Shown here: one piece after another, positions 1-64,000 of the stretch
Layout of the letters: each line of letters starts with the position of its first letter
Numbering within the stretch: position 1 is the first letter of the stretch
Assembly (NCBI RefSeq): GCF_004138485.1
Contig: NZ_RYEV01000004.1
Span: 804,803 to 868,802, forward strand
DNA: 64,000 bases
Source of the DNA: Peristeroidobacter soli
Lineage (GTDB): Bacteria; Pseudomonadota; Gammaproteobacteria; Steroidobacterales; Steroidobacteraceae
Reading direction: 5' to 3'
Position numbers and translations under genes: made by a program
The notes under the pieces: model-generated
Told to the model about the DNA's origin: nothing
Databases searched by the model: none
Seen by the model: only the letters and a program-made list of their open reading frames with translations

Positions 1-467
1 GTCTGATCGCGCGGCGGACCTGCGGTCTCGTTGAAGTGATACACCAGCGCCGTCTCGCCATCGTAAGTGGCGGGCGCGTTGCTGACGCCGGTGGCCTGTT
101 CGTTGCCGTAGTACAGCCAGATGTGTTGCGGCTTGCCGGGTTCGACCGTCGGCACGTCCACCCAGATGTAGGCGAGGCTCGCGACGCCGTCGAATGTTTC
201 GATGTGATAGTTCAGCGGCGTCTGATCGTCGGCCGCGACGAAGCGCAAGTCGGTGCCATCGCTGCGTGCATCGAGGAACGCGAAGTTGCCCTCGTGCAGA
301 CGCACCAGCAGGGGCACGCGCGTCAGCGACTCGCCCGGTGGCACGGTGAGCCGACCCGGATCGAGCGTGATCTGCGTGCGGAAGTTCCAGTCCTCGTTCC
401 ACCATGCCCAGCAGGCATGCGGCAGGCCCAACAGGCCGAGGAACAGGAGCACGATCGACTTCTTCAT
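1..467 (-). CDS. DUF2341-domain protein, partial (C-terminus beyond the window)
   Basis: The reading frame starts at ATG 467-465 and runs off the left edge. It begins with a signal peptide (MKKSIVLLFLGLLGLPHACWA) followed by WWNEDWNFR, the usual opening of the DUF2341 domain, and keeps the aromatic-rich pattern of that domain (IWLYYGN near residue 120). In many proteobacteria DUF2341 is fused at its C-terminus to a MotA/TolQ/ExbB proton channel; whether that is so here cannot be seen. It lies 35 bases downstream of a TpsB-type porin gene on the same strand, so the two are probably co-transcribed and may form an energised export or assembly apparatus. The function is inference; the domain identity is fairly secure. 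Confidence 0.75.
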   Translation of the reverse strand, partial: MKKSIVLLFLGLLGLPHACWAWWNEDWNFRTQITLDPGRLTVPPGESLTRVPLLVRLHEGNFAFLDARSDGTDLRFVAADDQTPLNYHIETFDGVASLAYIWVDVPTVEPGKPQHIWLYYGNEQATGVSNAPATYDGETALVYHFNETAGPPRDQ

Positions 468-502
468 CTAATATTTCTCAGGCTTGGGAATAGTCGTGGG
501 GA

Positions 503-2140
503 TCAGAACTCGGCCCAGATGCGGAACTGCGCGCGGTACTGGTCGTTGATGTCCAGATCCAGCTCTTCTTCGTCCTTGAGCGGCTTGGCCAGCAACAACA
601 TCGCGTTGTAGTTGTCGAACATGCGCAGCCGCGTGCCGAGTCCATAGCTCGCGATCTCGATGCGATCGGTCTGCACACCGTTCACGTCGGCGAGCGGGTT
701 TTCGATATAGACCTTGCCCCAGTCGCCGAACGCGAACACACGCCATTCATTGAAGGACGAGCCGAAGCGACCCGACAGCGACGGTGTTTCCAATTGCAGC
801 GACGCACGCATGCCCGAATCGCCGAGCACCTGCGATTCGGCATAACCGCGGACGCTGTCGAATCCGCCGACGCTGAAGCCTTCGTTGCTGATCAGCGGCT
901 CATCGGCGAGCTGCGCCGAGAACGACAGGATTCCCAGGAAATCCTTCGGCAGCTTCTGTGTACGAGTCACGTCCGCGCGCAGATACATGAAGTTCGCGCG
1001 CGCTTCGTCACGCTTGCGGGCAAACTCATCGTTGCTGGAAGCCAGACCGCGCGTGCCCCAGGTCAGGCCGGTGTGGAAGTCGGTCGAGCCCATCCCGTCC
1101 AGCGCCGACATCGAGTACTCGAGCGTCAGCGGGATGTAGTCGATGGGCGTGGCCGCCTTGTCGGCGCCGAGAATCAAATCTTCTTTGAAGTTCTTGTAGT
1201 CCAGACCCGCAAGGACCGAATGCGTGAACGAGTCGCCCGCTCCCGGCAGCGGCAGCACCGCACGCACGCCTACGATGTCGCCTTTACCCAGCACATCGAT
1301 GCCGCTCACGGCCGCGACGTCGCTGTCCGAATGCATGCCGTACACCACCAGGCTCGCCTTCGTGCCGGGCAATGGCGCGAGATACGAGGCCGAGACGAGG
1401 AAAGATTCCTTCAGCTCCTCAGGCGTCGCTTGCACTTGCAAGCTCAGGCTGTGATCCCGCTGCCACAGATTCGCGTAGCTCACCGACGCGACGGCGCGCA
1501 AACGGCTGGTCTGGGTGCTGTAACGATCGTTGACCTCGAAGCTGCCATGCATGGGCGCGTGGTCTTCGACTTCCAGATCGACGTCGACGGTGCCGGGCGT
1601 GGAGCCGGCTCGCAGCGTCGGCGTAATCGTGCGATCGCGTGCGTTGTTGATCGTCGCGATGTCTTTCGCGACCAGGTCATAGCGCGGCACCTTGCCTTCG
1701 GCCAGCGACGGCACGCGGTCGCGAATCAGATCGGGCGAATAATATTTGGAGCCGGTGACTCGCAGTCTGCCGACGCTCAACTCCACGACGTTGAAACGTA
1801 CGACGCCGGTACGCACGTCCTGCTCGGGAATTTCGACCGCGACGGTCTCGTAACCCAGCTTGCGATACTTCTGTTCGAGCGCGGTGCGCGCCTGCTGGAT
1901 CTCCACTACCGAGCGCTGCGGCCCGAGAAACGGCTGCACCGCTGTTTCGATATCGGCCGCGCTGAGCACGGTGTTGCCGTCGATCCGATACTCGAGGACA
2001 TCGACGCGACGCTCTTCAGGCGCCGACGCCGTTTCAGCCGATGCATCAGCCTCTTGCGCCGACACTTGAGCCGCCGCGCCCAGTTGCAGAGCGCCGATGA
2101 AGAGAGCCGCGCCCAAGGCGCGGTCGGAAACCAGTAGCAC
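503..2140 (-). CDS. ShlB/FhaC/HecB-family outer-membrane transporter (TpsB-like)
   Basis: 545 residues with a signal peptide. A POTRA-type region (roughly residues 45-130, beginning VDVLEYRIDGNTVLS) is followed by a second POTRA-like segment and a C-terminal beta-barrel ending in a terminal phenylalanine (IWAEF), all typical of two-partner secretion porins of 540-580 residues. These Omp85-superfamily proteins export large beta-helical partners across the outer membrane. No TpsA partner is visible in the window; the downstream neighbour is a DUF2341 protein. The start is GTG at 2140, supported by a GGGAGGGG ribosome site about nine bases upstream. An AT-rich stretch near 2183-2196 could hold its -10 element. 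Confidence 0.85.
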   Translation of the reverse strand: MLLVSDRALGAALFIGALQLGAAAQVSAQEADASAETASAPEERRVDVLEYRIDGNTVLSAADIETAVQPFLGPQRSVVEIQQARTALEQKYRKLGYETVAVEIPEQDVRTGVVRFNVVELSVGRLRVTGSKYYSPDLIRDRVPSLAEGKVPRYDLVAKDIATINNARDRTITPTLRAGSTPGTVDVDLEVEDHAPMHGSFEVNDRYSTQTSRLRAVASVSYANLWQRDHSLSLQVQATPEELKESFLVSASYLAPLPGTKASLVVYGMHSDSDVAAVSGIDVLGKGDIVGVRAVLPLPGAGDSFTHSVLAGLDYKNFKEDLILGADKAATPIDYIPLTLEYSMSALDGMGSTDFHTGLTWGTRGLASSNDEFARKRDEARANFMYLRADVTRTQKLPKDFLGILSFSAQLADEPLISNEGFSVGGFDSVRGYAESQVLGDSGMRASLQLETPSLSGRFGSSFNEWRVFAFGDWGKVYIENPLADVNGVQTDRIEIASYGLGTRLRMFDNYNAMLLLAKPLKDEEELDLDINDQYRAQFRIWAEF

Positions 2141-2540
2141 GTCGAAGCCCCTCCCAAATCCCGCGATTGGCTGGCGTACCCGGTTTATTAATAAGAGTGG
2201 CGCCCGCCGACGGCCTGCGGGCGTCTTGCACCCGTCAGTCCTGACAAATACCTTACAGATACCGTCAGGGCGCGATTCTTTCAGCTCATTGTTACTGGAT
2301 TCTTACAAATTCCTGACGACTAGTCAGATTCGGAAAAGGGGCCGGGCCGCGCCGGGAGCGAGCTGGGTTATAGCCGAGTCACATTCCCGCGCATGCTGCT
2401 CTGATCGCAGCCCGGTATGAGCAGTGACTCAAACGTTACCGTCGCCTGACTGAATAGATACCGGCGACCTCCTACGATGTTTACATCGACAGCAGCCACA
2501 GACGCGCTGCTGCGCTGGCCATCATCGAAGGAATAGAACA
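2141..2540. promoter_or_regulatory. Divergent promoter region with repeated GTCAG/CTGAC half-sites
   Basis: This 400-base gap separates the TpsB-like gene (left) from a TonB receptor gene (right) and holds no convincing gene. It carries a cluster of GTCAG/CTGAC half-sites: GTCAG-TC-CTGAC at 2234-2245, GTCAGG at 2264-2269 and CTGAC-N5-GTCAG at 2313-2327. They may form an operator, but no regulator in the window is an obvious partner. A GC-rich inverted repeat (GCCCGC...GCGGGC) also occurs near 2203-2223. Confidence 0.4.
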
Positions 2541-4925
2541 ATGCGCAGACTATCGTTACTCGCCCTGATCGTTGCGGGAGGCGCGAGCACCGCACACGCG
2601 GACGCGAATCCCGACACGAATGTCTCCGCCGATTCGCAGATCGAGAGCGTCACCGTGACCGCACGCCGTCGCGAAGAAGCCGTTCAAGATGTGCCGCTGG
2701 CGGTCTCCGTGCTGAACGCCGATAAGATCGAATCCACCGGCACCATCAACGTCGGACGGCTCTCGCAGCTGCAGCCTTCGGTGCAGTTCTATTCCAGCAA
2801 CCCGCGCAATTCCAGCGTGAACATTCGCGGCCTCGGCACGCCGTTCGGTTTGACCAACGACGGCATCGAGCCGGGCGTCGGCATCTACATCGATCAGGTC
2901 TATTACAACCGCAACGCCACCGCGACTTTCGACTTCCTCGACGTCGAACAAGTCGAAATCCTGCGCGGCCCGCAAGGCACGCTGTACGGTAAGAACACGA
3001 CCGCCGGTGCTGTAAACATCACCACGCGCAAGCCGACCTTTACTCCCGAAGCCCGCATCGAGCTGACTCGCGGCAACTACGATTACACACAGAGCAAGGC
3101 GTCGGTGTCCGGTCCGCTGATCGGCGACAAGCTCGCGGGTCGACTGAGCACGTCGTACACCTCGCGCGAGGGCACGATCTATAACGTCACTACCGGTCAA
3201 CACATCAACGAGCTGGACAACCTGGGCGTGAAAGGCCAGTTGCTGTGGCAGGCGAGCAATGGCTTCAAGGTGACCTTCTCGGCCGACTACACCGAGCAGG
3301 ATCCGCTCGGCTATGGCCAGGTGTGGGCGAAGACCGGCTCGACGCAGCGGGCGCCCGCTCGTCAGTACGCCGCGCTCGCCGCCGCGTCCAACAACTATCA
3401 GCCGCCCAGCTTCAATCCGTTCGATCGGCTCACCGACCTGGACTCCGAGCTCAGCGCCACTCAGCAGTTTGGCGGCGCGTCGGTGCTGGCCGAATGGAAG
3501 ATCGGTCCGGGCCTGCTCACCTCCGTGACCGCGTACCGCAAGTGGGATTGGGGCCCGTCGAACGATCGCGATTTCGTCGGCTTGCCGATCACCACCATTT
3601 CCGAGAACCCGTCCAAGCAACGCCAATACTCGCAGGAGCTGCGCTATTCGGTGGCCGGCGAAAAGATCGACTACGTCGCCGGTGTGTACGGCTTCTATCA
3701 AACGGTCGATACCAACGGCGTGCAGGAGCAAGGCCCGCTCGCGAGCCGCTGGCTGCTGAGCGGTGCGAACGCCAACAATCCTGACATTCTGAACGGCCTG
3801 CGCTCGGAGAACGACATCGGCCTGAAGAACACCAGCGTCGCGGCCTTCGGCCAGCTCACCTGGCACATCACCGACGATCTGCGTCTGCAGCCGGGCCTGC
3901 GCGTCAACTACGACAAGAAGGAAGGCAAATACATCGCGACGGTGACGAACGGGACCAACACCGCGCTCACCGCCGCGCAGCTCGGCGTGCTCGCGCCGCA
4001 GAGCTACCGGCCCGTGTTCGACGACACCAACGTGTCGGGCGACTTCACCGTGTCCTATGACGTGAGCGACGATGTGCTCGCGTATGTGACTTACGCGCGC
4101 TCGTTCAAGTCGGGTGGCATCAACCTGTCTGGCTTGCCGCTGGATGCGAACAATCAACCGATCACGGCGGTGGAAACCGTCGAGCCGGAAAGCACCAATC
4201 ATTACGAGGCCGGTCTCAAGACGCAGCTGTTCTCGCGCAGCGTGACGCTGAATCTGTCCGCGTTCTGGACCGACATCAGCGATTATCAGGCGACGGTCAC
4301 CAACAGCCAGGCCAACGTGATTCGCGGCTATCTCGCGAACGCCGACAAGGTTCGCGTGCGTGGCGTGGAGCTGGAGTTGAATACGCGCCCCATCGACAGC
4401 TTGCTGCTGTACGCAAACGGCTCGTACACGGATCATGAGTATGTGAAGTTCCCGGACGCGCCGTGCCCGCCGGAACTGTCGGGCGGCCAGGCGGCCTCCG
4501 CTGCGAATCCACCGAGTGCGCCCGGCACGCCGAATGGATTCAGCCCGGCTTCGTGCGATATCTCGGGTCAGTGGCTGCCGGGCATTTCGAAGGTCGCGCT
4601 GTCGTATGGATTGGAATATGAGCTGCCCATCTCCGCGCTCGGCGAGGATGGCGGCGTGTACTTCGCCTACGACGGCAGCTATCGCTCGAGGTTCTCGTCG
4701 AATCCGTCGCGCTCCATCTACACCGACATCGGCGGCTATGGGCAGTCGAACTTCCGCGCCGGCGCCCGCTTCGGCACTGGCTGGAACGTGTATGGCTGGG
4801 TGCGTAACGCGTTCGCCAAGGACTACCCCGAGTTCTATTCCACGCAGTCGGGCAGCACCGGCCTGGTCGTCGCGCAGCTGGGTGATCCGCGCACCTACGG
4901 TTTGACGGTCAACAAGCAGTTCTGA
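2541..4925 (+). CDS. TonB-dependent receptor
   Basis: 794 residues: a signal peptide ending near AHA, a TonB-box-like segment (IESVTVTARRREE, about residues 33-46), a plug domain (QDVPLAVSVLNADKI... with the EILRGPQGTLYGKNTTAG signature near 140-155), then a 22-strand-type barrel ending in F. The plug signature and length match the large family of receptors that import polymers, xenobiotics or metal chelates by TonB energy. The start ATG has AAGGA upstream. The gene stands alone: a terminator follows at once, and the next gene is convergent. The substrate cannot be read from the sequence. Confidence 0.9.
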   Translation: MRRLSLLALIVAGGASTAHADANPDTNVSADSQIESVTVTARRREEAVQDVPLAVSVLNADKIESTGTINVGRLSQLQPSVQFYSSNPRNSSVNIRGLGTPFGLTNDGIEPGVGIYIDQVYYNRNATATFDFLDVEQVEILRGPQGTLYGKNTTAGAVNITTRKPTFTPEARIELTRGNYDYTQSKASVSGPLIGDKLAGRLSTSYTSREGTIYNVTTGQHINELDNLGVKGQLLWQASNGFKVTFSADYTEQDPLGYGQVWAKTGSTQRAPARQYAALAAASNNYQPPSFNPFDRLTDLDSELSATQQFGGASVLAEWKIGPGLLTSVTAYRKWDWGPSNDRDFVGLPITTISENPSKQRQYSQELRYSVAGEKIDYVAGVYGFYQTVDTNGVQEQGPLASRWLLSGANANNPDILNGLRSENDIGLKNTSVAAFGQLTWHITDDLRLQPGLRVNYDKKEGKYIATVTNGTNTALTAAQLGVLAPQSYRPVFDDTNVSGDFTVSYDVSDDVLAYVTYARSFKSGGINLSGLPLDANNQPITAVETVEPESTNHYEAGLKTQLFSRSVTLNLSAFWTDISDYQATVTNSQANVIRGYLANADKVRVRGVELELNTRPIDSLLLYANGSYTDHEYVKFPDAPCPPELSGGQAASAANPPSAPGTPNGFSPASCDISGQWLPGISKVALSYGLEYELPISALGEDGGVYFAYDGSYRSRFSSNPSRSIYTDIGGYGQSNFRAGARFGTGWNVYGWVRNAFAKDYPEFYSTQSGSTGLVVAQLGDPRTYGLTVNKQF

Positions 4926-4931
4926 TCGAGA

Positions 4932-4963
4932 GGCGCACGGCAATCCCGCCGTGCGCCTTTTTT
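4932..4963 (+). terminator. Rho-independent terminator of the TonB receptor gene
   Basis: A perfect 10-bp stem (GGCGCACGGC at 4932-4941 and GCCGTGCGCC at 4948-4957) with a six-base loop is followed by six T residues (4958-4963). It begins six bases after the stop codon. The T-run is on the + side only, so it mainly stops rightward transcription. Confidence 0.93.
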
Positions 4964-4964
4964 C

Positions 4965-5354
4965 TCAGGGCTTGTAGATCTGATGACAAGCCTTGCAGTT
5001 CCTGGCCGTGTCGCGGGCCGCGGTAATCGCAGCCTCCTGGTTCTTGCTGTCCAACGCGGCGAGCACGCGCGCGATCGTCACCTGTCCTTCAGCGGCAATC
5101 TTCACCGCATCTTCGACATTGCCCTTGGCGACGAAATAGTCGTGCACGTACTGCAGCCCGCCTCGTAACACTTCGGCACTGGAGCGCGCCGAATCGAAGT
5201 TACCGACCACCAGCACGGGCTCCAGATCCTTGAGCGCGTGCTCCATGTCCTGCATCAGATACCAATCGATGTCGCTGGTATCGATCTCGGCCAGCGCCAT
5301 CCGACCGGGCATGAGCGCGCACAGCGCCATGCCCGCAATTGCAGCGAGTCGCAT
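4965..5354 (-). CDS. Exported cytochrome c'-like protein
   Basis: 129 residues with a signal peptide (cleavage near ALA-EI). The only haem-attachment motif, C-K-A-C-H, is at residues 120-124, five residues from the C-terminus. This C-terminal placement after a helical bundle is the arrangement of cytochrome c' and cytochrome b562-like proteins, which bind gases or shuttle single electrons in the periplasm. The gene is the last of a four-gene operon, 14 bases after the DUF1501 gene, and so is likely an electron carrier for the DUF1549/DUF1553 haem protein encoded two genes upstream (inference). Confidence 0.8.
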   Translation of the reverse strand: MRLAAIAGMALCALMPGRMALAEIDTSDIDWYLMQDMEHALKDLEPVLVVGNFDSARSSAEVLRGGLQYVHDYFVAKGNVEDAVKIAAEGQVTIARVLAALDSKNQEAAITAARDTARNCKACHQIYKP

Positions 5355-5368
5355 CCGATCGGCCCGCC

Positions 5369-6811
5369 CTATGCCAATAGATCCTTGACCACCGAGCCGT
5401 ACACCACCGTCGGGCGTTCGGCGCGGCCGTTGTGCAGGAAGATGGTTCTGAGATGGTCGAGGCCCAGCAGTTGCAGAACCGTTGCATGCAGATCGTAGGT
5501 ATCGACCTTGACGTCACTCACGGCTTTCAAACCGATCTCGTCGGTCGCGCCCACGGTCGTGCCCGCCTTCACACCCGCTCCAGCGATCCACTGCGTGTAA
5601 CCCCACGGATTGTGATCGCGGCCATCGCCGGACTCACCCCACGAGGTGCGGCCGAACTCCGACGCCCACACCACGACCGTCGACTCCAACAGCCCGCGCG
5701 ATTTGAGATCGGCGAGCAGGCCTGCCACCGGCTTGTCCACCATCCGCGCCATCGCACTGTGATTCTTTTCGATCTCGTTGTGCGCATCCCAATCCTTCAC
5801 GCCACCGGACTCGCCCGAGACCACTTGGATGAACCGCACGCCCCGCTCCACGAGCCGGCGGGCGCGCAGCAGATTGGTGCCGTACGCAGCCGAAGCGGCA
5901 TCGTTCAAACCATAGAGTTCCCTGGTCGCTGCCGATTCGCTCTTGAGATTGACGGAGTCGGCGGCCGCCTTCTGCATGCGAAACGCCAGCTCATTGGCTT
6001 CGATACGCGCACGCAGCTCGGTGTCGTGCGGGTAGCGATCCGCACGATGCTCATTCAGGCGCTTGAGCAGATCCAGACTGTTGCGCTGCTGCTCGATGCT
6101 GGTCAGCTTGGGACGATCCAGGAACAGGATGGGAGAATCGCCCTGTTGAAACGGCGTGCCTTGATACACCGCCGGCAGGAAGCCGGAGGCGAAGTTCACC
6201 GCCGATCCTCCTTCCAGACCGCGCCCGCCGTTCGACAACACGACGTAGCCCGGCAGGTCCGGGTTCTGCGTTCCCAGCGCATACTGCACCCACGCACCCA
6301 GCGACGGGCGCCCCGGATTCAGCTCGCCGGTATTGAGCTTGAGAATGGAGATGTTGTGAGTGGCGCCGATCGTGACACTGGATTTGATGAAAGCCAGATC
6401 GTCGGCTTGCCGCGCCAGATTCGGTAACAGATCCGAAAACCAGGCACCGCTCTCGCCATGTTGTCTCCAGCTGCGCTTGGTCGCGATCAGCTTGCCGACA
6501 CCACCGGTGGTACTGGTGCGAATGCCGGAAAGAAACGACTGCGGCACCGGCTGACCGGCCAGCTTGACCAGCTCCGGTTTGTAGTCGAACAGATCGACGG
6601 TGCTCGGCGCACCGGCCATGTGCAGCCAGATCACCGACTTTGCCTTGGCCGCAAAATGCGGTGCCTTCGGCGCCAGCGGATTCAGCGCCGGCGCTCCCTC
6701 CACCGCGTCGGCGAACGCTCGAGGCCCCAGCATTCCGCCGAGCGCGACGGCACCCAGTCCCTGGGAGGCGTGCGCGAGGAACTCCCTGCGCGACTTGCTC
6801 TTGATACTCAT
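5369..6811 (-). CDS. DUF1501-family protein, Tat-exported
   Basis: 480 residues from ATG 6811, chosen because GGAG lies about 11 bases upstream; a longer TTG start at 6844 overlaps the preceding gene. The N-terminus (SKSRREFLAHASQGLGAVALGG) carries a twin-arginine motif. The body matches DUF1501, a relative of sulfatases and alkaline phosphatases: an N-terminal WLHMAGAPSTVDLFDYKP segment, a central GLEGGSAVNFASGFLP region and a C-terminal EFGRTSWGESGDGRDHNPWG metal-site-like segment. In Planctomycetes, DUF1501 genes are habitually paired with DUF1549/DUF1553 genes, as here. The reaction is not established; a periplasmic hydrolase or oxidoreductase partner is likely. Confidence 0.88.
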   Translation of the reverse strand: MSIKSKSRREFLAHASQGLGAVALGGMLGPRAFADAVEGAPALNPLAPKAPHFAAKAKSVIWLHMAGAPSTVDLFDYKPELVKLAGQPVPQSFLSGIRTSTTGGVGKLIATKRSWRQHGESGAWFSDLLPNLARQADDLAFIKSSVTIGATHNISILKLNTGELNPGRPSLGAWVQYALGTQNPDLPGYVVLSNGGRGLEGGSAVNFASGFLPAVYQGTPFQQGDSPILFLDRPKLTSIEQQRNSLDLLKRLNEHRADRYPHDTELRARIEANELAFRMQKAAADSVNLKSESAATRELYGLNDAASAAYGTNLLRARRLVERGVRFIQVVSGESGGVKDWDAHNEIEKNHSAMARMVDKPVAGLLADLKSRGLLESTVVVWASEFGRTSWGESGDGRDHNPWGYTQWIAGAGVKAGTTVGATDEIGLKAVSDVKVDTYDLHATVLQLLGLDHLRTIFLHNGRAERPTVVYGSVVKDLLA

Positions 6812-6840
6812 ACTCGACAGTTCTCCGCTTGCAAAGGGTT

Positions 6841-9135
6841 TCAATAGCGATAGACAAATTCGTTGGCGGCGACCAGCGAGTGCGTCAGGTCGACGAACGC
6901 CGCGAGTCGGACCGGATCGCTCGATGCTGTCGGCGCACGCTTCAGCCCGACGGGCAAGGCCACGGCGAACTGACCGGTCGGCAGCTGGGCACGAATGGCC
7001 GCTTCCTGCTGATTCAGAAACTGCGCGAGCACCTGGCTCTCGAACTTGTCCGGCGACCGCGCATACAGAATCCGATACAACCGCTCGAACTGCTCCGCCT
7101 GCTTCGAGCCCGCCTCGCTCAGCACTCGGCCCGCCAGTGCTCGCGACCAGTCGAACACCGCGTCGCTGTTGATGAGCACCAGCGATTGCAGCGGGGTCGT
7201 CGTCGTCTCGCGCTTGCTGTGGACGACATCGGCCGACGCCATATCGAACGTATTGAGCAACGGGTACGGCTGGCTGCGCTTGGTGAAGATATAAACGCTG
7301 CGCCGGTTGTAATCCGCTTCGTCCACCGAGGCACGCCAGTCATAGCGTCCCTGTCGGTTGTCGGTCACCGCGGTGGTGGGAATGGGCGGGAAAACGCTCG
7401 GGCCGCCGCGCGTCTCGTTGAGTTTTCCGGAAGCAACCAACAGCGAATCGCGGATCTGCTCCGCATCCAGGCGGATGCGCGGAAACGCACCGAGCAGCTT
7501 GTTGTCTGGATCGGCGGCCTGCAGATCCTCTCGATAGGCGGACGACTGCCGATACACGCTGGACAGCAGGATCTGCCGATGCAGCTTCTTGGTGCTCCAG
7601 CCCTCGGCGACGAATCGATTCGCCAGGTATTCGAGCAGCTCAGGATGCGTCGGCTCCTCACCGGCGCGTCCGAAGTCGCTGACCGTATTCACGATGCCCC
7701 GACCGAAGTACTGCGCCCAGATGCGATTGACATACACGCGCACGGTCAGCGGACTGCTGGAGGCATCGGCAATGAACCCTGCGAGCGCCGTACGACGGCC
7801 CGACGAGGTCTGGGTCGGTGCAATCGTCAATTCTTTCTTGCTGACATTGAGGATCGCGGGAATGCCCGGTTGCACCTCATCACGCGGCTGATCGAGCGAG
7901 CCCGTGAATAACAGATGAGTCGCGGGTGCCTCGGGATGACCGAGTTCGGTGATCGCCGAGATCGTGTTCGACGTGCCGCGCTTCGGCCGCAGATGATCGA
8001 ACTTCTTCAATTGATCGTTGAGTGCTTTGTAACGCGCCAGGCGCTCCTTGTCGGCCGGATCCTGGGAATCCTCCAGGTAGTCGGCCAGATTGCCTTCGCT
8101 GCGATAAATGTTGTTGCGGTTGTTGACCCAGCGATCCTCGGGCGTCCACTGCTCCTGCGGCTTGCTCAGCGAAGCACGTGTGTTATCGAGGAAGCGCGAG
8201 ATGTAATGCGCCTCGGCCTTCGCACGCACCTCATCGAGCACAGCCTTACGCTGTGCGCGAATGTCCTTGGTCTGTTCCTGCCAGAGCGCCTGCTGCTTGT
8301 CGTACTCCAGCTCGTACGTGCCCTTCGTCGCCGGGATGTCGTCGCGCGCACTGGTGTTCGCGAAGAACGCCTGCAGCTGGAAATATTCCTTCTGCGAAAT
8401 CCGGTCGACCTTGTGATTGTGGCACCGGGCGCAGCCCACGGTCTGCGCAAGGAACACCGTGCCGACGGTATCGGTCATGTCGGTGGTGTTGTCGTACTTC
8501 TTGAGATACAGATCGCGGGAATTGCTGTCGTCCGGGTAGTAACGCAGGAAGCCGGTGGCGATCAGCGCCTGCTGGTCTTCGGGCCACAACTCGTCGCCGG
8601 CAATCTGCTCGCGAATGAACCGGTCATAGGGTTTGTCGTCGTTGAAGGCGGCAATCACATAGTCGCGATACCGCCAGGCATTGGGCCGATCTTCGTCGTT
8701 GGTGTAGCCGACGCTGTCGGCGTAGCGCGCGAGATCGAGCCAGCGACGTCCCTGGCGCTCGCCGTAGCGTGGTGAGGCGAGCAATCCATCCACCAACTTC
8801 TCATACGCCCGCGAGGAGCGGTCGTTGACGAACGCATCCACCTCCTCGGGCGTCGGGATCACGCCCCAGACATCGAGCGTGGCGCGACGAATGAACGCTG
8901 CGCGATCGGCGTCCCCGGACGGTTGCAGCTGCTTCTCCTCGAGTTTTGCCAGCACGAACGCATCGATCGGCGTGCGTACCCAGTCTCGATGTTTCACATT
9001 GGGAACGACCTCCGAGGCGAGCGGCTGATACGCCCACCACGCACGCGCCTGCGGTTGATCCGCCGCAAATACGACCGTGACCGCCGCGATACTCAGCGAC
9101 AGCGCGCCACGCACGAGATTCTTCAACAGGGACAT
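6841..9135 (-). CDS. DUF1549/DUF1553 (PSCyt2/PSD1) haem protein
   Basis: 764 residues with a signal peptide (cleaved near VFA-AD). An N-terminal DUF1549/PSCyt2 region (about residues 50-260: TPIDAFVLAKLEE, SPRYGERQGRRWLDLARYADS) contains a haem-type motif CARCHNHKVD. A C-terminal DUF1553 region (about 440-720) includes RVYVNRIWAQYFGRGIV and the HRQILLSSVYRQSS stretch. The extra N-terminal PSCyt1 cytochrome domain of many planctomycete relatives is absent. It sits 12 bases after a TonB receptor and 29 bases before the DUF1501 gene, so the receptor, this protein, DUF1501 and the c'-type cytochrome form one operon. The family is secure; the substrate is unknown. Confidence 0.9.
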   Translation of the reverse strand: MSLLKNLVRGALSLSIAAVTVVFAADQPQARAWWAYQPLASEVVPNVKHRDWVRTPIDAFVLAKLEEKQLQPSGDADRAAFIRRATLDVWGVIPTPEEVDAFVNDRSSRAYEKLVDGLLASPRYGERQGRRWLDLARYADSVGYTNDEDRPNAWRYRDYVIAAFNDDKPYDRFIREQIAGDELWPEDQQALIATGFLRYYPDDSNSRDLYLKKYDNTTDMTDTVGTVFLAQTVGCARCHNHKVDRISQKEYFQLQAFFANTSARDDIPATKGTYELEYDKQQALWQEQTKDIRAQRKAVLDEVRAKAEAHYISRFLDNTRASLSKPQEQWTPEDRWVNNRNNIYRSEGNLADYLEDSQDPADKERLARYKALNDQLKKFDHLRPKRGTSNTISAITELGHPEAPATHLLFTGSLDQPRDEVQPGIPAILNVSKKELTIAPTQTSSGRRTALAGFIADASSSPLTVRVYVNRIWAQYFGRGIVNTVSDFGRAGEEPTHPELLEYLANRFVAEGWSTKKLHRQILLSSVYRQSSAYREDLQAADPDNKLLGAFPRIRLDAEQIRDSLLVASGKLNETRGGPSVFPPIPTTAVTDNRQGRYDWRASVDEADYNRRSVYIFTKRSQPYPLLNTFDMASADVVHSKRETTTTPLQSLVLINSDAVFDWSRALAGRVLSEAGSKQAEQFERLYRILYARSPDKFESQVLAQFLNQQEAAIRAQLPTGQFAVALPVGLKRAPTASSDPVRLAAFVDLTHSLVAANEFVYRY

Positions 9136-9147
9136 GTCATGAGCTCC

Positions 9148-11832
9148 TTACAACTTGCCGCTGACCACGATGGCCGCCCAACGCGGATCCGCCGGCGTGA
9201 CCAGGTTCCAGGTTCGTTTGAAGGGCGTGTCGTCGTCGAACACGTTCTTCACCAACAGGCTGATTTCGAATTCATTGTTCTGCAGCGTCGTGGTGGCGAT
9301 GCCCAGCGACAGATCCGTGATGCTGTGGCCCGGAATCCAGCTGTACTCGGACAGCGCCACGTCGGACTTGTACTTGCTGAGGTAAGCCGTGTTGAAGCTG
9401 AAACGGAATTCGCTGCGATCGAAGATGGGATGGCGGTAGTCCGCGCCCACGTTGAATGTGTACTTGGACGCGCCCGGCAACGTCAGGCCCGACGCATCCC
9501 GGTATGGAAGCGCCAGATTGCCGCGCTCCTCCGGCTGACCTGCATTGGGAAAGTCGCGGTAGTAGGCATCGTTGTAGGCGCCGGCGAAGCGGATCGACAG
9601 ATGTTCGATGCCATCGTAGGAGCCGTCGATCTCCAGGCCCTTGGCTCTCACCTTGTTGGCATTGCCGGTGGCCGACATGTAGTAGAGATTGCCGTCGGCG
9701 TTCAGACTGGTGGTGTACTCATCGAAGATCTGCACCGCCTGCTGATAGTCCTCGATGTCCGTGACGAACACGTCGGCGTTGAGCGTCAAGGTACGATCGA
9801 ACAGCGCCGCCTTGACCCCGAGCTCATATGAGCTGTTCTTCTCGGCCTTCGCGGGTGCCGAGACACCGAATCTCGCCTGCGAGATACCGGCCTTCTCGCC
9901 GTACTGCCAGGAAACATAGGTGTTCACGTCGTCGTTGATCCGATAGCTCGGGCTCACGACGAACGAGGGTTGCGTGTCCTTCCATGCGGGCGGGCTGAAG
10001 TCGTTCCACACGCGGCCGATGCGAGCGGCGCGGATCGATTTGGCCGCGGCCACCTGACGCAGCTGAGCATCGCTGAGTCCTGTGTAGGTCACGACGCCGA
10101 AGTATTTCAGCGCAACCGCATTCGCCACGGCGATCTGAGCCGGGTCGGTGGTATTCAGCGCGCCGGTCGATGTCGATGCGAATCCGCCCAGTGGCACGCC
10201 ATTGACCGCCACCGGATTGAGCTCCGATGCATAGCCCTGCGAATAGATATAGGACGTGCTGTGCGAGGTCTTGCGATCCTCGCGAGTGAAACGCAGCCCG
10301 GTGGTCAACGTCAGCGCCGGCGTGAAATGCCAGTTGGCCTGGCCGAACAGCGCCTGGCTGGTGTTATCCAGATCCTGCTTGGGATTGCCGACGATGCCCA
10401 GGTGATCGATGGAGTTCTGCATCAGGTAGCGGCCGGCCGCATCCCGATCCAGTGTCGTGTACTGGCTGTTGTTCGCGTACCAGGCGCCGGCGTCCGCGCC
10501 GTAAATGGTGAGCGACCCCTGATCTCTCATGCGCGTGTTGATGTAGTACACGCCAGTCTGGTAGTCGACGAAGTCGCCGATCTGCGAGCTCAGACGCAGC
10601 TCCTGGCTCACCTGCCGGTAGTCGTGCAGATTGCCGCTGCCGATCTGAATGGCGAACGGCGTGCCCTCGTCGTTGTAACGCGCGTTGAAGTGATAGTCGT
10701 TGTAGGCGTTGACGGAAGTGATCGTGTAGCCGTCGCGCTGCCAGTTCAGCTCCAAGGACGCGCCCTTGCTGCCGGTGACCTGCGGGCCCTGGCCGTCGTT
10801 GAAGTGATACCTGTTGCTCAGATAGTCGCGCTCGTAATCGAAGTCCTGAAACTGGTCGAACCAGCGCCGTGCCAGACGAGTCGAGGCGTCGGAGCTGCGC
10901 GGGTTGGGACTGCCGTCCGCGTAGAACGTCGGCGTCGGTGTGTGCAGCTCCGAACCATTGGAGTTGTCCGTGGTGCGCGGCTGGGAGTTCACGCTCAGTC
11001 GCGCCGAGAAGTCGGCGGTCGGCTGCCACAGCAACTGTGCCCGGCCGGACACGCGATCGGTGTTGACGTAGGTGTCATCGGGGCTGCGGTATTTGTTGTC
11101 GTAGGCGCCCGCCCCTCTCTGCACGGACAAGGAGCCGCGCCAGGCCAGCACGTCGTCGATGAGCGGGCCGCCGCCGGACGCTCTGCCGATGAATGTCTCG
11201 TTGTCGCCGTAGCCCAGCGAATAGCTGGCCTCCGGAGTAAAGGAAGGCCGCTTGGTGATGACGTTGATCACGCCGAGCGTCGCGTTCTTGCCCATCAATG
11301 TGCCCTGCGGACCGCGCGTCACTTCCAGCGACGCGACATCGGTGTATTCGACGCTCGCGGCCAGCGGGTTGTAGGCGTAGTTGACGCCGTCGACAATGAT
11401 GCCGACGCTCGGATCCTGCGCGTGCGTGTTGCTCATCATGCCGATACCGCGAATGGACGCGGCTCGATGCTGAGGGTTGTCTCGTTGCACGAACACGTTG
11501 GCAACGCGACTGGCGAACGAGCTCAGATCGACTGCTTCCAGCCGTTGCAGCTGTTCGCCGTTGACGACCGAGACCGACAGCGGCACATCCTGCAACTTCT
11601 CCTCGCGGTTACGTGCTGTGACCACGACTGTCGCGAGCGTTCCCCCTTCCACGCTGCGCGCGTCAGTGGCCGCGACGCGGATCGCCTCGCCCTCCGACGT
11701 TTCCGCTTCGCTCTCAACATCCTGTCCATACGAAACACCGCTCATCCACAGCGCGCATGGCAGCAGCGCGCTCGCCGCTACGGTGGATATCCCTGGTCGG
11801 TGACTGACAACTCTCGAAGCTCTGTTGAACAT
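9148..11832 (-). CDS. TonB-dependent receptor, first gene of a sigma-54 operon
   Basis: 894 residues from ATG 11832. This start is preferred over an upstream TTG (11877) because the TTG lies inside a sigma-54 promoter whose predicted transcript starts near 11862. A signal peptide is followed by a TonB-box-like segment (ATVVVTARNREEKLQDVPLS), a plug with SLEVTRGPQGTLMGKNATLG and a long barrel. Length and plug fit receptors of the CirA/FyuA-like xenobiotic or oligomer type. It heads the operon with DUF1549/1553, DUF1501 and cytochrome c' genes, so it probably imports the compound those periplasmic proteins process (inference). Confidence 0.92.
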   Translation of the reverse strand: MFNRASRVVSHRPGISTVAASALLPCALWMSGVSYGQDVESEAETSEGEAIRVAATDARSVEGGTLATVVVTARNREEKLQDVPLSVSVVNGEQLQRLEAVDLSSFASRVANVFVQRDNPQHRAASIRGIGMMSNTHAQDPSVGIIVDGVNYAYNPLAASVEYTDVASLEVTRGPQGTLMGKNATLGVINVITKRPSFTPEASYSLGYGDNETFIGRASGGGPLIDDVLAWRGSLSVQRGAGAYDNKYRSPDDTYVNTDRVSGRAQLLWQPTADFSARLSVNSQPRTTDNSNGSELHTPTPTFYADGSPNPRSSDASTRLARRWFDQFQDFDYERDYLSNRYHFNDGQGPQVTGSKGASLELNWQRDGYTITSVNAYNDYHFNARYNDEGTPFAIQIGSGNLHDYRQVSQELRLSSQIGDFVDYQTGVYYINTRMRDQGSLTIYGADAGAWYANNSQYTTLDRDAAGRYLMQNSIDHLGIVGNPKQDLDNTSQALFGQANWHFTPALTLTTGLRFTREDRKTSHSTSYIYSQGYASELNPVAVNGVPLGGFASTSTGALNTTDPAQIAVANAVALKYFGVVTYTGLSDAQLRQVAAAKSIRAARIGRVWNDFSPPAWKDTQPSFVVSPSYRINDDVNTYVSWQYGEKAGISQARFGVSAPAKAEKNSSYELGVKAALFDRTLTLNADVFVTDIEDYQQAVQIFDEYTTSLNADGNLYYMSATGNANKVRAKGLEIDGSYDGIEHLSIRFAGAYNDAYYRDFPNAGQPEERGNLALPYRDASGLTLPGASKYTFNVGADYRHPIFDRSEFRFSFNTAYLSKYKSDVALSEYSWIPGHSITDLSLGIATTTLQNNEFEISLLVKNVFDDDTPFKRTWNLVTPADPRWAAIVVSGKL

Positions 11833-12240
11833 GACTCTCGTAATCCGCGTGAACCTACAGGCGGCTGAAGAGAGCAACCGTTATGCCAGCGAAGTCGGCG
11901 AGTCAGCCGGGCGCCGCGTGCAAGCGCTCAAACCTCGTAGTTAACAGTCTCTGCTGCTCACATGAAAAAATCACATATGGTCATAGCGACCTGAGCCCCA
12001 CCCTTCAATGGCATTCAGCTGTTGCACCTGAGTCAGCGCCACGCCGGCGCCTGCCTCGTTCGGATCATCGGCAACGTTTGTTTTCAGTAACGAACAAATC
12101 ACCGCGCGTAACCCGGTGCTCCGATAGAAGCAGCCCGCTGCTGCCGATCGCACACCCCCATGAGTAAATGCATACATCGACTTTTTCTTCACCCGAGCTC
12201 GCTGCGATACTGCGCGCACTGGCAAAGCGGACGCGTTCAA
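11833..12240. promoter_or_regulatory. Divergent control region between receptor operon and sigma-54 activator
   Basis: This gap of about 400 bases holds no supported gene. Besides the -24/-12 promoter (entered separately) it has an inverted repeat TTTGTT-N10-AACAAA (12077-12098), roughly 210 bases upstream of that promoter on the receptor side, a plausible distance for an enhancer-type activator site. A pair of TCACAT repeats lies near 11958-11978. The assignment of an activator site is tentative. Confidence 0.4.
11874..11888 (-). promoter_or_regulatory. Sigma-54 (-24/-12) promoter of the TonB receptor operon
   Basis: Read on the minus strand the element is TGGCATAACGGTTGCT: GG and GC are separated by exactly ten bases as in the RpoN consensus (TGGCAC-N5-TTGC). 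Transcription would begin near 11862, leaving a leader of about 30 bases before ATG 11832. A sigma-54 activator gene is divergently placed next to it, which strongly supports the call. Confidence 0.8.
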
Positions 12241-13314
12241 GTGACAACGAGAAATGACACGGCATTGGAAATCGACAAGGCCGTCATCTTCAACGATCCC
12301 AAATCCCAACAGGTGCTCGCTCAGATCAATCGGGTCGCGCTCGCCGACGCGCCGATCCTGATCGTCGGCGAAACCGGCACTGGCAAGGAATTGCTGGCGC
12401 GCCACGTGCACGCACGCAGTGAACGCGAGGGGCCGTTCATCGCGGTGAACTGTGGCGCGGTGACTCAGTCGCTGGCGGAATCCGAGTTGTTCGGTCACCA
12501 GGCCGGCTCGTTCACCGGGGCAACAGACTCGCGCGCGGGATGGTTCGAAGCTGCCAACGGCGGCACCTTGTTTCTGGATGAGATCGGCGATCTGCCGCAC
12601 GCGCTACAGGTGAAACTGCTGCGGGTTCTGCAGGAACGTGAAGTCGTTCGGGTCGGTTCTCGCAAGCCGATTGCCATCGACGTGCGGCTGGTCGCGGCCA
12701 CCAACGTCGATCTGCCCGAAGCCATCGCCGCCGGACGGTTTCGCGCCGACCTGTTCTATCGTCTGAACGTGATCACGGTGAACCTGCCGCCGTTGCGCGA
12801 TCGTCCCGGCGACGTGCTGCCGCTCGCCCGGCATTTTGTTTCCGTGTACAGCCGGCGATTGAATGCGCCGCCACCGCTGCTCGCTGCTGAAGCGGCACGC
12901 ACGCTGCAGCACCATTCCTGGCCGGGAAACGTTCGCGAGCTCGAGAACGTGGTGCACGCCGCAGTGCTGCTGGCGTCGGACGGCGAGATTCAGTCCCAAG
13001 ATCTGAGATTCGCGAACCTGCCGGGCGCGTTCGGCGGAGCCGCGAACGCAGCTCCGCTCGATCTCATCTCGTATCAGCTGCAACGCTTGTTCTACGAGCC
13101 ACCGCCGGATCTGCATCGACGAATCGAGGAACTCACTGTGCGCCGGGCCTTCGTCTTCTGCGGCCACAACCAGGTACACACCGCGAAGCTGCTCGGCATG
13201 TCGCGCAACGTGCTACGCAAGCTGCTGAAGCGTTTCGGGCTGATCGATATTCAGGCTAGACTGCGGGAACAGAATCTGCCGTCCGATCCTTACTCACCGT
13301 GGACCTCTCGCTGA
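12241..13314 (+). CDS. SfnR-type sigma-54-dependent transcriptional activator
   Basis: About 357 residues from GTG 12241; a longer ATG start at 12160 adds 27 unusual residues and has no better ribosome site. There is no N-terminal sensor domain: the AAA+ domain starts almost at once (Walker A GETGTGKE, Walker [12 protein letters not shown], then [13 protein letters not shown]). The C-terminus is a Fis-type helix-turn-helix ([19 protein letters not shown]). The layout and sequence resemble SfnR, the activator of sulfone/sulfonate genes in Pseudomonas. The sigma-54-contacting loop reads GSFTGA instead of GAFTGA. It is divergent from a sigma-54 promoter and is its most likely activator. Confidence 0.88.
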
Positions 13315-13886
13315 GCACGTTTTTCAGCATCGCGCTGGGCATCGGCCTGGCCGCGGCGACTGGCTTTCGCGTGTTCGTGCCGTTGCTGGTGGCCGGCCTG
13401 GCCGCCCGCGCCGGCTATATCCCGCTGATCGACTCGTTCGCGTGGCTGCAAAGCACGCCCGCCCTGTTGGCCCTGGGGACCGCGGCCGTTCTGGAAACCG
13501 CCGCGTTTTATATTCCCGGCGTCGATCATCTGCTCGATGTGCTTGCGGGGCCGTTAGCGGTTGTCGCCGGCGTGGTGGCCAGCGCATCGGTCATGGTCGA
13601 TCTGCCGCCGGAAGCACGCTGGCCCATCGCGCTCATTGCGGGCGGAGGCATCGCCGGCCTCACCAAAGCCGGAGCCGCCCTGTTCCGGGTCAAGAGCACC
13701 GCACTCACCGGCGGGTTGGGCAACCCAGTCGTGAGTACCGCCGAGACCGCCAGCGCCGCGACCATCTCGGTGCTCGCGATCCTCGCCCCCATCCTCTGCC
13801 TCGTGGCCGCGCTCGCTCTGATCATCTATCTCTTCCGCCGCTCCCGCCGCGCCCAAAGGTCGCTGAACAGACCCGCCGGAGATTAG
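13299..13886 (+). CDS. DUF4126 integral membrane protein
   Basis: 195 residues from GTG 13299, overlapping the activator gene by 16 bases, so translation is probably coupled. Five or so hydrophobic helices are visible (IALGIGLAAATGFRVFVPLLVAGLAA at the N-terminus; ISVLAILAPILCLVAALALIIYLF near the C-terminus). The glycine/alanine-rich loop ALIAGGGIAGLTKAGAALFR is typical of DUF4126. The family has no assigned biochemical function; some members are near transport genes. Function unknown. Confidence 0.82.
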   Translation: MDLSLSTFFSIALGIGLAAATGFRVFVPLLVAGLAARAGYIPLIDSFAWLQSTPALLALGTAAVLETAAFYIPGVDHLLDVLAGPLAVVAGVVASASVMVDLPPEARWPIALIAGGGIAGLTKAGAALFRVKSTALTGGLGNPVVSTAETASAATISVLAILAPILCLVAALALIIYLFRRSRRAQRSLNRPAGD

Positions 13887-13951
13887 TGGCGCCTCGCGCA
13901 ACCTGTTTGCGAGAATGCGCGTCGTAATGCCAATTGCGACGGGGGACGCCA

Positions 13952-15700
13952 GTGAAGACGTTGAGCACGACGGTAGCGGCAATGGTTGCGTTGTGGGCGG
14001 GAGTTGGGAACACGGCGGAGCAATCGGCGCCACCGAATCAGAACACCGCGGCTCGGGTTGTCACGCTCGCGGACAACTATGTGGCTGAGTATGTGAAGAC
14101 CTTCCCTGAGTCGGCCGTGTTCAGCGGCATGACGCTCGAACATCACGATGGCTTGAGCGACAACTCGCCGGCCGGGCTGAAACGTTGGCAGGCGCTGGAA
14201 GATGGCTGGTCGAAGGAGCTGGCCGGGATCGATGCCGCCCAACTGTTTGGCACACCCGAATGGGTGGTGCTGGGTTTCTTGCGTGAAGCGGTGGAATCGT
14301 CGCGTCAGTTGCGGGTGTGCAAGTACGAGCTGTGGCCGGTGAATCAGATGTCCGGCTGGCCGTTCCTGACCACTCAGCTCGCCGCCATCCAGCCGGTGGG
14401 CTCCGAACAGGCGCGTCGTGAGGCACTGGCTCGCTGGGGCAAGTTGCCGCGCTATTTGAACAATGAGCTGGATAACCTGCGCGAAGGCCTGCGCGCTGGT
14501 TACACCACACCCAAAGCGAACGTGCGGCTGTTCATCGAGCAGCTGGATGCCATCCTCGCGAAGCCCGTCGAGGAATGGCCCATGTACAGTCCGGCGTCGC
14601 GCGACGAATCGCCGGAGTTCAAGAAGGCCTGGGCCGCCTTGCTGAGCGGTCAGATCAAGCCGGTGGTGGAACGTTACAATCAGTTCCTGAAGAACGAATA
14701 CCTGGGCAAGGCGCGCGAATCCATCGCCATCAAGGCGCATCCGAACGGCGAGCAATGCTATCAGGCGTCCTTCCGCAGCTACACGACGCTGGATCGCCCC
14801 GCCAGGGAAACCTTCGAGCTGGGCCGGCGCGAAGTGGAACGCAATCTGGCCACGGCGCTGGCCATCGGCAAGAAGGACTTCCAGGCCAACGATCTGCCGA
14901 CGTTGCTGGAGCGTTTGAAACAAGACCCCGCGAACCACTTCACCAGCCGCGATGAGTTGCTGAAGTACGCGCAGGCTGCGGTGGGCCGCGCGAAAGACCA
15001 CATGTCGAAGTGGTTCTCTCGCGTGCCCAAGGCGGAAGTCATCGTCGAGCCGTATCCGGACTTTCTGGAACAAACCGCCAGCGACAGCTACTGGCCCGCG
15101 GCCGAGGATGGCAGCCGGCCGGCCATGTATCGCATCACGCTGTTCCCCTATCAGCAAACGACGCGCGCCAACGCCGAGATCACGGCGTTTCATGAAGCGT
15201 ACCCGGGCCATCATCTGCAGCTCGCGCTCGCGACCGAGCGCCCCGCCGCTCATCCAATCACGCGTCTGGTCGGCAACTCGGGATTCTCGGAGGGCTGGGC
15301 GCGTTACGCCGAGGCGCTGGCGGAAGAAATGGGCCTGTACAGCTCCAACTACGCCCTCGCGAATCGACGCTTATGGCCGGCGCGCGGCATGGTCGTAGAC
15401 CCCGGCATTCATCTGCTCGGCTGGACGCGCGAGCAAACCGTCAAGTTCGTCGCCGAGAGCGGCCGCTTCGACGACAACACGGCGAAGGCATTAGTGGATC
15501 GAGTAGCCATGTGGCCCGGTCAGCTCACCGCCTACGACACCGGCGCCTTGGAATTCTTCGCACTTCGCAAACAGGCTCAGGAAAAATTGGGCTCGCGCTT
15601 CGACATTCGCGAGTTCCATACCGTGCTGCTGGAGAATGGCTCAGTGACGTTGCCGATGCTGCGTGAACAAGTCACGCATTGGCTGAAGAGCAAGAACTGA
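13952..15700 (+). CDS. DUF885-family exported protein (putative metallopeptidase)
   Basis: About 582 residues from GTG 13952, chosen for the GGGGGAC site just upstream; a TTG six codons earlier is the alternative. A signal peptide is followed by the DUF885 fold. The C-terminal half has the zinc-peptidase-like sequence ITAFHEAYPGHHLQLAL (HEXXH-like: H-E-A-Y-P-G-H-H) and a downstream EGWARYAE that would give the third ligand. DUF885 proteins are widespread in TonB-receptor-rich bacteria and are thought to be peptidases. The 3' end overlaps the convergent exporter gene by 29 bases. Confidence 0.87.
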   Translation: MKTLSTTVAAMVALWAGVGNTAEQSAPPNQNTAARVVTLADNYVAEYVKTFPESAVFSGMTLEHHDGLSDNSPAGLKRWQALEDGWSKELAGIDAAQLFGTPEWVVLGFLREAVESSRQLRVCKYELWPVNQMSGWPFLTTQLAAIQPVGSEQARREALARWGKLPRYLNNELDNLREGLRAGYTTPKANVRLFIEQLDAILAKPVEEWPMYSPASRDESPEFKKAWAALLSGQIKPVVERYNQFLKNEYLGKARESIAIKAHPNGEQCYQASFRSYTTLDRPARETFELGRREVERNLATALAIGKKDFQANDLPTLLERLKQDPANHFTSRDELLKYAQAAVGRAKDHMSKWFSRVPKAEVIVEPYPDFLEQTASDSYWPAAEDGSRPAMYRITLFPYQQTTRANAEITAFHEAYPGHHLQLALATERPAAHPITRLVGNSGFSEGWARYAEALAEEMGLYSSNYALANRRLWPARGMVVDPGIHLLGWTREQTVKFVAESGRFDDNTAKALVDRVAMWPGQLTAYDTGALEFFALRKQAQEKLGSRFDIREFHTVLLENGSVTLPMLREQVTHWLKSKN

Positions 15701-16649
15701 TCGTTGCTGCCGTCGGCCGCGCACGTGACCTGGCATGCGCGGCCAGACAGGAAACGACGCTGAGAACCACCAGCGTGAACGCGACGCACTCCAGCGCGGT
15801 GGGCCAGCGCCGTTCCCACAGGAAGCCATAGATCAGCGCAAACAGCGTCTCGAACAGAATCATCTGCCCGACCAGCGTCAGCGGCAGCAGCTTGCTCATG
15901 CGATTCCACAACGAGTTGCCCAACATCGAGGCGAGAATGGCCACGCCCGCCGACACACCCGCGAGCCTGGTCCACGCGAGCGCCGAATGAGAATCGCTGG
16001 AAAGAACCATCGCGACAGGAATCAGCAATAGCGCTTGAGCTCCCGTCACCGCGCCGGTGAGCAGATTCCACTCATGCGCGGATACGTGATCGAGTCGCGC
16101 CAGCCAACGACTGTTGCCAACGGCGTAGCACGTCCACGATACCAGCGCGCCAACGCCACACAGCAGTCCTATCACTTGTTTCGTAACGGCCCCCGAGGCT
16201 GGCCCGGCAAGTGCCTGCCATCCGATGCAGACTGCGCCCAGCGCGCTGAGCGTCAGTGATGGAATCAGACGGCGCAGCGGCACCGCGCCTTGGTCGCGAC
16301 TGCCGATGATGGTGACCGCAACCGGCAGGAAGCCGATGATCAGAGACGTCATCGCGATCCCGCCCAGGCGCACCGAGCTCGACAACAGAATGTAGTAAAG
16401 CGTGTTGCCGGCGAGCGCCAGCCAACCCAACGCAAGCCACTCGTGTCGTCCCAGCTTCGGTACCAGTCTGTGCCAGATCGGCGCGAGCAGGCACGCCGAG
16501 AACAATCCGTAGAACAGATAGCGGCCGATGGTCAGCTGTAATGCGCCGAACTCGCGGACCAGCTCCGGCGCCAGGAAAACCAGTCCCCAGAGCGCCCCCG
16601 CGCCGATACCATACGCGACGCCTGCAATTGTCCGCCTGTCGTTGCCCAT
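15672..16649 (-). CDS. EamA/DMT-family transporter
   Basis: 325 residues with about ten hydrophobic helices in two repeats, the drug/metabolite transporter arrangement; helix 1 reads IAGVAYGIGAGALWGLVFLAPEL and the second repeat begins around WTCYAVGNSRWLARL. Such proteins export or import small metabolites across the inner membrane. It lies 54 bases downstream of an AraC-family gene on the same strand, a common regulator-exporter pair. The substrate is not predictable. Confidence 0.87.
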   Translation of the reverse strand: MGNDRRTIAGVAYGIGAGALWGLVFLAPELVREFGALQLTIGRYLFYGLFSACLLAPIWHRLVPKLGRHEWLALGWLALAGNTLYYILLSSSVRLGGIAMTSLIIGFLPVAVTIIGSRDQGAVPLRRLIPSLTLSALGAVCIGWQALAGPASGAVTKQVIGLLCGVGALVSWTCYAVGNSRWLARLDHVSAHEWNLLTGAVTGAQALLLIPVAMVLSSDSHSALAWTRLAGVSAGVAILASMLGNSLWNRMSKLLPLTLVGQMILFETLFALIYGFLWERRWPTALECVAFTLVVLSVVSCLAAHARSRARPTAATISSCSSANA

Positions 16650-16703
16650 GCTCGCAAGATAGGTCCAGGCCGGGCGCCCGGTCTTGACCGGGACTCTTGG
16701 GGT

Positions 16704-17450
16704 TTAGTCCCGGACTCTCGTCTGCCGGCGATAGGCCGCTGGCGTCAGCCCGGTCGCCTTGCGCATGGCGCGGGTCAAGGCGCTTTGATCCGCGTAGCCG
16801 GCACGATAAGCCAGCTCGGCGATCGACAGCTCGGTATGGATCAACAGGCGACAGACCTGCTCCAGACGCAGGTCCGTGAGCCAGGCGCGAGGCGACTTGC
16901 CGAGCGATTCCTGAAAAATGGCATGCAGCCGGCTGGCGCTGACCCCCACCCGCTGCGCCATGATTTCGACCGTCCAGTGCTTGGAGAGATCGCTCTCCAT
17001 GGCAGTGAGCAACGCAGCCAGCCGTGAAGGTATTTGCGGCTCGTCGCCGAGCAGCGCATCCACCAGCAAGGGAACCCAGAGCTTCAGCTTGTGAGGAAGC
17101 ACGCGTCCTTTGGTGAGCGACGTTCCCATGTAGTCGACGAGGTTGGCCGCTTCCGGCGTCATCGACATGTACGGACGTGAGGCCAGACGATCCGCGGTTC
17201 GTGCATCGAGATCGCGAGGCTGCAGATCCAGAATGAGCGCACGGTTCGCAACGTCGCTCACCTGATCGTGCCGGGAACCCGCTTCGACATAGGCGGCAAC
17301 CGTTCGATCCAACACGGCTCCGCGCCCGGCGATGTCCATCGACAGCTCGCCCGCCAACGGCAACACGAGCTGAGAGTAGTCGTGAGTATCGAGCGTGCTC
17401 TGCGTTCCGTACGAACGCATGGCGATGGAATAGGTGGCGGCGAGCAGCAT
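16704..17450 (-). CDS. AraC-family transcriptional regulator
   Basis: 248 residues: an N-terminal cupin-like sensor (about 20-110) and a C-terminal double helix-turn-helix of AraC type (residues 145-245: WTVEIMAQRVGVSASRLHAIF and LSIAELAYRAGYADQSALTRA, ending GLTPAAYRRQ). It precedes the EamA transporter gene and probably controls it. The ligand is unknown. The start ATG at 17450 opens onto a 148-base intergenic region shared with the divergent YCII gene. Confidence 0.87.
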   Translation of the reverse strand: MLLAATYSIAMRSYGTQSTLDTHDYSQLVLPLAGELSMDIAGRGAVLDRTVAAYVEAGSRHDQVSDVANRALILDLQPRDLDARTADRLASRPYMSMTPEAANLVDYMGTSLTKGRVLPHKLKLWVPLLVDALLGDEPQIPSRLAALLTAMESDLSKHWTVEIMAQRVGVSASRLHAIFQESLGKSPRAWLTDLRLEQVCRLLIHTELSIAELAYRAGYADQSALTRAMRKATGLTPAAYRRQTRVRD

Positions 17451-17598
17451 CGGTCAGAGTAAATCAACTTCTGCTTGTGAGTCGGATCCGGCGCACAGCT
17501 GATCGAACCCAAGAAAGTGCCGGAAATTGCGATTGTGCAACTGGTCTGGCTACAGTCGCAACCACTTGCAGAGTGCAACCAGTCAACCCGGAGGGGCC

Positions 17599-17976
17599 AT
17601 GAAATTCATCGGTGTCTGCTACTACGATCTCGAAGGCTTCGCGAAGCTGCAGCCCGGCGACTTCCAGAAAATCGGCGAGCTGTGCGCGCCTCATGACGCC
17701 CGGCTCAAAGCCTCCGGCAAGGTATCGCTGATTGGTTCGCTGGCCCTGCCAAACGAATTCAGGACGGTGCGCGCCGGCAAGAGCGGAGTAACGGAGCAAG
17801 CCGGACCTTATGAACAGACCAAGGAACCGTGGGGCGCGTTCTTCATCGTCGAAGCGCAGAACATGGACGAAGCGGTCCGGATCGCCCGCCTCCACCCCGG
17901 CACGCACCTGGGCGAGATCTTCGGCGGCGGTATCGAGGTTCGTCCCATCGAATCGCTCGAACAGCTCAGCGCTTAG
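17599..17976 (+). CDS. YCII-domain (DGPF) protein
   Basis: 125 residues from ATG 17599, which has a strong GGAGGGG site; the frame is open further upstream but without a comparable site. The sequence KFIGVCYYD... with a conserved dimeric ferredoxin-like alpha+beta pattern and the ending EVRPIESLEQLSA matches YCII/DGPF proteins, which are small dimeric proteins often found with ECF sigma factors. Here it is single. Its 3' end overlaps the convergent esterase gene by 11 bases. Cellular role unknown. Confidence 0.8.
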   Translation: MKFIGVCYYDLEGFAKLQPGDFQKIGELCAPHDARLKASGKVSLIGSLALPNEFRTVRAGKSGVTEQAGPYEQTKEPWGAFFIVEAQNMDEAVRIARLHPGTHLGEIFGGGIEVRPIESLEQLSA

Positions 17977-19321
17977 TCCCGATCACCGCGATCAAACCAT
18001 CGGATAAGGTGCCTCGCCAGATCACATAGTCATGCCCGCCCATGAACTCGCGATACGTCACCTCGTAGCCTTTACCTTCGAGCACGGATCGCAGAATTCG
18101 ATTGGGCAGGAGCATGTCCGCGGACTCCCACGCGCCCACATCCATGTAGAAACGAATCGGCTGGCGCGGCAGCGAGGCGACCTTCTTGATCATCCAGCCG
18201 GCGTTCTCGGACAGGAACACCATCTTGTCCACTGACTGGCAGCACTCTGGACTCCACCAGTACGAACCCGACTGCGAAACGACGTTGCCGAACACAGTGG
18301 GATTGCTCAGCGCGGTGTAGGTCGCCGCCAGCCCGCCATAGCTGGAACCGGCGACGACATTTCTATTCGGGTCGGCGCTCACGTGGTAGCGCTTCCGGAT
18401 CAGTGGCAGCAGTTCGTCGCGCAGGAAGCTCTGATACTTGTCGTTGGGCGGCAGTTCCCGGCTGCGCGCGTCGCCATCCGGATCGTTGGTCACACGAGAG
18501 TCGATCAGCACCGCGACCATAGGCGGTATCGCCTCGTCGGCGAGCATGTTGTCGAGGATTGTCGGCGTCGGCACGTCGCTCGTATAGGAGAGACGGTCGA
18601 ACATCAGCAACAGACCATACGCCGCGCCCTGCTTCCGATAGCCCGGCGGCGTGTAGACGGACACTTTGCGCTGATTCGAGAGAATCCTGCTGTCGACGTC
18701 GAAGGTCTCGACGTTGCCTCGCGCGATTCCCTCTCTGAATGTGACGAAGGGTTCCACCGGTGCGTCCGGCCCTTCGGCATAAGAGAAGAGCTTGCGCACG
18801 CCGTCGCGCTCCTGCGCGTAAGTCCAACGGGCGCGAGGATCGACCACGGCTTCATAAACGAGTCCGTTGCCTGCGGTGAGCCGATGAATGGTGTCGGTGC
18901 GTGGCGTAGCGCCTTCCGGCCAGGCCAGGTAGTAAGTAAATCGGGCCTTGCGTGAGATTCGATACGTGCGATACCAGACATCGGTTCTGGCCAGTCGCTG
19001 CAATGGATCGCCGACCTGTTCCCACGGAGTCAGCTCGCCGGGAATCACGCGCACGTTGGCCGCGCCCTGATCCGGCAGCCCGCGCCATAGAAATGTCATC
19101 AGCACATCGGGCGAGTCGGCGCCCTCGGCGTGTTCGATCAGCGGCGCACGTGATTCGTCGACAGAGCGCCAGAAGTTGCCGGCCGCGGCTCGATCTCCAG
19201 CAGCAACGGCGGCCACCAATTGCTGGAGCCGCGGGCTCGACGGCGGCGCATCGATGCCTGCTGGCACCTGCGAGGTCCAGACGAGCAGGCCCAGCGCCAG
19301 CACCCGAATCAAAACACTCAT
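17966..19321 (-). CDS. Enterochelin-esterase-like alpha/beta hydrolase, exported
   Basis: 451 residues with a signal peptide (ending near VPAG). An N-terminal beta-rich domain resembling the enterochelin esterase N-domain (about 30-190) is followed by a PF00756-type esterase domain: VSVYTPPGYRKQ opens it, the nucleophile serine is in AGSSYGGLAA, and the catalytic histidine is likely in GGHDYVIWR near the C-terminus. Family members cleave siderophore esters or other acyl/peptidic bonds. It is the last gene of a tightly spaced operon with D-amino-acid-type hydrolases, so a siderophore substrate is not assured. Confidence 0.85.
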   Translation of the reverse strand: MSVLIRVLALGLLVWTSQVPAGIDAPPSSPRLQQLVAAVAAGDRAAAGNFWRSVDESRAPLIEHAEGADSPDVLMTFLWRGLPDQGAANVRVIPGELTPWEQVGDPLQRLARTDVWYRTYRISRKARFTYYLAWPEGATPRTDTIHRLTAGNGLVYEAVVDPRARWTYAQERDGVRKLFSYAEGPDAPVEPFVTFREGIARGNVETFDVDSRILSNQRKVSVYTPPGYRKQGAAYGLLLMFDRLSYTSDVPTPTILDNMLADEAIPPMVAVLIDSRVTNDPDGDARSRELPPNDKYQSFLRDELLPLIRKRYHVSADPNRNVVAGSSYGGLAATYTALSNPTVFGNVVSQSGSYWWSPECCQSVDKMVFLSENAGWMIKKVASLPRQPIRFYMDVGAWESADMLLPNRILRSVLEGKGYEVTYREFMGGHDYVIWRGTLSDGLIAVIGTKR

Positions 19322-19332
19322 GCGGTCCCCTG

Positions 19333-20964
19333 TCAGGGCAAGTCCACCCGATAGAGCGGCACGCCCGTGACTTGCAGACGCAGCGCCACTCCGTCATCGA
19401 GCGTATCAAATCGATAGCGCTCAGGGCTGTGTGACGGCGACTCGGGTCGAAACACTCCGGGACTGACGGCCACCAGCTCGGACGCAAACGACAGGCTGGT
19501 CGCCGGCGTCACCATCAGACGCCCCCGACGCACGAACACCCGCACGTCCGGTCCTTCATCGCTATGATTCTGGTACCGCCCCACGTAGGCCCGATACTCA
19601 GCCGGCATCGTGACATTCTCGCGGACGGCGGCGCCCTCCTTCGTGTACCAGTCCGCGCCGTGAGACATCTCCGAATCGCCTGGGAACAGGTAGGCACCCG
19701 TTTCGCTGCCACCATAAATGTCTCGCCCCATCCTCCGCAGCTCCACTTGCTTGCCGTCCGATGGGCGCATGAGCAATCGACCGTCGTTCCCCTTCGAGAA
19801 TACGACGCGCGCACCGTCTTCACGTCGATACGTTCCCTCATACCGCGACGTATCGATCGAGTCCTGGGGCGGCGGATTGAACTTTCGATAGGTCGCGGGC
19901 TGCCCGTTACCGCCGAGCGCTTTCGACGCAATGCTGATGACTCGTCCCACCAGCTCCGAATCGAGCCGCGCGTTGCTCAAGAACGTGAGCCCGAAGCCTT
20001 CGTCGATGTGCGCTTCGAAGTAGCTGTTGAAGCCGTAGATCGAGCCGCCGTGTCCGACGACCGTCTGCCCCGCCGTTCGCGACACGTTGACGCCGTACGC
20101 GTAGTCCTCCAATGCCGGCGTGATGAATGCCTCGAAAGCACGCGGCGACAGAATTCTTCGCTTCGGCCCGGCGCCCCGGTTCAATATGAATCTCACATAC
20201 GCGCCGAAATCCTCGGTGTCACTCGCGATCCCGCCGTCGGCGGCCGTGTAAGGAAACCAGTTGGCCTCGACATAGCTGCCATCGTATGGCCAGCGCTCAT
20301 AGCTGACCGCGAGCGACTGCCTGACGGTGTCGTCCATCTGCGGCTCGGTCGCGCGCATCCCGAGCGGTTCCAGAACGCGACGTTTGAGAATCGAAGCAAA
20401 CGAAGCGCCATCGATGCGCTCGGCGACGTAACCGAGAACCTGATAGCCCGTATTTGAATACTCGAAATGCTCGCCGGGCGCGTAAGTCGGCTGGAAGTCG
20501 TGCAAGGCATAGAGCACGTAGCGCATCGAAGACAGATGCGGCAGGTAATTCGGCAGCCCGGAGGTGTGGTTGAGCATCGAATGCCCGGTGATGGCCGGAT
20601 AGCTCGAGCTCACTCGAAACTGCGGCAGATACTCGTTCACCGGCGCGGCCGCGTCGAATTTCTTCTCGTCGGCCATTTGCAGCAGCACGACGGCGGTGAA
20701 CGATTTGGAGATCGAGCCGATCGCAAACTTCGTATCGGCGGTCACGGGCCTGGCGGCTTTCACGTCCGCGTACCCATGCACCACGACGCCGAGCAATCGC
20801 TCTCGATCGCTGACGCCGATCGCTATCCCCGGGCCGTCACCCGACGCAGCGACCAGTTTCTGAATCTCTTCGAGCGCCGGTTTGATGCGCTCATCGGTGG
20901 CGGCACTCGCAAGGGGCAACCACGCGGTGATCAGCGCCGCAGCCATCCGTCTCGTAGCGGACAT
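19333..20964 (-). CDS. Serine hydrolase, class C beta-lactamase/D-aminopeptidase fold
   Basis: 543 residues, signal peptide, then a penicillin-binding-protein-like fold. The catalytic S-x-x-K is S84-I-S-K87 (AIGSISKSF), the tyrosine motif is YSN in FEYSNTGYQVLGY, and the third box is HGG (VVGHGGSIYGF). A C-terminal beta domain follows (about 370-540). This layout is shared by D-aminopeptidases and esterases. It lies 8 bases after the DUF1611 gene and 11 before the esterase gene. With a D-aminoacylase two genes upstream, action on D-amino-acid peptides is reasonable but inferred. Confidence 0.87.
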   Translation of the reverse strand: MSATRRMAAALITAWLPLASAATDERIKPALEEIQKLVAASGDGPGIAIGVSDRERLLGVVVHGYADVKAARPVTADTKFAIGSISKSFTAVVLLQMADEKKFDAAAPVNEYLPQFRVSSSYPAITGHSMLNHTSGLPNYLPHLSSMRYVLYALHDFQPTYAPGEHFEYSNTGYQVLGYVAERIDGASFASILKRRVLEPLGMRATEPQMDDTVRQSLAVSYERWPYDGSYVEANWFPYTAADGGIASDTEDFGAYVRFILNRGAGPKRRILSPRAFEAFITPALEDYAYGVNVSRTAGQTVVGHGGSIYGFNSYFEAHIDEGFGLTFLSNARLDSELVGRVISIASKALGGNGQPATYRKFNPPPQDSIDTSRYEGTYRREDGARVVFSKGNDGRLLMRPSDGKQVELRRMGRDIYGGSETGAYLFPGDSEMSHGADWYTKEGAAVRENVTMPAEYRAYVGRYQNHSDEGPDVRVFVRRGRLMVTPATSLSFASELVAVSPGVFRPESPSHSPERYRFDTLDDGVALRLQVTGVPLYRVDLP

Positions 20965-20971
20965 ATGTTTC

Positions 20972-22015
20972 CTATGCCAGACAGGCGTCGACCAGTCGAT
21001 CCAGCTCGTGACCGGGCCGCATGGGATCGGCCACCGGCAGATTCAAACTCACGCCGACCTCTCTCAGCAACTGCCGGGCCTCGGGCTCAGTCAGTCGCGA
21101 CGTATTCAACGATACGCCGGCGCAACGGACTTTCGGATTCGTCAGCCGCGCCAGCCGCTCGGTCAGATCGATGGCCTCACGCAGATCCGGCGTCCGATAG
21201 TTCTCGAGCCCGACGATGCGCTCGCGTCCTGCTTCATGACACAGCACGAGCACGTCCGGCTGCGAGCCATGCAGCAGCCCCAACGACACTCCGGCATAGG
21301 AAGGATGAAACACCGAGCCCTGCCCCTCGATCACATCCCAATGGTCTTCGGCAGCATCCGGGCTCAACATCTCAGCCGCGCCGGCGACGAAATCGCTCAC
21401 GACCGCATCGATCGGAATGCCCGCGCCGGAAATAAGAATGCCGGTCTGGCCCGTGGCGCGAAAGTCCGCATCGAGGCTCCGTGCCTGGAATTGTCGCTGC
21501 AACGACAGCGCGGTGTACTTCTTGCCGAGCGCGCAGTCGGTGCCGACCGTCAGCAACCGCTTGCCGGTGCGCTTGCGTCCAGTCGCGACCGGAATTCCCA
21601 CTGGCGGCACGCGAATGTCGATCAACGCCCTGCCAAGACGATCCGCGGTCTTCTTCAAGATCGGCGAGCTGCTCAGCCTCGAATGCGCGCCGCTCACGAT
21701 ATCCAAGCCCGCTTCGAGAGCACGCACCAGATAATCGATCCAGCGCTCGTCGATCGCACCGCCGATGCTCGCCACTCCGATCACGAGGGATCGCGCGCCG
21801 GCTCGATAGGCGCTCGCGGGATCGAGATGAGGCAATCCGATGCTCACCTTGGTCGACTCGCAGCGATACTCGCCGATACACAGATCGTGGGCCCAGTCGC
21901 GCAGACCGAGCGCCGTCTTCATGAATGTGGTTTCCTGCGCGTGGCCCAGAAACAGCAGATAAGGCTGCGGCACCTGGATGACGCGCGCCGTGTGGAGCGC
22001 TGGAACGGCTGCCAT
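20972..22015 (-). CDS. DUF1611-family protein (DgcN-like N-acetyltransferase candidate)
   Basis: 347 residues, cytosolic. A P-loop-like motif GTDCALGKKYTAL (near 187-199) and the segments AGARSLVIGVASIGGAID and GQGSVFHPSYAGVSLGLLHG match DUF1611. A DUF1611 protein named DgcN has been reported to N-acetylate D-glutamate in a DgcN-DgcA catabolic route; DgcA, an enolase-superfamily partner, is not in the window. Ten bases separate this gene from the N-acyl-D-amino-acid deacylase gene upstream. Family call firm, reaction inferred. Confidence 0.83.
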   Translation of the reverse strand: MAAVPALHTARVIQVPQPYLLFLGHAQETTFMKTALGLRDWAHDLCIGEYRCESTKVSIGLPHLDPASAYRAGARSLVIGVASIGGAIDERWIDYLVRALEAGLDIVSGAHSRLSSSPILKKTADRLGRALIDIRVPPVGIPVATGRKRTGKRLLTVGTDCALGKKYTALSLQRQFQARSLDADFRATGQTGILISGAGIPIDAVVSDFVAGAAEMLSPDAAEDHWDVIEGQGSVFHPSYAGVSLGLLHGSQPDVLVLCHEAGRERIVGLENYRTPDLREAIDLTERLARLTNPKVRCAGVSLNTSRLTEPEARQLLREVGVSLNLPVADPMRPGHELDRLVDACLA

Positions 22016-22025
22016 TGTCTATCCC

Positions 22026-23522
22026 CTACTCACCATAGTGGCCATGCACGGGCTGGCCAGGAAATACGTTCTCTACCAACTTGCCGCGATCGACCACCAG
22101 CACGCCGTTGATCATGACGTACTGAAATCCTGCCGAGGACTGCATGGCGTCCAGGTAGGTCGCTCGTTCTCGCACCGTTGCTGGATCGAAGAACACGACG
22201 TCGGCATCGGCGCCGGCCTGCAGTCGTCCCTTGTGCTTCATGGCCGGCACAAACGCTTCCAAACGCTGCGCCGGCTTGAGGCTCATCTTCGCAATGGCAT
22301 CGCTCAACGACAGCACGCCGGTGTCGCGCACGAAATGGCCCAGCACTCGCGCGAACGATCCCACTGTTCGTGGATGACTGAGCTTGCCCGCTTCCAGGTT
22401 GCCCGCGTCGCTGACCACGATCATCGCGGGATCTCGTAGCAGCGCGACGATGGTTGCCTCGGTGTTCATATGCATGAGCACGCCGTCCTCGCCCGTGCCC
22501 GAACGCAAGGCGTCGAATTCCGCGCGAGTGAGCCGTTTGCCAGTCGAGGTGGATTGCAGATCCTCCGGACCGACGCCCCAGCGCCGTTCCCACCCCGGAT
22601 CGAAGATCACGCTACGGATGCTGTCGCTGGATGCGCCCCACGGATAGGTCTCGGTGCTCACATCCAGGCCGCGATCCCGCGCGCCGCGAATCAACTTCAG
22701 CAGCTCCGGCGACGCGGACATGCCCATGCTGTTCAGATGCATGATGTGCACGCAGCCGCCGGTGATCGCCACGTTGGCGACATTCTCCTGAATCGATTCC
22801 AGCGTGCTGCCCGGCTCGATCAGACTGCCGTAGCGAATGTGCGTGAACACGCAGGTTCGCCTCGTTGCCGCGAGCCGGGTCACATCCAGCAGCTCCCAAT
22901 GATCGATGCCCGGCGCGTATTGCGGACCGCTGCCGATACCGATGGCACCGGCCTTCATTCCTCGTTCGAGCTCGGCGATCAGGCGGTCGCGCTGATCCGC
23001 CGGCAGCGCCTTATCGATGTCCTTGCGAAAGGAAATCATCGGGTCGGACTGCAGCAGTCGGAGTGCCTGCTCGTCACCGCCGTTCAGAAGATAAAACCGC
23101 GCCTCGTTGTGACTGACGCTCGCGCCGTAGTTGATCAGTTCCTTGCCGGCCTTCTGCTCATACCAAGCCTGAACGGGAAACACTCCGCCCTCCAGCTCCA
23201 GACGCGTGGTCACCCCGTCCTTGGCCTGATACTTCGCGGTCTGCAGCGTCGTCGAATGTGAGTGCAGGTCGATGAACCCGGGCGCCGCAACCAGGCCGCG
23301 AGCATCGATGGTCCGGCGCCCCTGCAATCGATCGGTCGACACGGCGGCAATCTTGCCGCCGGTGATCCCGATGTTCCTGATCTCATCCAGGCCGGTTTCC
23401 GGATCGATGGCACGCGCGCCGATGTAGACAACGTCGTACTGCGCACCGGCCGCCGTCGCGATCATGCCCAGCGACATGAGCACGACGGCGCAGGAGCGGC
23501 GGCTGAGGAGCGAGCGCACCAT
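22026..23522 (-). CDS. N-acyl-D-amino-acid deacylase (D-aminoacylase-like amidohydrolase), exported
   Basis: 498 residues with a signal peptide ending near AGAQ. An amidohydrolase TIM barrel carries the metal motif APGFIDLHSHS (near 88-97), and later boxes HIRYGS and HIMHLNSMG supply further histidines; the C-terminal beta-sandwich ends in QYVMINGVLVVDRGKLVENVFPG, as in D-aminoacylases and dihydroorotase-like enzymes. The reaction would release D-amino acids from N-acyl-D-amino acids. Its ATG overlaps the stop of the upstream TonB receptor frame by one base pattern (ATGA), so the two were translated together. Confidence 0.87.
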   Translation of the reverse strand: MVRSLLSRRSCAVVLMSLGMIATAAGAQYDVVYIGARAIDPETGLDEIRNIGITGGKIAAVSTDRLQGRRTIDARGLVAAPGFIDLHSHSTTLQTAKYQAKDGVTTRLELEGGVFPVQAWYEQKAGKELINYGASVSHNEARFYLLNGGDEQALRLLQSDPMISFRKDIDKALPADQRDRLIAELERGMKAGAIGIGSGPQYAPGIDHWELLDVTRLAATRRTCVFTHIRYGSLIEPGSTLESIQENVANVAITGGCVHIMHLNSMGMSASPELLKLIRGARDRGLDVSTETYPWGASSDSIRSVIFDPGWERRWGVGPEDLQSTSTGKRLTRAEFDALRSGTGEDGVLMHMNTEATIVALLRDPAMIVVSDAGNLEAGKLSHPRTVGSFARVLGHFVRDTGVLSLSDAIAKMSLKPAQRLEAFVPAMKHKGRLQAGADADVVFFDPATVRERATYLDAMQSSAGFQYVMINGVLVVDRGKLVENVFPGQPVHGHYGE

Positions 23523-25626
23523 CAGAACTCGTAGCGGGCGGAGACCGACACGTTGGCCGGCTCGCCGATCACGTTGCCGTAGTACACCGTCTCGTAGGTA
23601 TTGATGTAGTACTTCTCGTCGAACAGATTGTGCACGTTCAACTGAAAGCGCCAGTTCCGAAGCGCATATGAAGCCGTTGCATCGACGATGGTGTACGCGG
23701 GCAGATCCTTGATCGAATCGTCATAGGTTGTGTTGACTGCAGCGACGTAGCGCGCACCGACGCCCACGCTGAAACCCTCCAGCACCTCGTAAGTGGTGAA
23801 GATGCTCGCGGTGTGCTTGGGCAAATAGGTGATGGTCGCGCCCACCATCTCCGGCGCTTCCGGATTCCTGGTGACCTCGGCATCCAGATAGGCATAGCCG
23901 GCATGCACTTCCCATCGATCCGCGACGCGACCGATGGCCTCCAGCTCGGCGCCACGATGCCGCACCTCGCCCACCGCCTTGTAAGCGTCGCCGAGCGGTG
24001 TCGTTTGATCGAATTCCGGTTTGTTGCTTTGAGTGATCTCGAACAACGCCGCCGTGAACAGCGAGCGGCCGCCCGGCGGCGCGAATTTCACGCCGACTTC
24101 CTTTTGCTCGCCGATCAGCGGCTTCAACGGGGTGCCATTGACGTCGCGTCGTCGCTGCGGCATGAACGATTCGCTATAGGAAACGTAGCCATTGAGACCC
24201 GGCAGGAACTCGTACGTGAGGCCACCGCGATAGCTCACCTCGCCGTTGTAGTCGAACGAGGCGGGACCCAGATCGCTCGACTCCCGCTCGTAATCGGTGC
24301 CCGAATAGGACGCCCCCGCGAGCACCGTGAGCGAATCGAGGACTTTCACCACGGCCTGCGCCGAATAGGTGAGCAGCGAATCCTCGGTCTTCAGCGTGTA
24401 TGTCTCATCCGACACCGGCGCGGCATTGACGATGTTTTCGATGGCGCGGGAGCCCTCGAAGATGTTGGCGGAGCCGATGTAGTAGAAGCGTCCGAGCGAG
24501 TCATAGATGCTGTTGTTGTAGACGGCGCCCACCGAGATGAAGCTGTCGGCGAGCCCCAGGTCATCGAGCTTGTAGACCGATGAGATGCCGGCCGAGAAGA
24601 TTCTTCATCGGTGTGCACGCCTTCCTCGACGTACAGGTCGATGGTGCCGTCCGCTTGCAGGCCGCCGGAGAAGATCGCGGCGCCGGACTGATCGTTGGTG
24701 GTGTAGTTGCCTTTGACGCTGACGCTCCACAGATCGGTCACTTTCCAGTCGAGCCCCGCATTCACGTAGCTGCGATCGCCCTTGATCGCATAGCGCGAGT
24801 CGCCCGAACCGATGAAGAGCGAGCGCGGCACGCTGGGCTGCGTGCCGTCCTCGAATTGCGGAATTCCATCGAACGACGTCCGGGTATTGCTCTCGAAGCC
24901 GCCCCGGACATACGCGCTCAGCGCGTCGGTGATCGCAAAATCCAGCCCGCCATAGAGCACTGTGCGCTCGTGCTTCATGATGTCGATGAAGCTGTCGCCT
25001 TGCTCATAGGCGCCGACGCCAATGGCACTGATCCGGCCGTCCGAGTCGACGGCGCCACCGGCCTGCCCTTCGATCCGATACAAATTCCACATGCCGATAT
25101 CGACGGCCAGATATTCGGGCGTCTGCGGCGTGGCCTTCTTGGTGACGATATTGACGATGCCGCCCGGACTCGAAGCGCCATAGACCACCGACGATGGGCC
25201 CTTCACGATCTCCAATCGATCGACCACGGCGTAGTCATACTCGCTCGCCGAGGTGCCGCTGCCGAGCGGCAAGCCATCCACCGCCTCGCCATTGGTGAAG
25301 CCGCGCAGTTTGATGTCAGTGCGGTACCCCTCGCCGTTACCGGAGAAAATCGCCCCCGGCGTGTACTGCGCCACTTCACCCAGCGTTTTGATGTCGGCGG
25401 CTCTGAGGAAGTCGTTGCTGATGAGACTGATGGACTGCGGCACCTCTTCGATGGGCAGCGGCAGATTGGTCGTGCCGCTGGTGTCCTCGTTGAGGAAGCG
25501 ATAACCGGTGACCACGATTTCCTCGAGCGCCGGACCGCTCCTGGTGTCCTGGGCGGAAGCCTGCGCGCACATTGCGAAGGCACCAATACTCGTCAGCACT
25601 GCCCCATGCAGGGTTCGATCGATCAT
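23522..25626 (-). pseudogene. TonB-dependent siderophore-type receptor, interrupted by a one-base frameshift
   Basis: The 5' part (ATG 25626, GGGAG upstream) gives signal peptide, TonB box (EEIVVTGYR), plug (RLEIVKGPSSVVYGASSPGGIVNIVTK) and early barrel strands. At 24600/24601 the frame breaks. The 3' part continues in another frame through ISSVYKLDDLGLADSFISVGA to a normal terminal ARYEF. Adding one base at the break gives DEEFFSAG and a normal-length receptor of about 700 residues. The missing base lies in GAAGATTCTTC, which would be the perfect palindrome GAAGAATTCTTC if intact. It may be a recent mutation or a sequencing/assembly error. Its operon partners look intact. Confidence 0.85.
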
Positions 25627-25685
25627 GGTTGTGACTCCCAAAGCTCGTTTTATTGGGTGCAGGCTCCGTTGCACATGGAGAATTT

Positions 25686-25701
25686 ATTCCATTTATGGAA
25701 T
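25686..25701. promoter_or_regulatory. Palindromic candidate operator upstream of the TonB receptor
   Basis: A perfect inverted repeat ATTCCAT-TT-ATGGAAT sits 60 bases upstream of the receptor start in an AT-rich patch. Another half-like TGGAATT occurs at 25716-25722. The gene just upstream encodes an XRE-cupin regulator, the likely binder. Function is inferred. Confidence 0.55.
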
Positions 25702-25745
25702 TTTATACGCGCATCTGGAATTGGTTGTCAAATGGGAGAAATGAC

Positions 25746-26438
25746 TCAGGAGGGGCGGCGGCGGCGCTGTTTGGCCGCGGCAACGGTCCGCTTCGGCCTG
25801 GCGGGCTCGCTGGGTGGGCGGGCCCGGGCGGCCGCCACATCGTGCGCTTTCCGCATTTCTTCCTGCGGAGTGACGTTGATGGAAAGCGCGCGACACACGC
25901 CGGGCCCATGCGCGAGATAGGCGTGGCCCATGCGGCTGTCGAAATAAATGGACTCACCGGCCTTGAGCACGACCGGCGCATAAAGCTCGGTGTGCAGCTC
26001 GACAGCGCCTTCGAGCACGAACAGGAACTCCTCGCCGACGTGGTGCATGAACTCGCCGAACTCTGCCAGCGTGCGCGCACGGTATTCGCACAGGATCGGC
26101 GTCACCTGTTTTTTCAGCAGATCGGTGGAGAGATACCGCAACGTGTGATTCCGCATCTCGATCAGCTCGCCGTCGCCGAGACGATTCAAGCTGCGCCGGC
26201 CCTGCTGCTCAGCCATCGCTGGCGCAGGCGCCTCGGCCGAGGACACCAGCTGCGCCACGTCCACCGACAACCCCTGGCTCAGCCGAGCCAGCAGATCGTA
26301 GGTCGGCGATACCCGATCGTTTTCGATCCGGGACAACGTGGACGGCGGAATGCCGGTGCGCTTGCTCACGTCCGCAAGCGTCCAGCCATTGGTCTTGCGA
26401 AGCTGCTTCAGCGAGGCACCCGGCTTGGCGATCGGCAT
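25746..26438 (-). CDS. XRE-family regulator with C-terminal cupin sensor
   Basis: 230 residues from ATG 26438. Residues 8-63 are a Cro/CI helix-turn-helix (LKQLRKTNGWTLADVSKRTGIP then STLSRIENDRVSPTYDLLARL). Residues 110-190 form a cupin (FGEFMHHVGEEFLFVLEGAVELHTE ... GESIYFDSRMGHAYLA). The tail is basic and alanine/arginine rich. Regulators of this PuuR-like design respond to amines, amino acids or their derivatives. It is the first gene of the same-strand series leading to the TonB receptor and D-aminoacylase, separated from the receptor by 119 bases containing a palindrome. Confidence 0.88.
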   Translation of the reverse strand: MPIAKPGASLKQLRKTNGWTLADVSKRTGIPPSTLSRIENDRVSPTYDLLARLSQGLSVDVAQLVSSAEAPAPAMAEQQGRRSLNRLGDGELIEMRNHTLRYLSTDLLKKQVTPILCEYRARTLAEFGEFMHHVGEEFLFVLEGAVELHTELYAPVVLKAGESIYFDSRMGHAYLAHGPGVCRALSINVTPQEEMRKAHDVAAARARPPSEPARPKRTVAAAKQRRRRPS

Positions 26439-26523
26439 ACGGTTCCCGGCGTTGGGGCGGAGACCGGCATGGTAGCCCGCCCATTGCGCAGGCTGCAAAC
26501 TCGTTGCGTAAACGGAAACCGCG

Positions 26524-27270
26524 CTATTGGGCCGATCGCCCGACCCGCTCGGGCGAGAAGGTCGCGACCAGTTCGTGCTGATCGCCGGGGTAGATCAAAC
26601 GCACGAAGGTGATAGCCGTCGATTGCGCGGATCGCGTCGTGCGTTCGATGGTGAGAACCGCCGCCCCGCGCTCGATGCCGAGCAGCTTCGCGCTGCGCGC
26701 TTCCGCCCCGGTGGCGCGAATTCGGTGCTCAGCCAACGTCCAGGGAACCCGCTGCAGCAGCCAGGCACCTGGCGCCGTTTCCTCAAAGGTTTCCTTGGCC
26801 GCCTCCGGCACCGCTTCGAGGTTGATCAGGCGCTGTTCGAAACAAAACGGCCGCTCGCCCGCGAGGTGCCGACACTCGATCTCCAGCACCGACACGGCGC
26901 GCTCGAACCCGAGCAGCTCGCGTTCCTCGGCGCTCGCCCTGCGACGGACCTTGTGCAAAACCTCGAAGCTGTAAGGCATGCCGAGCGCGGCCACCTCGGT
27001 CTTGATGTCGGGAATCGTGAGGACCGCCGATTGCGAATGCGGCCGGCTGACGAAGCTGCCGCTCTTGCGCCGCCGCTCGATCATGCGGGCATGAGCGAGC
27101 TGCGTGAGTACCTTGCTCACCGTCATGCGCGAACAGTTGTACTGCTTCATCAGCTCGTGCTCGACCGGGATCTTGTGCCCGGGCTGCCACGCGCCGGTCA
27201 GGATCAGCTGTTGAATGTCGTTGAGAATGCGCTGATGCAACGACTGGGGCTGAGGGCTTGAGTCACTCAA
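26524..27270 (-). CDS. hutC: HutC-type GntR repressor of histidine utilisation
   Basis: 248 residues. A GntR winged helix is at residues 10-75 (HQRILNDIQQLILTGAWQPGHKIPVEHELMKQYNCSRMTVSKVLTQL) and a UTRA ligand domain at about 95-240. Urocanate is the known inducer for HutC. Its TTG start overlaps the hutF stop by four bases, so it is made by translational coupling with HutF. Tandem sites in the hutF-hutI gap are its likely targets. Confidence 0.9.
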   Translation of the reverse strand: MSDSSPQPQSLHQRILNDIQQLILTGAWQPGHKIPVEHELMKQYNCSRMTVSKVLTQLAHARMIERRRKSGSFVSRPHSQSAVLTIPDIKTEVAALGMPYSFEVLHKVRRRASAEERELLGFERAVSVLEIECRHLAGERPFCFEQRLINLEAVPEAAKETFEETAPGAWLLQRVPWTLAEHRIRATGAEARSAKLLGIERGAAVLTIERTTRSAQSTAITFVRLIYPGDQHELVATFSPERVGRSAQ

Positions 27271-28607
27271 CTACACAAATCCTTCATGACGGTTCGAAAT
27301 CGGGCTCGGATCGGGTCTCGGGCCAGGTGCCTTCCGGCCTCGACGACCTTTCTGCCCGCGATCCACACGCAATCGACCAGGTTGCCGGCACTCGCGAATA
27401 TCCACGCATCCAGCAGCGCATCGCGGTCACGCGAGTACAGCGCCGGATGCTGTGAGTCGAGACTCACAAAGTCAGCCGCGGCGCCCTGCTCGATACGGCC
27501 CGCACCACCGAGCGCTTGCGCTCCGCCCGCAAGGGTGAGTTCCATGATAGCGCGTCCGGTGGACTGTTGACCTCGCTTTGCCACGTTCCGCGCGCGCTGA
27601 GTCAGGCGCTGCGAATACTCGAGCAGCGACAACTCCGCAGCCACGCCGATATGGACATTCGAATCGGTCCCAACGCCCAGCCGGCCGCCATGACTCAGCA
27701 ACTCGGGCAGAGGAAACACGCCGTCGCCGAGATTCGCCTCGGTTACCGGGCACAGGCCGACGACAGCCTTCGCCTCCGCGATGCCAGCGATTTCCTGCGC
27801 ATCGACATGCGTGGCATGCACCAGACACCAGCGCTCATCGACCGGCGCGTTGTCGAGCAGCCACGCGACCGGTCGCTGCCCCGACCACGCGACGCATTCA
27901 GCAACTTCCTTGGTCTGCTCCGCGATGTGAATGTGAATCGGCGCCGAGCGCGCCATGTCGGCGACAGCGAGCAACTCATCTTTCGTGACCGCACGCAAGC
28001 TATGCGGGGCGACACCTACTGTCGACGCGGGCAGCTGGCGGCACCGCTCCAGCAACCGTTGATAGGAATCGAGCGAGTTGATGAATCGTCGCTGCGCCTT
28101 CCCGGGCGCCGCTCCACCGAACGACGAGTGCGCATAGAAAACCGGCAACAAACATAGTTCCATCCCGGTCGTTTCAGCCGCCGCCGCGATCCGGCCCGCC
28201 ATCTCGCCAACGTCCGCGTAGTGGGCACCGTCCGCATCGTGATGCAGGTAATGAAACTCCCCCACCCGCCCGAATCCGGTCTCGAGCATTTCCACATAAG
28301 CCTGCGCGGCGATCGCTTCGAGCTGATCGGGAGTCATGCGCAGCGCGAAGCGATACATCACCTCGCGCCAGCTCCAGAAACTATCCGCCGCATCGCCAGC
28401 GATCTCCGCAAGACCGGCCATGCCGCGCTGAAACGCGTGACTATGCAAATTCCCCAAGGCCGGCACGATGACCGCATGGCGCTCGTCGCCCGGCTCGGCC
28501 GGAACCTGCGTTTGCAAGGTCGCGACGCGGCCGGCCCGCAATTGCAGCCGTACGGAATTGCGCCAGCCATCGGCCGTGAGCACCCGATCGGCGAACAGGG
28601 TTTGCAT
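27267..28607 (-). CDS. hutF: Formimidoylglutamate deiminase
   Basis: 446 residues from ATG 28607 (GGAG site upstream); a longer frame upstream has no site. An amidohydrolase with VPALGNLHSHAFQRGMAG (metal histidines), HYLHHDADGAHY, GVAPHSLRAV and a late VGLCPVTEANLGDGVFPL / GVGTDSNVHI pair, all hallmarks of HutF. It converts N-formimidoyl-L-glutamate to N-formyl-L-glutamate and ammonia, the five-step route of histidine breakdown. N-formylglutamate deformylase (HutG), needed next, is not in the window. Confidence 0.93.
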   Translation of the reverse strand: MQTLFADRVLTADGWRNSVRLQLRAGRVATLQTQVPAEPGDERHAVIVPALGNLHSHAFQRGMAGLAEIAGDAADSFWSWREVMYRFALRMTPDQLEAIAAQAYVEMLETGFGRVGEFHYLHHDADGAHYADVGEMAGRIAAAAETTGMELCLLPVFYAHSSFGGAAPGKAQRRFINSLDSYQRLLERCRQLPASTVGVAPHSLRAVTKDELLAVADMARSAPIHIHIAEQTKEVAECVAWSGQRPVAWLLDNAPVDERWCLVHATHVDAQEIAGIAEAKAVVGLCPVTEANLGDGVFPLPELLSHGGRLGVGTDSNVHIGVAAELSLLEYSQRLTQRARNVAKRGQQSTGRAIMELTLAGGAQALGGAGRIEQGAAADFVSLDSQHPALYSRDRDALLDAWIFASAGNLVDCVWIAGRKVVEAGRHLARDPIRARFRTVMKDLCS

Positions 28608-28641
28608 GAGTTCTCCGAAGCCGCAGTTGCATCCCGATTCA

Positions 28642-28677
28642 TTATGCCTATACATTAACGTTTATGGCTATACATTA
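28642..28677. promoter_or_regulatory. Tandem candidate HutC operators between hutF and hutI
   Basis: Two 16-base direct repeats, TTATGCCTATACATTA (28642-28657) and TTATGGCTATACATTA (28662-28677), differ at one position and are 20 bases apart, about two helical turns. They contain a CTATACAT core similar to TATA-centred sites known for HutC-type regulators. They lie in the 95-base gap that carries both divergent hut promoters. Confidence 0.75.
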
Positions 28678-28702
28678 GCCGCCCGCCCGAGCCGAGCCGA
28701 CC

Positions 28703-29929
28703 GTGAGCCTCGATCCCCCGCCCACCCCCCGCCTCTGGCTCGATGCACGACTCGCGACCCTGTCGCGAAGCGCGGCGGGCCTGGGCATCGTGGAGCGGGG
28801 CGCGGTGGCGGTGAGCGACGACCGCATCGTTTATGCCGGCCCCGAAGCTGACCTTCCCTCCGCACTGAAAGCCGGTGCCGACATTCACGACTGCGAGGGT
28901 CGATGGATTACTCCCGGCTTGATCGATTGCCACACCCATCTGGTGTACGCGGGAAATCGCGCCAGGGATTTCGAGCTGCGCCTGCAAGGCGTGAGTTATG
29001 AACAGATCGCGCGGGCCGGCGGCGGAATCGTTTCCAGCGTGCGCGCCACTCGCGAGGCCAGTCACGAGCAATTGATACAACAGTCTCTGCCGCGTCTGGA
29101 TGCGTTGCTGGCCGAAGGCGTTACCACGATCGAGATCAAATCGGGCTACGGCCTCGATCTCGACAGCGAACGGAAGATGCTACAGACCGCTCGCCGTCTG
29201 ACCCAGGAACGCAACGTCACCGTCTCGACCACTTTTCTAGGCGCTCACGCGTTGCCGCCGGAGTCGACGCGCGGCAAGGACGACTACATCGACAACACCG
29301 TCCTGCCCATGCTGCGAATATTGACCAATGAAGGCCTGGTCGATGCGGTCGACGCGTTCTGCGAGTCGATCGCGTTCTCGCCCGAGCAGGTTCAGCGGGT
29401 GTTCAAAGCAGCTGCTGAACTGGGTCTGCCCGTGAAGCTGCATGCCGATCAGCTGTCCAATCTGCGGGGAGCCGCACTGGCCGCCGATCATCATGCATTG
29501 TCGGCGGATCACCTGGAACATACCGACGAGCACAGCATCGCGGCGATGGCCGCTTCCGGCACGGTCGCCGTGATGTTACCCGGCGCCTTTTATTTCCTAC
29601 GCGATCAACATCGGCCACCCGTGGCGCGGCTCAGACAACACGGCGTAGCGATGGCGGTGGCTACGGATTGCAATCCCGGCACCTCCCCTCTGACATCGCT
29701 ATTGCTGGCGATGAACATGGCGGCCACGCAATTCGGCATGACTGTCGAGGAATGCATCGCCGGGGTGACACGCGAGGCCGCTCGCGCGTTGGGCATGGCC
29801 GCGAGCAAAGGCTCGCTGGAGCCCGGCAAGCATGCGGACCTGGCCATCTGGAATGTCGAGAGCCTGTCCGAGCTCGTGTATCGCATGGGATTCAACCCGT
29901 TATTCGCCCGTATCTGGAGAGGTCGATGA
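28703..29929 (+). CDS. hutI: Imidazolonepropionase
   Basis: 408 residues from GTG 28703. The amidohydrolase signature [26 protein letters not shown], the FLGAHALP box, KLHADQLSN and [10 protein letters not shown] are those of HutI. It hydrolyses imidazolone-5-propanoate to N-formimidoyl-glutamate, step three of histidine degradation, in the cytosol. It is the first gene of hutI-hutH-hutU-hutD; its stop overlaps the hutH start by four bases. Confidence 0.95.
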
Positions 29930-31464
29930 CCGCCCTTGTTTTGAACCCCGGCTCGGTGACCTTGGCTGACTGGCGCGCCATCTATCGCGGCGCCAGCCTG
30001 AAGCTGGACGATGCCTGTCGACCGGCCGTGGCACGCAGCGCTCAGGTGATCGCAAAGATCGTCGCCGACGGTCATCCCGTCTACGGCATCAATACCGGCT
30101 TCGGCAAGCTCGCCAGCGTTCGCATCGAAGCCGCCGATCTGGTTCAGCTGCAAAAGAACATCGTGCTGTCACACTCGGCCGGCGTCGGTGAGCCGCTGCC
30201 AGCAAACATCACGCGCTTGATGATGGCGTTGAAGCTGGTCAGTCTCGGCCAGGGCGCCTCGGGCGTCCGCAATGAAACAGTCGACTTTCTCGAAGCCATG
30301 CTCGCGCACGACATCATTCCGGTGGTGCCGTCACAAGGTTCGGTCGGTGCCTCTGGAGATCTCGCGCCGCTCGCGCACATGACCGCGGCGATGCTCGGCG
30401 TCGGCGACGTATTCACGAAGAAAGGCCGGCTCCCCGCCGTTGAAGGCCTGGCGCTGGCGGGACTCAAACCGTTCACCCTCGGTCCGAAGGAAGGACTCGC
30501 ACTGCTGAACGGCACGCAGTTCTCGACGGCTGTGACACTCGCCGCGCTGTTCGAAGCGGACGTCATATTCCAGACCGCCTTGGTCGTCGGCGCACTGACC
30601 ACCGATGCCGCGCTGGGCTCCGACACGCCGTTCGACCATCGCATCCATCTGCTTCGCAAGCATCGCGGCCAGATCGAAGCCGCCGATGCATTACGCGACC
30701 TGATGGCAGGAAGCGCATTGCGGGCCTCGCATCTGGTCAATGACGAACGAGTGCAGGACCCCTACTGCCTGCGCTGCCAGCCACAAGTGATGGGCGCTTG
30801 TTTGGATCTACTGAGACAGGCCGCCACATTTCTGGACACGGAAGCCAACGGCGTTTCCGATAATCCGCTGGTGTTCGCTGACACGGGCGAAGCGCTGTCG
30901 GGCGGCAATTTCCACGCGGAGCCGGTGGCCTTCGCTGCCGACATGATCGCGATCGCACTGTGCGAGATCGGTTCGATTGCCGAGCGGCGCATCGCCATGC
31001 TGATCGATCCCGCGCTGTCGGGGCTGCCGGCGTTCCTCACCCCCAAGCCGGGGCTGAACTCCGGGTTCATGATTCCGCAGGTGACGGCCGCGGCCCTCGT
31101 GTCGGAGAACAAACAAAAAGCGTTCCCGGCAAGTGTCGATTCGATTCCGACGTCGGCCAATCAAGAGGATCACGTCTCGATGGCGGCGCACGGCGCCCGT
31201 CGCCTGTTGCCCATGATCGACAACGTCGCGGCAGTGATCGCCATCGAGCTGCTCGCGGCCGGACAAGCTTGCGACTTTCATGCGCCGCTGGCATCGAGCC
31301 CGGCGCTCGAAGCCGTGCGCGCCACCCTGCGCAATCGCGTACCGAAGCTCGAGGACGATCGCTACATGCAGCCTGATATGGAGACCGCCATCGCGCTGGT
31401 GCGCAGCTCCTCCATCGCGACTGCCGCCGGCCTGCAACTTCCCAGCCTCTGCGAATACAACTAA
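29926..31464 (+). CDS. hutH: Histidine ammonia-lyase
   Basis: 512 residues from ATG 29926, with GGAGAGG just upstream and an ATGA overlap with hutI. The self-formed MIO cofactor triad Ala142-Ser143-Gly144 is in [22 protein letters not shown] near 56 and the late [15 protein letters not shown] segment (residues 406-420) are also conserved. It deaminates L-histidine to urocanate, step one. Length is the usual 510 residues. Confidence 0.96.
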
Positions 31465-31478
31465 TCCAGGAATCCGCC

Positions 31479-33143
31479 ATGTCACGAGTCGACACATCGC
31501 GCGTGATACGCGCTCCCCGCGGCAACACCCTCTCCGCCCGCAGCTGGCTGACCGAAGCGCCGCTGCGGATGCTGATGAACAATCTCGATCCCGACGTCGC
31601 CGAACGCCCCAGCGAACTGGTGGTGTACGGCGGCATCGGTCGCGCGGCCCGCGATTGGGAAAGCTTCGATCGCATCGTCGCGACGCTGCAGCGGCTCGGA
31701 GCGGATGAAACCTTGCTGATTCAGTCGGGCAAGCCGGTCGGTGTGTTTCGTACCCACCCGGACGCGCCGCGCGTGCTGCTGGCCAACTCGAACCTGGTGC
31801 CGCACTGGGCCACCTGGGAGCATTTCAACGAGCTGGACCGTCGCGGCCTGATGATGTTCGGTCAGATGACCGCCGGCTCCTGGATCTACATCGGCTCGCA
31901 AGGCATCGTGCAGGGAACGTATGAAACGTTCGTCGAGATGGGCCGTCGTCATTACGGCGGCAGCCTGAGCGGCAAATGGATTCTCACCGCCGGTCTCGGT
32001 GGCATGGGCGGCGCGCAGCCGCTCGCCGCGACCATGGCCGGCGCCAGCTGTCTCGCCATCGAGTGTCGTCAGTCCAGCATCGATTTCCGATTGCGTACCG
32101 GCTATGTCGATGTCTGCGCGAAGGACCTGGATGAAGCGCTGCTGCTGATCGACGAGGCGACGCGTTCGGGCAAAGCTCGATCCGTGGCCCTGCGCGGCAA
32201 TGCTTGTGAGATTCTGCCGGAGCTGGTGCGTCGAGGCGTGCGGCCGCATGCCGTCACCGATCAAACATCGGCGCACGATCCGATCAACGGTTACCTGCCG
32301 GGCGGCTGGACCGTCGAGCGTTGGGAGGCCGAACGCGCCTCCAATCCAAACGGCGTGGCCGACGCCGCGAAGCGATCGATGGCGGTCCATGTGAAGGCCA
32401 TGCTCGAATTCCATCGGCTCGGCATTCCAACCTTCGACTACGGCAACAACATCCGTCAGGTCGCGCTCGATCAGGGCGTGACGGACGCCTTCGCTTTCCC
32501 CGGCTTCGTGCCTGCTTACATCCGGCCGCTGTTCTGCCGCGGTGTCGGCCCGTTCCGCTGGGCCGCGCTCTCTGGCGATCCGGACGATATTTATAAGACG
32601 GACGCCAAGGTCAAAGAGCTGCTGCCGAACGACAAACATCTGCACAACTGGCTCGACATGGCGCGGGCCCGCATCAAATTCCAGGGTCTGCCGGCCCGCA
32701 TCTGCTGGGTCGGTCTCGGCGAGCGGCATCGTCTCGGCCTCGCCTTCAACGAGATGGTGGCGTCCGGCGAACTGAGCGCTCCGGTCGTCATCGGTCGCGA
32801 CCATCTCGACTCCGGCTCGGTCGCCTCACCCAATCGCGAAACCGAATCGATGCGCGACGGTTCCGATGCGGTGTCGGATTGGCCGCTGCTGAACGCCCTG
32901 CTCAACACCGCTTCGGGCGCGACGTGGGTTTCACTCCATCACGGCGGCGGTGTCGGCATGGGCTTCTCACAGCACGCTGGTATGGTCATCGTCTGCGACG
33001 GAACGAAAGAAGCAGCCGCGCGCATCGGTCGAGTGTTGTGGAACGATCCTGCCAGCGGCGTCATGCGACATGCCGACGCGGGATACGAGTCCGCCGTCGA
33101 GCACGCTCGCAAGATGGGCCTGGATCTGCCGAGCCTCGGCTGA
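31479..33143 (+). CDS. hutU: Urocanate hydratase
   Basis: 554 residues, the usual length. NAD-binding and active-site boxes are present: [56 protein letters not shown], and the C-terminal [18 protein letters not shown] and [25 protein letters not shown]. It hydrates urocanate to imidazolone propionate, step two. It follows hutH by 14 bases. Confidence 0.96.
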
Positions 33144-33145
33144 TC

Positions 33146-33718
33146 GTGCGTATCCTCCGCGCCAGCGACTATCGGCGCATGCCTTGGAAGAACGGCGGCG
33201 GCGAGACCCGGGAAGTCCTGGTCTCACCGGCCGGTGCGCCCTTGAACGAGATCGACTGGCGCATCAGCCTCGCGACCATTGCCGCCGACGGGCCGTTCTC
33301 GACCTTTGCAGGCATCGAGCGAACGTTGAGCGTCATTCGAGGCGCGGGCATTCGGCTCACCGTAGGCAACGAAGCCCCCAAGCTGCTGCTCGACGACTCC
33401 GATCCCTGCACCTTCGCTGGCGAGTCTGCGACGAGTGCCACGCTCATCGCCGGCACCATCGTCGATCTCAACGTGATGACTCGACGCGACACCTATCGTC
33501 ACGAGGTGAGACGCATCTCGTGCAACGGACCGCTGCGGCTGGAAACAAGCGCGAGCGCTACCATCGTCTTCTGCCAGCGCGGCGAGGTGCTCGTCGCATC
33601 CGGCCACCTGCAACCCGAAGACTGCGCGGTGTTCGACGACGACACCGTATCCATCGATCTCGGCTCAACCCAGCCCGCCGAGCTCATCGTGATCGAGCTG
33701 CGCTCACATCGAGCCTGA
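33146..33718 (+). CDS. hutD: HutD-family cupin protein
   Basis: 190 residues from GTG 33146, two bases after the hutU stop. RASDYRRMPWKNGGGETREVLVSP opens the protein, as in HutD, followed by IDWRISLATIAADGPFS and DLNVMTRRDTYRHEV. HutD is a small bicupin found in hut operons and thought to limit the pathway or bind urocanate-type ligands; it is not a pathway enzyme. It is the last gene of the rightward hut unit. Confidence 0.88.
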   Translation: MRILRASDYRRMPWKNGGGETREVLVSPAGAPLNEIDWRISLATIAADGPFSTFAGIERTLSVIRGAGIRLTVGNEAPKLLLDDSDPCTFAGESATSATLIAGTIVDLNVMTRRDTYRHEVRRISCNGPLRLETSASATIVFCQRGEVLVASGHLQPEDCAVFDDDTVSIDLGSTQPAELIVIELRSHRA

Positions 33719-33796
33719 GGAGGCTCTGGTCAATCGACTTTGCCGATTAAAATGCTTCGCCGATCGAAGCCGATGAACTCGAGCAATGGCAATGGA

Positions 33797-34252
33797 TCAG
33801 ATGTTCCCTGACACCGGGTTCCAGTGAAACATGCCCTTCGCCAGCAGCACGATGGCGATCATGTGCCAGAACACACTCAGGTGGATGAATCGCGAGCGGC
33901 GCGCCGTCATCCGCCCTTGCAGGCTCCATGTGATCGCGCGAATGAAATGCCCGAGCACACTGAGCGCCAGCAGGATCTTCAGCGACAGCATCAATGCGAA
34001 GCTGCTCTCGAAAGGATGAGCCAGCGCGGTCCGATAGCTCCACGCCATCCCTGCTCCTGCGCCATACAGCACGAGCAAAACCCACGGCATCAGCCGGCGT
34101 GCCCGCTTCATGACGGCCACCTCGACCTCGCGCATCGCTGCTCGATCGACGTGTTTGCGCACGCCTTCGAGCATCAATATCTCGAAGAACACGGCACCGA
34201 CAAAAATCAGCGCGCCGAACAGATGCAACGTCAGCAGCACCGGATGACTCAT
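33797..34252 (-). CDS. CopD-like four-helix membrane protein
   Basis: 151 residues from ATG 34252. Four hydrophobic helices are visible (LTLHLFGALIFVGAVFFEILML; RLMPWVLLVLYGAGAGMAWSY; FALMLSLKILLALSVLGHFI; HLSVFWHMIAIVLLAKGMFHW), with histidines inside or beside them (LHLFG, GHFIR, FWHM) that could bind haem or copper as in CopD-type proteins. No Shine-Dalgarno sequence precedes the ATG. It is divergent from a P450 gene with an FNR-like box midway. A link to NO or denitrification metabolism is inferred from the neighbours. Confidence 0.75.
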   Translation of the reverse strand: MSHPVLLTLHLFGALIFVGAVFFEILMLEGVRKHVDRAAMREVEVAVMKRARRLMPWVLLVLYGAGAGMAWSYRTALAHPFESSFALMLSLKILLALSVLGHFIRAITWSLQGRMTARRSRFIHLSVFWHMIAIVLLAKGMFHWNPVSGNI

Positions 34253-34288
34253 GAACGCGATGATGCGGTCGGCGCTGCCAGTAGCGCA

Positions 34289-34302
34289 TTGATCTAAGTC
34301 AG
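34289..34302. promoter_or_regulatory. FNR-type box in the CopD/P450 divergent promoter
   Basis: TTGATCTAAGTCAG has two mismatches from TTGAT-N4-ATCAA. Its centre (34295.5) is 41.5 bases from the P450 ATG, with TGTACT at 34325-34330 as a -10 element. It is 43.5 bases from the copD ATG. Either promoter would yield a leaderless or nearly leaderless mRNA. Confidence 0.65.
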
Positions 34303-34336
34303 AACAGCACGCCGCCGGATGCGGTGTACTCGCAGC

Positions 34337-35500
34337 ATGAGCCGCATGCCCGACCATGTGTTTCTGGAAGATTGGGACCCCAAGGACCCGAGCGTCCTGC
34401 AGGATCAGATCAGCGCTTATGACAACATGAGGCGACGGTGTCCGGTCGCGCACAGCGAAGCCATGCACTGGTCGCTGTTCCGCCACGCCGACGTGGTACG
34501 CGCCCTGCGCGATCCTCGAACCTACAGCAACGAGGTCTCCACACACCTCTCGGTGCCGAACGGGATCGATCCACCGCTGCATTCGGATTACCGAGACATC
34601 GTCGATCCCTACTTCAGTCAGCAACGCATCGACACGTTCGAGCCGGCGTGTCGCGAGATCGCGGAAGGCCTGATCGGTAAACTGCCGATCGATCGAGCCG
34701 TGGAAGTCATGAGCGAGCTGGCGCAACCTTTCGCCCTGCAAGCTCAGTCGGCCTTTCTCGACTGGCCCGCGCATCTCCACGAGCCGCTGCGGCAATGGAC
34801 GATTAGAAATCGCGAGGCCACGCTGGCTCAGGATGCTGTCGCAACAGCGGCGGTGGCACAGGAATTCGACGGTTACATCCGCGACCTGCTCGAAACGCGC
34901 AGGCAAGCAACCGAGCCTGCGGACGATGTCACATCACGGCTGCTTCGCGAGCGAATTCGTGGACGCCTGCTCACGGATGAAGAGATCGTCAGCATCCTGC
35001 GCAACTGGACGGTCGGTGAACTGACCACCATCGCGGCCTGCGTGGGCATTCTGGTGCAGTACCTGGCGGAGCATCCCAATGTCCAACAGCAACTTCGCCA
35101 GATGCCGACGGCGCTGCCAACGGCCATCGACGAGATCTTGCGTATCCATCCACCGCTGCTCACCAGTCGCCGCAAGACCACGCGCTCCGTCACCATCGGT
35201 GGCAAATTCTTGGCGGCTGGGTCGCGTGTCACATTGATGTGGGCTTCCGCCAATCGCGACGAGCGAGCCTTCGACGCACCGGATGAGTTTCAACTGGATC
35301 GCAATCCCGACGAGAATCTTCTGTACGGTCTGGGCATCCACGTGTGCCCGGGCGCGCCGCTGGCGCGTCTCGAATTGCGCGTCATCATGGAAGAACTGCT
35401 GGCCTACACCGAATGGTTCAGCCCGCAGACCCACCAGCCGCCGGTCCGAGCCATGTATCCGGCGAGCGGGTATTTCGAAACCTGGGTGGCGTTGGGCTGA
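34337..35500 (+). CDS. Cytochrome P450
   Basis: 387 residues, a compact soluble bacterial P450. The haem cysteine is C337 in YGLGIHVCPGAPLAR (Tyr replaces the usual Phe of FxxGxxxC). The K-helix ExxR is E266-I-L-R269. The I-helix reads VGELTT (226-231): the acid-threonine pair is present with Glu in place of the more common Asp. No ferredoxin or reductase gene adjoins. It lies between a CopD-like gene and nnrS under an FNR-type promoter, unusual for an enzyme class that normally consumes oxygen. Substrate unknown; a NO-related role is possible. Confidence 0.92.
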   Translation: MSRMPDHVFLEDWDPKDPSVLQDQISAYDNMRRRCPVAHSEAMHWSLFRHADVVRALRDPRTYSNEVSTHLSVPNGIDPPLHSDYRDIVDPYFSQQRIDTFEPACREIAEGLIGKLPIDRAVEVMSELAQPFALQAQSAFLDWPAHLHEPLRQWTIRNREATLAQDAVATAAVAQEFDGYIRDLLETRRQATEPADDVTSRLLRERIRGRLLTDEEIVSILRNWTVGELTTIAACVGILVQYLAEHPNVQQQLRQMPTALPTAIDEILRIHPPLLTSRRKTTRSVTIGGKFLAAGSRVTLMWASANRDERAFDAPDEFQLDRNPDENLLYGLGIHVCPGAPLARLELRVIMEELLAYTEWFSPQTHQPPVRAMYPASGYFETWVALG

Positions 35501-35503
35501 ACC

Positions 35504-36715
35504 TCAGCCCGGTTTGCCGTCCACGCGCGGTCGAATCAGGATCGGCGCGTAGACGATCAAATACAAAGCAAAGGCCACGCACCACAACGCACCGGCCAAC
35601 GTCACCGCATATCGATAAGCATCGCCCGCAACCAGCGCGAACACTCGGACCAGCGCACCCGCCGTGAGCGCGAGGTATGCGATGGCAATCGCGCGACCGA
35701 CCACCAACGGTCGACCGGTGTGACCCAGCGATGCACGAGTCGTGACGGCAAGAATCATGGTGGCAAACGCGCCCATCGTGAAGGCATGCAGCCACAGAGC
35801 CGCCCACGACACGTCACCCAGCAGCCAGAGAGCTTTGAGTGCAAAGCCAATCGGCAACCATGCATAGCCGATGTGCAATGCCCAGACGATGGGCTCGCGT
35901 AGTGTCTTGTGCCCGTACCAGCCAGAGAGCCGCCACGCATGCGCGATGGCTGCAGCGGCCGCGAGCACCCCACTCGCCAACGAACCACGCGCGACAAGAT
36001 CGACGGCGGCGACGGCAATCGTCAATCCAATGACGGCTCGATCCAGCAGCGGCCGGGCCACGAGCTCGACGGTTTCACCTCGACGCCGCAAAGCATTGGC
36101 GGTGAACGACGGCACAATCCGTCCGCCAATGACCGTGACCAGTACCAGGATGATGTTGATCGCCAGGTGCAAAGCGTCCTGCGCGAGCACCTGATCGCCA
36201 AACCTCAGCGCACTGACGAAGGCAGCATCGAGCAGCCACAGCACGCCGAGCACGAACAGCATCGGAGTGTTTCGATTGCGCGCTCGAAGCAGCGGCGGCG
36301 CCAGCATCAGCATGACCGCCGGCAGAAAGCTCAGCTCCACGACGGCGATGAGCCAGACCGGCAATCGATCGCCTGCGAAGAACACCAGACGGCCCGCGAC
36401 CCAAAGCAGCGTGAGCAGGATCAGCGGTCTTCCGCCGAACCCACGCGCGCCCGTCCAGCTCGGCACGGCAGTGAGCAAGAAACCAGCAATCGCCGCGGCG
36501 GCGAATCCATAGATCATTTCGTGGCCGTGCCAGAACTGGGGCGCGACGCCCGACGGCATCGTCGCCCCATGCGTGTAGATCCACAGCCAGGCGGGCACGG
36601 AAATGAGCGCATACACGCCGGCGAGCAGGAAGAACGGCCTGAAGCCGTACTCGAACAGCGCGAAGCGACGGGATTGGCAGGCCGAGGGTCGGCCCGAAAG
36701 AGTGGCGGCGTCCAT
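35504..36715 (-). CDS. nnrS: NnrS-family haem/copper membrane protein
   Basis: 403 residues with about twelve hydrophobic helices. The N-terminal FEYGFRPFFLLAGVYALISVPAWLW and FWHGHEMIYGFAAAAIAGFLLTAVPSWTG (histidines for haem), GGRIVPSFTANALRR and the late HAFTMGAFATMILAVTTRASLGHTGRPL are NnrS signatures. NnrS proteins protect iron pools during nitrosative stress and are usually regulated by NO-sensing or FNR-family proteins. The ATG has no Shine-Dalgarno sequence, and a perfect FNR box lies 44.5 bases upstream. The gene is convergent with the P450 gene, three bases apart. Confidence 0.93.
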   Translation of the reverse strand: MDAATLSGRPSACQSRRFALFEYGFRPFFLLAGVYALISVPAWLWIYTHGATMPSGVAPQFWHGHEMIYGFAAAAIAGFLLTAVPSWTGARGFGGRPLILLTLLWVAGRLVFFAGDRLPVWLIAVVELSFLPAVMLMLAPPLLRARNRNTPMLFVLGVLWLLDAAFVSALRFGDQVLAQDALHLAINIILVLVTVIGGRIVPSFTANALRRRGETVELVARPLLDRAVIGLTIAVAAVDLVARGSLASGVLAAAAAIAHAWRLSGWYGHKTLREPIVWALHIGYAWLPIGFALKALWLLGDVSWAALWLHAFTMGAFATMILAVTTRASLGHTGRPLVVGRAIAIAYLALTAGALVRVFALVAGDAYRYAVTLAGALWCVAFALYLIVYAPILIRPRVDGKPG

Positions 36716-36752
36716 TGGTTGCCAGTATGAGCGTCAGCTGCGCTGGCGCTCC

Positions 36753-36766
36753 TTGATCTAGATCAA
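36753..36766 (-). promoter_or_regulatory. FNR box of nnrS
   Basis: TTGATCTAGATCAA, a perfect FNR/Dnr palindrome, overlaps the last bases of nadB. On the minus strand CATACT (36729-36724) is a suitable -10 element, and transcription would start about 36718-36715, at the nnrS ATG itself. Confidence 0.88.
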
Positions 36767-38248
36767 GTGAACCACTCGATGCACGGGCTCTTCTTCAGCA
36801 TCGCTTCTGTAGTGAGCCCCGCGATTGACACGTTGGCCGGCCGCCGCACGCATCATGTGTTCAGCGAGCCCCAGGCGCTGTCGTGTCAGCAAGGCGAGTG
36901 CCGACGTGCGCTCACGCAATCGAGCAATGCAGGTCAGCCCTTCCGACAGCCCCCGCGCATCACGCACGAGCCCCATCGATCGCCACATGCATTCGCGCAG
37001 CACCCGCTCGGTTTCCTCATCGACCCATTGATCGCTCACCACGGCGGACGCGATCAACTCGCTCGCAGGATGCCGATACTCACGATTCAATGCCTGACCG
37101 AGGCGGCGGCCGAGCACCACTGCTTCGAGCAATGAATTACTCGCGAGACGATTGGCGCCGTGAAAACCCGTGCAAGCCGCCTCACCCACGGCCCACAGGC
37201 CCGGCAGGCTCGATCGCCCATCGAGATCCACCGCGATGCCGCCCATGTGATAGTGCTCTGCCGGCGTAATAGGCACGGGCTCCTGCGCCAGCTCGAAGCC
37301 ATAGGACAGACACGCCTGATACGCGGCCGGGAATCGCGAGCAAACATCGCGCACGCCCGTCGCATCCAGCCACACATTTCTGCCGACGCATTCGAGGGTA
37401 TAGATCGTGCGGGCAACGATATCGCGCGGTGCGAGGTCGCCGAGTCGATGATATTCGCGCATGACGCTCACGCCGCGTTCATCCACGATCTTCGCCCCTG
37501 CTCCACGCAACGCCTCGGTCAACAGCGGCTGCGGCCGGGCATCGACCTTGAGTGCCGTTGGATGAAACTGCACGAACGGCAACGCCGTGGCTCGTGCGCC
37601 CGCGTCGATCGCCATTGCCAGCCCGTCACCGCACGCACCGATCGGATTCGTGCTTCGGCTATACAGTCCACCGATACCGCCAGTGGCGATCACGATAGCA
37701 TGTGCGCGAATGGCGAGCGGCTGGCCGCCCTCTGTTATCGCGAGCACGCCGTTGACCGCGCCGTTGATCAGAAGACGAACCGCCTGCGTGTTCGGCAACA
37801 TCTCGATATGAGAGGACTCCGCCACGTGCAGCCGCAGAGTCGCCATGATCGCGGCACCGGTTTGATCGCCGTTTGCATGCAGCACTCTCGCCCGACTATG
37901 CGCAGCTTCCCGATGTAACGACCAGGTACCGAGTTCCCGAGTAAACGGCACACCGAGCGCATGCAGAAAGGCGATCGTCCCCGGTCCCTCTTCGCAGACG
38001 AATCGCGTGACCCGGACCGCGTTCTCCTTGCAACCCGCGGCCATCGTGTCTTTCACATGCAGCGCCGGCGAATCATCCAAGCCCACGGCCGCGGCGATTC
38101 CACCCCGGGCGAGATCGCTTGCCGCGCCAGACTTGAGGGGATCGTCAGCGGTGAGAATGCACACTCGCCGGCCACGCGCGCTCAAAGCGGTCACGAGGCC
38201 GGCGGCGCCCGCGCCAATGACGACTACATCGGTATCGATCGTATTCAT
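36758..38248 (-). CDS. nadB: L-aspartate oxidase
   Basis: 496 residues from ATG 38248, which overlaps the nadA stop by four bases (ATGA). The FAD Rossmann motif VVIGAGAAGLVTALSA is followed by SGAASDLARGGIAAAVG, REAAHSRARVLHANGDQTG, and the late HYHMGGIAVDLDGRSSLPGLWAVGEAACTGFHGANRLASNSLLEA, typical of NadB. It oxidises L-aspartate to iminoaspartate and can use fumarate instead of oxygen. It works with NadA in quinolinate synthesis. The pair is read as nadA-nadB. Confidence 0.95.
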   Translation of the reverse strand: MNTIDTDVVVIGAGAAGLVTALSARGRRVCILTADDPLKSGAASDLARGGIAAAVGLDDSPALHVKDTMAAGCKENAVRVTRFVCEEGPGTIAFLHALGVPFTRELGTWSLHREAAHSRARVLHANGDQTGAAIMATLRLHVAESSHIEMLPNTQAVRLLINGAVNGVLAITEGGQPLAIRAHAIVIATGGIGGLYSRSTNPIGACGDGLAMAIDAGARATALPFVQFHPTALKVDARPQPLLTEALRGAGAKIVDERGVSVMREYHRLGDLAPRDIVARTIYTLECVGRNVWLDATGVRDVCSRFPAAYQACLSYGFELAQEPVPITPAEHYHMGGIAVDLDGRSSLPGLWAVGEAACTGFHGANRLASNSLLEAVVLGRRLGQALNREYRHPASELIASAVVSDQWVDEETERVLRECMWRSMGLVRDARGLSEGLTCIARLRERTSALALLTRQRLGLAEHMMRAAAGQRVNRGAHYRSDAEEEPVHRVVHLI

Positions 38249-39252
38249 GAGGGCCGTCCACTCAGGCTCAGCATTCGTTGAACGGCTCGACGCGCGCCAT
38301 CGGCAACATCGGCGGGCACCTCGACCGCGGGCGACAACGACTCCAGACACGCACGAATGTTCGCGAGATTGACTCGCTGCATGTGGGGACAGAGATTGCA
38401 CGGGCGCAGGAACTGGGTGCCCGGGAACTCGCTCGATATGTTGTCGCTCATCGAGCACTCCGTGATCAGGACAGCGCGCTCCGGCCGTCGCCGGTCGAGC
38501 GCGGCGATCATTCCCGCGGTCGAGCCGACGAAATCCGCCGCCTCCTGGACGTCGACCGGACACTCAGGATGCGCCAGCACGAAGGCATCCGTGGTCTGCC
38601 GGTACTCACGAATCTGCTCGCCCGTAAAGCGTTCGTGCACTTCGCAGCGCCCGAGCCAGGGAATGATTCGAACGGACGTGTTGGCCGCCACGTAGGCAGC
38701 TAGGTACTCATCCGGAACGAAGATGACTTCCGGCGAGCCCAAACTCTGCACCACTTGAATGGCATTCGCCGAAGTACAGCAGGCATCGCATTCGGCTTTG
38801 ACGGCCGCGCTGGTGTTCACGTAACAGACGGCCGGCACGCCTGGATAACGGGCGCGCAACGCACGCACGTCGGCGGCCTGAATCGATTCGGCGAGCGAAC
38901 AGCCCGCATTCGGGTCCGGCAACAGCACCAGGCGGTCGGGCGCGAGCAGCTTGACGGTCTCCGCCATGAAATGGACGCCGCACATGACGAAGACTTCCGC
39001 ATCGGACTCGGCGGCAATGCGCGCGAGCGCGAGCGAATCGCCTTGAACGTCGGCTACGCCATGAAAAATCTCGGGGCGCTGGTAGTTATGGGCCAGCACC
39101 ATTGCACCATGCTGGCGCTTCAGCGCCTGAATCGCCGCGACCTGGTCGTAAACCGCATCCCACTCTTCTCTAGGCATCGCTCGCCGGACCCGCGGATAGC
39201 GACGCGTGTGTTCGGCGGAATCGTAGTGGACATGAGAAAAGTCGACGGCCAT
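38245..39252 (-). CDS. nadA: Quinolinate synthase
   Basis: 335 residues. NadA motifs: VLAHNYQRPEI, GDSLALAR, MCGVHFMAETVKLL, LPDPNAGCSLA (C118), CYVNTSA, WLGRCEVHERF (C203) and RPCNLCPHM (C285/C288), the set that holds the [4Fe-4S] cluster. It condenses iminoaspartate with dihydroxyacetone phosphate to quinolinate; the cluster is oxygen-sensitive. AGGA lies just upstream of ATG 39252, and an FNR box 62 bases upstream predicts a leader of about 21 bases. Confidence 0.95.
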   Translation of the reverse strand: MAVDFSHVHYDSAEHTRRYPRVRRAMPREEWDAVYDQVAAIQALKRQHGAMVLAHNYQRPEIFHGVADVQGDSLALARIAAESDAEVFVMCGVHFMAETVKLLAPDRLVLLPDPNAGCSLAESIQAADVRALRARYPGVPAVCYVNTSAAVKAECDACCTSANAIQVVQSLGSPEVIFVPDEYLAAYVAANTSVRIIPWLGRCEVHERFTGEQIREYRQTTDAFVLAHPECPVDVQEAADFVGSTAGMIAALDRRRPERAVLITECSMSDNISSEFPGTQFLRPCNLCPHMQRVNLANIRACLESLSPAVEVPADVADGARRAVQRMLSLSGRPS

Positions 39253-39307
39253 CGCGCAATCCTGAACCGGGAGGCACGCAGCCTAGCGATGACGGAACGA
39301 GCGCCAC

Positions 39308-39321
39308 TTGATCCAGATCAA
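39308..39321. promoter_or_regulatory. FNR box between nadA and fnr
   Basis: TTGATCCAGATCAA is a perfect site and extends to a 20-base palindrome (CACTTGAT...ATCAAGTG, 39305-39324). Rightward, TATAAC at 39344-39349 is placed exactly for a class II (-41.5) promoter giving an fnr transcript from about 39356. Leftward, TAGGCT (39285-39280) could serve nadA with a start near 39273. Confidence 0.9.
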
Positions 39322-39360
39322 GTGGCACCGCAGTTGGCCCGGGTATAACGGCAACGACGT

Positions 39361-39374
39361 TTGATCCATGTCAA
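39361..39374 (+). promoter_or_regulatory. Second FNR-type box overlapping the fnr start codon
   Basis: TTGATCCATGTCAA differs at one base from the consensus and contains the ATG at 39368. Lying just downstream of the predicted fnr transcription start, it is positioned to repress rather than activate, suggesting negative autoregulation. Confidence 0.65.
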
Positions 39375-40090
39375 TAGACCGCGAGAACGGCATGCGCGAC
39401 GACGATACCTGCGACGGCTCCACCGCCGGCCCGATCCGATGCAGCAGCTGCGACCTGAACGAGGTCTGCCGCCTGTACGGCCTCATCGCCCTCGAGGGGC
39501 GCAACCGCAAACCGATGGGCACGCTGCGAACCATCCGCCCCGGTGCTCATTTATATAGAGCCGGCGCACCGGCAGGCCACCTCTACGCGGTCCGTCAGGG
39601 ATTGCTGAAAGTGGTGAATGTCACCGCCGAGGGTGACGAGCAGCTCCGCTCGGTGGCCGTCCCCGGCGAAGTGCTCGGGCTCGAAGCTTTCTCCTCCGGC
39701 ACATATGCCACCGACGCGGTCGCGCTCCAGCCGGTGGTCTGTTGCGAGCTTCCTCTGCCACTGCTGGAAGAACAAGGCATGCGAGTTCGCGAGCTCGCGG
39801 CGGCACTGATCCGATTGCTGAGCCGGGCAACCGCGCCCACCCTGAATCATGCCCGCGGCAGCATCCGAACGCGCATCATCGACTTCCTGCTCGATCTGTC
39901 GGCTCGCCTGAAACAGCGGGGCTACGACGGACGCGAGTTCACGCTCGGCTTGAGTCGCCAGGAAATCGCCAATCTGCTCGATGCCAGAATCGAGACCGTC
40001 AGTCGCATGATGCAGCGGTTGCATCGCGAGCGTGCCATTCAAATCAAAGGCAACAGCGTCACGATACTGCAGCTCAGTCACGCCGATTGA
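39368..40090 (+). CDS. fnr: FNR-type oxygen-sensing Crp-family regulator
   Basis: 240 residues from ATG 39368 (ATG 39392 is an alternative). The N-terminal cysteines C25-x2-C28-x5-C34 and a fourth at C125/C126 match the ligands of the FNR [4Fe-4S] oxygen-sensing cluster. A cyclic-nucleotide-like domain (about 55-150) leads into a helix-turn-helix with LSRQEIANLLDARIETVSRMMQRL, where E-x3-R contacts TTGAT half-sites. It sits within the genes whose promoters carry FNR boxes, so it is their likely controller. A DNR/ANR-like name would serve equally well. Confidence 0.93.
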   Translation: MSIDRENGMRDDDTCDGSTAGPIRCSSCDLNEVCRLYGLIALEGRNRKPMGTLRTIRPGAHLYRAGAPAGHLYAVRQGLLKVVNVTAEGDEQLRSVAVPGEVLGLEAFSSGTYATDAVALQPVVCCELPLPLLEEQGMRVRELAAALIRLLSRATAPTLNHARGSIRTRIIDFLLDLSARLKQRGYDGREFTLGLSRQEIANLLDARIETVSRMMQRLHRERAIQIKGNSVTILQLSHAD

Positions 40091-40100
40091 CGCATATCAA
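40087..40100 (+). promoter_or_regulatory. FNR box of ubiU
   Basis: TTGACGCATATCAA (one mismatch) overlaps the fnr stop. Its centre is 41.5 bases upstream of the A of the ubiU ATG, with TACCGT at 40123-40128 as the -10 element. The predicted transcript begins at the ATG, and no Shine-Dalgarno sequence is present. Confidence 0.8.
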
Positions 40101-40134
40101 GTCGTGACAGGGCGCGGACGCGTACCGTTCCGCC

Positions 40135-41136
40135 ATGACTCTCGAATTGGTGTGCCCGGCGGGGACCTTGCCTGCATTACGCGCCGCTGTCGATCATGGC
40201 GCCGACGCTGTCTACATCGGCTTTCGCGGTGAGACCAACGCCCGGAATTTTCCCGGCCTCAACTTCGCTTACGACGACGCGCGCTCCGGTCTCAACTACG
40301 CGCACGCCCGGGGCGCCCGCGTATTCGTGGCGATCAACGTCTATCCGGGCCCGGGCAACTGGCAGGCCGGCGTCGATGCAATCAAACAAGCGGCCGATAT
40401 CGGCGTCGATGCACTGATCCTCGCCGATCCCGGGCTCATGTCCTACGCAGCTGAACACCATCCCGAGCTGCGTCTGCATCTGAGCGTCCAGGGATCGGCG
40501 ACCAATTGGCGGGCCATCGAGTTCTACCGGCGTGAGTTCGGCATTCAACGCGCCGTCCTGCCACGCGTGCTCTCCTGCACTCAGGTGCAGCGGCTGATCG
40601 CTCGCACCTCGGTCGAGATCGAAGTGTTCGGGTTCGGCAGCCTGTGCGTCATGGTCGAGGGCCGCTGTGCCCTCTCCTCCTATGTGACGGGACACTCGCC
40701 CAACATGCAGGGCGTTTGCTCGCCGGCGCATGCGGTGCGCTGGGAAGAAACGCCCGATGGCCGTCAATCGCGCTTGAACGGTGTGTTGATCGATCGCTAC
40801 GCGCCGGGTGAAGCCGCCGGCTATCCGACCCTCTGCAAAGGACGCTTCCACGTCAACGACTCGGTCTTTCATGCGCTGGAGGAACCGACCAGCCTGAATG
40901 CCCTCGACGTGCTGCCGCGACTGGTCGCGAGCGGCGTACGCGCGATCAAAGTGGAAGGACGCCAGCGCTCCCCTGCATACGTCGCGCATGTGACGGGCCT
41001 GCTTCGTCGCGCACTGGATAGTTGTCTGTCCACCGGCGAGGACTGGACAGCTCCTCGCAATATCACCGCGGCACTCGATCATCTCGCCGAGGGACGCACC
41101 CATACGCTGGGTGCGTATCACCGACCATGGCAATGA
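40135..41136 (+). CDS. ubiU: Ubiquinone biosynthesis protein UbiU (U32 family)
   Basis: 333 residues. The U32 peptidase-like barrel begins MTLELVCPAGTLPALRAAVDHGADAVYIG. Cysteines C171, C178, C195 and C234 match, with a two-residue offset, the [4Fe-4S] ligands of E. coli UbiU (YhbU). With UbiV and UbiT it performs oxygen-independent hydroxylation in ubiquinone synthesis. Its stop overlaps the ubiV start (ATGATGA). The predicted mRNA is leaderless under an FNR box. Confidence 0.94.
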   Translation: MTLELVCPAGTLPALRAAVDHGADAVYIGFRGETNARNFPGLNFAYDDARSGLNYAHARGARVFVAINVYPGPGNWQAGVDAIKQAADIGVDALILADPGLMSYAAEHHPELRLHLSVQGSATNWRAIEFYRREFGIQRAVLPRVLSCTQVQRLIARTSVEIEVFGFGSLCVMVEGRCALSSYVTGHSPNMQGVCSPAHAVRWEETPDGRQSRLNGVLIDRYAPGEAAGYPTLCKGRFHVNDSVFHALEEPTSLNALDVLPRLVASGVRAIKVEGRQRSPAYVAHVTGLLRRALDSCLSTGEDWTAPRNITAALDHLAEGRTHTLGAYHRPWQ

Positions 41137-42035
41137 TGAAACTCGCCGTCGGTCCGGTTCTTTACCTGTGGGAGCGCACGGACGCGCTCTCGTTCTACGA
41201 GTCGCTGTGCGAGGCGCCGGTCGACATCGTCTATCTCGGCGAAGTCGTGTGCAGCAAGCGTCGAGTGCTCGAACGTGACGATTGGCCCGACGTGGCACGC
41301 ATGCTCACGCAGGCCGGCAAGGAAGTCGTGATCTCCACGCTGGCGCTCCTCGAAGCCGAATCCGAGCTGGCCACGCTCGCCCGTCAGATCGACGGCGCGC
41401 CCCGGCTGTTCGAAGCAAACGACTACGCCGCCGTCGAATACGGCGCCGGTCGGCCCTTCGTCGCCGGCCCGCATCTCAACGTCTACAACACCTCGACACT
41501 CAACCTGCTCGCTCGACAAGGTGCACGACGCTGGGTTGCTCCGGTCGAGTTGCCGCTCGATACCGTTGCGAAGCTGGCCGCCACGCGCCCGCCCGGACTG
41601 GAAATCGAGATGTTCGCGTACGGCCGTCTGCCGCTGGCATTCTCGGCGCGGTGCTTCACGGCGCGCTCTCACAATCTCGCCAAGGACGACTGCGGCTTCA
41701 TCTGCGGTTCGTATCCTGACGGGCTCACGCTCTACTCGCGCGAGGAACAGCCGTTCCTGACGTTGAACGGCATCCAGACGCAATCGGCTTCGGTGCAGAA
41801 CCTGCACCCTCATGTCTCGTCATTGCGCGCCGCCGGCGTCGATGTGCTCAGGCTGTCCCCTCACTCTCTGGGCTTCATCGACGTGGTGCGCGCATTCGAC
41901 GAGGCGGTCAACACTATGGGCGCGACCGAGTTTCCCGAGCCCTATCTTCCCGGTGGTTATTGCGATGGCTACCTGGGCGGCGCAGCTGGCATAGCCCGGG
42001 CAGCACACGAGCGCGGTTCGCGAGCGCCTCCGTGA
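41133..42035 (+). CDS. ubiV: Ubiquinone biosynthesis protein UbiV (U32 family)
   Basis: 300 residues from ATG 41133; ATGs at 41127 and 41136 are alternatives. The protein opens MMKLAVGPVLYLWER, and four cysteines (C40, C174, C187, C191: C-x12-C-x3-C) match the iron-sulphur ligands of UbiV (YhbV). It forms a complex with UbiU for anaerobic ring hydroxylation. The 3' end overlaps the convergent ubiT gene by 122 bases, which is unusual. Confidence 0.93.
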   Translation: MMKLAVGPVLYLWERTDALSFYESLCEAPVDIVYLGEVVCSKRRVLERDDWPDVARMLTQAGKEVVISTLALLEAESELATLARQIDGAPRLFEANDYAAVEYGAGRPFVAGPHLNVYNTSTLNLLARQGARRWVAPVELPLDTVAKLAATRPPGLEIEMFAYGRLPLAFSARCFTARSHNLAKDDCGFICGSYPDGLTLYSREEQPFLTLNGIQTQSASVQNLHPHVSSLRAAGVDVLRLSPHSLGFIDVVRAFDEAVNTMGATEFPEPYLPGGYCDGYLGGAAGIARAAHERGSRAPP

Positions 42036-42471
42036 ACCTGGCGACCGGCGCCGGCAGCACGGCGCGCAAGTGTCCCGGCACATCGTATTCCCAACCATCC
42101 AGCAGATTCTTCAGATGCAGCCCCGTTTCCGTTTCGCCCTCCACCGCCAGGCGGCGCTGAAAGAAAAGTGCATCGGGATCTTCTCGGCGCGCAGCCAGCG
42201 ACGCGAAGTCCCGCAATGCGCCTCGAAAAGTCACATCGGCGTCGAGATCCGAGCGGCGCAGTCCAGCGGCTGTGATTTCGAACGTGAGCGCGAGCGGCAC
42301 GTCCTGAACGTGCAGACAGAACCGCTTTCCCGCCAGCTCCGTCAGGCGCGGCTCAATGGACTGCCCCCGCATCAACCGGTTCACGAAGAACGCAATGGCT
42401 CGAGAATGAACCGGTGCAGGCGCGAGCCGGAGCAGAGGACGGAGCACGGTGGTGGGATCGAGCACGGACAT
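41914..42471 (-). CDS. ubiT: Ubiquinone biosynthesis accessory factor UbiT (SCP2 domain)
   Basis: 185 residues from ATG 42471 (an ATG at 42495 is upstream of the FNR-predicted transcript start). The SCP2-like lipid-binding fold runs from about 35 to 130 ([21 protein letters not shown] ... [51 protein letters not shown]), as in YhbT/UbiT, which carries hydrophobic intermediates in the oxygen-independent pathway. The last 25 residues are arginine-rich and encoded opposite ubiV; they may be a read-on tail of little function. Confidence 0.88.
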
Positions 42472-42522
42472 CTCCAGCAAATGGAATCCGCGCATTCATG
42501 CCACGGCCACGGCTGCATCAGT

Positions 42523-42536
42523 TTGATCATAGTCAA
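42523..42536. promoter_or_regulatory. FNR-type box between ubiT and the UbiD-family gene
   Basis: TTGATCATAGTCAA (one mismatch) lies in the ubiT/ubiD-like divergent gap. Its distance suits ubiT: a start near 42488, 17 bases before ATG 42471. For the UbiD-like gene it is too close (about 20 bases from the ATG), so that gene may have another promoter or be repressed from here. Confidence 0.72.
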
Positions 42537-42548
42537 ATCGAGACAAGG

Positions 42549-44066
42549 ATGAGTTACGCGAGCCTGCGCGACTTTGTGCGCGCATTGGAGCGCAAGGGCG
42601 AACTGAAGCGCGTCCCTTTCGCAGTGGATCCGAATCTCGAGATGACCGCGCTCTGCCAGCGCAGCCTGCAGTCTGGCGGCCCGGCACTGTGGTTCGAGCG
42701 CCCCCGCGGATCGAGCATGCCTGTGCTCGGTAATTTGTTTGGTACACAGGCGCGAGTCGCCGCCGCGCTTGACTATTCCGACGTCAAGGAATTAAGAGAC
42801 CTGGGCACATTGCTGAGCGCGCTCAAGGATCCGCAGTGGCCCGATCGTCCGAGTGCGCTGCTCGAACGACTGCCGAGCTTTCTACCCTTGCTCAAGGCGA
42901 CACCGCGCGTCATCTGGAACCCGCCGTGTCATCAGCACGTGTTGAGCGGCGATGAAATCGATCTCTCCCGCTTGCCCATCTGGACCTGTTGGCCCGAGGA
43001 CGCCGGCCGGCTCATCACCTGGGGGCTCGTGGTTACGCGCGGCACTCGCAAGCCGCGTCAGAACGTTGCCATCTATCGTCAGCAAGTGATCGGGCGCAAT
43101 CGGGTCATCATGCGCTGGCTCCCCCACCGGGGCGGCGCGCTCGACTTTCAGGATTGGCAGAAAGCTCATCCGGGCAAGCCTTTTCCCGTGGTCGTCGCCA
43201 TCGGCGCCGATCCGGCACTGCTCATCGCCGCCACGGCCCCCATCCCCGACAGCGTTTCCGAGTTTCAGTTCGCCGGGCTGCTGCGCCGTCAGCGCAGCGA
43301 GATCTATCGGACCCGCGTCGGTCTCGACGCGCCCGCCACCGCCGAAATCGTTTTTGAGGGTCACATCCTGTCGGGCGACGAAGCGCTCGAAGGACCGTTT
43401 GGCGATCACACCGGCTATTACAACTCGCAGGCGAAGTTTCCCGTGTTCACGATCGAACGCGTCTGCATGCGAGAGCAGGCGTTCTATCACGGCGGCTACA
43501 TGGGCCGCTCACCTTGGGACGAGCCGTCAGTGCTGGCGATGGCTCTGAATGAAATGTTCGTTCCCATGCTGCAGCGAAGCCATCCGGAGATCGCCGATTT
43601 CTATTTTCCGCCGGAGGCCTGTTCGTACCGGGTCGCGGTGGTCAGCATTCGCAAGGCCTATCCGGGGCATGCGCGCCAGGTGATGCAGGCCGTGTGGTCC
43701 TACCTGCGACAGTTCCTGTATATCAAATTCATCATCGTCACCGACGACGACGTGAACATCCGCGACTGGCAGGAGGTGATCTGGGCCATCGCCACGCGCG
43801 TCGATCCGGCGCGCGACACGCATCTGGTGCGACGGACGCCCATCGATTACCTGGATTTCGCCAGCCCGGTCGCGGGACTCGGGTCCAAGCTCGGCATCGA
43901 CGCCACCCATAAATGGCCGGCCGAAACCAAACGCCGCTGGGGAAGGCCGATCGAAATGAGTCGCGACGTGCTGGAGCGCACCGATGCGATGTGGACCCTG
44001 CTGCATGCAAATTCAGCGACTTCAATTGACTCACATCAAGGTGACCTCACGCATCGTGCGCTCTAA
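42549..44066 (+). CDS. ubiD: UbiD-family prenylated-FMN decarboxylase
   Basis: 505 residues from ATG 42549 (AAGG upstream). UbiD features: [21 protein letters not shown] at the start, [26 protein letters not shown] (prenyl-FMN and cation site), EIVFEGHI and [11 protein letters not shown] (catalytic Glu region), and the C-terminal [25 protein letters not shown]. It would decarboxylate 4-hydroxy-3-polyprenylbenzoate or a related aromatic acid, non-oxidatively. Its position among ubiUVT favours ubiquinone synthesis. UbiX, which makes the cofactor, is not in the window. Confidence 0.87.
44026..44039 (+). promoter_or_regulatory. FNR box of fabA
   Basis: TTGACTCACATCAA (one mismatch) is inside the 3' end of the UbiD-like gene. 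TCTAAT at 44062-44067 (five of six -10 bases) follows, and a start at 44074-44075 coincides with the fabA ATG. No Shine-Dalgarno sequence is present. Confidence 0.82.
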
Positions 44067-44074
44067 TCGGGCCC

Positions 44075-44659
44075 ATGCACACCACGATCGCCGCCGTCGC
44101 CAGCACGGCACCGCCCCTTCGTCAATCGTCGTTCTCGAAACAGGAACTGATCGCCTGCGGTGAAGGCGAACTGTTCGGGCCGAATACGCCGCGCCTGCCG
44201 GTCGGCCCGATGCGCATGGTCGATCGCATCACCTGGATTGCCTCGCACGGCGGCGCTTACGACCGCGGCGAAGTGCGCGCCGAGCTGGATATCGATCCCG
44301 GCCTCTGGTTCTTCGACTGTCACTTTCGCGGCGATCCCGTCATGCCGGGTTGTCTCGGGCTCGATGCGATGTGGCAATTGATCGGCTTCTATCTCGCATG
44401 GAGTCAGCACAAAGGCCTCGGGCGCGCGCTGGGCGTCGACGAGGTTCGTTTCTTCGGCCAGGTATTACCGAGCGTCAAGCGAGTCACGTATCAAATAGAC
44501 ATCCGGCGCGTCATCGTTCGCAAGCTCATCATGATCACCGGTGACGGTACCTTGTTTGCGGACGGCGAGCGGATCTACGCCGCACGCGGACTGCGCGTCG
44601 GCCTGTTCGACGGCCCCGCCCGCATGGGCGGCATGACTCTCACGTCCGGAATCGAATGA
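44075..44659 (+). CDS. fabA: 3-hydroxydecanoyl-ACP dehydratase/isomerase
   Basis: 194 residues. The hot-dog-fold active site is [23 protein letters not shown], with catalytic H83 and D97. [13 protein letters not shown] precedes it, and [23 protein letters not shown] follows. FabA introduces the cis double bond during fatty acid synthesis without oxygen. Its stop overlaps the fabB ATG by four bases. It has its own FNR-type promoter, implying induction when oxygen is scarce. Confidence 0.95.
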
Positions 44660-45870
44660 TGCGGCGGGTCGTGGTGACAGGCATGGGCATCGTCTCGTGC
44701 CTCGGGAATGATCTGCAGACCGTCAGCGAATCGTTGCGCATCGGCCGGTCCGGCATCCGCGCGATGCCTCAGTACGCCGAGTTCGGCTTGCGCAGCCAGA
44801 TCGCCGGCGTGCCCCAGATCAACACTCAGGATCATGTCGATCGGCGGGATTTGCGTTTCATGGGCGACGCGGCGGCATTCGCCGCGATTTCCTTATCGCA
44901 CGCCATCCGCGACAGCGGCCTGACTGAAACTCAAGTGAGCCATCCCCGCACCGGCTTGATCGCCGGCAGCGGCGGCGGCTCACCTGCCAACGTCGTCGAG
45001 TCGGCGGATACGTTGCGATCTCGCGGCGTACGCAAGGTCGGCGCAACGCGAGTGCCCCGAACGATGTGCAGCACCGTTGCCGCCTGTCTCGCCACGACGT
45101 TTCATATCAAAGGCGTGAGTTACTCCGTGACTTCCGCTTGCGCGACCAGCGCGCATTGCATAGGCGCCGCCGCAGAACAGATTCGATGGGGCCACCAGGA
45201 TGTGATGTTCTGCGGCGGCGGGGAGGAAGAGCACTGGTCGTTGACCGCGCTCTTCGACGCCATGGGTGCGCTCTCCGCCGGACGAAACGATCGGCCGGAG
45301 ACCGCCTCACGTGCCTACGACGCACAACGCGATGGTTTCGTCATCGCAAGCGGCGGCGGCATGATCGTGCTCGAATCGCTCGAGCATGCGAGTGCCCGAG
45401 GCGCGCCCATCATTGCCGAGCTCGTCGGTTTCGGCGTGACCGCCGACGGCGCCGACATGGTGCAACCCTCCGGTGAAGGCGCAGTCCGTTGTATGCACCA
45501 GGCGCTCGCGACCGTGAATGGTCCGATCGACTATCTCAACGCGCACGGCACCTCGACACCGCTCGGCGATGCGATCGAGCTCAGAGCGATCAGCGAAGTG
45601 TTCGGCGCGCAGATACCGCCGATCTCTTCGACCAAATCGCTCTCCGGTCATTCGCTCGGCGCCGCCGGCGTGCACGAAGCGATCTACAGTCTCCTCATGC
45701 TCCGCGACGGCTTCATGGCCGGCTCGGTAAACATCGAAGACATCGATCCGGCGTGCGCGCCCTATCCGATCCTGCGCGCCACTCGCGAGCAGCGCATCGA
45801 GACGGTCATGTCCAACAGCTTCGGCTTCGGCGGCACCAACGGAACCCTGGTGTTTCAGCGCTTCTCCTGA
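44656..45870 (+). CDS. fabB: 3-oxoacyl-ACP synthase I
   Basis: 404 residues. The KAS triad is visible: C162 in [12 protein letters not shown], a histidine in [12 protein letters not shown] (near 296) and a histidine in [14 protein letters not shown] (near 333). FabB elongates the cis-unsaturated acyl chain made by FabA, completing anaerobic unsaturated fatty acid synthesis. The fabA-fabB order and ATGA overlap indicate one operon. The 3' end overlaps the convergent terC-like gene by 16 bases. Confidence 0.95.
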
Positions 45871-46868
45871 GGCTCCGGTTTCCTGGCGGCAAACGGATAG
45901 GCGGTGCCCTTTTTGTCGCCCGCCGGGATCCATTGGGACAGCAGCATCGAGGTCGCGAGAATGGCGGCGGTGACGCCGAGCGAAACGCCGACAGGAATCT
46001 TATAGATGTCGATCAACAGCATCTTGGTGCCGATGAACAGCAGCACGACCGCCAGTCCGTAAGTCAGCAGATGGAAGCGCTCGTGCATGCCGGCGAGCAG
46101 GAAATACAGTGCACGCAGACCGAGAATCGCGAAGACATTCGAGGTCAGCACGATGAACGGATCGGTCGTGATCGCGAAGATGGCCGGGATCGAATCGACC
46201 GCGAACACCACATCGACGATGCCGATCAATACCACCACCAGTGCAAGCGGTGTGGCCAGCCGCTGACCATCGATGCGGGTGAACAACCGTTCGCCGTCAT
46301 AGCCGGGCGCGACGCGCATGCGCCGACGCAACCATTTCAGCGCGGGATTGGATTCCAGATCGGGCTCCTGCCCGGACGCCCACCACATCTTGATGCCGGT
46401 GAACACCAGGAACGCGCCGAATATATAGAGCACCCAGTGAAAGCGCGCGATCAGCCAGGCACCGACCAGGATCATGGCCGCGCGCAGCACGATGGCGCCG
46501 AGGATGCCGAACATCAACACGCGCTTCTGATACTCCCCCGGTACCGCGAAGTACGTGAAGACCATCAGGAACACGAAGACGTTGTCGACGGCGAGCGCTT
46601 TCTCGACCAGATATCCGGTCGTGAATTCCAGCACCTTGGTGTTTGCCAACGCTCTGGTGGCTTCGTCGGGACTCTGGCCCAGATACCACCACAGCCAGCC
46701 GGCGAACGCCGCGCTCACACCGACCCAGATCAGCGACCACACGGCCGCCTCGCGCATCGAGACCTTGTGCGCGCCCTGTTTATTGAGGGCAATGAAATCG
46801 ACGACCAGCGCCAGCACCACGAATGCGGCGAACAGACACCACATCAGCGGAGTACCGATAGAGCTCAT
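45855..46868 (-). CDS. TerC/Alx-family membrane protein
   Basis: 337 residues from ATG 46868 (GAGAGG upstream). Nine or so helices with the TerC signatures [23 protein letters not shown] and [37 protein letters not shown], where acidic residues in the membrane bind metal. Alx-type members export manganese. The leader contains a yybP-ykoY manganese riboswitch, which agrees with this role. Confidence 0.92.
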
Positions 46869-46907
46869 GACAGCCTCTCGCGAATAGAGCGGTCGACGCG
46901 AGACCGG

Positions 46908-47056
46908 CAGGAATAGGGGGAGGACCACGGCCGCTTCGGTCTTGCCACCCACGCTATGCGTGGTCTGCGGTGCCGGGAAACCTCATCACCCGCGTCGGGC
47001 GACGAGACTCCGTACTGACGACACGGCAGGAGCTGACGCTCCGGCTACTCCCCTCG
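46908..47056 (-). ncRNA. yybP-ykoY manganese riboswitch
   Basis: Read on the minus strand, the leader of the terC-like gene contains GGGGAGTAGC (47053-47044), a GTCGTCAGTACG segment, GGTGGCAAGACCG and a closing CCTCCCCCTATTCC. These are the hallmark loops and P1 strand of yybP-ykoY, which senses Mn2+ (and high pH in E. coli alx). Boundaries are approximate. It starts about 55 bases after the end of the next upstream gene. Confidence 0.87.
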
Positions 47057-47112
47057 AGAGGCGGCGCAATTAGACCACAAGCCCGGCGCCGTGGAGAACC
47101 CCTTTCGCGAAA

Positions 47113-48279
47113 TTATGCGAACCGCGTCGGCCGGAACGGCGCCAACAGGTCCGGCGCGATGCCGTCCAGGATCTCCTGGGTGGCGAACTGCGCGACGGCT
47201 GGCGCAAGCGTAATACCACTGTGGGTCACGGCGAGATACAGGTTCCCGACCTTTGGCGCGTAGCCAAGGACTGGAAAACCGTCCTCGGGCAACACTCGCA
47301 GGCCATGGCTCACTCGCTCGATCCTTGCGTCCTTCAACGTAGGAAAGTACCGAGCCGCGTTCGCCAGAATGCGCTGGCCCTGCTGCTCCGGAGTGCCTCC
47401 GTCGCTCGATCCTTCATGACCGCTGCTACTCACGATGCGACCATCGAGACTTTGTTTGACCGTGCTGGTGGGCGCGAACACCACTGAGTCCAGCAGCTTC
47501 GGTTGCGGCGCCGTGTGAATCAGCACACCGATCGAGGGCGTCAACGGCAACTTCACACCGAGCGAGTTGGCGAGCCATTGGCTGCCGAGACCGGCGGCCA
47601 CGACGACGGTATCCGCTTCGATATTGCCTTCGTTCGTCTTCACACCGCGGACTCGATCGCCCGCGACATCGATGCCGGTGACTTCAACCGGAAACTTTAG
47701 CGTCGCACCGAGCGACTTGGCTCGATCGAGCAGCACGCGAACCGCACCGACCGGATCAACGACGCCCTCCTCTTCATAGACGACCGCGCCGTCCACCCGA
47801 CCCAGCGACGCCTTCGGCAGCAACCCTCGCAACTCGTCTTCATCGACGCGCCGACCAGGATAGCCCCACTCCTGACAGATCCGCAGCGTCGAAAGCAACT
47901 TCTCCGTGGCGGCGTTCTGGTCACGCCAATAGATGGAACCGCCCCACTGCAACGGCAAAGCGCCGCCCAACTCCGCTTGCCAGCGTCGCCATCCGGCCAT
48001 GCCTCGCGCGTTGAGGTCGAAATACGGCCGCGACGACGATTTCGTCGATGCGTTGAGATAAGCGAACGAGTCGCCCGTGGTGCCGCTCGCCGGCGCGGTC
48101 TTTTCGAGGATCGTGACCTTCGCGCCCCGTCGTACCAACTGATACGAAATGGCCGCGCCGAGAATGCCGGCGCCGATCACCACCACGCGATCGCCTGATC
48201 GCGCGGCACGAGCGGAGGAACCGTAGGCCGCGGCAACCGCCGTTGCGCCCAGGAGCTGAAGAACCTTACGTCGATGCAT
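47113..48279 (-). CDS. Exported DadA-like FAD-dependent oxidoreductase
   Basis: 388 residues from ATG 48279. The N-terminus MHRRKVLQLLGATAVAAAYG resembles a Tat signal (R3-R4-K5), so the flavoprotein may fold before export. The FAD motif VVVIGAGILGAAISYQLVRRG is followed by a D-amino-acid-oxidase/dehydrogenase-type body and the C-terminal FPVLGYAPKVGNLYLAVTHSGITLAP. It probably oxidises a D- or secondary amino acid in the periplasm. It ends the operon of serine hydrolase, TonB receptor, NTF2-like protein and dipeptidase. Confidence 0.83.
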   Translation of the reverse strand: MHRRKVLQLLGATAVAAAYGSSARAARSGDRVVVIGAGILGAAISYQLVRRGAKVTILEKTAPASGTTGDSFAYLNASTKSSSRPYFDLNARGMAGWRRWQAELGGALPLQWGGSIYWRDQNAATEKLLSTLRICQEWGYPGRRVDEDELRGLLPKASLGRVDGAVVYEEEGVVDPVGAVRVLLDRAKSLGATLKFPVEVTGIDVAGDRVRGVKTNEGNIEADTVVVAAGLGSQWLANSLGVKLPLTPSIGVLIHTAPQPKLLDSVVFAPTSTVKQSLDGRIVSSSGHEGSSDGGTPEQQGQRILANAARYFPTLKDARIERVSHGLRVLPEDGFPVLGYAPKVGNLYLAVTHSGITLAPAVAQFATQEILDGIAPDLLAPFRPTRFA

Positions 48280-48291
48280 GGCCGATTCCAA

Positions 48292-49569
48292 TCAAGACCT
48301 GGCGAGCGACTGAACCTTTTCCCACACGCGCAGGAAATTGCCGCCCCACAGCTTGGCGATCTGCTCTTGAGAGTAGCCCCGTCGCAGCAGCTCGGCCGTG
48401 ACGTTCAACGATTCGCCCTCGTTGTTCCAACCAGTGACGCCGCCGCCATGATTGAAGTCCGACGAAATGCCGACATGGTCGATACCGATCTTCTTCACGA
48501 CATAGTCGATCTGATTCACGTACTCCTCGAGCGAGGCGCGGTACTCCGCAGAGCCCGTGACATCGTGGAACTCCTCGCTGTACTTCGCGAATGTTTCTCG
48601 AGACAGCACTTTCACGCCCTTCTCGGTGAGTGGCTGCACGCCCGCGATGTTTGCTTCCTGAGGCACGCCATATTTCGCGCGGATCGCGTTGAGCTTGGTT
48701 TGCGCTTCCGGCGGCAACGGACGCACCCACGAGCTGTAAGCATTGACCGCGACCACGCCACCATTCTTCTTGATCGCCAGCAACTGCTCATCGCTCAAGT
48801 TGCGCGGGTGATCGATGATGGCACGCGCATTCGAATGCGACGCGACGACAGGCGCCTTCGTCAGGCTCAACACTTGCGCCAGCGCGTTGCCCGACAGTTG
48901 CGACACGTCGATCACGACGCCCAGCTCGTTGAGACGTGCGACCGCCTTCTTGCCCAGCTCCGACAGGCCCTTGTGCTCATCGAGCTTGTCACCGAGCAGC
49001 AGATGCGGACGCGAAGAGTCGGCCAGATCGTTGTTGCCGTTGTGAGTGAAGCCGAACAAGCGCACGCCCTTGGCCTGCCAGGCATCGATCTGCGACAGAT
49101 CGTTCCCGATCAGGCTGCCGTTGAGAATGCTCAGCACGATGGCGAACTTGCCCGCCTTCTCGATGCGCCGGACGTCCGCCGGCGTGTAGGCGATCTCGGC
49201 GCGGTCCGGATATTTCTTGGCGATCGACGTGAGGATCTCGTATTTCTGCTCGGCCTTGGCGCGTGCCTGCTGCACGCCTTCCGCGGTTCGCGGGCCTTGC
49301 GGAACGAAGATCGCGATGGCAGCGCCCTTCAGAATGCCCTGCTCCACTTTGGGCAGGTCGAATTGCGACTCGCCGTTGTTGGCCGCGTCGAGCGCGCCGA
49401 CGCCGTACTCGAATGGAATGTCCAGGTGATTGTCGAACGTGACGATCTGCTTGTGGATGGCAGCGGCCTTCTGCAGGTTGTCCGCTGAGGGCGCGGCGAA
49501 AGAAGTCGTCGCAACGAGCAGCGCCACGGCGAGCCCGACGCGTGACTTACGAAACAGTGAATTGTGCAT
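48292..49569 (-). CDS. Membrane dipeptidase (M19, renal dipeptidase family)
   Basis: 425 residues from ATG 49569, with a signal peptide cleaved after FAAP or nearby. The zinc motif is VTFDNHLDIP (H-x-D). LFGFTHNGNNDLADSS, VIDVSQLSGNALAQVL, PVVASHSNARAI and HVGISSDFNHGGGVTGW follow in the normal M19 order. Such enzymes hydrolyse dipeptides, including those with a D-residue at the C-terminus. Only 12 bases separate it from the DadA-like gene, suggesting that freed amino acids are oxidised next. Confidence 0.92.
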   Translation of the reverse strand: MHNSLFRKSRVGLAVALLVATTSFAAPSADNLQKAAAIHKQIVTFDNHLDIPFEYGVGALDAANNGESQFDLPKVEQGILKGAAIAIFVPQGPRTAEGVQQARAKAEQKYEILTSIAKKYPDRAEIAYTPADVRRIEKAGKFAIVLSILNGSLIGNDLSQIDAWQAKGVRLFGFTHNGNNDLADSSRPHLLLGDKLDEHKGLSELGKKAVARLNELGVVIDVSQLSGNALAQVLSLTKAPVVASHSNARAIIDHPRNLSDEQLLAIKKNGGVVAVNAYSSWVRPLPPEAQTKLNAIRAKYGVPQEANIAGVQPLTEKGVKVLSRETFAKYSEEFHDVTGSAEYRASLEEYVNQIDYVVKKIGIDHVGISSDFNHGGGVTGWNNEGESLNVTAELLRRGYSQEQIAKLWGGNFLRVWEKVQSLARS

Positions 49570-49592
49570 GGTCGTGAGTCTCCGAGTCGCGA

Positions 49593-50072
49593 TTACGGCA
49601 GGCGGGTCAGCTGGCGAGCAACCAATTGCCAACCCTGCGGTCCCTTGGTCCAGACATCCAAGCCGGCGAGCCTGGCCACGCGAGGCTCGCTCCCCTGCTC
49701 GGCCACGTGGAACGCAAACCCTCCCGTCACGAAGGCGGTATTGCCATAGACACGAACCGCGATGTCGGTGAGATCGACATCGGTGAAGTCACGGTTCGGC
49801 ACGATGGTGCGATCGATCTGCTCCTGTTTCGTCAGCACGGCGCCATCGGTGTGTCCATAGGACAGATCGGCGTGATACGCGCGCTCCAGACCGGCACGAT
49901 CTTTCTTGATCACCGCCTGCTTCCACTGCTCGACCGCCTGCAGCACTTCGCGACGCTGTTCAGCCGATCCGGTTTCCTTCACGGGCGTGCTGTGTTCAGC
50001 CGCGTGGACCAGCGCCACTGGCGACAACAAGGTCAGCGCCACGAGCATGGGCTTGAGGGAGAATTTGTTCAT
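49593..50072 (-). CDS. NTF2-like (DUF4440/SnoaL) exported protein
   Basis: 159 residues from ATG 50072, with a signal peptide ending VHA-AE. The cone-shaped NTF2 fold is suggested by VLQAVEQWKQAVIKKDRAGLERAYHADLSYGHTDG and the later GNTAFVTGGFAFHV ... GLDVWTKGPQGWQLVARQLTRLP, with the closing W-x-L-V-A-x-Q pattern. Members are enzymes or binding proteins with varied ligands. It lies between a TonB receptor (9 bases) and the dipeptidase. Confidence 0.82.
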   Translation of the reverse strand: MNKFSLKPMLVALTLLSPVALVHAAEHSTPVKETGSAEQRREVLQAVEQWKQAVIKKDRAGLERAYHADLSYGHTDGAVLTKQEQIDRTIVPNRDFTDVDLTDIAVRVYGNTAFVTGGFAFHVAEQGSEPRVARLAGLDVWTKGPQGWQLVARQLTRLP

Positions 50073-50081
50073 GGGCCTCAC

Positions 50082-52553
50082 TCAGAATGAGAAGTTGAAA
50101 CGCGCGTAATAGATCGCGCCGGCGCCGCCTTCGGGCGACAGGTTCGAGTACAACGAGACCACCGGGTTACGCAGTGCCGGCAGCACCTTGTCCGGATGGC
50201 TGTCGAACAGGTTGTTCACGCCGAGCGTCGCGTTGAACGCGTCGTTGAAGCGATAGTCCGCGCTCAAGTTGACGACGTACTGTTCTGCGTAGCTCTGATC
50301 GAGCGCCGGGTTGCTGGTGTGGAACGTCTTGTATGTTCCGTAGCGAAGGCCGGCCAGGTGCGCGCTGAAGTTATCGAACGAATAGTCCGCCGCCAGCCGC
50401 ACGAACGAGGTCGGATTGGCCTGCTCGATGATGCCCGCGCTCTCACGACCGATCAGCACCAGGTTGCTGCCGGCCAGGACGCTCGGTGTCGGCTTGCGCG
50501 CAGTGATCTCCGTATCGTTCCTGTTGTAGCCCAAGCTGAAGTTGAGATCGTGCCCGCCGCCGAACGTGAAGCCATAGCGGCCCGTGACATCCAGACCGCG
50601 CGTGCGCGTGTCCGCCGCGTTGGTGAAGTACTGCAAGCCTGAGAACGTCGAGAAGCCAGCGGCATTCAGCGCCGCCGTCACCAGCGGACCGGACAGCACT
50701 TCCGACAGCACGATGCGATCATCGATGTCGATCTGATACACGTCAGCCGTCAGCGAAGCATGGCTGGCCGGCGTCCAGACGAAGCCGGTCGAAAAGTTGA
50801 CCGACTCTTCCGGCGTCAGGCTCGTCGCCCCCAAGGCACGTGCGAGCGCGCTGTCCACTCGGGCGAGACGGTTGGTGGCCAACACGCCATTGGTGATGTT
50901 TGGAATCGTGCGCGAGTACGCCGACTGACCCAGCGACGGCGCGCGATAACCTGTGCTCGCACTACCACGCCAGGCAAGGCTCGGCAGCACTTCATAACGC
51001 AACGCCAGTCGGCCGTTGGTCGTCGAGCCGAAGTCGGAGTAATGCTCGCTGCGACCGGACAGCGTGACTCTGAGCTTTTCGGTGAGCTCGTTCTCGAGCT
51101 CCACGTACGCGCCTTCAACGTCACGACTCAATCGCCCGGCATCATCCGGCGAAAAGCCGCCAAAGCCCTGCGATGCCGGCGTCGCGACCCGGCCCGCGTT
51201 CGGACCGTCGATGATGCGCACGCCGCCGTTGGCCCACGACCCGTAGTCGCCCTCGAACACCTCATAGCTTTCGTGGCGATAAGTCACGCCGGCCGCGAGC
51301 TGCAACGGTGCCGACAGCACCGGCACGTCGAACGAATGGGTCCAGTCCAGATTCACGCTGCTCTGGACGTTGAGCAGATCGCCGGTATCGAAGCGCGTGC
51401 CGCTGGCGGTGCCGAGGCTCGAGTTGTTCGTGTTCCACACGACCGACTCGACTCGATTGCGACCGTACGTCGCGCTCAGATCGAATGCGCCGAGCGAATC
51501 CGACCCGAACCTCGCGCCAAGCGTGGCGGAGGCATCCTGAGACTTGATATCCAGGAACGGTTGAAACCCGTCCGGAAACAGCGCGCGAACCGTTTGATCG
51601 GAATTCGGCTGACGCAAATTGCCGAAGCCGTGATCCTCGCGCCAACCGTACGAGCCGAAGCCGTACACCGTGGCCCAACCGATCGTGCTCTCGGCGTTGA
51701 CGAAAACGTTGTAGCGCTTGGAGGCGCCGCTGCCGTAGAACCAGTCGCGATTGTCGTAGGTCGACTCGCGCGGATCGTTGGCGAAATACATCTGGCGCGT
51801 ATCGATCGTCGACAGCCGCGTGGCGTCGATATCCCACGCGTCGAACGACACCGTGACGAAGCCATCGCCCGGCAGCGTCGAGCCGAGGCTGCCACCGACC
51901 GAATAGGTATCGCCATCGCCCTTGGCGTTCTTCGAGAACTGCGCCGACAGGTCGGAGCCCTCCGTGCTCTCCTTGAGCACGATGTTGACCACGCCCGCCA
52001 CCGCATCCGAGCCGTACTGGGCGGACGCGCCGTCGAGCAGCACTTCAACGCGCTCGATCGCATTCAAGGGAATGCTGTTCAAGTCGACCGTCTGCGCGCC
52101 TTTGGTCACGCCGGTGGACGCATTGAGTTGCGCCGACGCGTGACGCCGCTTGCCATTGACCAATACCAATGTTTGGTCGGCCGCCAAGCCTCTCAGCGCG
52201 ACGCCTTTCACGAAGCTCGCCGCGTTGCTCGAAGCCGCGGACGTCGGGAAACTGAAAGACGGCACAGTAGACTGCAGCGCTTCGCTGAGCGTTCGCGCGC
52301 CACTCTCGGCGAGATCGGCACCACTCACGACCTGAACTGGCGCGGCGCTGTTGAGCACCGTCGCCTCGCCACTGCGCGAGCCGATGACGACGACCGTGTC
52401 CACTTCCGATGGCTGCACGTTGGACGCGCCAGCATCGCTGTCTTGCGCGCATGCTTCGGTAGCCATGAGTGCTGCGCCATTGAGCGCCAGCAGCGTGGAG
52501 ATGACCAACCTCAGTGAGGCCTTACCCGAATTCCGAGAATCATGCTGAGACAT
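50082..52553 (-). CDS. TonB-dependent receptor
   Basis: 823 residues. Signal peptide, TonB-box-like VDTVVVIGSR (about 53-62), plug with ALRGLAADQTLVLVNGKRRHASAQLN and AIERVEVLLDGASAQYGSDAVAGVVNIVLK, then a barrel ending YARFNFSF. This plug type (LVLVNGKRRH, with a serine/asparagine-rich barrel) is common in receptors for peptides and oligosaccharides in TonB-rich bacteria. It leads the NTF2-dipeptidase-oxidoreductase genes, so a peptide substrate is likely. AAGGG lies about 12 bases before the ATG. Confidence 0.92.
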   Translation of the reverse strand: MSQHDSRNSGKASLRLVISTLLALNGAALMATEACAQDSDAGASNVQPSEVDTVVVIGSRSGEATVLNSAAPVQVVSGADLAESGARTLSEALQSTVPSFSFPTSAASSNAASFVKGVALRGLAADQTLVLVNGKRRHASAQLNASTGVTKGAQTVDLNSIPLNAIERVEVLLDGASAQYGSDAVAGVVNIVLKESTEGSDLSAQFSKNAKGDGDTYSVGGSLGSTLPGDGFVTVSFDAWDIDATRLSTIDTRQMYFANDPRESTYDNRDWFYGSGASKRYNVFVNAESTIGWATVYGFGSYGWREDHGFGNLRQPNSDQTVRALFPDGFQPFLDIKSQDASATLGARFGSDSLGAFDLSATYGRNRVESVVWNTNNSSLGTASGTRFDTGDLLNVQSSVNLDWTHSFDVPVLSAPLQLAAGVTYRHESYEVFEGDYGSWANGGVRIIDGPNAGRVATPASQGFGGFSPDDAGRLSRDVEGAYVELENELTEKLRVTLSGRSEHYSDFGSTTNGRLALRYEVLPSLAWRGSASTGYRAPSLGQSAYSRTIPNITNGVLATNRLARVDSALARALGATSLTPEESVNFSTGFVWTPASHASLTADVYQIDIDDRIVLSEVLSGPLVTAALNAAGFSTFSGLQYFTNAADTRTRGLDVTGRYGFTFGGGHDLNFSLGYNRNDTEITARKPTPSVLAGSNLVLIGRESAGIIEQANPTSFVRLAADYSFDNFSAHLAGLRYGTYKTFHTSNPALDQSYAEQYVVNLSADYRFNDAFNATLGVNNLFDSHPDKVLPALRNPVVSLYSNLSPEGGAGAIYYARFNFSF

Positions 52554-52921
52554 TTTTCCGACAACCCTTCGATACGAAGAACCGCGAGCAAAAGCAGCCC
52601 GTCGAGCACGACTCTTGGATAGAGTCGCGACCGCGTTGATCGATCCTTCGATGGGTAGGCGCTACGCTTGACGATGTTCCGATGCTGGAACTCGCGAGCG
52701 CCCGGCGTTTGCCGTGGCGTGAAATCAAACTGCGCAGCGATCCTAGCGTCGGCGAATCACTGTCGCCACGCTGCGCCGTTTTGAGATCGGGAAGTTGAAG
52801 AATGTGACCCGGCTGTGACCCGTCGACAACCGGTTATCGACTGCATTCCGCTGCGCTTGCGCAAAGCGGATCGACGCGACCTCTTCTGGGGCTATCGCAT
52901 CAGACGCTGTGTCGGGACGCG
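52554..52921. promoter_or_regulatory. Promoter region of the TonB receptor gene at 50082-52553
   Basis: This 368-base gap holds no supported gene. It has two direct repeats TGTGACCCG (52803-52811 and 52814-52822) 11 bases apart, about one helical turn, as seen at sites for response regulators. No terminator-like hairpin was seen after the serine hydrolase stop. Confidence 0.35.
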
Positions 52922-54472
52922 CTACTTCAGTCGTTTGAACACCGAGCCGGTGCTGAAGTCGAACCCCACGACCTGCCCGGCCGGGTCGAGCCGGAAGCTC
53001 ACAAAGAAATTTCGCGAGGCCATTTCGTAGGGCCAGCGCGGCCTGGCCTCGAACTGATCCTGATGCCAATGGCTCAGCTCGTACTGCATGCGGCCGGCAT
53101 CGATGACCAGCTTGCCGTTCTCGACATGAACTCGCGACTCGCCGAAGGCACCGTTGTCGGCGAACGTGCCGGTGTATCGATCGAGCGGCAGCGAAGGCCT
53201 GGTGCCCTTGAGGCGAGCGGCTTCCAACTCAGCGCGACGCTTCTTGCCGGCCTCCGCATCAGCGAGGGCCATGCGGCGAAAGCTGTCGCTCCATCGACTC
53301 GACACACCGCGACCGAGCGCGGCATCGACCATCGTCTGGAATGCGGCCATCGTCAGCATCGACTGGTCGGCGTTCGTGAGTACGACGATGCCGATGTTGT
53401 CATCGGGCAGGAACCCCATGAAGGTGCGGAAGCCGTCGATGCCGCCGGAATGCGCGACAACGTCGTGACCGCGATACGTGTGTGTCATCCATCCCATCGC
53501 GTACGCCGGATGACGAAACGCGTCGTCGCCCTCGCCCGCCGCTTCCGACCAGGCGCGATTGGCAAAGCGTCCACGCTCGGGCGTCTGCGGCGTGCGGGTT
53601 TCTTTCAAGGCGGCAAACGGCAACAGGGCTTTGCCGTTCACGGCGCCATCGTTGAGCTGAAACTGCAGCCACAACGCCAGATCGTGAGCGGTCGAATTCA
53701 CGCCGCCGGCTGGCAGCGCGTTGTAGTCCTCGTAGATCCAATCGATGGCCTGCTTCCGTCCCTGCACAGTGATATGCGGAGACGCAGCGTTGCTGTCTGC
53801 ACGCGCCACCGTGTGGTCGGCGTTCGTGCGGGTCATGCCGATGGGCTTCCAGAGCGTTTCAGCGGCAAAGGCTTCCCACGGCGCGGCCGTGACCGTTGCG
53901 ACCACTTCGCCAATCGCCGTGTACGAATCCGTCGTGTACAGATATTCGCTGCGCAACGGATGGCGCTGTTCGAGAAAACGAATGCGACGAACATGATCCG
54001 TCCGATTCGCACTGACGCGGCGGAACGTATATTCCGAACTGCCGAATCCGCTACGCATGCTGAGCAGGTCTCGCAGCGTGACTTCCGGTGTGTCGCGTTC
54101 ACGAGGCATCGCGAACCACGGCAGGTGCCGGATCACCGGATCGTCCCAGTTCATGCGACCGTCGGCGACCAGCTTCGCGACCGTGGTAGCCGCAAAGCTC
54201 TTGGACAGCGAAGCGATCCCGAACAGCGTGCGCTCATCGACCGGCTGCTTGCTGCGCAGATCGCGGACACCGAAACCTTTCTCGTGAACGATGCCCTCGC
54301 GCGTGACGAGCGCGATCGCCATGCCAGGCTGATCCCATTCCTTCAGCATCGCCGCCATGCGGGCATCGATCTGCGCGATCGGCAGCGCCGGGTCGCTGGC
54401 GGAGGCGGGAACGGCGACGAATGCCGCCACGACCAGGACGAATCGAACCAGGAATCGCGCAGATGCTTGCAT
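52922..54472 (-). CDS. Serine hydrolase of the beta-lactamase/PBP4* fold, exported
   Basis: 516 residues with a signal peptide. The nucleophile box is GIASLSKSFAAT (S-L-S-K). The tyrosine box reads YTTDSYTAIG rather than the common YSN, so the third residue is Thr. The HSG box is in VVAHSGGIDGFRTF. A C-terminal DUF3471-like beta domain (about 400-516) follows. Related enzymes are D-aminopeptidases or esterases. It precedes the TonB receptor on the same strand, 368 bases away. Confidence 0.88.
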   Translation of the reverse strand: MQASARFLVRFVLVVAAFVAVPASASDPALPIAQIDARMAAMLKEWDQPGMAIALVTREGIVHEKGFGVRDLRSKQPVDERTLFGIASLSKSFAATTVAKLVADGRMNWDDPVIRHLPWFAMPRERDTPEVTLRDLLSMRSGFGSSEYTFRRVSANRTDHVRRIRFLEQRHPLRSEYLYTTDSYTAIGEVVATVTAAPWEAFAAETLWKPIGMTRTNADHTVARADSNAASPHITVQGRKQAIDWIYEDYNALPAGGVNSTAHDLALWLQFQLNDGAVNGKALLPFAALKETRTPQTPERGRFANRAWSEAAGEGDDAFRHPAYAMGWMTHTYRGHDVVAHSGGIDGFRTFMGFLPDDNIGIVVLTNADQSMLTMAAFQTMVDAALGRGVSSRWSDSFRRMALADAEAGKKRRAELEAARLKGTRPSLPLDRYTGTFADNGAFGESRVHVENGKLVIDAGRMQYELSHWHQDQFEARPRWPYEMASRNFFVSFRLDPAGQVVGFDFSTGSVFKRLK

Positions 54473-54544
54473 GAGGCCCTTTTAGACGCGGGCCTCGACA
54501 GCGGTCAAGGTGCCCCGGCCGCTTTAAGTGCTTTCACCGAAAAT

Positions 54545-55744
54545 TCACGCCAGCAGGTTCAGGAACAGGGTGATGATCAGTGCGTTGGTGAAGTCCATGA
54601 AGAAGGCGCCCACCAGCGGCGCAACCAGAAACGCGCGCGGCGCCGGACCATACCGTTCCACCAGCGAACGCATCACTGCCATGGCGTTGGCGGTGGTGCC
54701 GAGCATGAAACCGGCGAAGCCCCCGGAGATCACGGCCGCTTCGTAATCGCGGCCCATCCATTGATAGAGCGGCCACACGAACGCCAGCATGACCAGCAAC
54801 AATTGCGCGAAGACGATGACCAGCAACGGCCCCGCCAGGCTCGACAGCTTGAGCAGATCGAGCGTCATCATCGCCATCACCAGAAACAGCGACAGCGTCA
54901 CGGCACCGGCGATATCGATATATCGATGCGGCAACCTGAGCCACCCCGTCACATCATCGAGATTGCGCAGCGCCGATGCGGCCAGCATCGCGCCGATATA
55001 CGCCGGCATGGTCAATCCCGTGCGCTGGATCGCGGCGCTGATCCATGAGCCCAGCCACATCGCGATCAAGAATATCGCAATGGTTTTCAGCACCATCAGG
55101 ACGCGAGCGCCCTCATCCCGTGGCTCTGGATGTTCTGCCGCGCTCATGGACGGAGATGAGGAACGCGCGACTGTCGGAGTCTTCAACCCATGCCGCTCGA
55201 TGAGCGCAGTCGCCAGCGGCGCGCCCACCAGGCTGCCCAGGATGATTCCCGCCATCGCCGTGGTGATCGCAACCGTTCCCGCGCCGGCCACGCCCGCCTC
55301 TTCAAACAACGGTGCGAACGCCAGCCCGGTCGCCGGACCGCCCGTCAACGTGACCGAGCCGGTGATGACGCCGAACAACGGATTCAAACCGAACGCGCTG
55401 GCAATCCCGATGCCCAGCAGGTTCTGCAGGACTGCAAACACCGAGCACAACGCCAGCAACACCAGGACCTGTAAACCGCCCGCACGCAGCAAACGAACGC
55501 TGGCCGCGAATCCCAGGCTGGTGAAGAACGCAATCATGAGCGGCTGCTGAGGCGAGGTATCGAACTCGACCGCCGGCAGTTCCAAGAGGCGCGCGATCAG
55601 CATGCCCACCGCGGCAATCAATCCACCAATCACGGGCGCAGGCATGTTTACCCGCTCGAGCGGCGTGACGATGCGACGGATCGCATAGCCGGCGAGCAGC
55701 AGCAGGCTCGCCACGGCGGCGGTCTCGATCAAGCCGAGCTTCAT
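54545..55744 (-). CDS. gltS: Sodium/glutamate symporter
   Basis: 399 residues from ATG 55744. About eleven helices with inverted repeats; GGLIAAVGMLIARLLELP, TGSVTLTGGPATGLAFAPLFEEAG and AVISGGFAGFMLGTTANAMAVMRSLVERYGPAPRAFLVAPLVGAFF are GltS family signatures. It imports glutamate (L and possibly D) with sodium. It is last of dadA-lysR-gltS, and its ATG overlaps the lysR stop by four bases. Confidence 0.9.
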   Translation of the reverse strand: MKLGLIETAAVASLLLLAGYAIRRIVTPLERVNMPAPVIGGLIAAVGMLIARLLELPAVEFDTSPQQPLMIAFFTSLGFAASVRLLRAGGLQVLVLLALCSVFAVLQNLLGIGIASAFGLNPLFGVITGSVTLTGGPATGLAFAPLFEEAGVAGAGTVAITTAMAGIILGSLVGAPLATALIERHGLKTPTVARSSSPSMSAAEHPEPRDEGARVLMVLKTIAIFLIAMWLGSWISAAIQRTGLTMPAYIGAMLAASALRNLDDVTGWLRLPHRYIDIAGAVTLSLFLVMAMMTLDLLKLSSLAGPLLVIVFAQLLLVMLAFVWPLYQWMGRDYEAAVISGGFAGFMLGTTANAMAVMRSLVERYGPAPRAFLVAPLVGAFFMDFTNALIITLFLNLLA

Positions 55745-56643
55745 GCGCCGCCGCCGGCGGAGGATGCGGGCAGATGTTTGCGCAGCTCGGCGATGAATCG
55801 CTGGCACACGCGAGACGGCGGTTGTTCTTCCAGCCAGATGCAGTACACCCCGAAAGAAATGCGGGGCGAAAGCCGTCGATACTCCAGCCCCGAGGAGATC
55901 GGTGCGCGCGCGGTGAACTCGTCGACGACGCTGATACCTGCGCCCTGCGCGACCAATGCGGCCGCGACATAGAAGGTTCGCACCGACGCGATCTCATTGA
56001 CTTCCACCTGCTGGCGTTCGAGCTCCGCCGACAGCAACGCGCCGATCGGACCGCTGCCGGTGAGGCTGATGTAGTCGCAGCCAGCGAGCTTGCGCAGATC
56101 GACCCGTGAGTTGCTGCCGGCAAACGCGCCGTCCCGATGCAACAGCACCAGCTCACCCGAACCGACCTGGACGGATTTCAGACGCGGATGATTCGGGGCG
56201 ACGAAGCCGACCGCCAGATCGCTCTCCCGCTCGTACAGACAGCGCAGGATGTCCGAGTGATCCAGCGTCTGGACGTCGAAAGTCACCTTGGGGTTCGCGG
56301 CTCTGAAACTCGCCACCGCCGCCGGCGTCACGCCCAGGCCGAGCGAAGGCAGCACCGCGAGACGCAACCGCCCTTCGCCGCCGGCGCGAAGATTCTTGAT
56401 GGAAGCCTTCAGCGAACCGACGCGCTTATAAACTTCGTCGACCTCGCGGAACAGCAGATGCGCCTCCGGCGTGGGCACCAGCCGGCCCTTCTGCCGCCGG
56501 AACAAGGGGAAACCTACCTGCCGCTCCGCATGTCGCAGCGTCTTGCTCACCGACGCCTGCGAGACGTGCAGCTCCCGGGCGGCAACCGTGACCGAACCAC
56601 TCGCGTACACCGCGTGAAAGATTTCGATCTGCCGCAGGTTCAT
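55741..56643 (-). CDS. LysR-family transcriptional regulator
   Basis: 300 residues from ATG 56643. The N-terminal winged helix (MNLRQIEIFHAVYASGSVTVAARELHVSQASVSKTLRHAE) and a periplasmic-binding-like effector domain (about 90-290) are complete. Its ATG overlaps the dadA stop and its stop overlaps gltS, so it is embedded inside the operon it presumably controls. The ligand is likely an amino acid. Confidence 0.92.
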   Translation of the reverse strand: MNLRQIEIFHAVYASGSVTVAARELHVSQASVSKTLRHAERQVGFPLFRRQKGRLVPTPEAHLLFREVDEVYKRVGSLKASIKNLRAGGEGRLRLAVLPSLGLGVTPAAVASFRAANPKVTFDVQTLDHSDILRCLYERESDLAVGFVAPNHPRLKSVQVGSGELVLLHRDGAFAGSNSRVDLRKLAGCDYISLTGSGPIGALLSAELERQQVEVNEIASVRTFYVAAALVAQGAGISVVDEFTARAPISSGLEYRRLSPRISFGVYCIWLEEQPPSRVCQRFIAELRKHLPASSAGGGA

Positions 56644-57884
56644 GCTTGGCGGAAGGGGCTCATGTCCAATGCGGGCGGCCGCTGGGCGATGCAATCGGCG
56701 ACCAGGCGCGCGCTGCCACAGGCGAGCGTGAACCCCAGGGCGCCCTGACCGGTGTTGAGCCAAAGATTCGAATAAGGTGTACTGCCGAGCACAGGCTTCC
56801 CACTGGGGGTCGCGGGTCGTTGCCCGGACCAACCTTGCGCCCGATTGTAATCGCCGCCGCGGGGAAACGCTTCACGAGCCTGCCTGCGAAGCAGATCGAG
56901 GCGGCGCGGATCGGCATTCGGACTGCCGGTGATATCGATCATGCCGGCGACACGCAGCCGGTCCCCGAGCTTTGCGTAGACGACCTTGTTATCGGAATCG
57001 GTGACACTCACGCTGGGTGCGTCGTGACCGGAGTCGATGGGGACGGTCAAGCTGTAGCCCTTCAGTGGATACAGCAGCAACTTTACAGCCAACGGGTCGA
57101 GCAGCCTCACACTCGACATGCCGGCCGCGACCACGAACGCGTCGGCCTCGACATCGCCGCGCTGTGTACGAGCCGCCGCGATACGTCCGTTCGAGACCTG
57201 CAGCTGCTGAATCTGCGAGCCGTAGACGAATTCCGCCCCGTACTTGTCGCGAGCCAATCGCGCCAGCTCGACGGTGAACTGGTGGCAATCGCCAACGTCT
57301 TCGCTGGGGGTGTAGATGCCGCCGGCAAGCTCGGAGCGCAGCGGCTCGACCGCCGGCTCCAGCGCCGTGCAGGCCATCGGACCGAGCGCCTGCTGCTCGC
57401 TGCCCAACGCCGCCTGGAATTCCATCTGCCGCTGAGCCTGCTCGAAAGCGCCTCGATCCCGGAACAGCACCAGCTTGCCGTTGCGCTTGTAGTCGAACTC
57501 GACGGACTCCTCGCGCACCAGGTCATGGAGCAAGGAGCGGCTATACAGGCTGAGCGTCAGCAAATGAGTGGTGGTCTGGGAAGCCACTTCCTTGCGACAG
57601 GCTCGCAGGAACGCGAACAGCCAACGCCATTGCAGGCAATCCAGGCGCGGCGCGAAGCGAAGCGCCGAATCCCGCATCAGAAGCAAGCCCGGCAGGCTGG
57701 GCAGGATCGACGGCTGCGCGAGCGGAGCCACATAGCTGTAGCTGAGCTGTCCGCCATTGGCAAAGCTGGCCTCCAGCCCGACGCCTTCACGCCGGTCGAG
57801 CAGCGTGACCCGATGGCCGTCGCGTGCCAGATAGTACGCCGTGGTGACGCCTATCACCCCTCCGCCGAGCACGCAGACATGCAT
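56640..57884 (-). CDS. dadA: D-amino-acid dehydrogenase small subunit-like flavoprotein
   Basis: 414 residues from ATG 57884. The FAD motif HVCVLGGGVIGVTTAYYLARDGH opens the protein, then EASFANGGQLSYSYVAPLAQP and, at the end, RPATPSGKPVLGSTPYSNLWLNTGQGALGFTLACGSARLVADCI, which closely follows DadA. It oxidatively deaminates D-amino acids to 2-oxo acids, feeding electrons to the quinone pool. No alanine racemase (dadX) adjoins; instead lysR and gltS follow. Confidence 0.92.
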   Translation of the reverse strand: MHVCVLGGGVIGVTTAYYLARDGHRVTLLDRREGVGLEASFANGGQLSYSYVAPLAQPSILPSLPGLLLMRDSALRFAPRLDCLQWRWLFAFLRACRKEVASQTTTHLLTLSLYSRSLLHDLVREESVEFDYKRNGKLVLFRDRGAFEQAQRQMEFQAALGSEQQALGPMACTALEPAVEPLRSELAGGIYTPSEDVGDCHQFTVELARLARDKYGAEFVYGSQIQQLQVSNGRIAAARTQRGDVEADAFVVAAGMSSVRLLDPLAVKLLLYPLKGYSLTVPIDSGHDAPSVSVTDSDNKVVYAKLGDRLRVAGMIDITGSPNADPRRLDLLRRQAREAFPRGGDYNRAQGWSGQRPATPSGKPVLGSTPYSNLWLNTGQGALGFTLACGSARLVADCIAQRPPALDMSPFRQA

Positions 57885-57916
57885 CACTGAGTCACTTCTA
57901 TTTCCCTGCCTCTAGT

Positions 57917-57944
57917 GTAGTGGGCGGTAACTACCGCCCACTAC
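57917..57944. repeat. Perfect 13-bp inverted repeat between a TonB receptor and dadA
   Basis: GTAGTGGGCGGTA and TACCGCCCACTAC are separated by two bases. The repeat sits 33 bases upstream of the dadA start and 42 bases past the TonB receptor stop. There is no T-run on either side, so an intrinsic terminator is doubtful; an operator for the LysR protein or an RNA hairpin is possible. Confidence 0.7.
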
Positions 57945-57986
57945 TGAAAAGAGCACCGAGTGACTTAACCCGCGGTTATGCCCGCC

Positions 57987-60842
57987 TCAGAACTTGGCGA
58001 GCAGCCGCAGATAATAATAGCCGCCGTTGTAGCCGAACGGGCTCGCCGAGGGATATCGGAACGGACCTTGTGGGTTGTTGATCGCGGTGTATTCATCGGG
58101 ATACTGGTCGAAGGCATTGTTGGCGCCCACTGTCACCGTGTACTTGTCGCCGAAACGCCGGGCCACACTCACGTCCGCCAGCCATTCCTCCGAGAAGGTC
58201 TGATCGAAGATCGGATTGGCGCTGCCGGTGAAGTACTCGCCGTAGTACAGCGCCCGGGCGAAGAACGTCCAGTCGCCGACCTCGTACGTGCCGGAGAAAT
58301 TGAACGTGCGCCGCGGCTGGCCCTTCGAGTAGGAAATCAGGCTGTCACGATTGAACAACGGAATCGACGTGATCGCCGCCAGCTCCGGCGGCGTCGCCGC
58401 GATCCGGGTCACTTCGCGATTGTTGAAGTTCATGGCCGCGGTCAACGTCAGCTGACTCGCATCGAAGTCGATGGTGTAGCGCCCGGTCACATCGAGCCCT
58501 TCCACTTTCGCGTCGATGGCGTTGGTCGGGAAGCTGGCACCGCTGATGTTCGGATAACCGTTGGCCGCGAAGAAGGCGCGTGCCCGCACGTCGTTGAAGG
58601 TGCTCGACGACACGATCTGATCGCTCACCTCGATCTGATACACGTCGACCGACAGGTTGAAGCGCGGGCCGCCATCGAGCACCACACCGAAGCTCACGCT
58701 CTCCGACTCTTCGGGCTCGAGATCCTTCGCGCCCATCAATCGCGCCACCGGATCGGAGGGCGGGAAGCGACGCGTGACGTAGGAAACGCCCTGGATGAAG
58801 CTGGAGCTGGTGCTGAGGTAATAAATATCGGCGAGCGATGGCGCGCGGAATCCCGTGCTGACGCCACCTCGGAAAGCCAGCCACTTGGTCGCTTCGAAGC
58901 GCAGCGCGAGCTTGCCGTTCAAGGTGTCGCCGAAGTCGCTGAACTTCTCATAACGTCCGGCGGCCGACACGGTCAGGCGTTCCCAGAACCTGGTTTCGAC
59001 ATCGGCGTACAGCGCATAGCTGGTGCGATCGACATCGACTTCGTCCGTCGGGCGCAGTGAGCCGAAGCCCTGCGAGCCGGCCGCCGTGACTGCACCGGCG
59101 TTCGGGCCGTCGAGCACCGGCACGCCGCCGTGGATGTAACCCGAAGGACTGCCCTGCTCCGTCGCAAAGTCATCCCAGCGGAACTCGGCGCCGAGCGCCG
59201 TATCGAGCGGTGCCTGCCAGCCGATTTCAAAGCTGCGCGTGAGATCGAAGTTGGTCACCGCCTGCTGCATGCTGTACTTGCCGGCGAAGAACCGGGTCGG
59301 ACTGTCGACGCCGAGCGATGGATTCAAGGTGTGCGACGGATAGGGCCGCACGTTGTTCATGCCCCAGCCCTGACTCACATCGAAATCCCACGCACCCAGC
59401 GTGCCCTTGACACCGGCGGTGAGCGAACCGTCGGTGACGATGCCGACCATCAAAGGCTGGAAGCCATCGGGAAAGATGGCGCGCACATTGTTGTTGTCGA
59501 GCGGCGCGCGAAACACGAACGGCGTTTCGACTTCGCGACGCATGTAACCGCCGAATGCATAGCCCGTGAGCTCGCCCATGGGCAGCTCGCTGTTCACGAA
59601 CAGGCCCATGTCCTCGCTTTCCGGATCGCCGACGCGATACGTGTTGTAGCGATCGATCTGGAACTCGCGCGGATCGAACGCATCGCCCGGCTGCAACACG
59701 GGCGTCGCATCGCTGGCGCTGGTGGTCGGAAAGACGATCGGATTGCCGTTACGCGTGCCGAAATACATCTGCCGCTTGTCGTAGCCCTGACGATTGGTCT
59801 TGTCTCGCTTGCGATAGTAGAGCGAGCTGTGCACGAATCCGCCGTCGCCGATCTCGAAGCCATTGTCGAGCGACACCTCGGCGACTTCGCCGTCGCCTTT
59901 ATAGGTCTGCCCCACCGACGTCTCGACCTGCGTGCCCAGATCTTTTCGCAGAATGACGTTCACCACGCCGGCGATCGCATCCGAGCCATATTGAGCGGCG
60001 GCGCCATCGCGCAGCACTTCGATATGACCGATGGCACTGGTCGGCAGCGAATTGAAGTCCGCCGTCGCGATGCTGCCGTTGATGCCGAGATGCTTGCGCT
60101 TGCCATTGACCAGCACCAGCACCTGCGATGAGTTGAGCCCGCGGATCTGCACGCGGCGCATGAACGAGCCGCTATTGGCCGTGCTGGTCGGCGGGAAATA
60201 CGCTGAAGGCACCAACACCGACAGCATCGAGGGCGTGTCGTTATAGCCACCACTGCGCAAGTTCTCCCGGGACAGCACGTCGACCGGCACGGGCGATTCG
60301 AGCTCGGTGCGATTGCTGAAACGCGTGCCCGTGACGATGACGGTCTGCACGCCTTCGGGAACTTCGGCGGTATTGGCCGTTGTCGACGCCGGCGATGACT
60401 GGCCGCCACCCGAACCATACCCAGAACTCTCGGTGACGTACGCAACGTTCATCGCCGTGTAGTTCGGAATCGACGGCGGTGTGCGAATGGCGGCCTCCGT
60501 CTTCAGCGCTTCGATGCCGATGACATTTTCGCCGGTGAGGCGATAACGCAGCTGCGTGCCTTCGAGCAATTGATCGAGCGCCTGCTCGACCGACATCTTG
60601 CCGTGCACGCCGCGGGTGTTCTTGCTGTCGGTGAGCTCGCCGGGCATCAGCACTTGCACGCCCGCCTGATTCGACAGCTGGATCAGCGCCGTCGACACTT
60701 TCTGAGGTGCGATCCCGAATGAAACAACCCGAGCCAGTCCCTGATCCTGTGCGTAACAGGCCACGCTGCAGGTCAACGCCGCGGTGGTAACCAGTGGACG
60801 GCTCAGCACGCGGCACAAATGACGAACGACGGACGACGACAT
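57987..60842 (-). CDS. TonB-dependent transducer with STN domain
   Basis: 951 residues from ATG 60842 (GGGGAGA eight bases upstream). Signal peptide, then an N-terminal STN signalling domain (about residues 40-95: ALIQLSNQAGVQVLMPGEL ... GKMSVEQALDQLLEGTQLRYRL), a TonB box (VQTVIVTGTRF), plug (IRGLNSSQVLVLVNGKRKHLG; GHIEVLRDGAAAQYGSDAIAGVVNVILRK) and barrel. The STN domain lets it signal to FecR. FecR and FecI genes lie just upstream on the same strand, completing a cell-surface signalling unit. The substrate is unknown. Confidence 0.93.
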   Translation of the reverse strand: MSSSVVRHLCRVLSRPLVTTAALTCSVACYAQDQGLARVVSFGIAPQKVSTALIQLSNQAGVQVLMPGELTDSKNTRGVHGKMSVEQALDQLLEGTQLRYRLTGENVIGIEALKTEAAIRTPPSIPNYTAMNVAYVTESSGYGSGGGQSSPASTTANTAEVPEGVQTVIVTGTRFSNRTELESPVPVDVLSRENLRSGGYNDTPSMLSVLVPSAYFPPTSTANSGSFMRRVQIRGLNSSQVLVLVNGKRKHLGINGSIATADFNSLPTSAIGHIEVLRDGAAAQYGSDAIAGVVNVILRKDLGTQVETSVGQTYKGDGEVAEVSLDNGFEIGDGGFVHSSLYYRKRDKTNRQGYDKRQMYFGTRNGNPIVFPTTSASDATPVLQPGDAFDPREFQIDRYNTYRVGDPESEDMGLFVNSELPMGELTGYAFGGYMRREVETPFVFRAPLDNNNVRAIFPDGFQPLMVGIVTDGSLTAGVKGTLGAWDFDVSQGWGMNNVRPYPSHTLNPSLGVDSPTRFFAGKYSMQQAVTNFDLTRSFEIGWQAPLDTALGAEFRWDDFATEQGSPSGYIHGGVPVLDGPNAGAVTAAGSQGFGSLRPTDEVDVDRTSYALYADVETRFWERLTVSAAGRYEKFSDFGDTLNGKLALRFEATKWLAFRGGVSTGFRAPSLADIYYLSTSSSFIQGVSYVTRRFPPSDPVARLMGAKDLEPEESESVSFGVVLDGGPRFNLSVDVYQIEVSDQIVSSSTFNDVRARAFFAANGYPNISGASFPTNAIDAKVEGLDVTGRYTIDFDASQLTLTAAMNFNNREVTRIAATPPELAAITSIPLFNRDSLISYSKGQPRRTFNFSGTYEVGDWTFFARALYYGEYFTGSANPIFDQTFSEEWLADVSVARRFGDKYTVTVGANNAFDQYPDEYTAINNPQGPFRYPSASPFGYNGGYYYLRLLAKF

Positions 60843-60874
60843 GACCGATCTCCCCGATATTATTTGATGAGAGG

Positions 60875-60894
60875 ACACGGCCGCGTTGCCGTGT
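60875..60894. repeat. Inverted repeat in the fecR-receptor gap
   Basis: ACACGGC-N6-GCCGTGT lies between fecR and the receptor gene. It could fold in the transcript and set receptor levels, or mark the end of a fecIR transcript. There is no T-run. Confidence 0.5.
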
Positions 60895-60950
60895 ATGTCA
60901 TCAAGACAAACGAGCGGCACAAACCGGAAATGTTTCCTCCAGATTTTTGT

Positions 60951-61931
60951 TCATTGCCGCGTCTTGAGCGACAGCCCACCCAGCAGACGCGGCTCGAGCT
61001 GCACCGGGAACACTTGCGGAAGCGAATCGATCCACGCCTCCGTCGCCTGCGTGAATACCGTGCCCGAGAAAAGAATCTCGCCCGCGGCTGCATCGTCGAT
61101 GACGATGGGCTGTTGCGAATACCGATTTACGTCGGCAATCACCGCGGCCAACGGTTCGTTGTGATATTCGAGCCGCCCTTGTTGCCAGGCCAGCGTGCTC
61201 GCTGCGGTGGCCGGCGTGATCGACGGCACCGAATCTCCCGAAACTTCCCACGCGATACGATTGCCCGCGGCGACCTTCGCGCTGCCGCTCGGCGTGGAGA
61301 CTTCGACAATGCCCTTGGTGACACTCACCACGACCCGATCGTCGGCGTGGCGCACATTGAATGCCGTGCCGAGCGCGCGCACGTGCATGGTGCCGACTTG
61401 CACGACGAACGGTCGCTGCGGATTGTGAGCCACCGAGAAATACGCTTCGCCCGAGGCACCTTCCATGACCAGCAGTCGCATGTCTTCGCTGTAGCGCGAG
61501 GTCACCGTGGACCTGGCGGCCAGATCGACGGTGGAGCCGTCCGGCAGCGATGTCTGGCGCACTTCGGCCATGGGCTGATCCGGCGTGACCCGATGGGCAC
61601 TCACCAGCCAGCCAATCGTGGCTGTGACGACCAACAAACTCGCCGCCAGCGCTGGCCACCAGCGCCGGCGACCCGGTTGGGTTCGTTCGTCGGGCATCGA
61701 TTCGCGGCCCGCGAGCAGCGCGGCGACGCTGGCCGACTCGTCATCGCCGATCAATCGTCCAGACTCGTGCCAGAACGATTGCATCTCCTCGAAAGCGAGC
61801 CGATGGCGCTCGTCGGCCTGATACCAGAGCAGCCATTGCGCCACATCCTCCTGCGTAGCCCGCTCATCGCGCAGCTTCACGACCCAGAGCCACGCGGCTT
61901 CCAGCTCCGCCACGTCCACTCTATTCGTCAT
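60951..61931 (-). CDS. fecR: FecR-family anti-sigma/sigma regulator
   Basis: 326 residues. A cytoplasmic DUF4880-type domain (about 8-55: AAWLWVVKLRDERATQEDVAQWLLW), one membrane helix (about 90-110: WWPALAASLLVVTATIGWLV), a periplasmic FecR domain (120-215: TSLPDGSTVDLAARSTVTSRYSEDMRLLVMEGASGEAYFSV) and a C-terminal STN-like domain. It relays the receptor signal to the sigma factor. It overlaps fecI by 11 bases. Confidence 0.92.
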   Translation of the reverse strand: MTNRVDVAELEAAWLWVVKLRDERATQEDVAQWLLWYQADERHRLAFEEMQSFWHESGRLIGDDESASVAALLAGRESMPDERTQPGRRRWWPALAASLLVVTATIGWLVSAHRVTPDQPMAEVRQTSLPDGSTVDLAARSTVTSRYSEDMRLLVMEGASGEAYFSVAHNPQRPFVVQVGTMHVRALGTAFNVRHADDRVVVSVTKGIVEVSTPSGSAKVAAGNRIAWEVSGDSVPSITPATAASTLAWQQGRLEYHNEPLAAVIADVNRYSQQPIVIDDAAAGEILFSGTVFTQATEAWIDSLPQVFPVQLEPRLLGGLSLKTRQ

Positions 61932-62526
61932 TGACTTTCGGTTCCTTCAGCTGAGCCTTGGCTTGCGCCGGCGTGCTTCCCCGCACGCGCAGCTTGCAAT
62001 ACAGCCCGGCCCGCACCAGGTAATTACGCACCATGCGCTCGTTGACGCCGAGCTCGATGGCAATTTGTTCCTGACTCCATTCCTTGAAGCGGTACAGGAT
62101 GAAGGCGCGCCGGCAATTCGGCGGCAGCTCGAACAGCGCCCGGCGCAGCAGCCACAGCTGTTGTCGGCCCAACACGTGGCGATCGGGACTGAGCCAATCC
62201 ACCGGCGGCGCCGGATCGTCCAGCCGATCGAGCGCGCCCCGCACCCGTCGTTGCCGGGCTCGATTGATGGCGATATTGGCGGCGGTCTTGAACAGATAGG
62301 CGCGCAGGAAACCGATCGCGTCGGGTCGGTCGAGCTGCAACAGCTGCACGTAGGCTTCCTGCGCGACTTCCTTCGCCTCCTGCGAATCGCGCACGCGAGT
62401 CATGAGGAACGCATGCAGCGCGCGATGGTGCAGCTGAATCAGGTGTTGCACCGTTTGAATGCGCGCATCGTCGTCGCCGCCGGACGGCGTTTCCACGGTC
62501 GATGTCAGCTGATACTCCAGCGCCAT
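61921..62526 (-). CDS. fecI: FecI-type ECF sigma factor
   Basis: 201 residues. Region 2 (HHRALHAFLMTRVRDSQEAKEVAQEAYVQLLQLDRPDAIGFLRAYLFKTAANIAINRAR) and region 4 (LFELPPNCRRAFILYRFKEWSQEQIAIELGVNERMVRNYLVRAGLYC) are complete. It would transcribe the receptor gene in response to the FecR signal. The N-terminus is short, as usual. The gene is preceded by a 180-base gap shared with the divergent serine hydrolase. Confidence 0.93.
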   Translation of the reverse strand: MALEYQLTSTVETPSGGDDDARIQTVQHLIQLHHRALHAFLMTRVRDSQEAKEVAQEAYVQLLQLDRPDAIGFLRAYLFKTAANIAINRARQRRVRGALDRLDDPAPPVDWLSPDRHVLGRQQLWLLRRALFELPPNCRRAFILYRFKEWSQEQIAIELGVNERMVRNYLVRAGLYCKLRVRGSTPAQAKAQLKEPKVNDE

Positions 62527-62706
62527 GCAGAGTTAGACACTCGACGCAGAGTAATCCGGCAATTCGAATTGCGGAATCGGCACCGAGTTGAGAGGGTATG
62601 CATTCGGGTTATGCGTCACCGAATAAATTTCCCACCCGCTCTGGCGGTTCACCGGGCAACAATGGAATGATCGCGACGTTGCTCGCGGCATAACGAGGGG
62701 ATCCAA

Positions 62707-64000
62707 GTGAAGCGTCTATTAGTCTCGATCGTCTGCACGATCGCCGTCAGTCACGCCTTCGCCTCCGCGCGAGAAAAAAGCGTCGTGGATACCGCCGCGG
62801 TCGATGAAATATTCGCGCCGTTCAATGGCGACCGCCCTGGCTGCTCGGTCGGTGTATTCCGCAACGGCGAGACGGCGCTGCTCCGGAATTACGGCCTGGC
62901 TGACCTCGCGACCAAAGCGCCGCTGACCGCGGACACCGTGTTCTACATGGCTTCGGTCAGCAAGCAGTTCACCTCGCTCGCGGCGGCCAAGCTGATCGAA
63001 GACGGCAAGCTCGGGCTCGACGACGACATCCGCAAATGGCTGCCGGAGCTGCCGCGCTATCCGACGCCCGTCACCGTGCGTCGCTTGATGAATCACACCA
63101 GCGGCGCGCGCGAAGTGCTCGGCCTGTTCTCGCTGGCCGGCACGCAGAGCTATGAAACCCTGATGCCGCCGGAAGTGTTGCGCATGATGGTTCGCCAGAA
63201 GTCGCTGAACTTCACGCCGGGCGCGCAATATACGTACAGCAACGGCGGTTATTTCCTGTTGGCCCAGGTGGTCGAGCGCGCCGCCGGCGAGCGCTTCGAT
63301 GTGTTCGCGCGCAAACGCATTCTCGAGCCGCTGGGCATGAAGAGCAGTTATTTCCGTTACGGCTCCAATCCGGGCGGCGCCAATCTCGCGCACGGCTATG
63401 TTCGAGACGGCGCCGGCTACTCGGTCCGCGATACCTATCCCGGCTTCAGCGGCTCGGGTGGATTGATGAGCAGCGTGAACGACATGGCGAAGTACGACCA
63501 CGACTTCCATGTCGGTCACAAGATCTGGACTGAGAAGACGCGCGAGATCATGTTGGCGCCGGGCGTGCTCTCCGACGGCAAGCTCATCGATGCCGGCAAC
63601 GGTCTCAGCTACGCCAGCGGTCTGCGCGTCGGCACCTTGCGCGGACAGCCGGTCGTCGAGCACAGCGGCGGTCACGCGGCGTTCACCAGCAACTATGTGA
63701 CTTTCCCCAAGCTCAAGGCGAGCGTGGTTTCCATCTGCAACATCGCGGACAACCCGAGCGCCTACAACCTGCGTGTCGTCGAGGCGCTGTATCCGAAGGC
63801 GTTCACCGGTCCGAAGCCCAAGGCCGAGGAGCGAGTGAAACCGACGGACAATCGGCAACCGATTCCCGCGGACACGCTGACCGCGCTGGGCGTCGGCACG
63901 GCGCTGTATCGTTCGGAAGAGATCGACGCCGACTATCGCTTCATGCGCGACGGCGACAGCCTCGCGGTCGATGTGTTCTCGGATTTCGTCAGCGGCGGCC
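62707..64000 (+). CDS. Serine hydrolase of beta-lactamase fold, partial at the window end
   Basis: The frame opens at GTG 62707, with GAGGGGA about seven bases upstream, and has no stop before 64000 (431 residues seen). Signal peptide, catalytic S-V-S-K (MASVSKQFTS), tyrosine box YSN (TYSNGGYFLL) and HSG box (VVEHSGGHAAF) are intact. A C-terminal extension has begun near residue 370. It is the third enzyme of this fold in the window and is divergent from the FecI unit. Confidence 0.9.
   Translation, partial: MKRLLVSIVCTIAVSHAFASAREKSVVDTAAVDEIFAPFNGDRPGCSVGVFRNGETALLRNYGLADLATKAPLTADTVFYMASVSKQFTSLAAAKLIEDGKLGLDDDIRKWLPELPRYPTPVTVRRLMNHTSGAREVLGLFSLAGTQSYETLMPPEVLRMMVRQKSLNFTPGAQYTYSNGGYFLLAQVVERAAGERFDVFARKRILEPLGMKSSYFRYGSNPGGANLAHGYVRDGAGYSVRDTYPGFSGSGGLMSSVNDMAKYDHDFHVGHKIWTEKTREIMLAPGVLSDGKLIDAGNGLSYASGLRVGTLRGQPVVEHSGGHAAFTSNYVTFPKLKASVVSICNIADNPSAYNLRVVEALYPKAFTGPKPKAEERVKPTDNRQPIPADTLTALGVGTALYRSEEIDADYRFMRDGDSLAVDVFSDFVSGG

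Follow-up and report, generated by a model that had tools for sequence, protein, structure and literature searches.

A probable horizontally acquired and FNR-controlled island for oxygen-independent synthesis of ubiquinone, unsaturated fatty acids and NAD in Peristeroidobacter soli

The obstacles to growth of aerobes without oxygen, and the ways in which lineages overcome them, are usually discussed in terms of respiration. According to the available passages of one survey, ubiU, ubiV and ubiT are clustered and associated with FNR sites across Pseudomonadota (PMC11707229). In anaerobic fungi, a horizontally acquired aspartate route comprising NadA and NadB is described, in the accessible part of the source, as replacing the O2-requiring kynurenine route (PMC8262920).

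Here, a locus of approximately 12 kb (positions 33797 to 45870) was analyzed in a 64,000-nucleotide stretch of the P. soli genome, referred to as the window. The locus shifts the focus to biosynthesis, as predicted O2-independent routes to three essential molecules lie in a single regulated cluster. We consider it highly probable that this is a horizontally acquired island that makes essential molecules without oxygen and is activated by an FNR protein of its own. An earlier note on this DNA had taken such genes to be usually scattered, which is too broad given the clustering reported for ubiU, ubiV and ubiT (PMC11707229, available passages) and the presence of ubiD alongside these three genes in 43 of 80 loci. 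What sets this locus apart is that fabAB, nadAB and a private fnr have joined the ubi cluster.

Gene content of the locus

All twelve adjacent ORFs listed in the earlier note, with fnr in the middle, are present (Table 1). Bit scores were judged against the cut-offs of curated family models, with Pfam domains as a second basis, and 11 of the 12 proposed identities found family support in Pfam, NCBIfam or curated models. The exception is the ORF proposed as CopD-like, a 72% identical homologue of which adjoins nadB in the relative G011.

Table 1. Genes and FNR-type boxes of the locus, in window coordinates
Feature	Position	Strand	Remarks
Small ORF ("CopD-like"), ~151 aa	33797..34252	-	No Pfam/NCBIfam match
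FNR-type box	34289..34302		Between copD-like and p450; one mismatch; p450 not at class II distance, weak towards copD-like
Cytochrome P450, 393 aa	34319..35500	+	PF00067
nnrS	35504..36715	-	PF05940, E 1.3e-111
FNR box	36753..36766		Upstream of nnrS, overlaps nadB stop; -10-like CATACT 23 nt downstream on nnrS side
nadB, L-aspartate oxidase	36758..38248	-	Start overlaps nadA end by 4 nt
nadA, quinolinate synthase	38245..39252	-	339 bits, cut-off 294
FNR box	39308..39321		Full TTGAT-N4-ATCAA match; common to divergent nadA and fnr promoters
FNR box, second at fnr	39361..39374		Overlaps fnr start, after inferred TATAAC -10; candidate autorepression site
fnr	39368..40090	+	Island-specific CRP/FNR regulator; C-X2-C-X5-C, ETVSR; Pfam domains above cut-off
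FNR box	40087..40100		48 nt before ubiU start codon
ubiU	40135..41136	+	530 bits, cut-off 440
ubiV	41133..42035	+	367 bits, cut-off 275
ubiT (SCP2 domain)	41914..42495	-	116 bits, cut-off 47; start may be ATG at 42471
FNR box	42523..42536		Between ubiT and ubiD; distance weakly fits ubiT, not ubiD
ubiD-family decarboxylase	42549..44066	+	TIGR00148 475, cut-off 245; more specific PRK10922 709, cut-off 788
FNR box	44026..44039		49 nt before fabA, within ubiD end; -10 TCTAAT 22 nt downstream
fabA	44075..44659	+	TIGR01749 259, cut-off 238
fabB (KAS I)	44656..45870	+	PRK07967 643, cut-off 630

The sequence features of a ubiTUV locus were found, with UbiU, UbiV and UbiT scoring above curated cut-offs, their genes adjacent, and FNR-type boxes at 40087 (ubiU) and 42523 (ubiT). 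The curated models assigned FabA rather than FabZ and identified FabB as KAS I rather than FabF, and the best match of NadB was L-aspartate oxidase at 503 bits, below the curated cut-off of 528. UbiU, UbiV and UbiT would perform the hydroxylations of ubiquinone synthesis without O2 and UbiD the decarboxylation; FabA and FabB would give unsaturated fatty acids without a desaturase; and NadB, using an acceptor other than O2, followed by NadA would supply quinolinate for NAD, bypassing the kynurenine oxygenases. As judged from sequence, the locus most likely allows ubiquinone, unsaturated fatty acids and NAD to be made independently of O2, with FNR in control.

The same genome encodes a kynurenine-type route to NAD that depends on O2, in an operon for 3-HAO, a cyclase-family protein, kynureninase and an FAD monooxygenase, and it is this second route that makes nadAB informative. 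This provides a clear bacterial case of an aspartate route to NAD alongside a kynurenine-type route.

In orthologue alignments, the acid that usually precedes the threonine of the P450 I-helix is missing (VGELTT). P450nor (CYP55) is likewise without this acid. Identification of the P450 as P450nor found no support in the PDB ranking, with no chain so named among the best 60 of 396 matches; the linked clade of P450s without this acid is a promising candidate for unusual P450 chemistry. The island could also be viewed as mainly a cluster for responding to NO or nitrogen oxides in which the biosynthetic genes are passengers, as nnrS lies next to or near a P450 in several genomes, narG and the island are approximately 6 kb apart in G026 and 14 kb apart in G009, and the G363 cluster contains hemerythrin, NarK-like transporters and two nnrS genes. 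However, the best conserved activating promoters belong to fabA and nadA, and in seven of the nine other bearers the stretches taken for tree comparison contain no homologue of nnrS or the P450, leaving this view unlikely. In the P. soli genome, searches found no narG and, at E 1e-20, no NorB.

FNR-type boxes and their regulator

The seven FNR-type boxes described earlier are all present, and their tally of two perfect, four one-mismatch and one two-mismatch sites is correct relative to TTGAT-N4-ATCAA; relative to TTGAY-N4-RTCAA, six are exact and the box at 34289 has one mismatch. The window contains 14 sites with at most one mismatch against 3.6 expected, a count reached in none of 100 shuffles. 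Genome-wide there are 42 exact TTGAY-N4-RTCAA sites (12 for a reversed-pattern control), with six in the 12-kb island and 36 in the other 9.36 Mb. The density comparison proposed with the note shows exact boxes to be approximately 130 times denser in the island, where the density of the rest of the genome predicts 0.046 exact sites in 12,074 bases (Poisson P ~1e-11).

A class II FNR promoter was taken to have its site centered near -41.5, leaving approximately 22 nt before the -10 element. At fabA, where the fit is strong, and at nadA, fnr and ubiU, where the hexamers are poorer, a spacing of 22 nt separates the box from its best -10-like hexamer; the spacing is 23 nt at nnrS, and ubiD and p450 do not fit. 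From the box at 39308 there are 22 nt to TAGGCT on the nadA side and 22 nt to TATAAC on the fnr side. Some boxes are not placed for activation: the one at 39361 extends over the fnr start, and neither the box at 42523, when read towards ubiD, nor the one at 34289 (p450) is at the class II distance.

This geometry was also apparent across relatives. Over 38 box-gene pairs (nadA, fnr, fabA, ubiU and nnrS in the window and relatives, with three genes lacking a box within 160 nt dropped), the match to TATAAT peaked at 22 nt, with 3.34 of 6 positions compared with a mean of 1.15 over spacings of 5 to 40 nt and 1.74 for the next best spacing; by gene, the value at 22 nt was 4.73 for fabA (n = 11) and 2.89 for ubiU (n = 9). 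The geometry means also omit boxless genes for ubiT (three), ubiD (three) and p450 (one). The distance of 48 nt from box to start at ubiU recurs in L001, L002, L003, L099 and L101. Allowing one mismatch, the class II pattern was only modestly enriched genome-wide (18 in this genome against 11 for a reversed control), and therefore zero-mismatch matches alone were taken as evidence. Zero-mismatch box-N22-TANNNT occurs twice in this genome and twice in G011, all four inside islands, and 10 times over 14 genomes of the genus (six in islands, one at the fnr of G006 and three elsewhere). The 22-nt geometry supports activation by FNR as a prediction for these promoters.

FNR proteins that sense O2 through a [4Fe-4S] cluster are marked by three N-terminal cysteines, a central cysteine and an ExxSR recognition helix. 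The island Fnr has C25, C28 and C34, a central CC and the recognition helix ETVSR; it scored 120 bits against the curated Fnr model NF008365 (cut-off 228), and for this reason is named FNR-type rather than an equivalog of E. coli Fnr. Besides the island Fnr, the genome encodes another FNR-like protein (G000:C7:367139), which shares the C-X2-C-X5-C motif and has an ETxSR helix, and either of the two may act on the boxes. This second protein is found in genus members both with and without the island, and the boxes may serve mainly it, the island fnr being a minor or differently tuned paralogue. We regard this as rather unlikely, as exact boxes are concentrated in the island, and orthologues of the island Fnr (48 to 64% identity) were found solely alongside it. 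When the other 36 exact boxes were retrieved with their flanks, 29 lay inside ORFs of at least 200 aa and just three had a -10-like hexamer matching four of six positions at 21 to 23 nt on either strand. The non-island box that looked best by eye (G000:C7:101181) was set aside; its downstream ORF has no Pfam match.

The preferred reading remains control by the island's own regulator. In the absence of O2, the boxes would be bound by the island FNR (or by the second FNR of the cell), activating nadAB, fnr, ubiUV, ubiT, fabAB and nnrS from promoters of class II geometry (22 to 23 nt from box end to -10), while the second box, over the fnr start, would probably limit fnr expression. Gene identities, box enrichment, promoter geometry, co-occurrence, the two NAD routes in the genome and incongruent divergence were computed directly; DNA binding, O2-dependent expression and actual growth without O2 are what we infer.

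Distribution among relatives and horizontal transfer

Relatives were searched for the same gene order, and the same genes were found clustered with their order reshuffled: fnr, ubiUVT, ubiD, fabAB and nadAB occur in one stretch in G009, G011, G002 and G045 in differing arrangements, with nadA directly 3' of fabB in G045. The genes are on separate contigs in G018, and nadAB is on another contig in G026. Within the genus, NadA, UbiU and FabA are largely copresent or coabsent; FabA is missing from the UbiU-bearing G020, G030 and G037, and NadA from G006, a 75% complete genome. The gene divergent from fnr in G006, considered as a candidate nadA, proved to encode a TonB-dependent receptor. Among 48 genomes of the family, FabA was found in 9 of 12 with UbiU versus 1 of 36 without (P 1.2e-6, kinship ignored; a weak match in G047, E 8.7e-6, is omitted). 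Similarly, among 38 genomes with 3-HAO, 7 of 8 with UbiU had NadA versus 1 of 30 without (P 4.9e-6, kinship ignored). NadA alone is not an anaerobic marker, since it occurs without UbiU or 3-HAO in five genomes (G024, G027, G035, G036 and G043).

Divergence of the island was compared with that of core proteins from three neighboring genes (SurA only in part). Between this genome (G000) and G011, the three core proteins are 92 to 97% identical and the second Fnr 93%, compared with 59 to 82% for island proteins, and the path between them is 0.077 for core proteins versus 0.40 for UbiU, UbiV and UbiD combined. From the printed branch lengths, the island-to-core path ratio is approximately 5 for G000-G011, 0.35 for G000-G026, 0.5 for G009-G002 and 0.7 for G000-G009. 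The island of G026, which belongs to another genus, matches that of G000 about as well as G011's does, though core identity is only 58 to 66%. Searches with UbiU, NadA and FabA gave no match in G001, which the core tree places as sister to G011. From these sequence comparisons, it seems that close relatives acquired the island separately, by horizontal transfer, more than once.

An ancestral cluster inherited vertically and lost by most relatives would make such transfer unnecessary, and the available passages of PMC11707229 report mainly vertical inheritance of the O2-independent ubiquinone pathway in Pseudomonadota; moreover, G000 and G011 are neighbors in the UbiU, UbiV and UbiD tree (support 80/77). 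This explanation is unlikely given the discrepancy between core and island identity for G000 and G011, with a path ratio of ~5 against ~0.35 to 0.7 for other pairs, and the comparably good island match of G026, from another genus.

The separate acquisitions favored here bear out part of what the earlier note called a mobile-ready kit, but a scan of flanking ORFs (excluding those at 503-26,612 and 62,719-63,858) detected no integrase or transposase family, gene order varies, and four near relatives yielded no clean empty site. The genes that flank the island are not adjacent in G001 and G010, and because they lie apart in near relatives no clean empty site is demonstrable. Composition gave no signal, with a GC content of 63.3% in the island and 62.8% in the rest of the window. 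The overall reading of a kit under FNR thus stands for O2-independent biosynthesis, boxes far above genome density, clustering in relatives and horizontal acquisition, but not for mobility genes or a fixed order.

We put forward tentatively, as a possibility, a broader picture in which a self-regulated anaerobic-biosynthesis kit moves among bacteria whose other routes to NAD, ubiquinone and unsaturated fats depend on O2. A single transfer would bring an FNR sensor, O2-free replacements for all three and a member of the P450 superfamily working without O2 (perhaps as an NO reductase) that recurs in FNR-marked neighborhoods of distant genomes of the same class, and messages at fabA and ubiU would be leaderless, their FNR promoters starting transcription at the start codon. 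Because the genus includes close pairs in which one member has the island and the other lacks it, the idea can be tested directly.

Comparison with known systems

What is new here is the joining of fabAB, nadAB and a private fnr to ubiTUV, FNR control of ubiTUV itself having been published already. No description of the joint cluster was found in the open-licence literature searched, and the main text of PMC11707229 mentions neither fabA nor nadA. On plasmids, an Ideonella stretch has UbiUV close to nnrS and nitrate reductase, and a Pseudomonas aeruginosa stretch has it close to molybdenum cofactor genes; fabAB and nadAB are not annotated in those stretches (2 of 150 matching plasmid records).

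The NadA/NadB bypass of anaerobic fungi (PMC8262920) is alike in being an O2-independent aspartate route acquired horizontally. Those organisms are eukaryotes in which the kynurenine genes are missing, whereas here they are kept, and unlike for the island, the available passages contain no FNR control, ubiquinone genes or fatty acid genes. The Fnr regulon of Sphingopyxis granuli TFA, in the available passages of PMC7713065, shares two FNR-type regulators per genome, sites near -41.5 and ubiT as a target; its targets include nitrate transport and nrdZ and, unlike the island, no fabAB or nadAB in those passages. The closest likeness in gene arrangement is to ubiTUV of E. coli and other Pseudomonadota, for which the available passages of PMC10470549 and PMC11707229 give the same ubiU-ubiV order, an adjacent ubiT, FNR sites upstream of ubiU and ubiT, and a role in O2-independent ubiquinone synthesis. 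The island differs from known ubiTUV loci in that fabAB, nadAB, nnrS, the P450 gene and a dedicated fnr are joined to them.

FNR-type boxes and promoter geometry

All twelve genes named in the earlier note were found next to each other in this 9.37-Mb genome (window, C3:804803-868802; GC content, 62.9%). Family support was obtained for 11; profile searches gave none for the CopD-like ORF. NadB scored 503 bits, under the strict curated score of 528, and the island regulator scored 120 bits against the curated Fnr model, under the strict curated score of 228. The seven FNR-type boxes (TTGAY-N4-RTCAA) agreed with that note in position and mismatch count. Sites with at most one mismatch numbered 14 in the window, against 3.6 expected. 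Genome-wide, 42 exact sites were identified (12 for the reversed control pattern), including 6 in the 12-kb island, for which the density in the rest of the genome predicts 0.046; an equal box density across the genome, the outcome that the earlier note had set as counting against its claim, was thus not found. The 36 exact sites outside the island were all fetched; 29 lie within ORFs of 200 aa or more, and in 3 a -10-like hexamer matching at 4 of 6 positions stands 21 to 23 nt away.

Coordinates of the features discussed (window positions unless another sequence is named)
Feature	Position	Content
Histidine-degradation-type genes, immediately left of island	26524-33143	GntR-type regulator, HutF-like amidohydrolase, another amidohydrolase, aromatic amino acid lyase, urocanase
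Flanking ORFs scanned for mobility genes	26.5-33.8 kb; 45.9-62.7 kb	
Island	33797-45870	copD-like, p450, nnrS, nadB, nadA, fnr, ubiU, ubiV, ubiT, ubiD, fabA, fabB
FNR-type boxes	34289, 36753, 39308, 39361, 40087, 42523, 44026	
P450 gene	34319-35500	
Putative class II promoter, ubiU	40087-40135	
Putative class II promoter, fabA	44026-44075	
NorB-like proteins	G011:C10:1417466; G003:C204:9301; G012:C287:774	
Cluster in G363 (L202)	G363:C1:1228000-1242000	nnrS, fabA, second nnrS, ubiUV, P450, ubiT part, hemerythrin, CRP/FNR protein, two NarK-like transporters
Pseudomonas aeruginosa plasmid locus (L160)	CP109682.1 195687-215267	two U32-peptidase genes (UbiU/UbiV-like), third gene, adjoining molybdenum-cofactor genes

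Many FNR-activated promoters have the site centered near -41.5, so that the -10 hexamer follows the 14-base site after 22 nt (class II). Boxes were assigned to genes by fewest mismatches, with ties going to the box closest to the start. Across 38 box-gene pairs (nadA, fnr, fabA, ubiU, and nnrS; window and relatives), the mean TATAAT match at 22 nt was 3.34 of 6, compared with an average of 1.15 across spacings of 5 to 40; the second-best spacing gave 1.74. By gene, the match at 22 nt was 4.73 for fabA (n = 11), 2.94 for nadA with fnr (n = 16), and 2.89 for ubiU (n = 9). For fnr in the window and in G011 (sampled genomes carry G numbers; Peristeroidobacter soli is G000), the rule chose the downstream box, and the resulting low-scoring rows were retained; nadA in G045, where it lies after fabB, and ubiU in G006 and G030 had no box within 160 nt and were unscored. 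A Sphingopyxis study (PMC7713065) places FNR sites at -40.5 to -42.5.

Box 39308 fits both of its genes, with TAGGCT toward nadA and TATAAC toward fnr, each at 22 nt. The box common to ubiT and ubiD gave no class II signal in the ubiD direction (0.38 at 22 nt; n = 8) and 2.62 in the ubiT direction, tied with spacing 19 (n = 8), and the fit of the p450/copD boxes was unconvincing (3 sequences). The pattern box-N22-TANNNT yielded 10 zero-mismatch hits in 14 genus genomes: two each in the islands of G000 and G011, which are all the hits in these two genomes, one each in those of G009 and G002, one at fnr of G006, and three elsewhere (G002, G005, and G013). With one mismatch, G000 had 18 hits versus 11 in the control.

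The hexamer of the window fabA ends seven bases ahead of the ATG. Nine sequences have a ubiU box, and in six of them it starts 48 nt before the ubiU start; for fabA, the box starts 48 to 51 nt before the position aligned with the window fabA start in 9 of 11. If ubiU and fabA do have class II promoters, their transcripts are predicted to begin at or beside the start codon and so to be leaderless. Leaderless-type spacing at these boxes is kept in several relatives.

The island Fnr carries C25, C28, C34, and a central CC, and its recognition helix contains ETVSR. Its orthologues (48 to 64% identity) were found only alongside the island in searches that included 48 genomes. A second FNR-like protein with about 33% identity and identical cysteine spacing is present in G000, G011, and G002, which carry the island, and in G001, which does not. 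Either protein could act on the boxes.

Co-occurrence with UbiU and NAD routes

UbiU was found in 5 of 14 genus genomes (some of the sampled assemblies are incomplete). NadA is present in four of these (it is missing from G006, which is 75% complete) and in none of the other nine; FabA is present in all five and in one of the nine, G012. This exception is a fabA fragment at a contig end (L112, G012:C287) with an exact FNR box ahead. It lies beside a COX1-family (NorB-like) protein, cytochrome c, cytochrome b561, and DUF6522, and the contig end is possibly a broken-off island. Across 48 family genomes, FabA occurred in 9 of 12 with UbiU versus 1 of 36 without (P = 1.2e-6, relatedness ignored; a weak match in G047 was left out).

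The kynurenine route includes an O2-using enzyme, 3-HAO. It was found in 13 of the 14 genus genomes, including G000, where its neighbors are a cyclase-family protein, kynureninase, and an FAD monooxygenase, a gene set expected to convert kynurenine to quinolinate. Of the 38 family genomes having 3-HAO, eight have UbiU and seven of these have NadA, compared with 1 of the 30 that lack UbiU; therefore, it is mainly in genomes with UbiU that the aspartate route accompanies the kynurenine route. Within the genus, only G009 lacks 3-HAO; it has the aspartate route alone and carries narG. Searches of the G000 genome for narG and NorB found neither. Bacterial aspartate oxidases can use fumarate in place of O2 (PMC8262920).

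Gene order and probable horizontal acquisition of the island

Gene content was compared across the best 80 of 587 confirmed UbiU loci, in named genomes, with flanks of up to 10 kb and some loci cut by contig ends. Within this set, ubiV was recognized in 79, ubiT in 76, and ubiD in 43, whereas just 3 loci had fabA and fabB and no locus had nadA or nadB, making ubiUVT(D) a common block. Additions were found only in kin of G000: fab at three loci (L001 to L003) and fab with nad on one stretch in G009, G011, G002, and G045. Gene order, which the earlier note had proposed to compare in related genomes, varies: G009 has fabA between fnr and ubiU, fabAB follow nadB on the opposite strand in G002, and nadA directly follows fabB in G045. 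In G026, nadAB are on a separate contig with their own box; G006 has nnrS, P450, and fabAB together, and in G011 the distance to fabB is about 8 kb for the P450 and about 11 kb for nnrS.

By KsgA, the genomes nearest to G000 are G001, G011, G008, and G010. Core proteins (part of SurA, PdxA, and KsgA) of G000 are 92 to 97% identical to those of G001 and G011, whereas its island proteins share only 59 to 82% identity with those of G011, and no UbiU, NadA, or FabA match was found in G001. Island proteins of G026, from another genus (core identity, 58 to 66%), are about as close to G000 (55 to 81%). The tree path between G000 and G011 is 0.077 for core proteins versus 0.40 for UbiU, UbiV, and UbiD, and by printed branch lengths three other pairs (G000-G026, G009-G002, and G000-G009) have a longer path in the core tree than in the island tree. 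Island presence (12 labeled rows of 21) must change five times on the core tree, and starred branches force three or more of these changes. The simplest reading of these sequence comparisons is that G000, G011, or both acquired the island separately.

No mobility gene was found in the flanking ORFs scanned. Nothing unusual was found in island composition. In G010, 148 kb separates the hut and terC genes that flank the island here, and in G001 these genes fall on different contigs. The NorB-like protein of G012 is 91% identical to those of both G011 and G003, even though the genomes are widely separated in the core tree, and this family is a candidate for another case of horizontal transfer.

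The P450 and comparison with known clusters

In P450s, the I-helix acid-threonine pair serves O2 activation and is altered in P450nor. The island P450 has RNWTVGELTT in this helix (RNWTVGELAT in G011 and G006), four relatives (49 to 55%) have WTVGEVGT or WTMGEVGT, and two (43 to 44%) have AGHGT; all lack the acid usual before the threonine. Matches at E 1e-40 were found in 8 of 369 genomes of the class sample, G000 counted. Six bearers reach 43% identity or more; nnrS lies on the same stretch in four of them (L200, L201, L202, and L205; two of the four belong to one genus) and is missing from it in the other two. The G363 cluster has exact FNR boxes, its NarK-like transporters scoring under curated cut-offs, and G232 has nnrS, moeA, hemN, and P450 with exact boxes. 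The P450 clade (window, L201, L202, L151, and L103) lies near nnrS in several genomes; there are also isolated cases, with FNR boxes, in which its neighbor is ubiUVT, hemN, or fabA. A function without O2, tied to anaerobic life, is plausible from these motifs and neighborhoods; that the enzyme reduces NO is a guess.

The G363 cluster, from another family of the same class, is similar to the island but separately arranged, and UbiU/UbiV-like genes also occur on the P. aeruginosa plasmid. A joint cluster adding fab and nad genes to ubiTUV was not found in open-licence literature; the clustering of ubiTUV and its control by FNR are already published.
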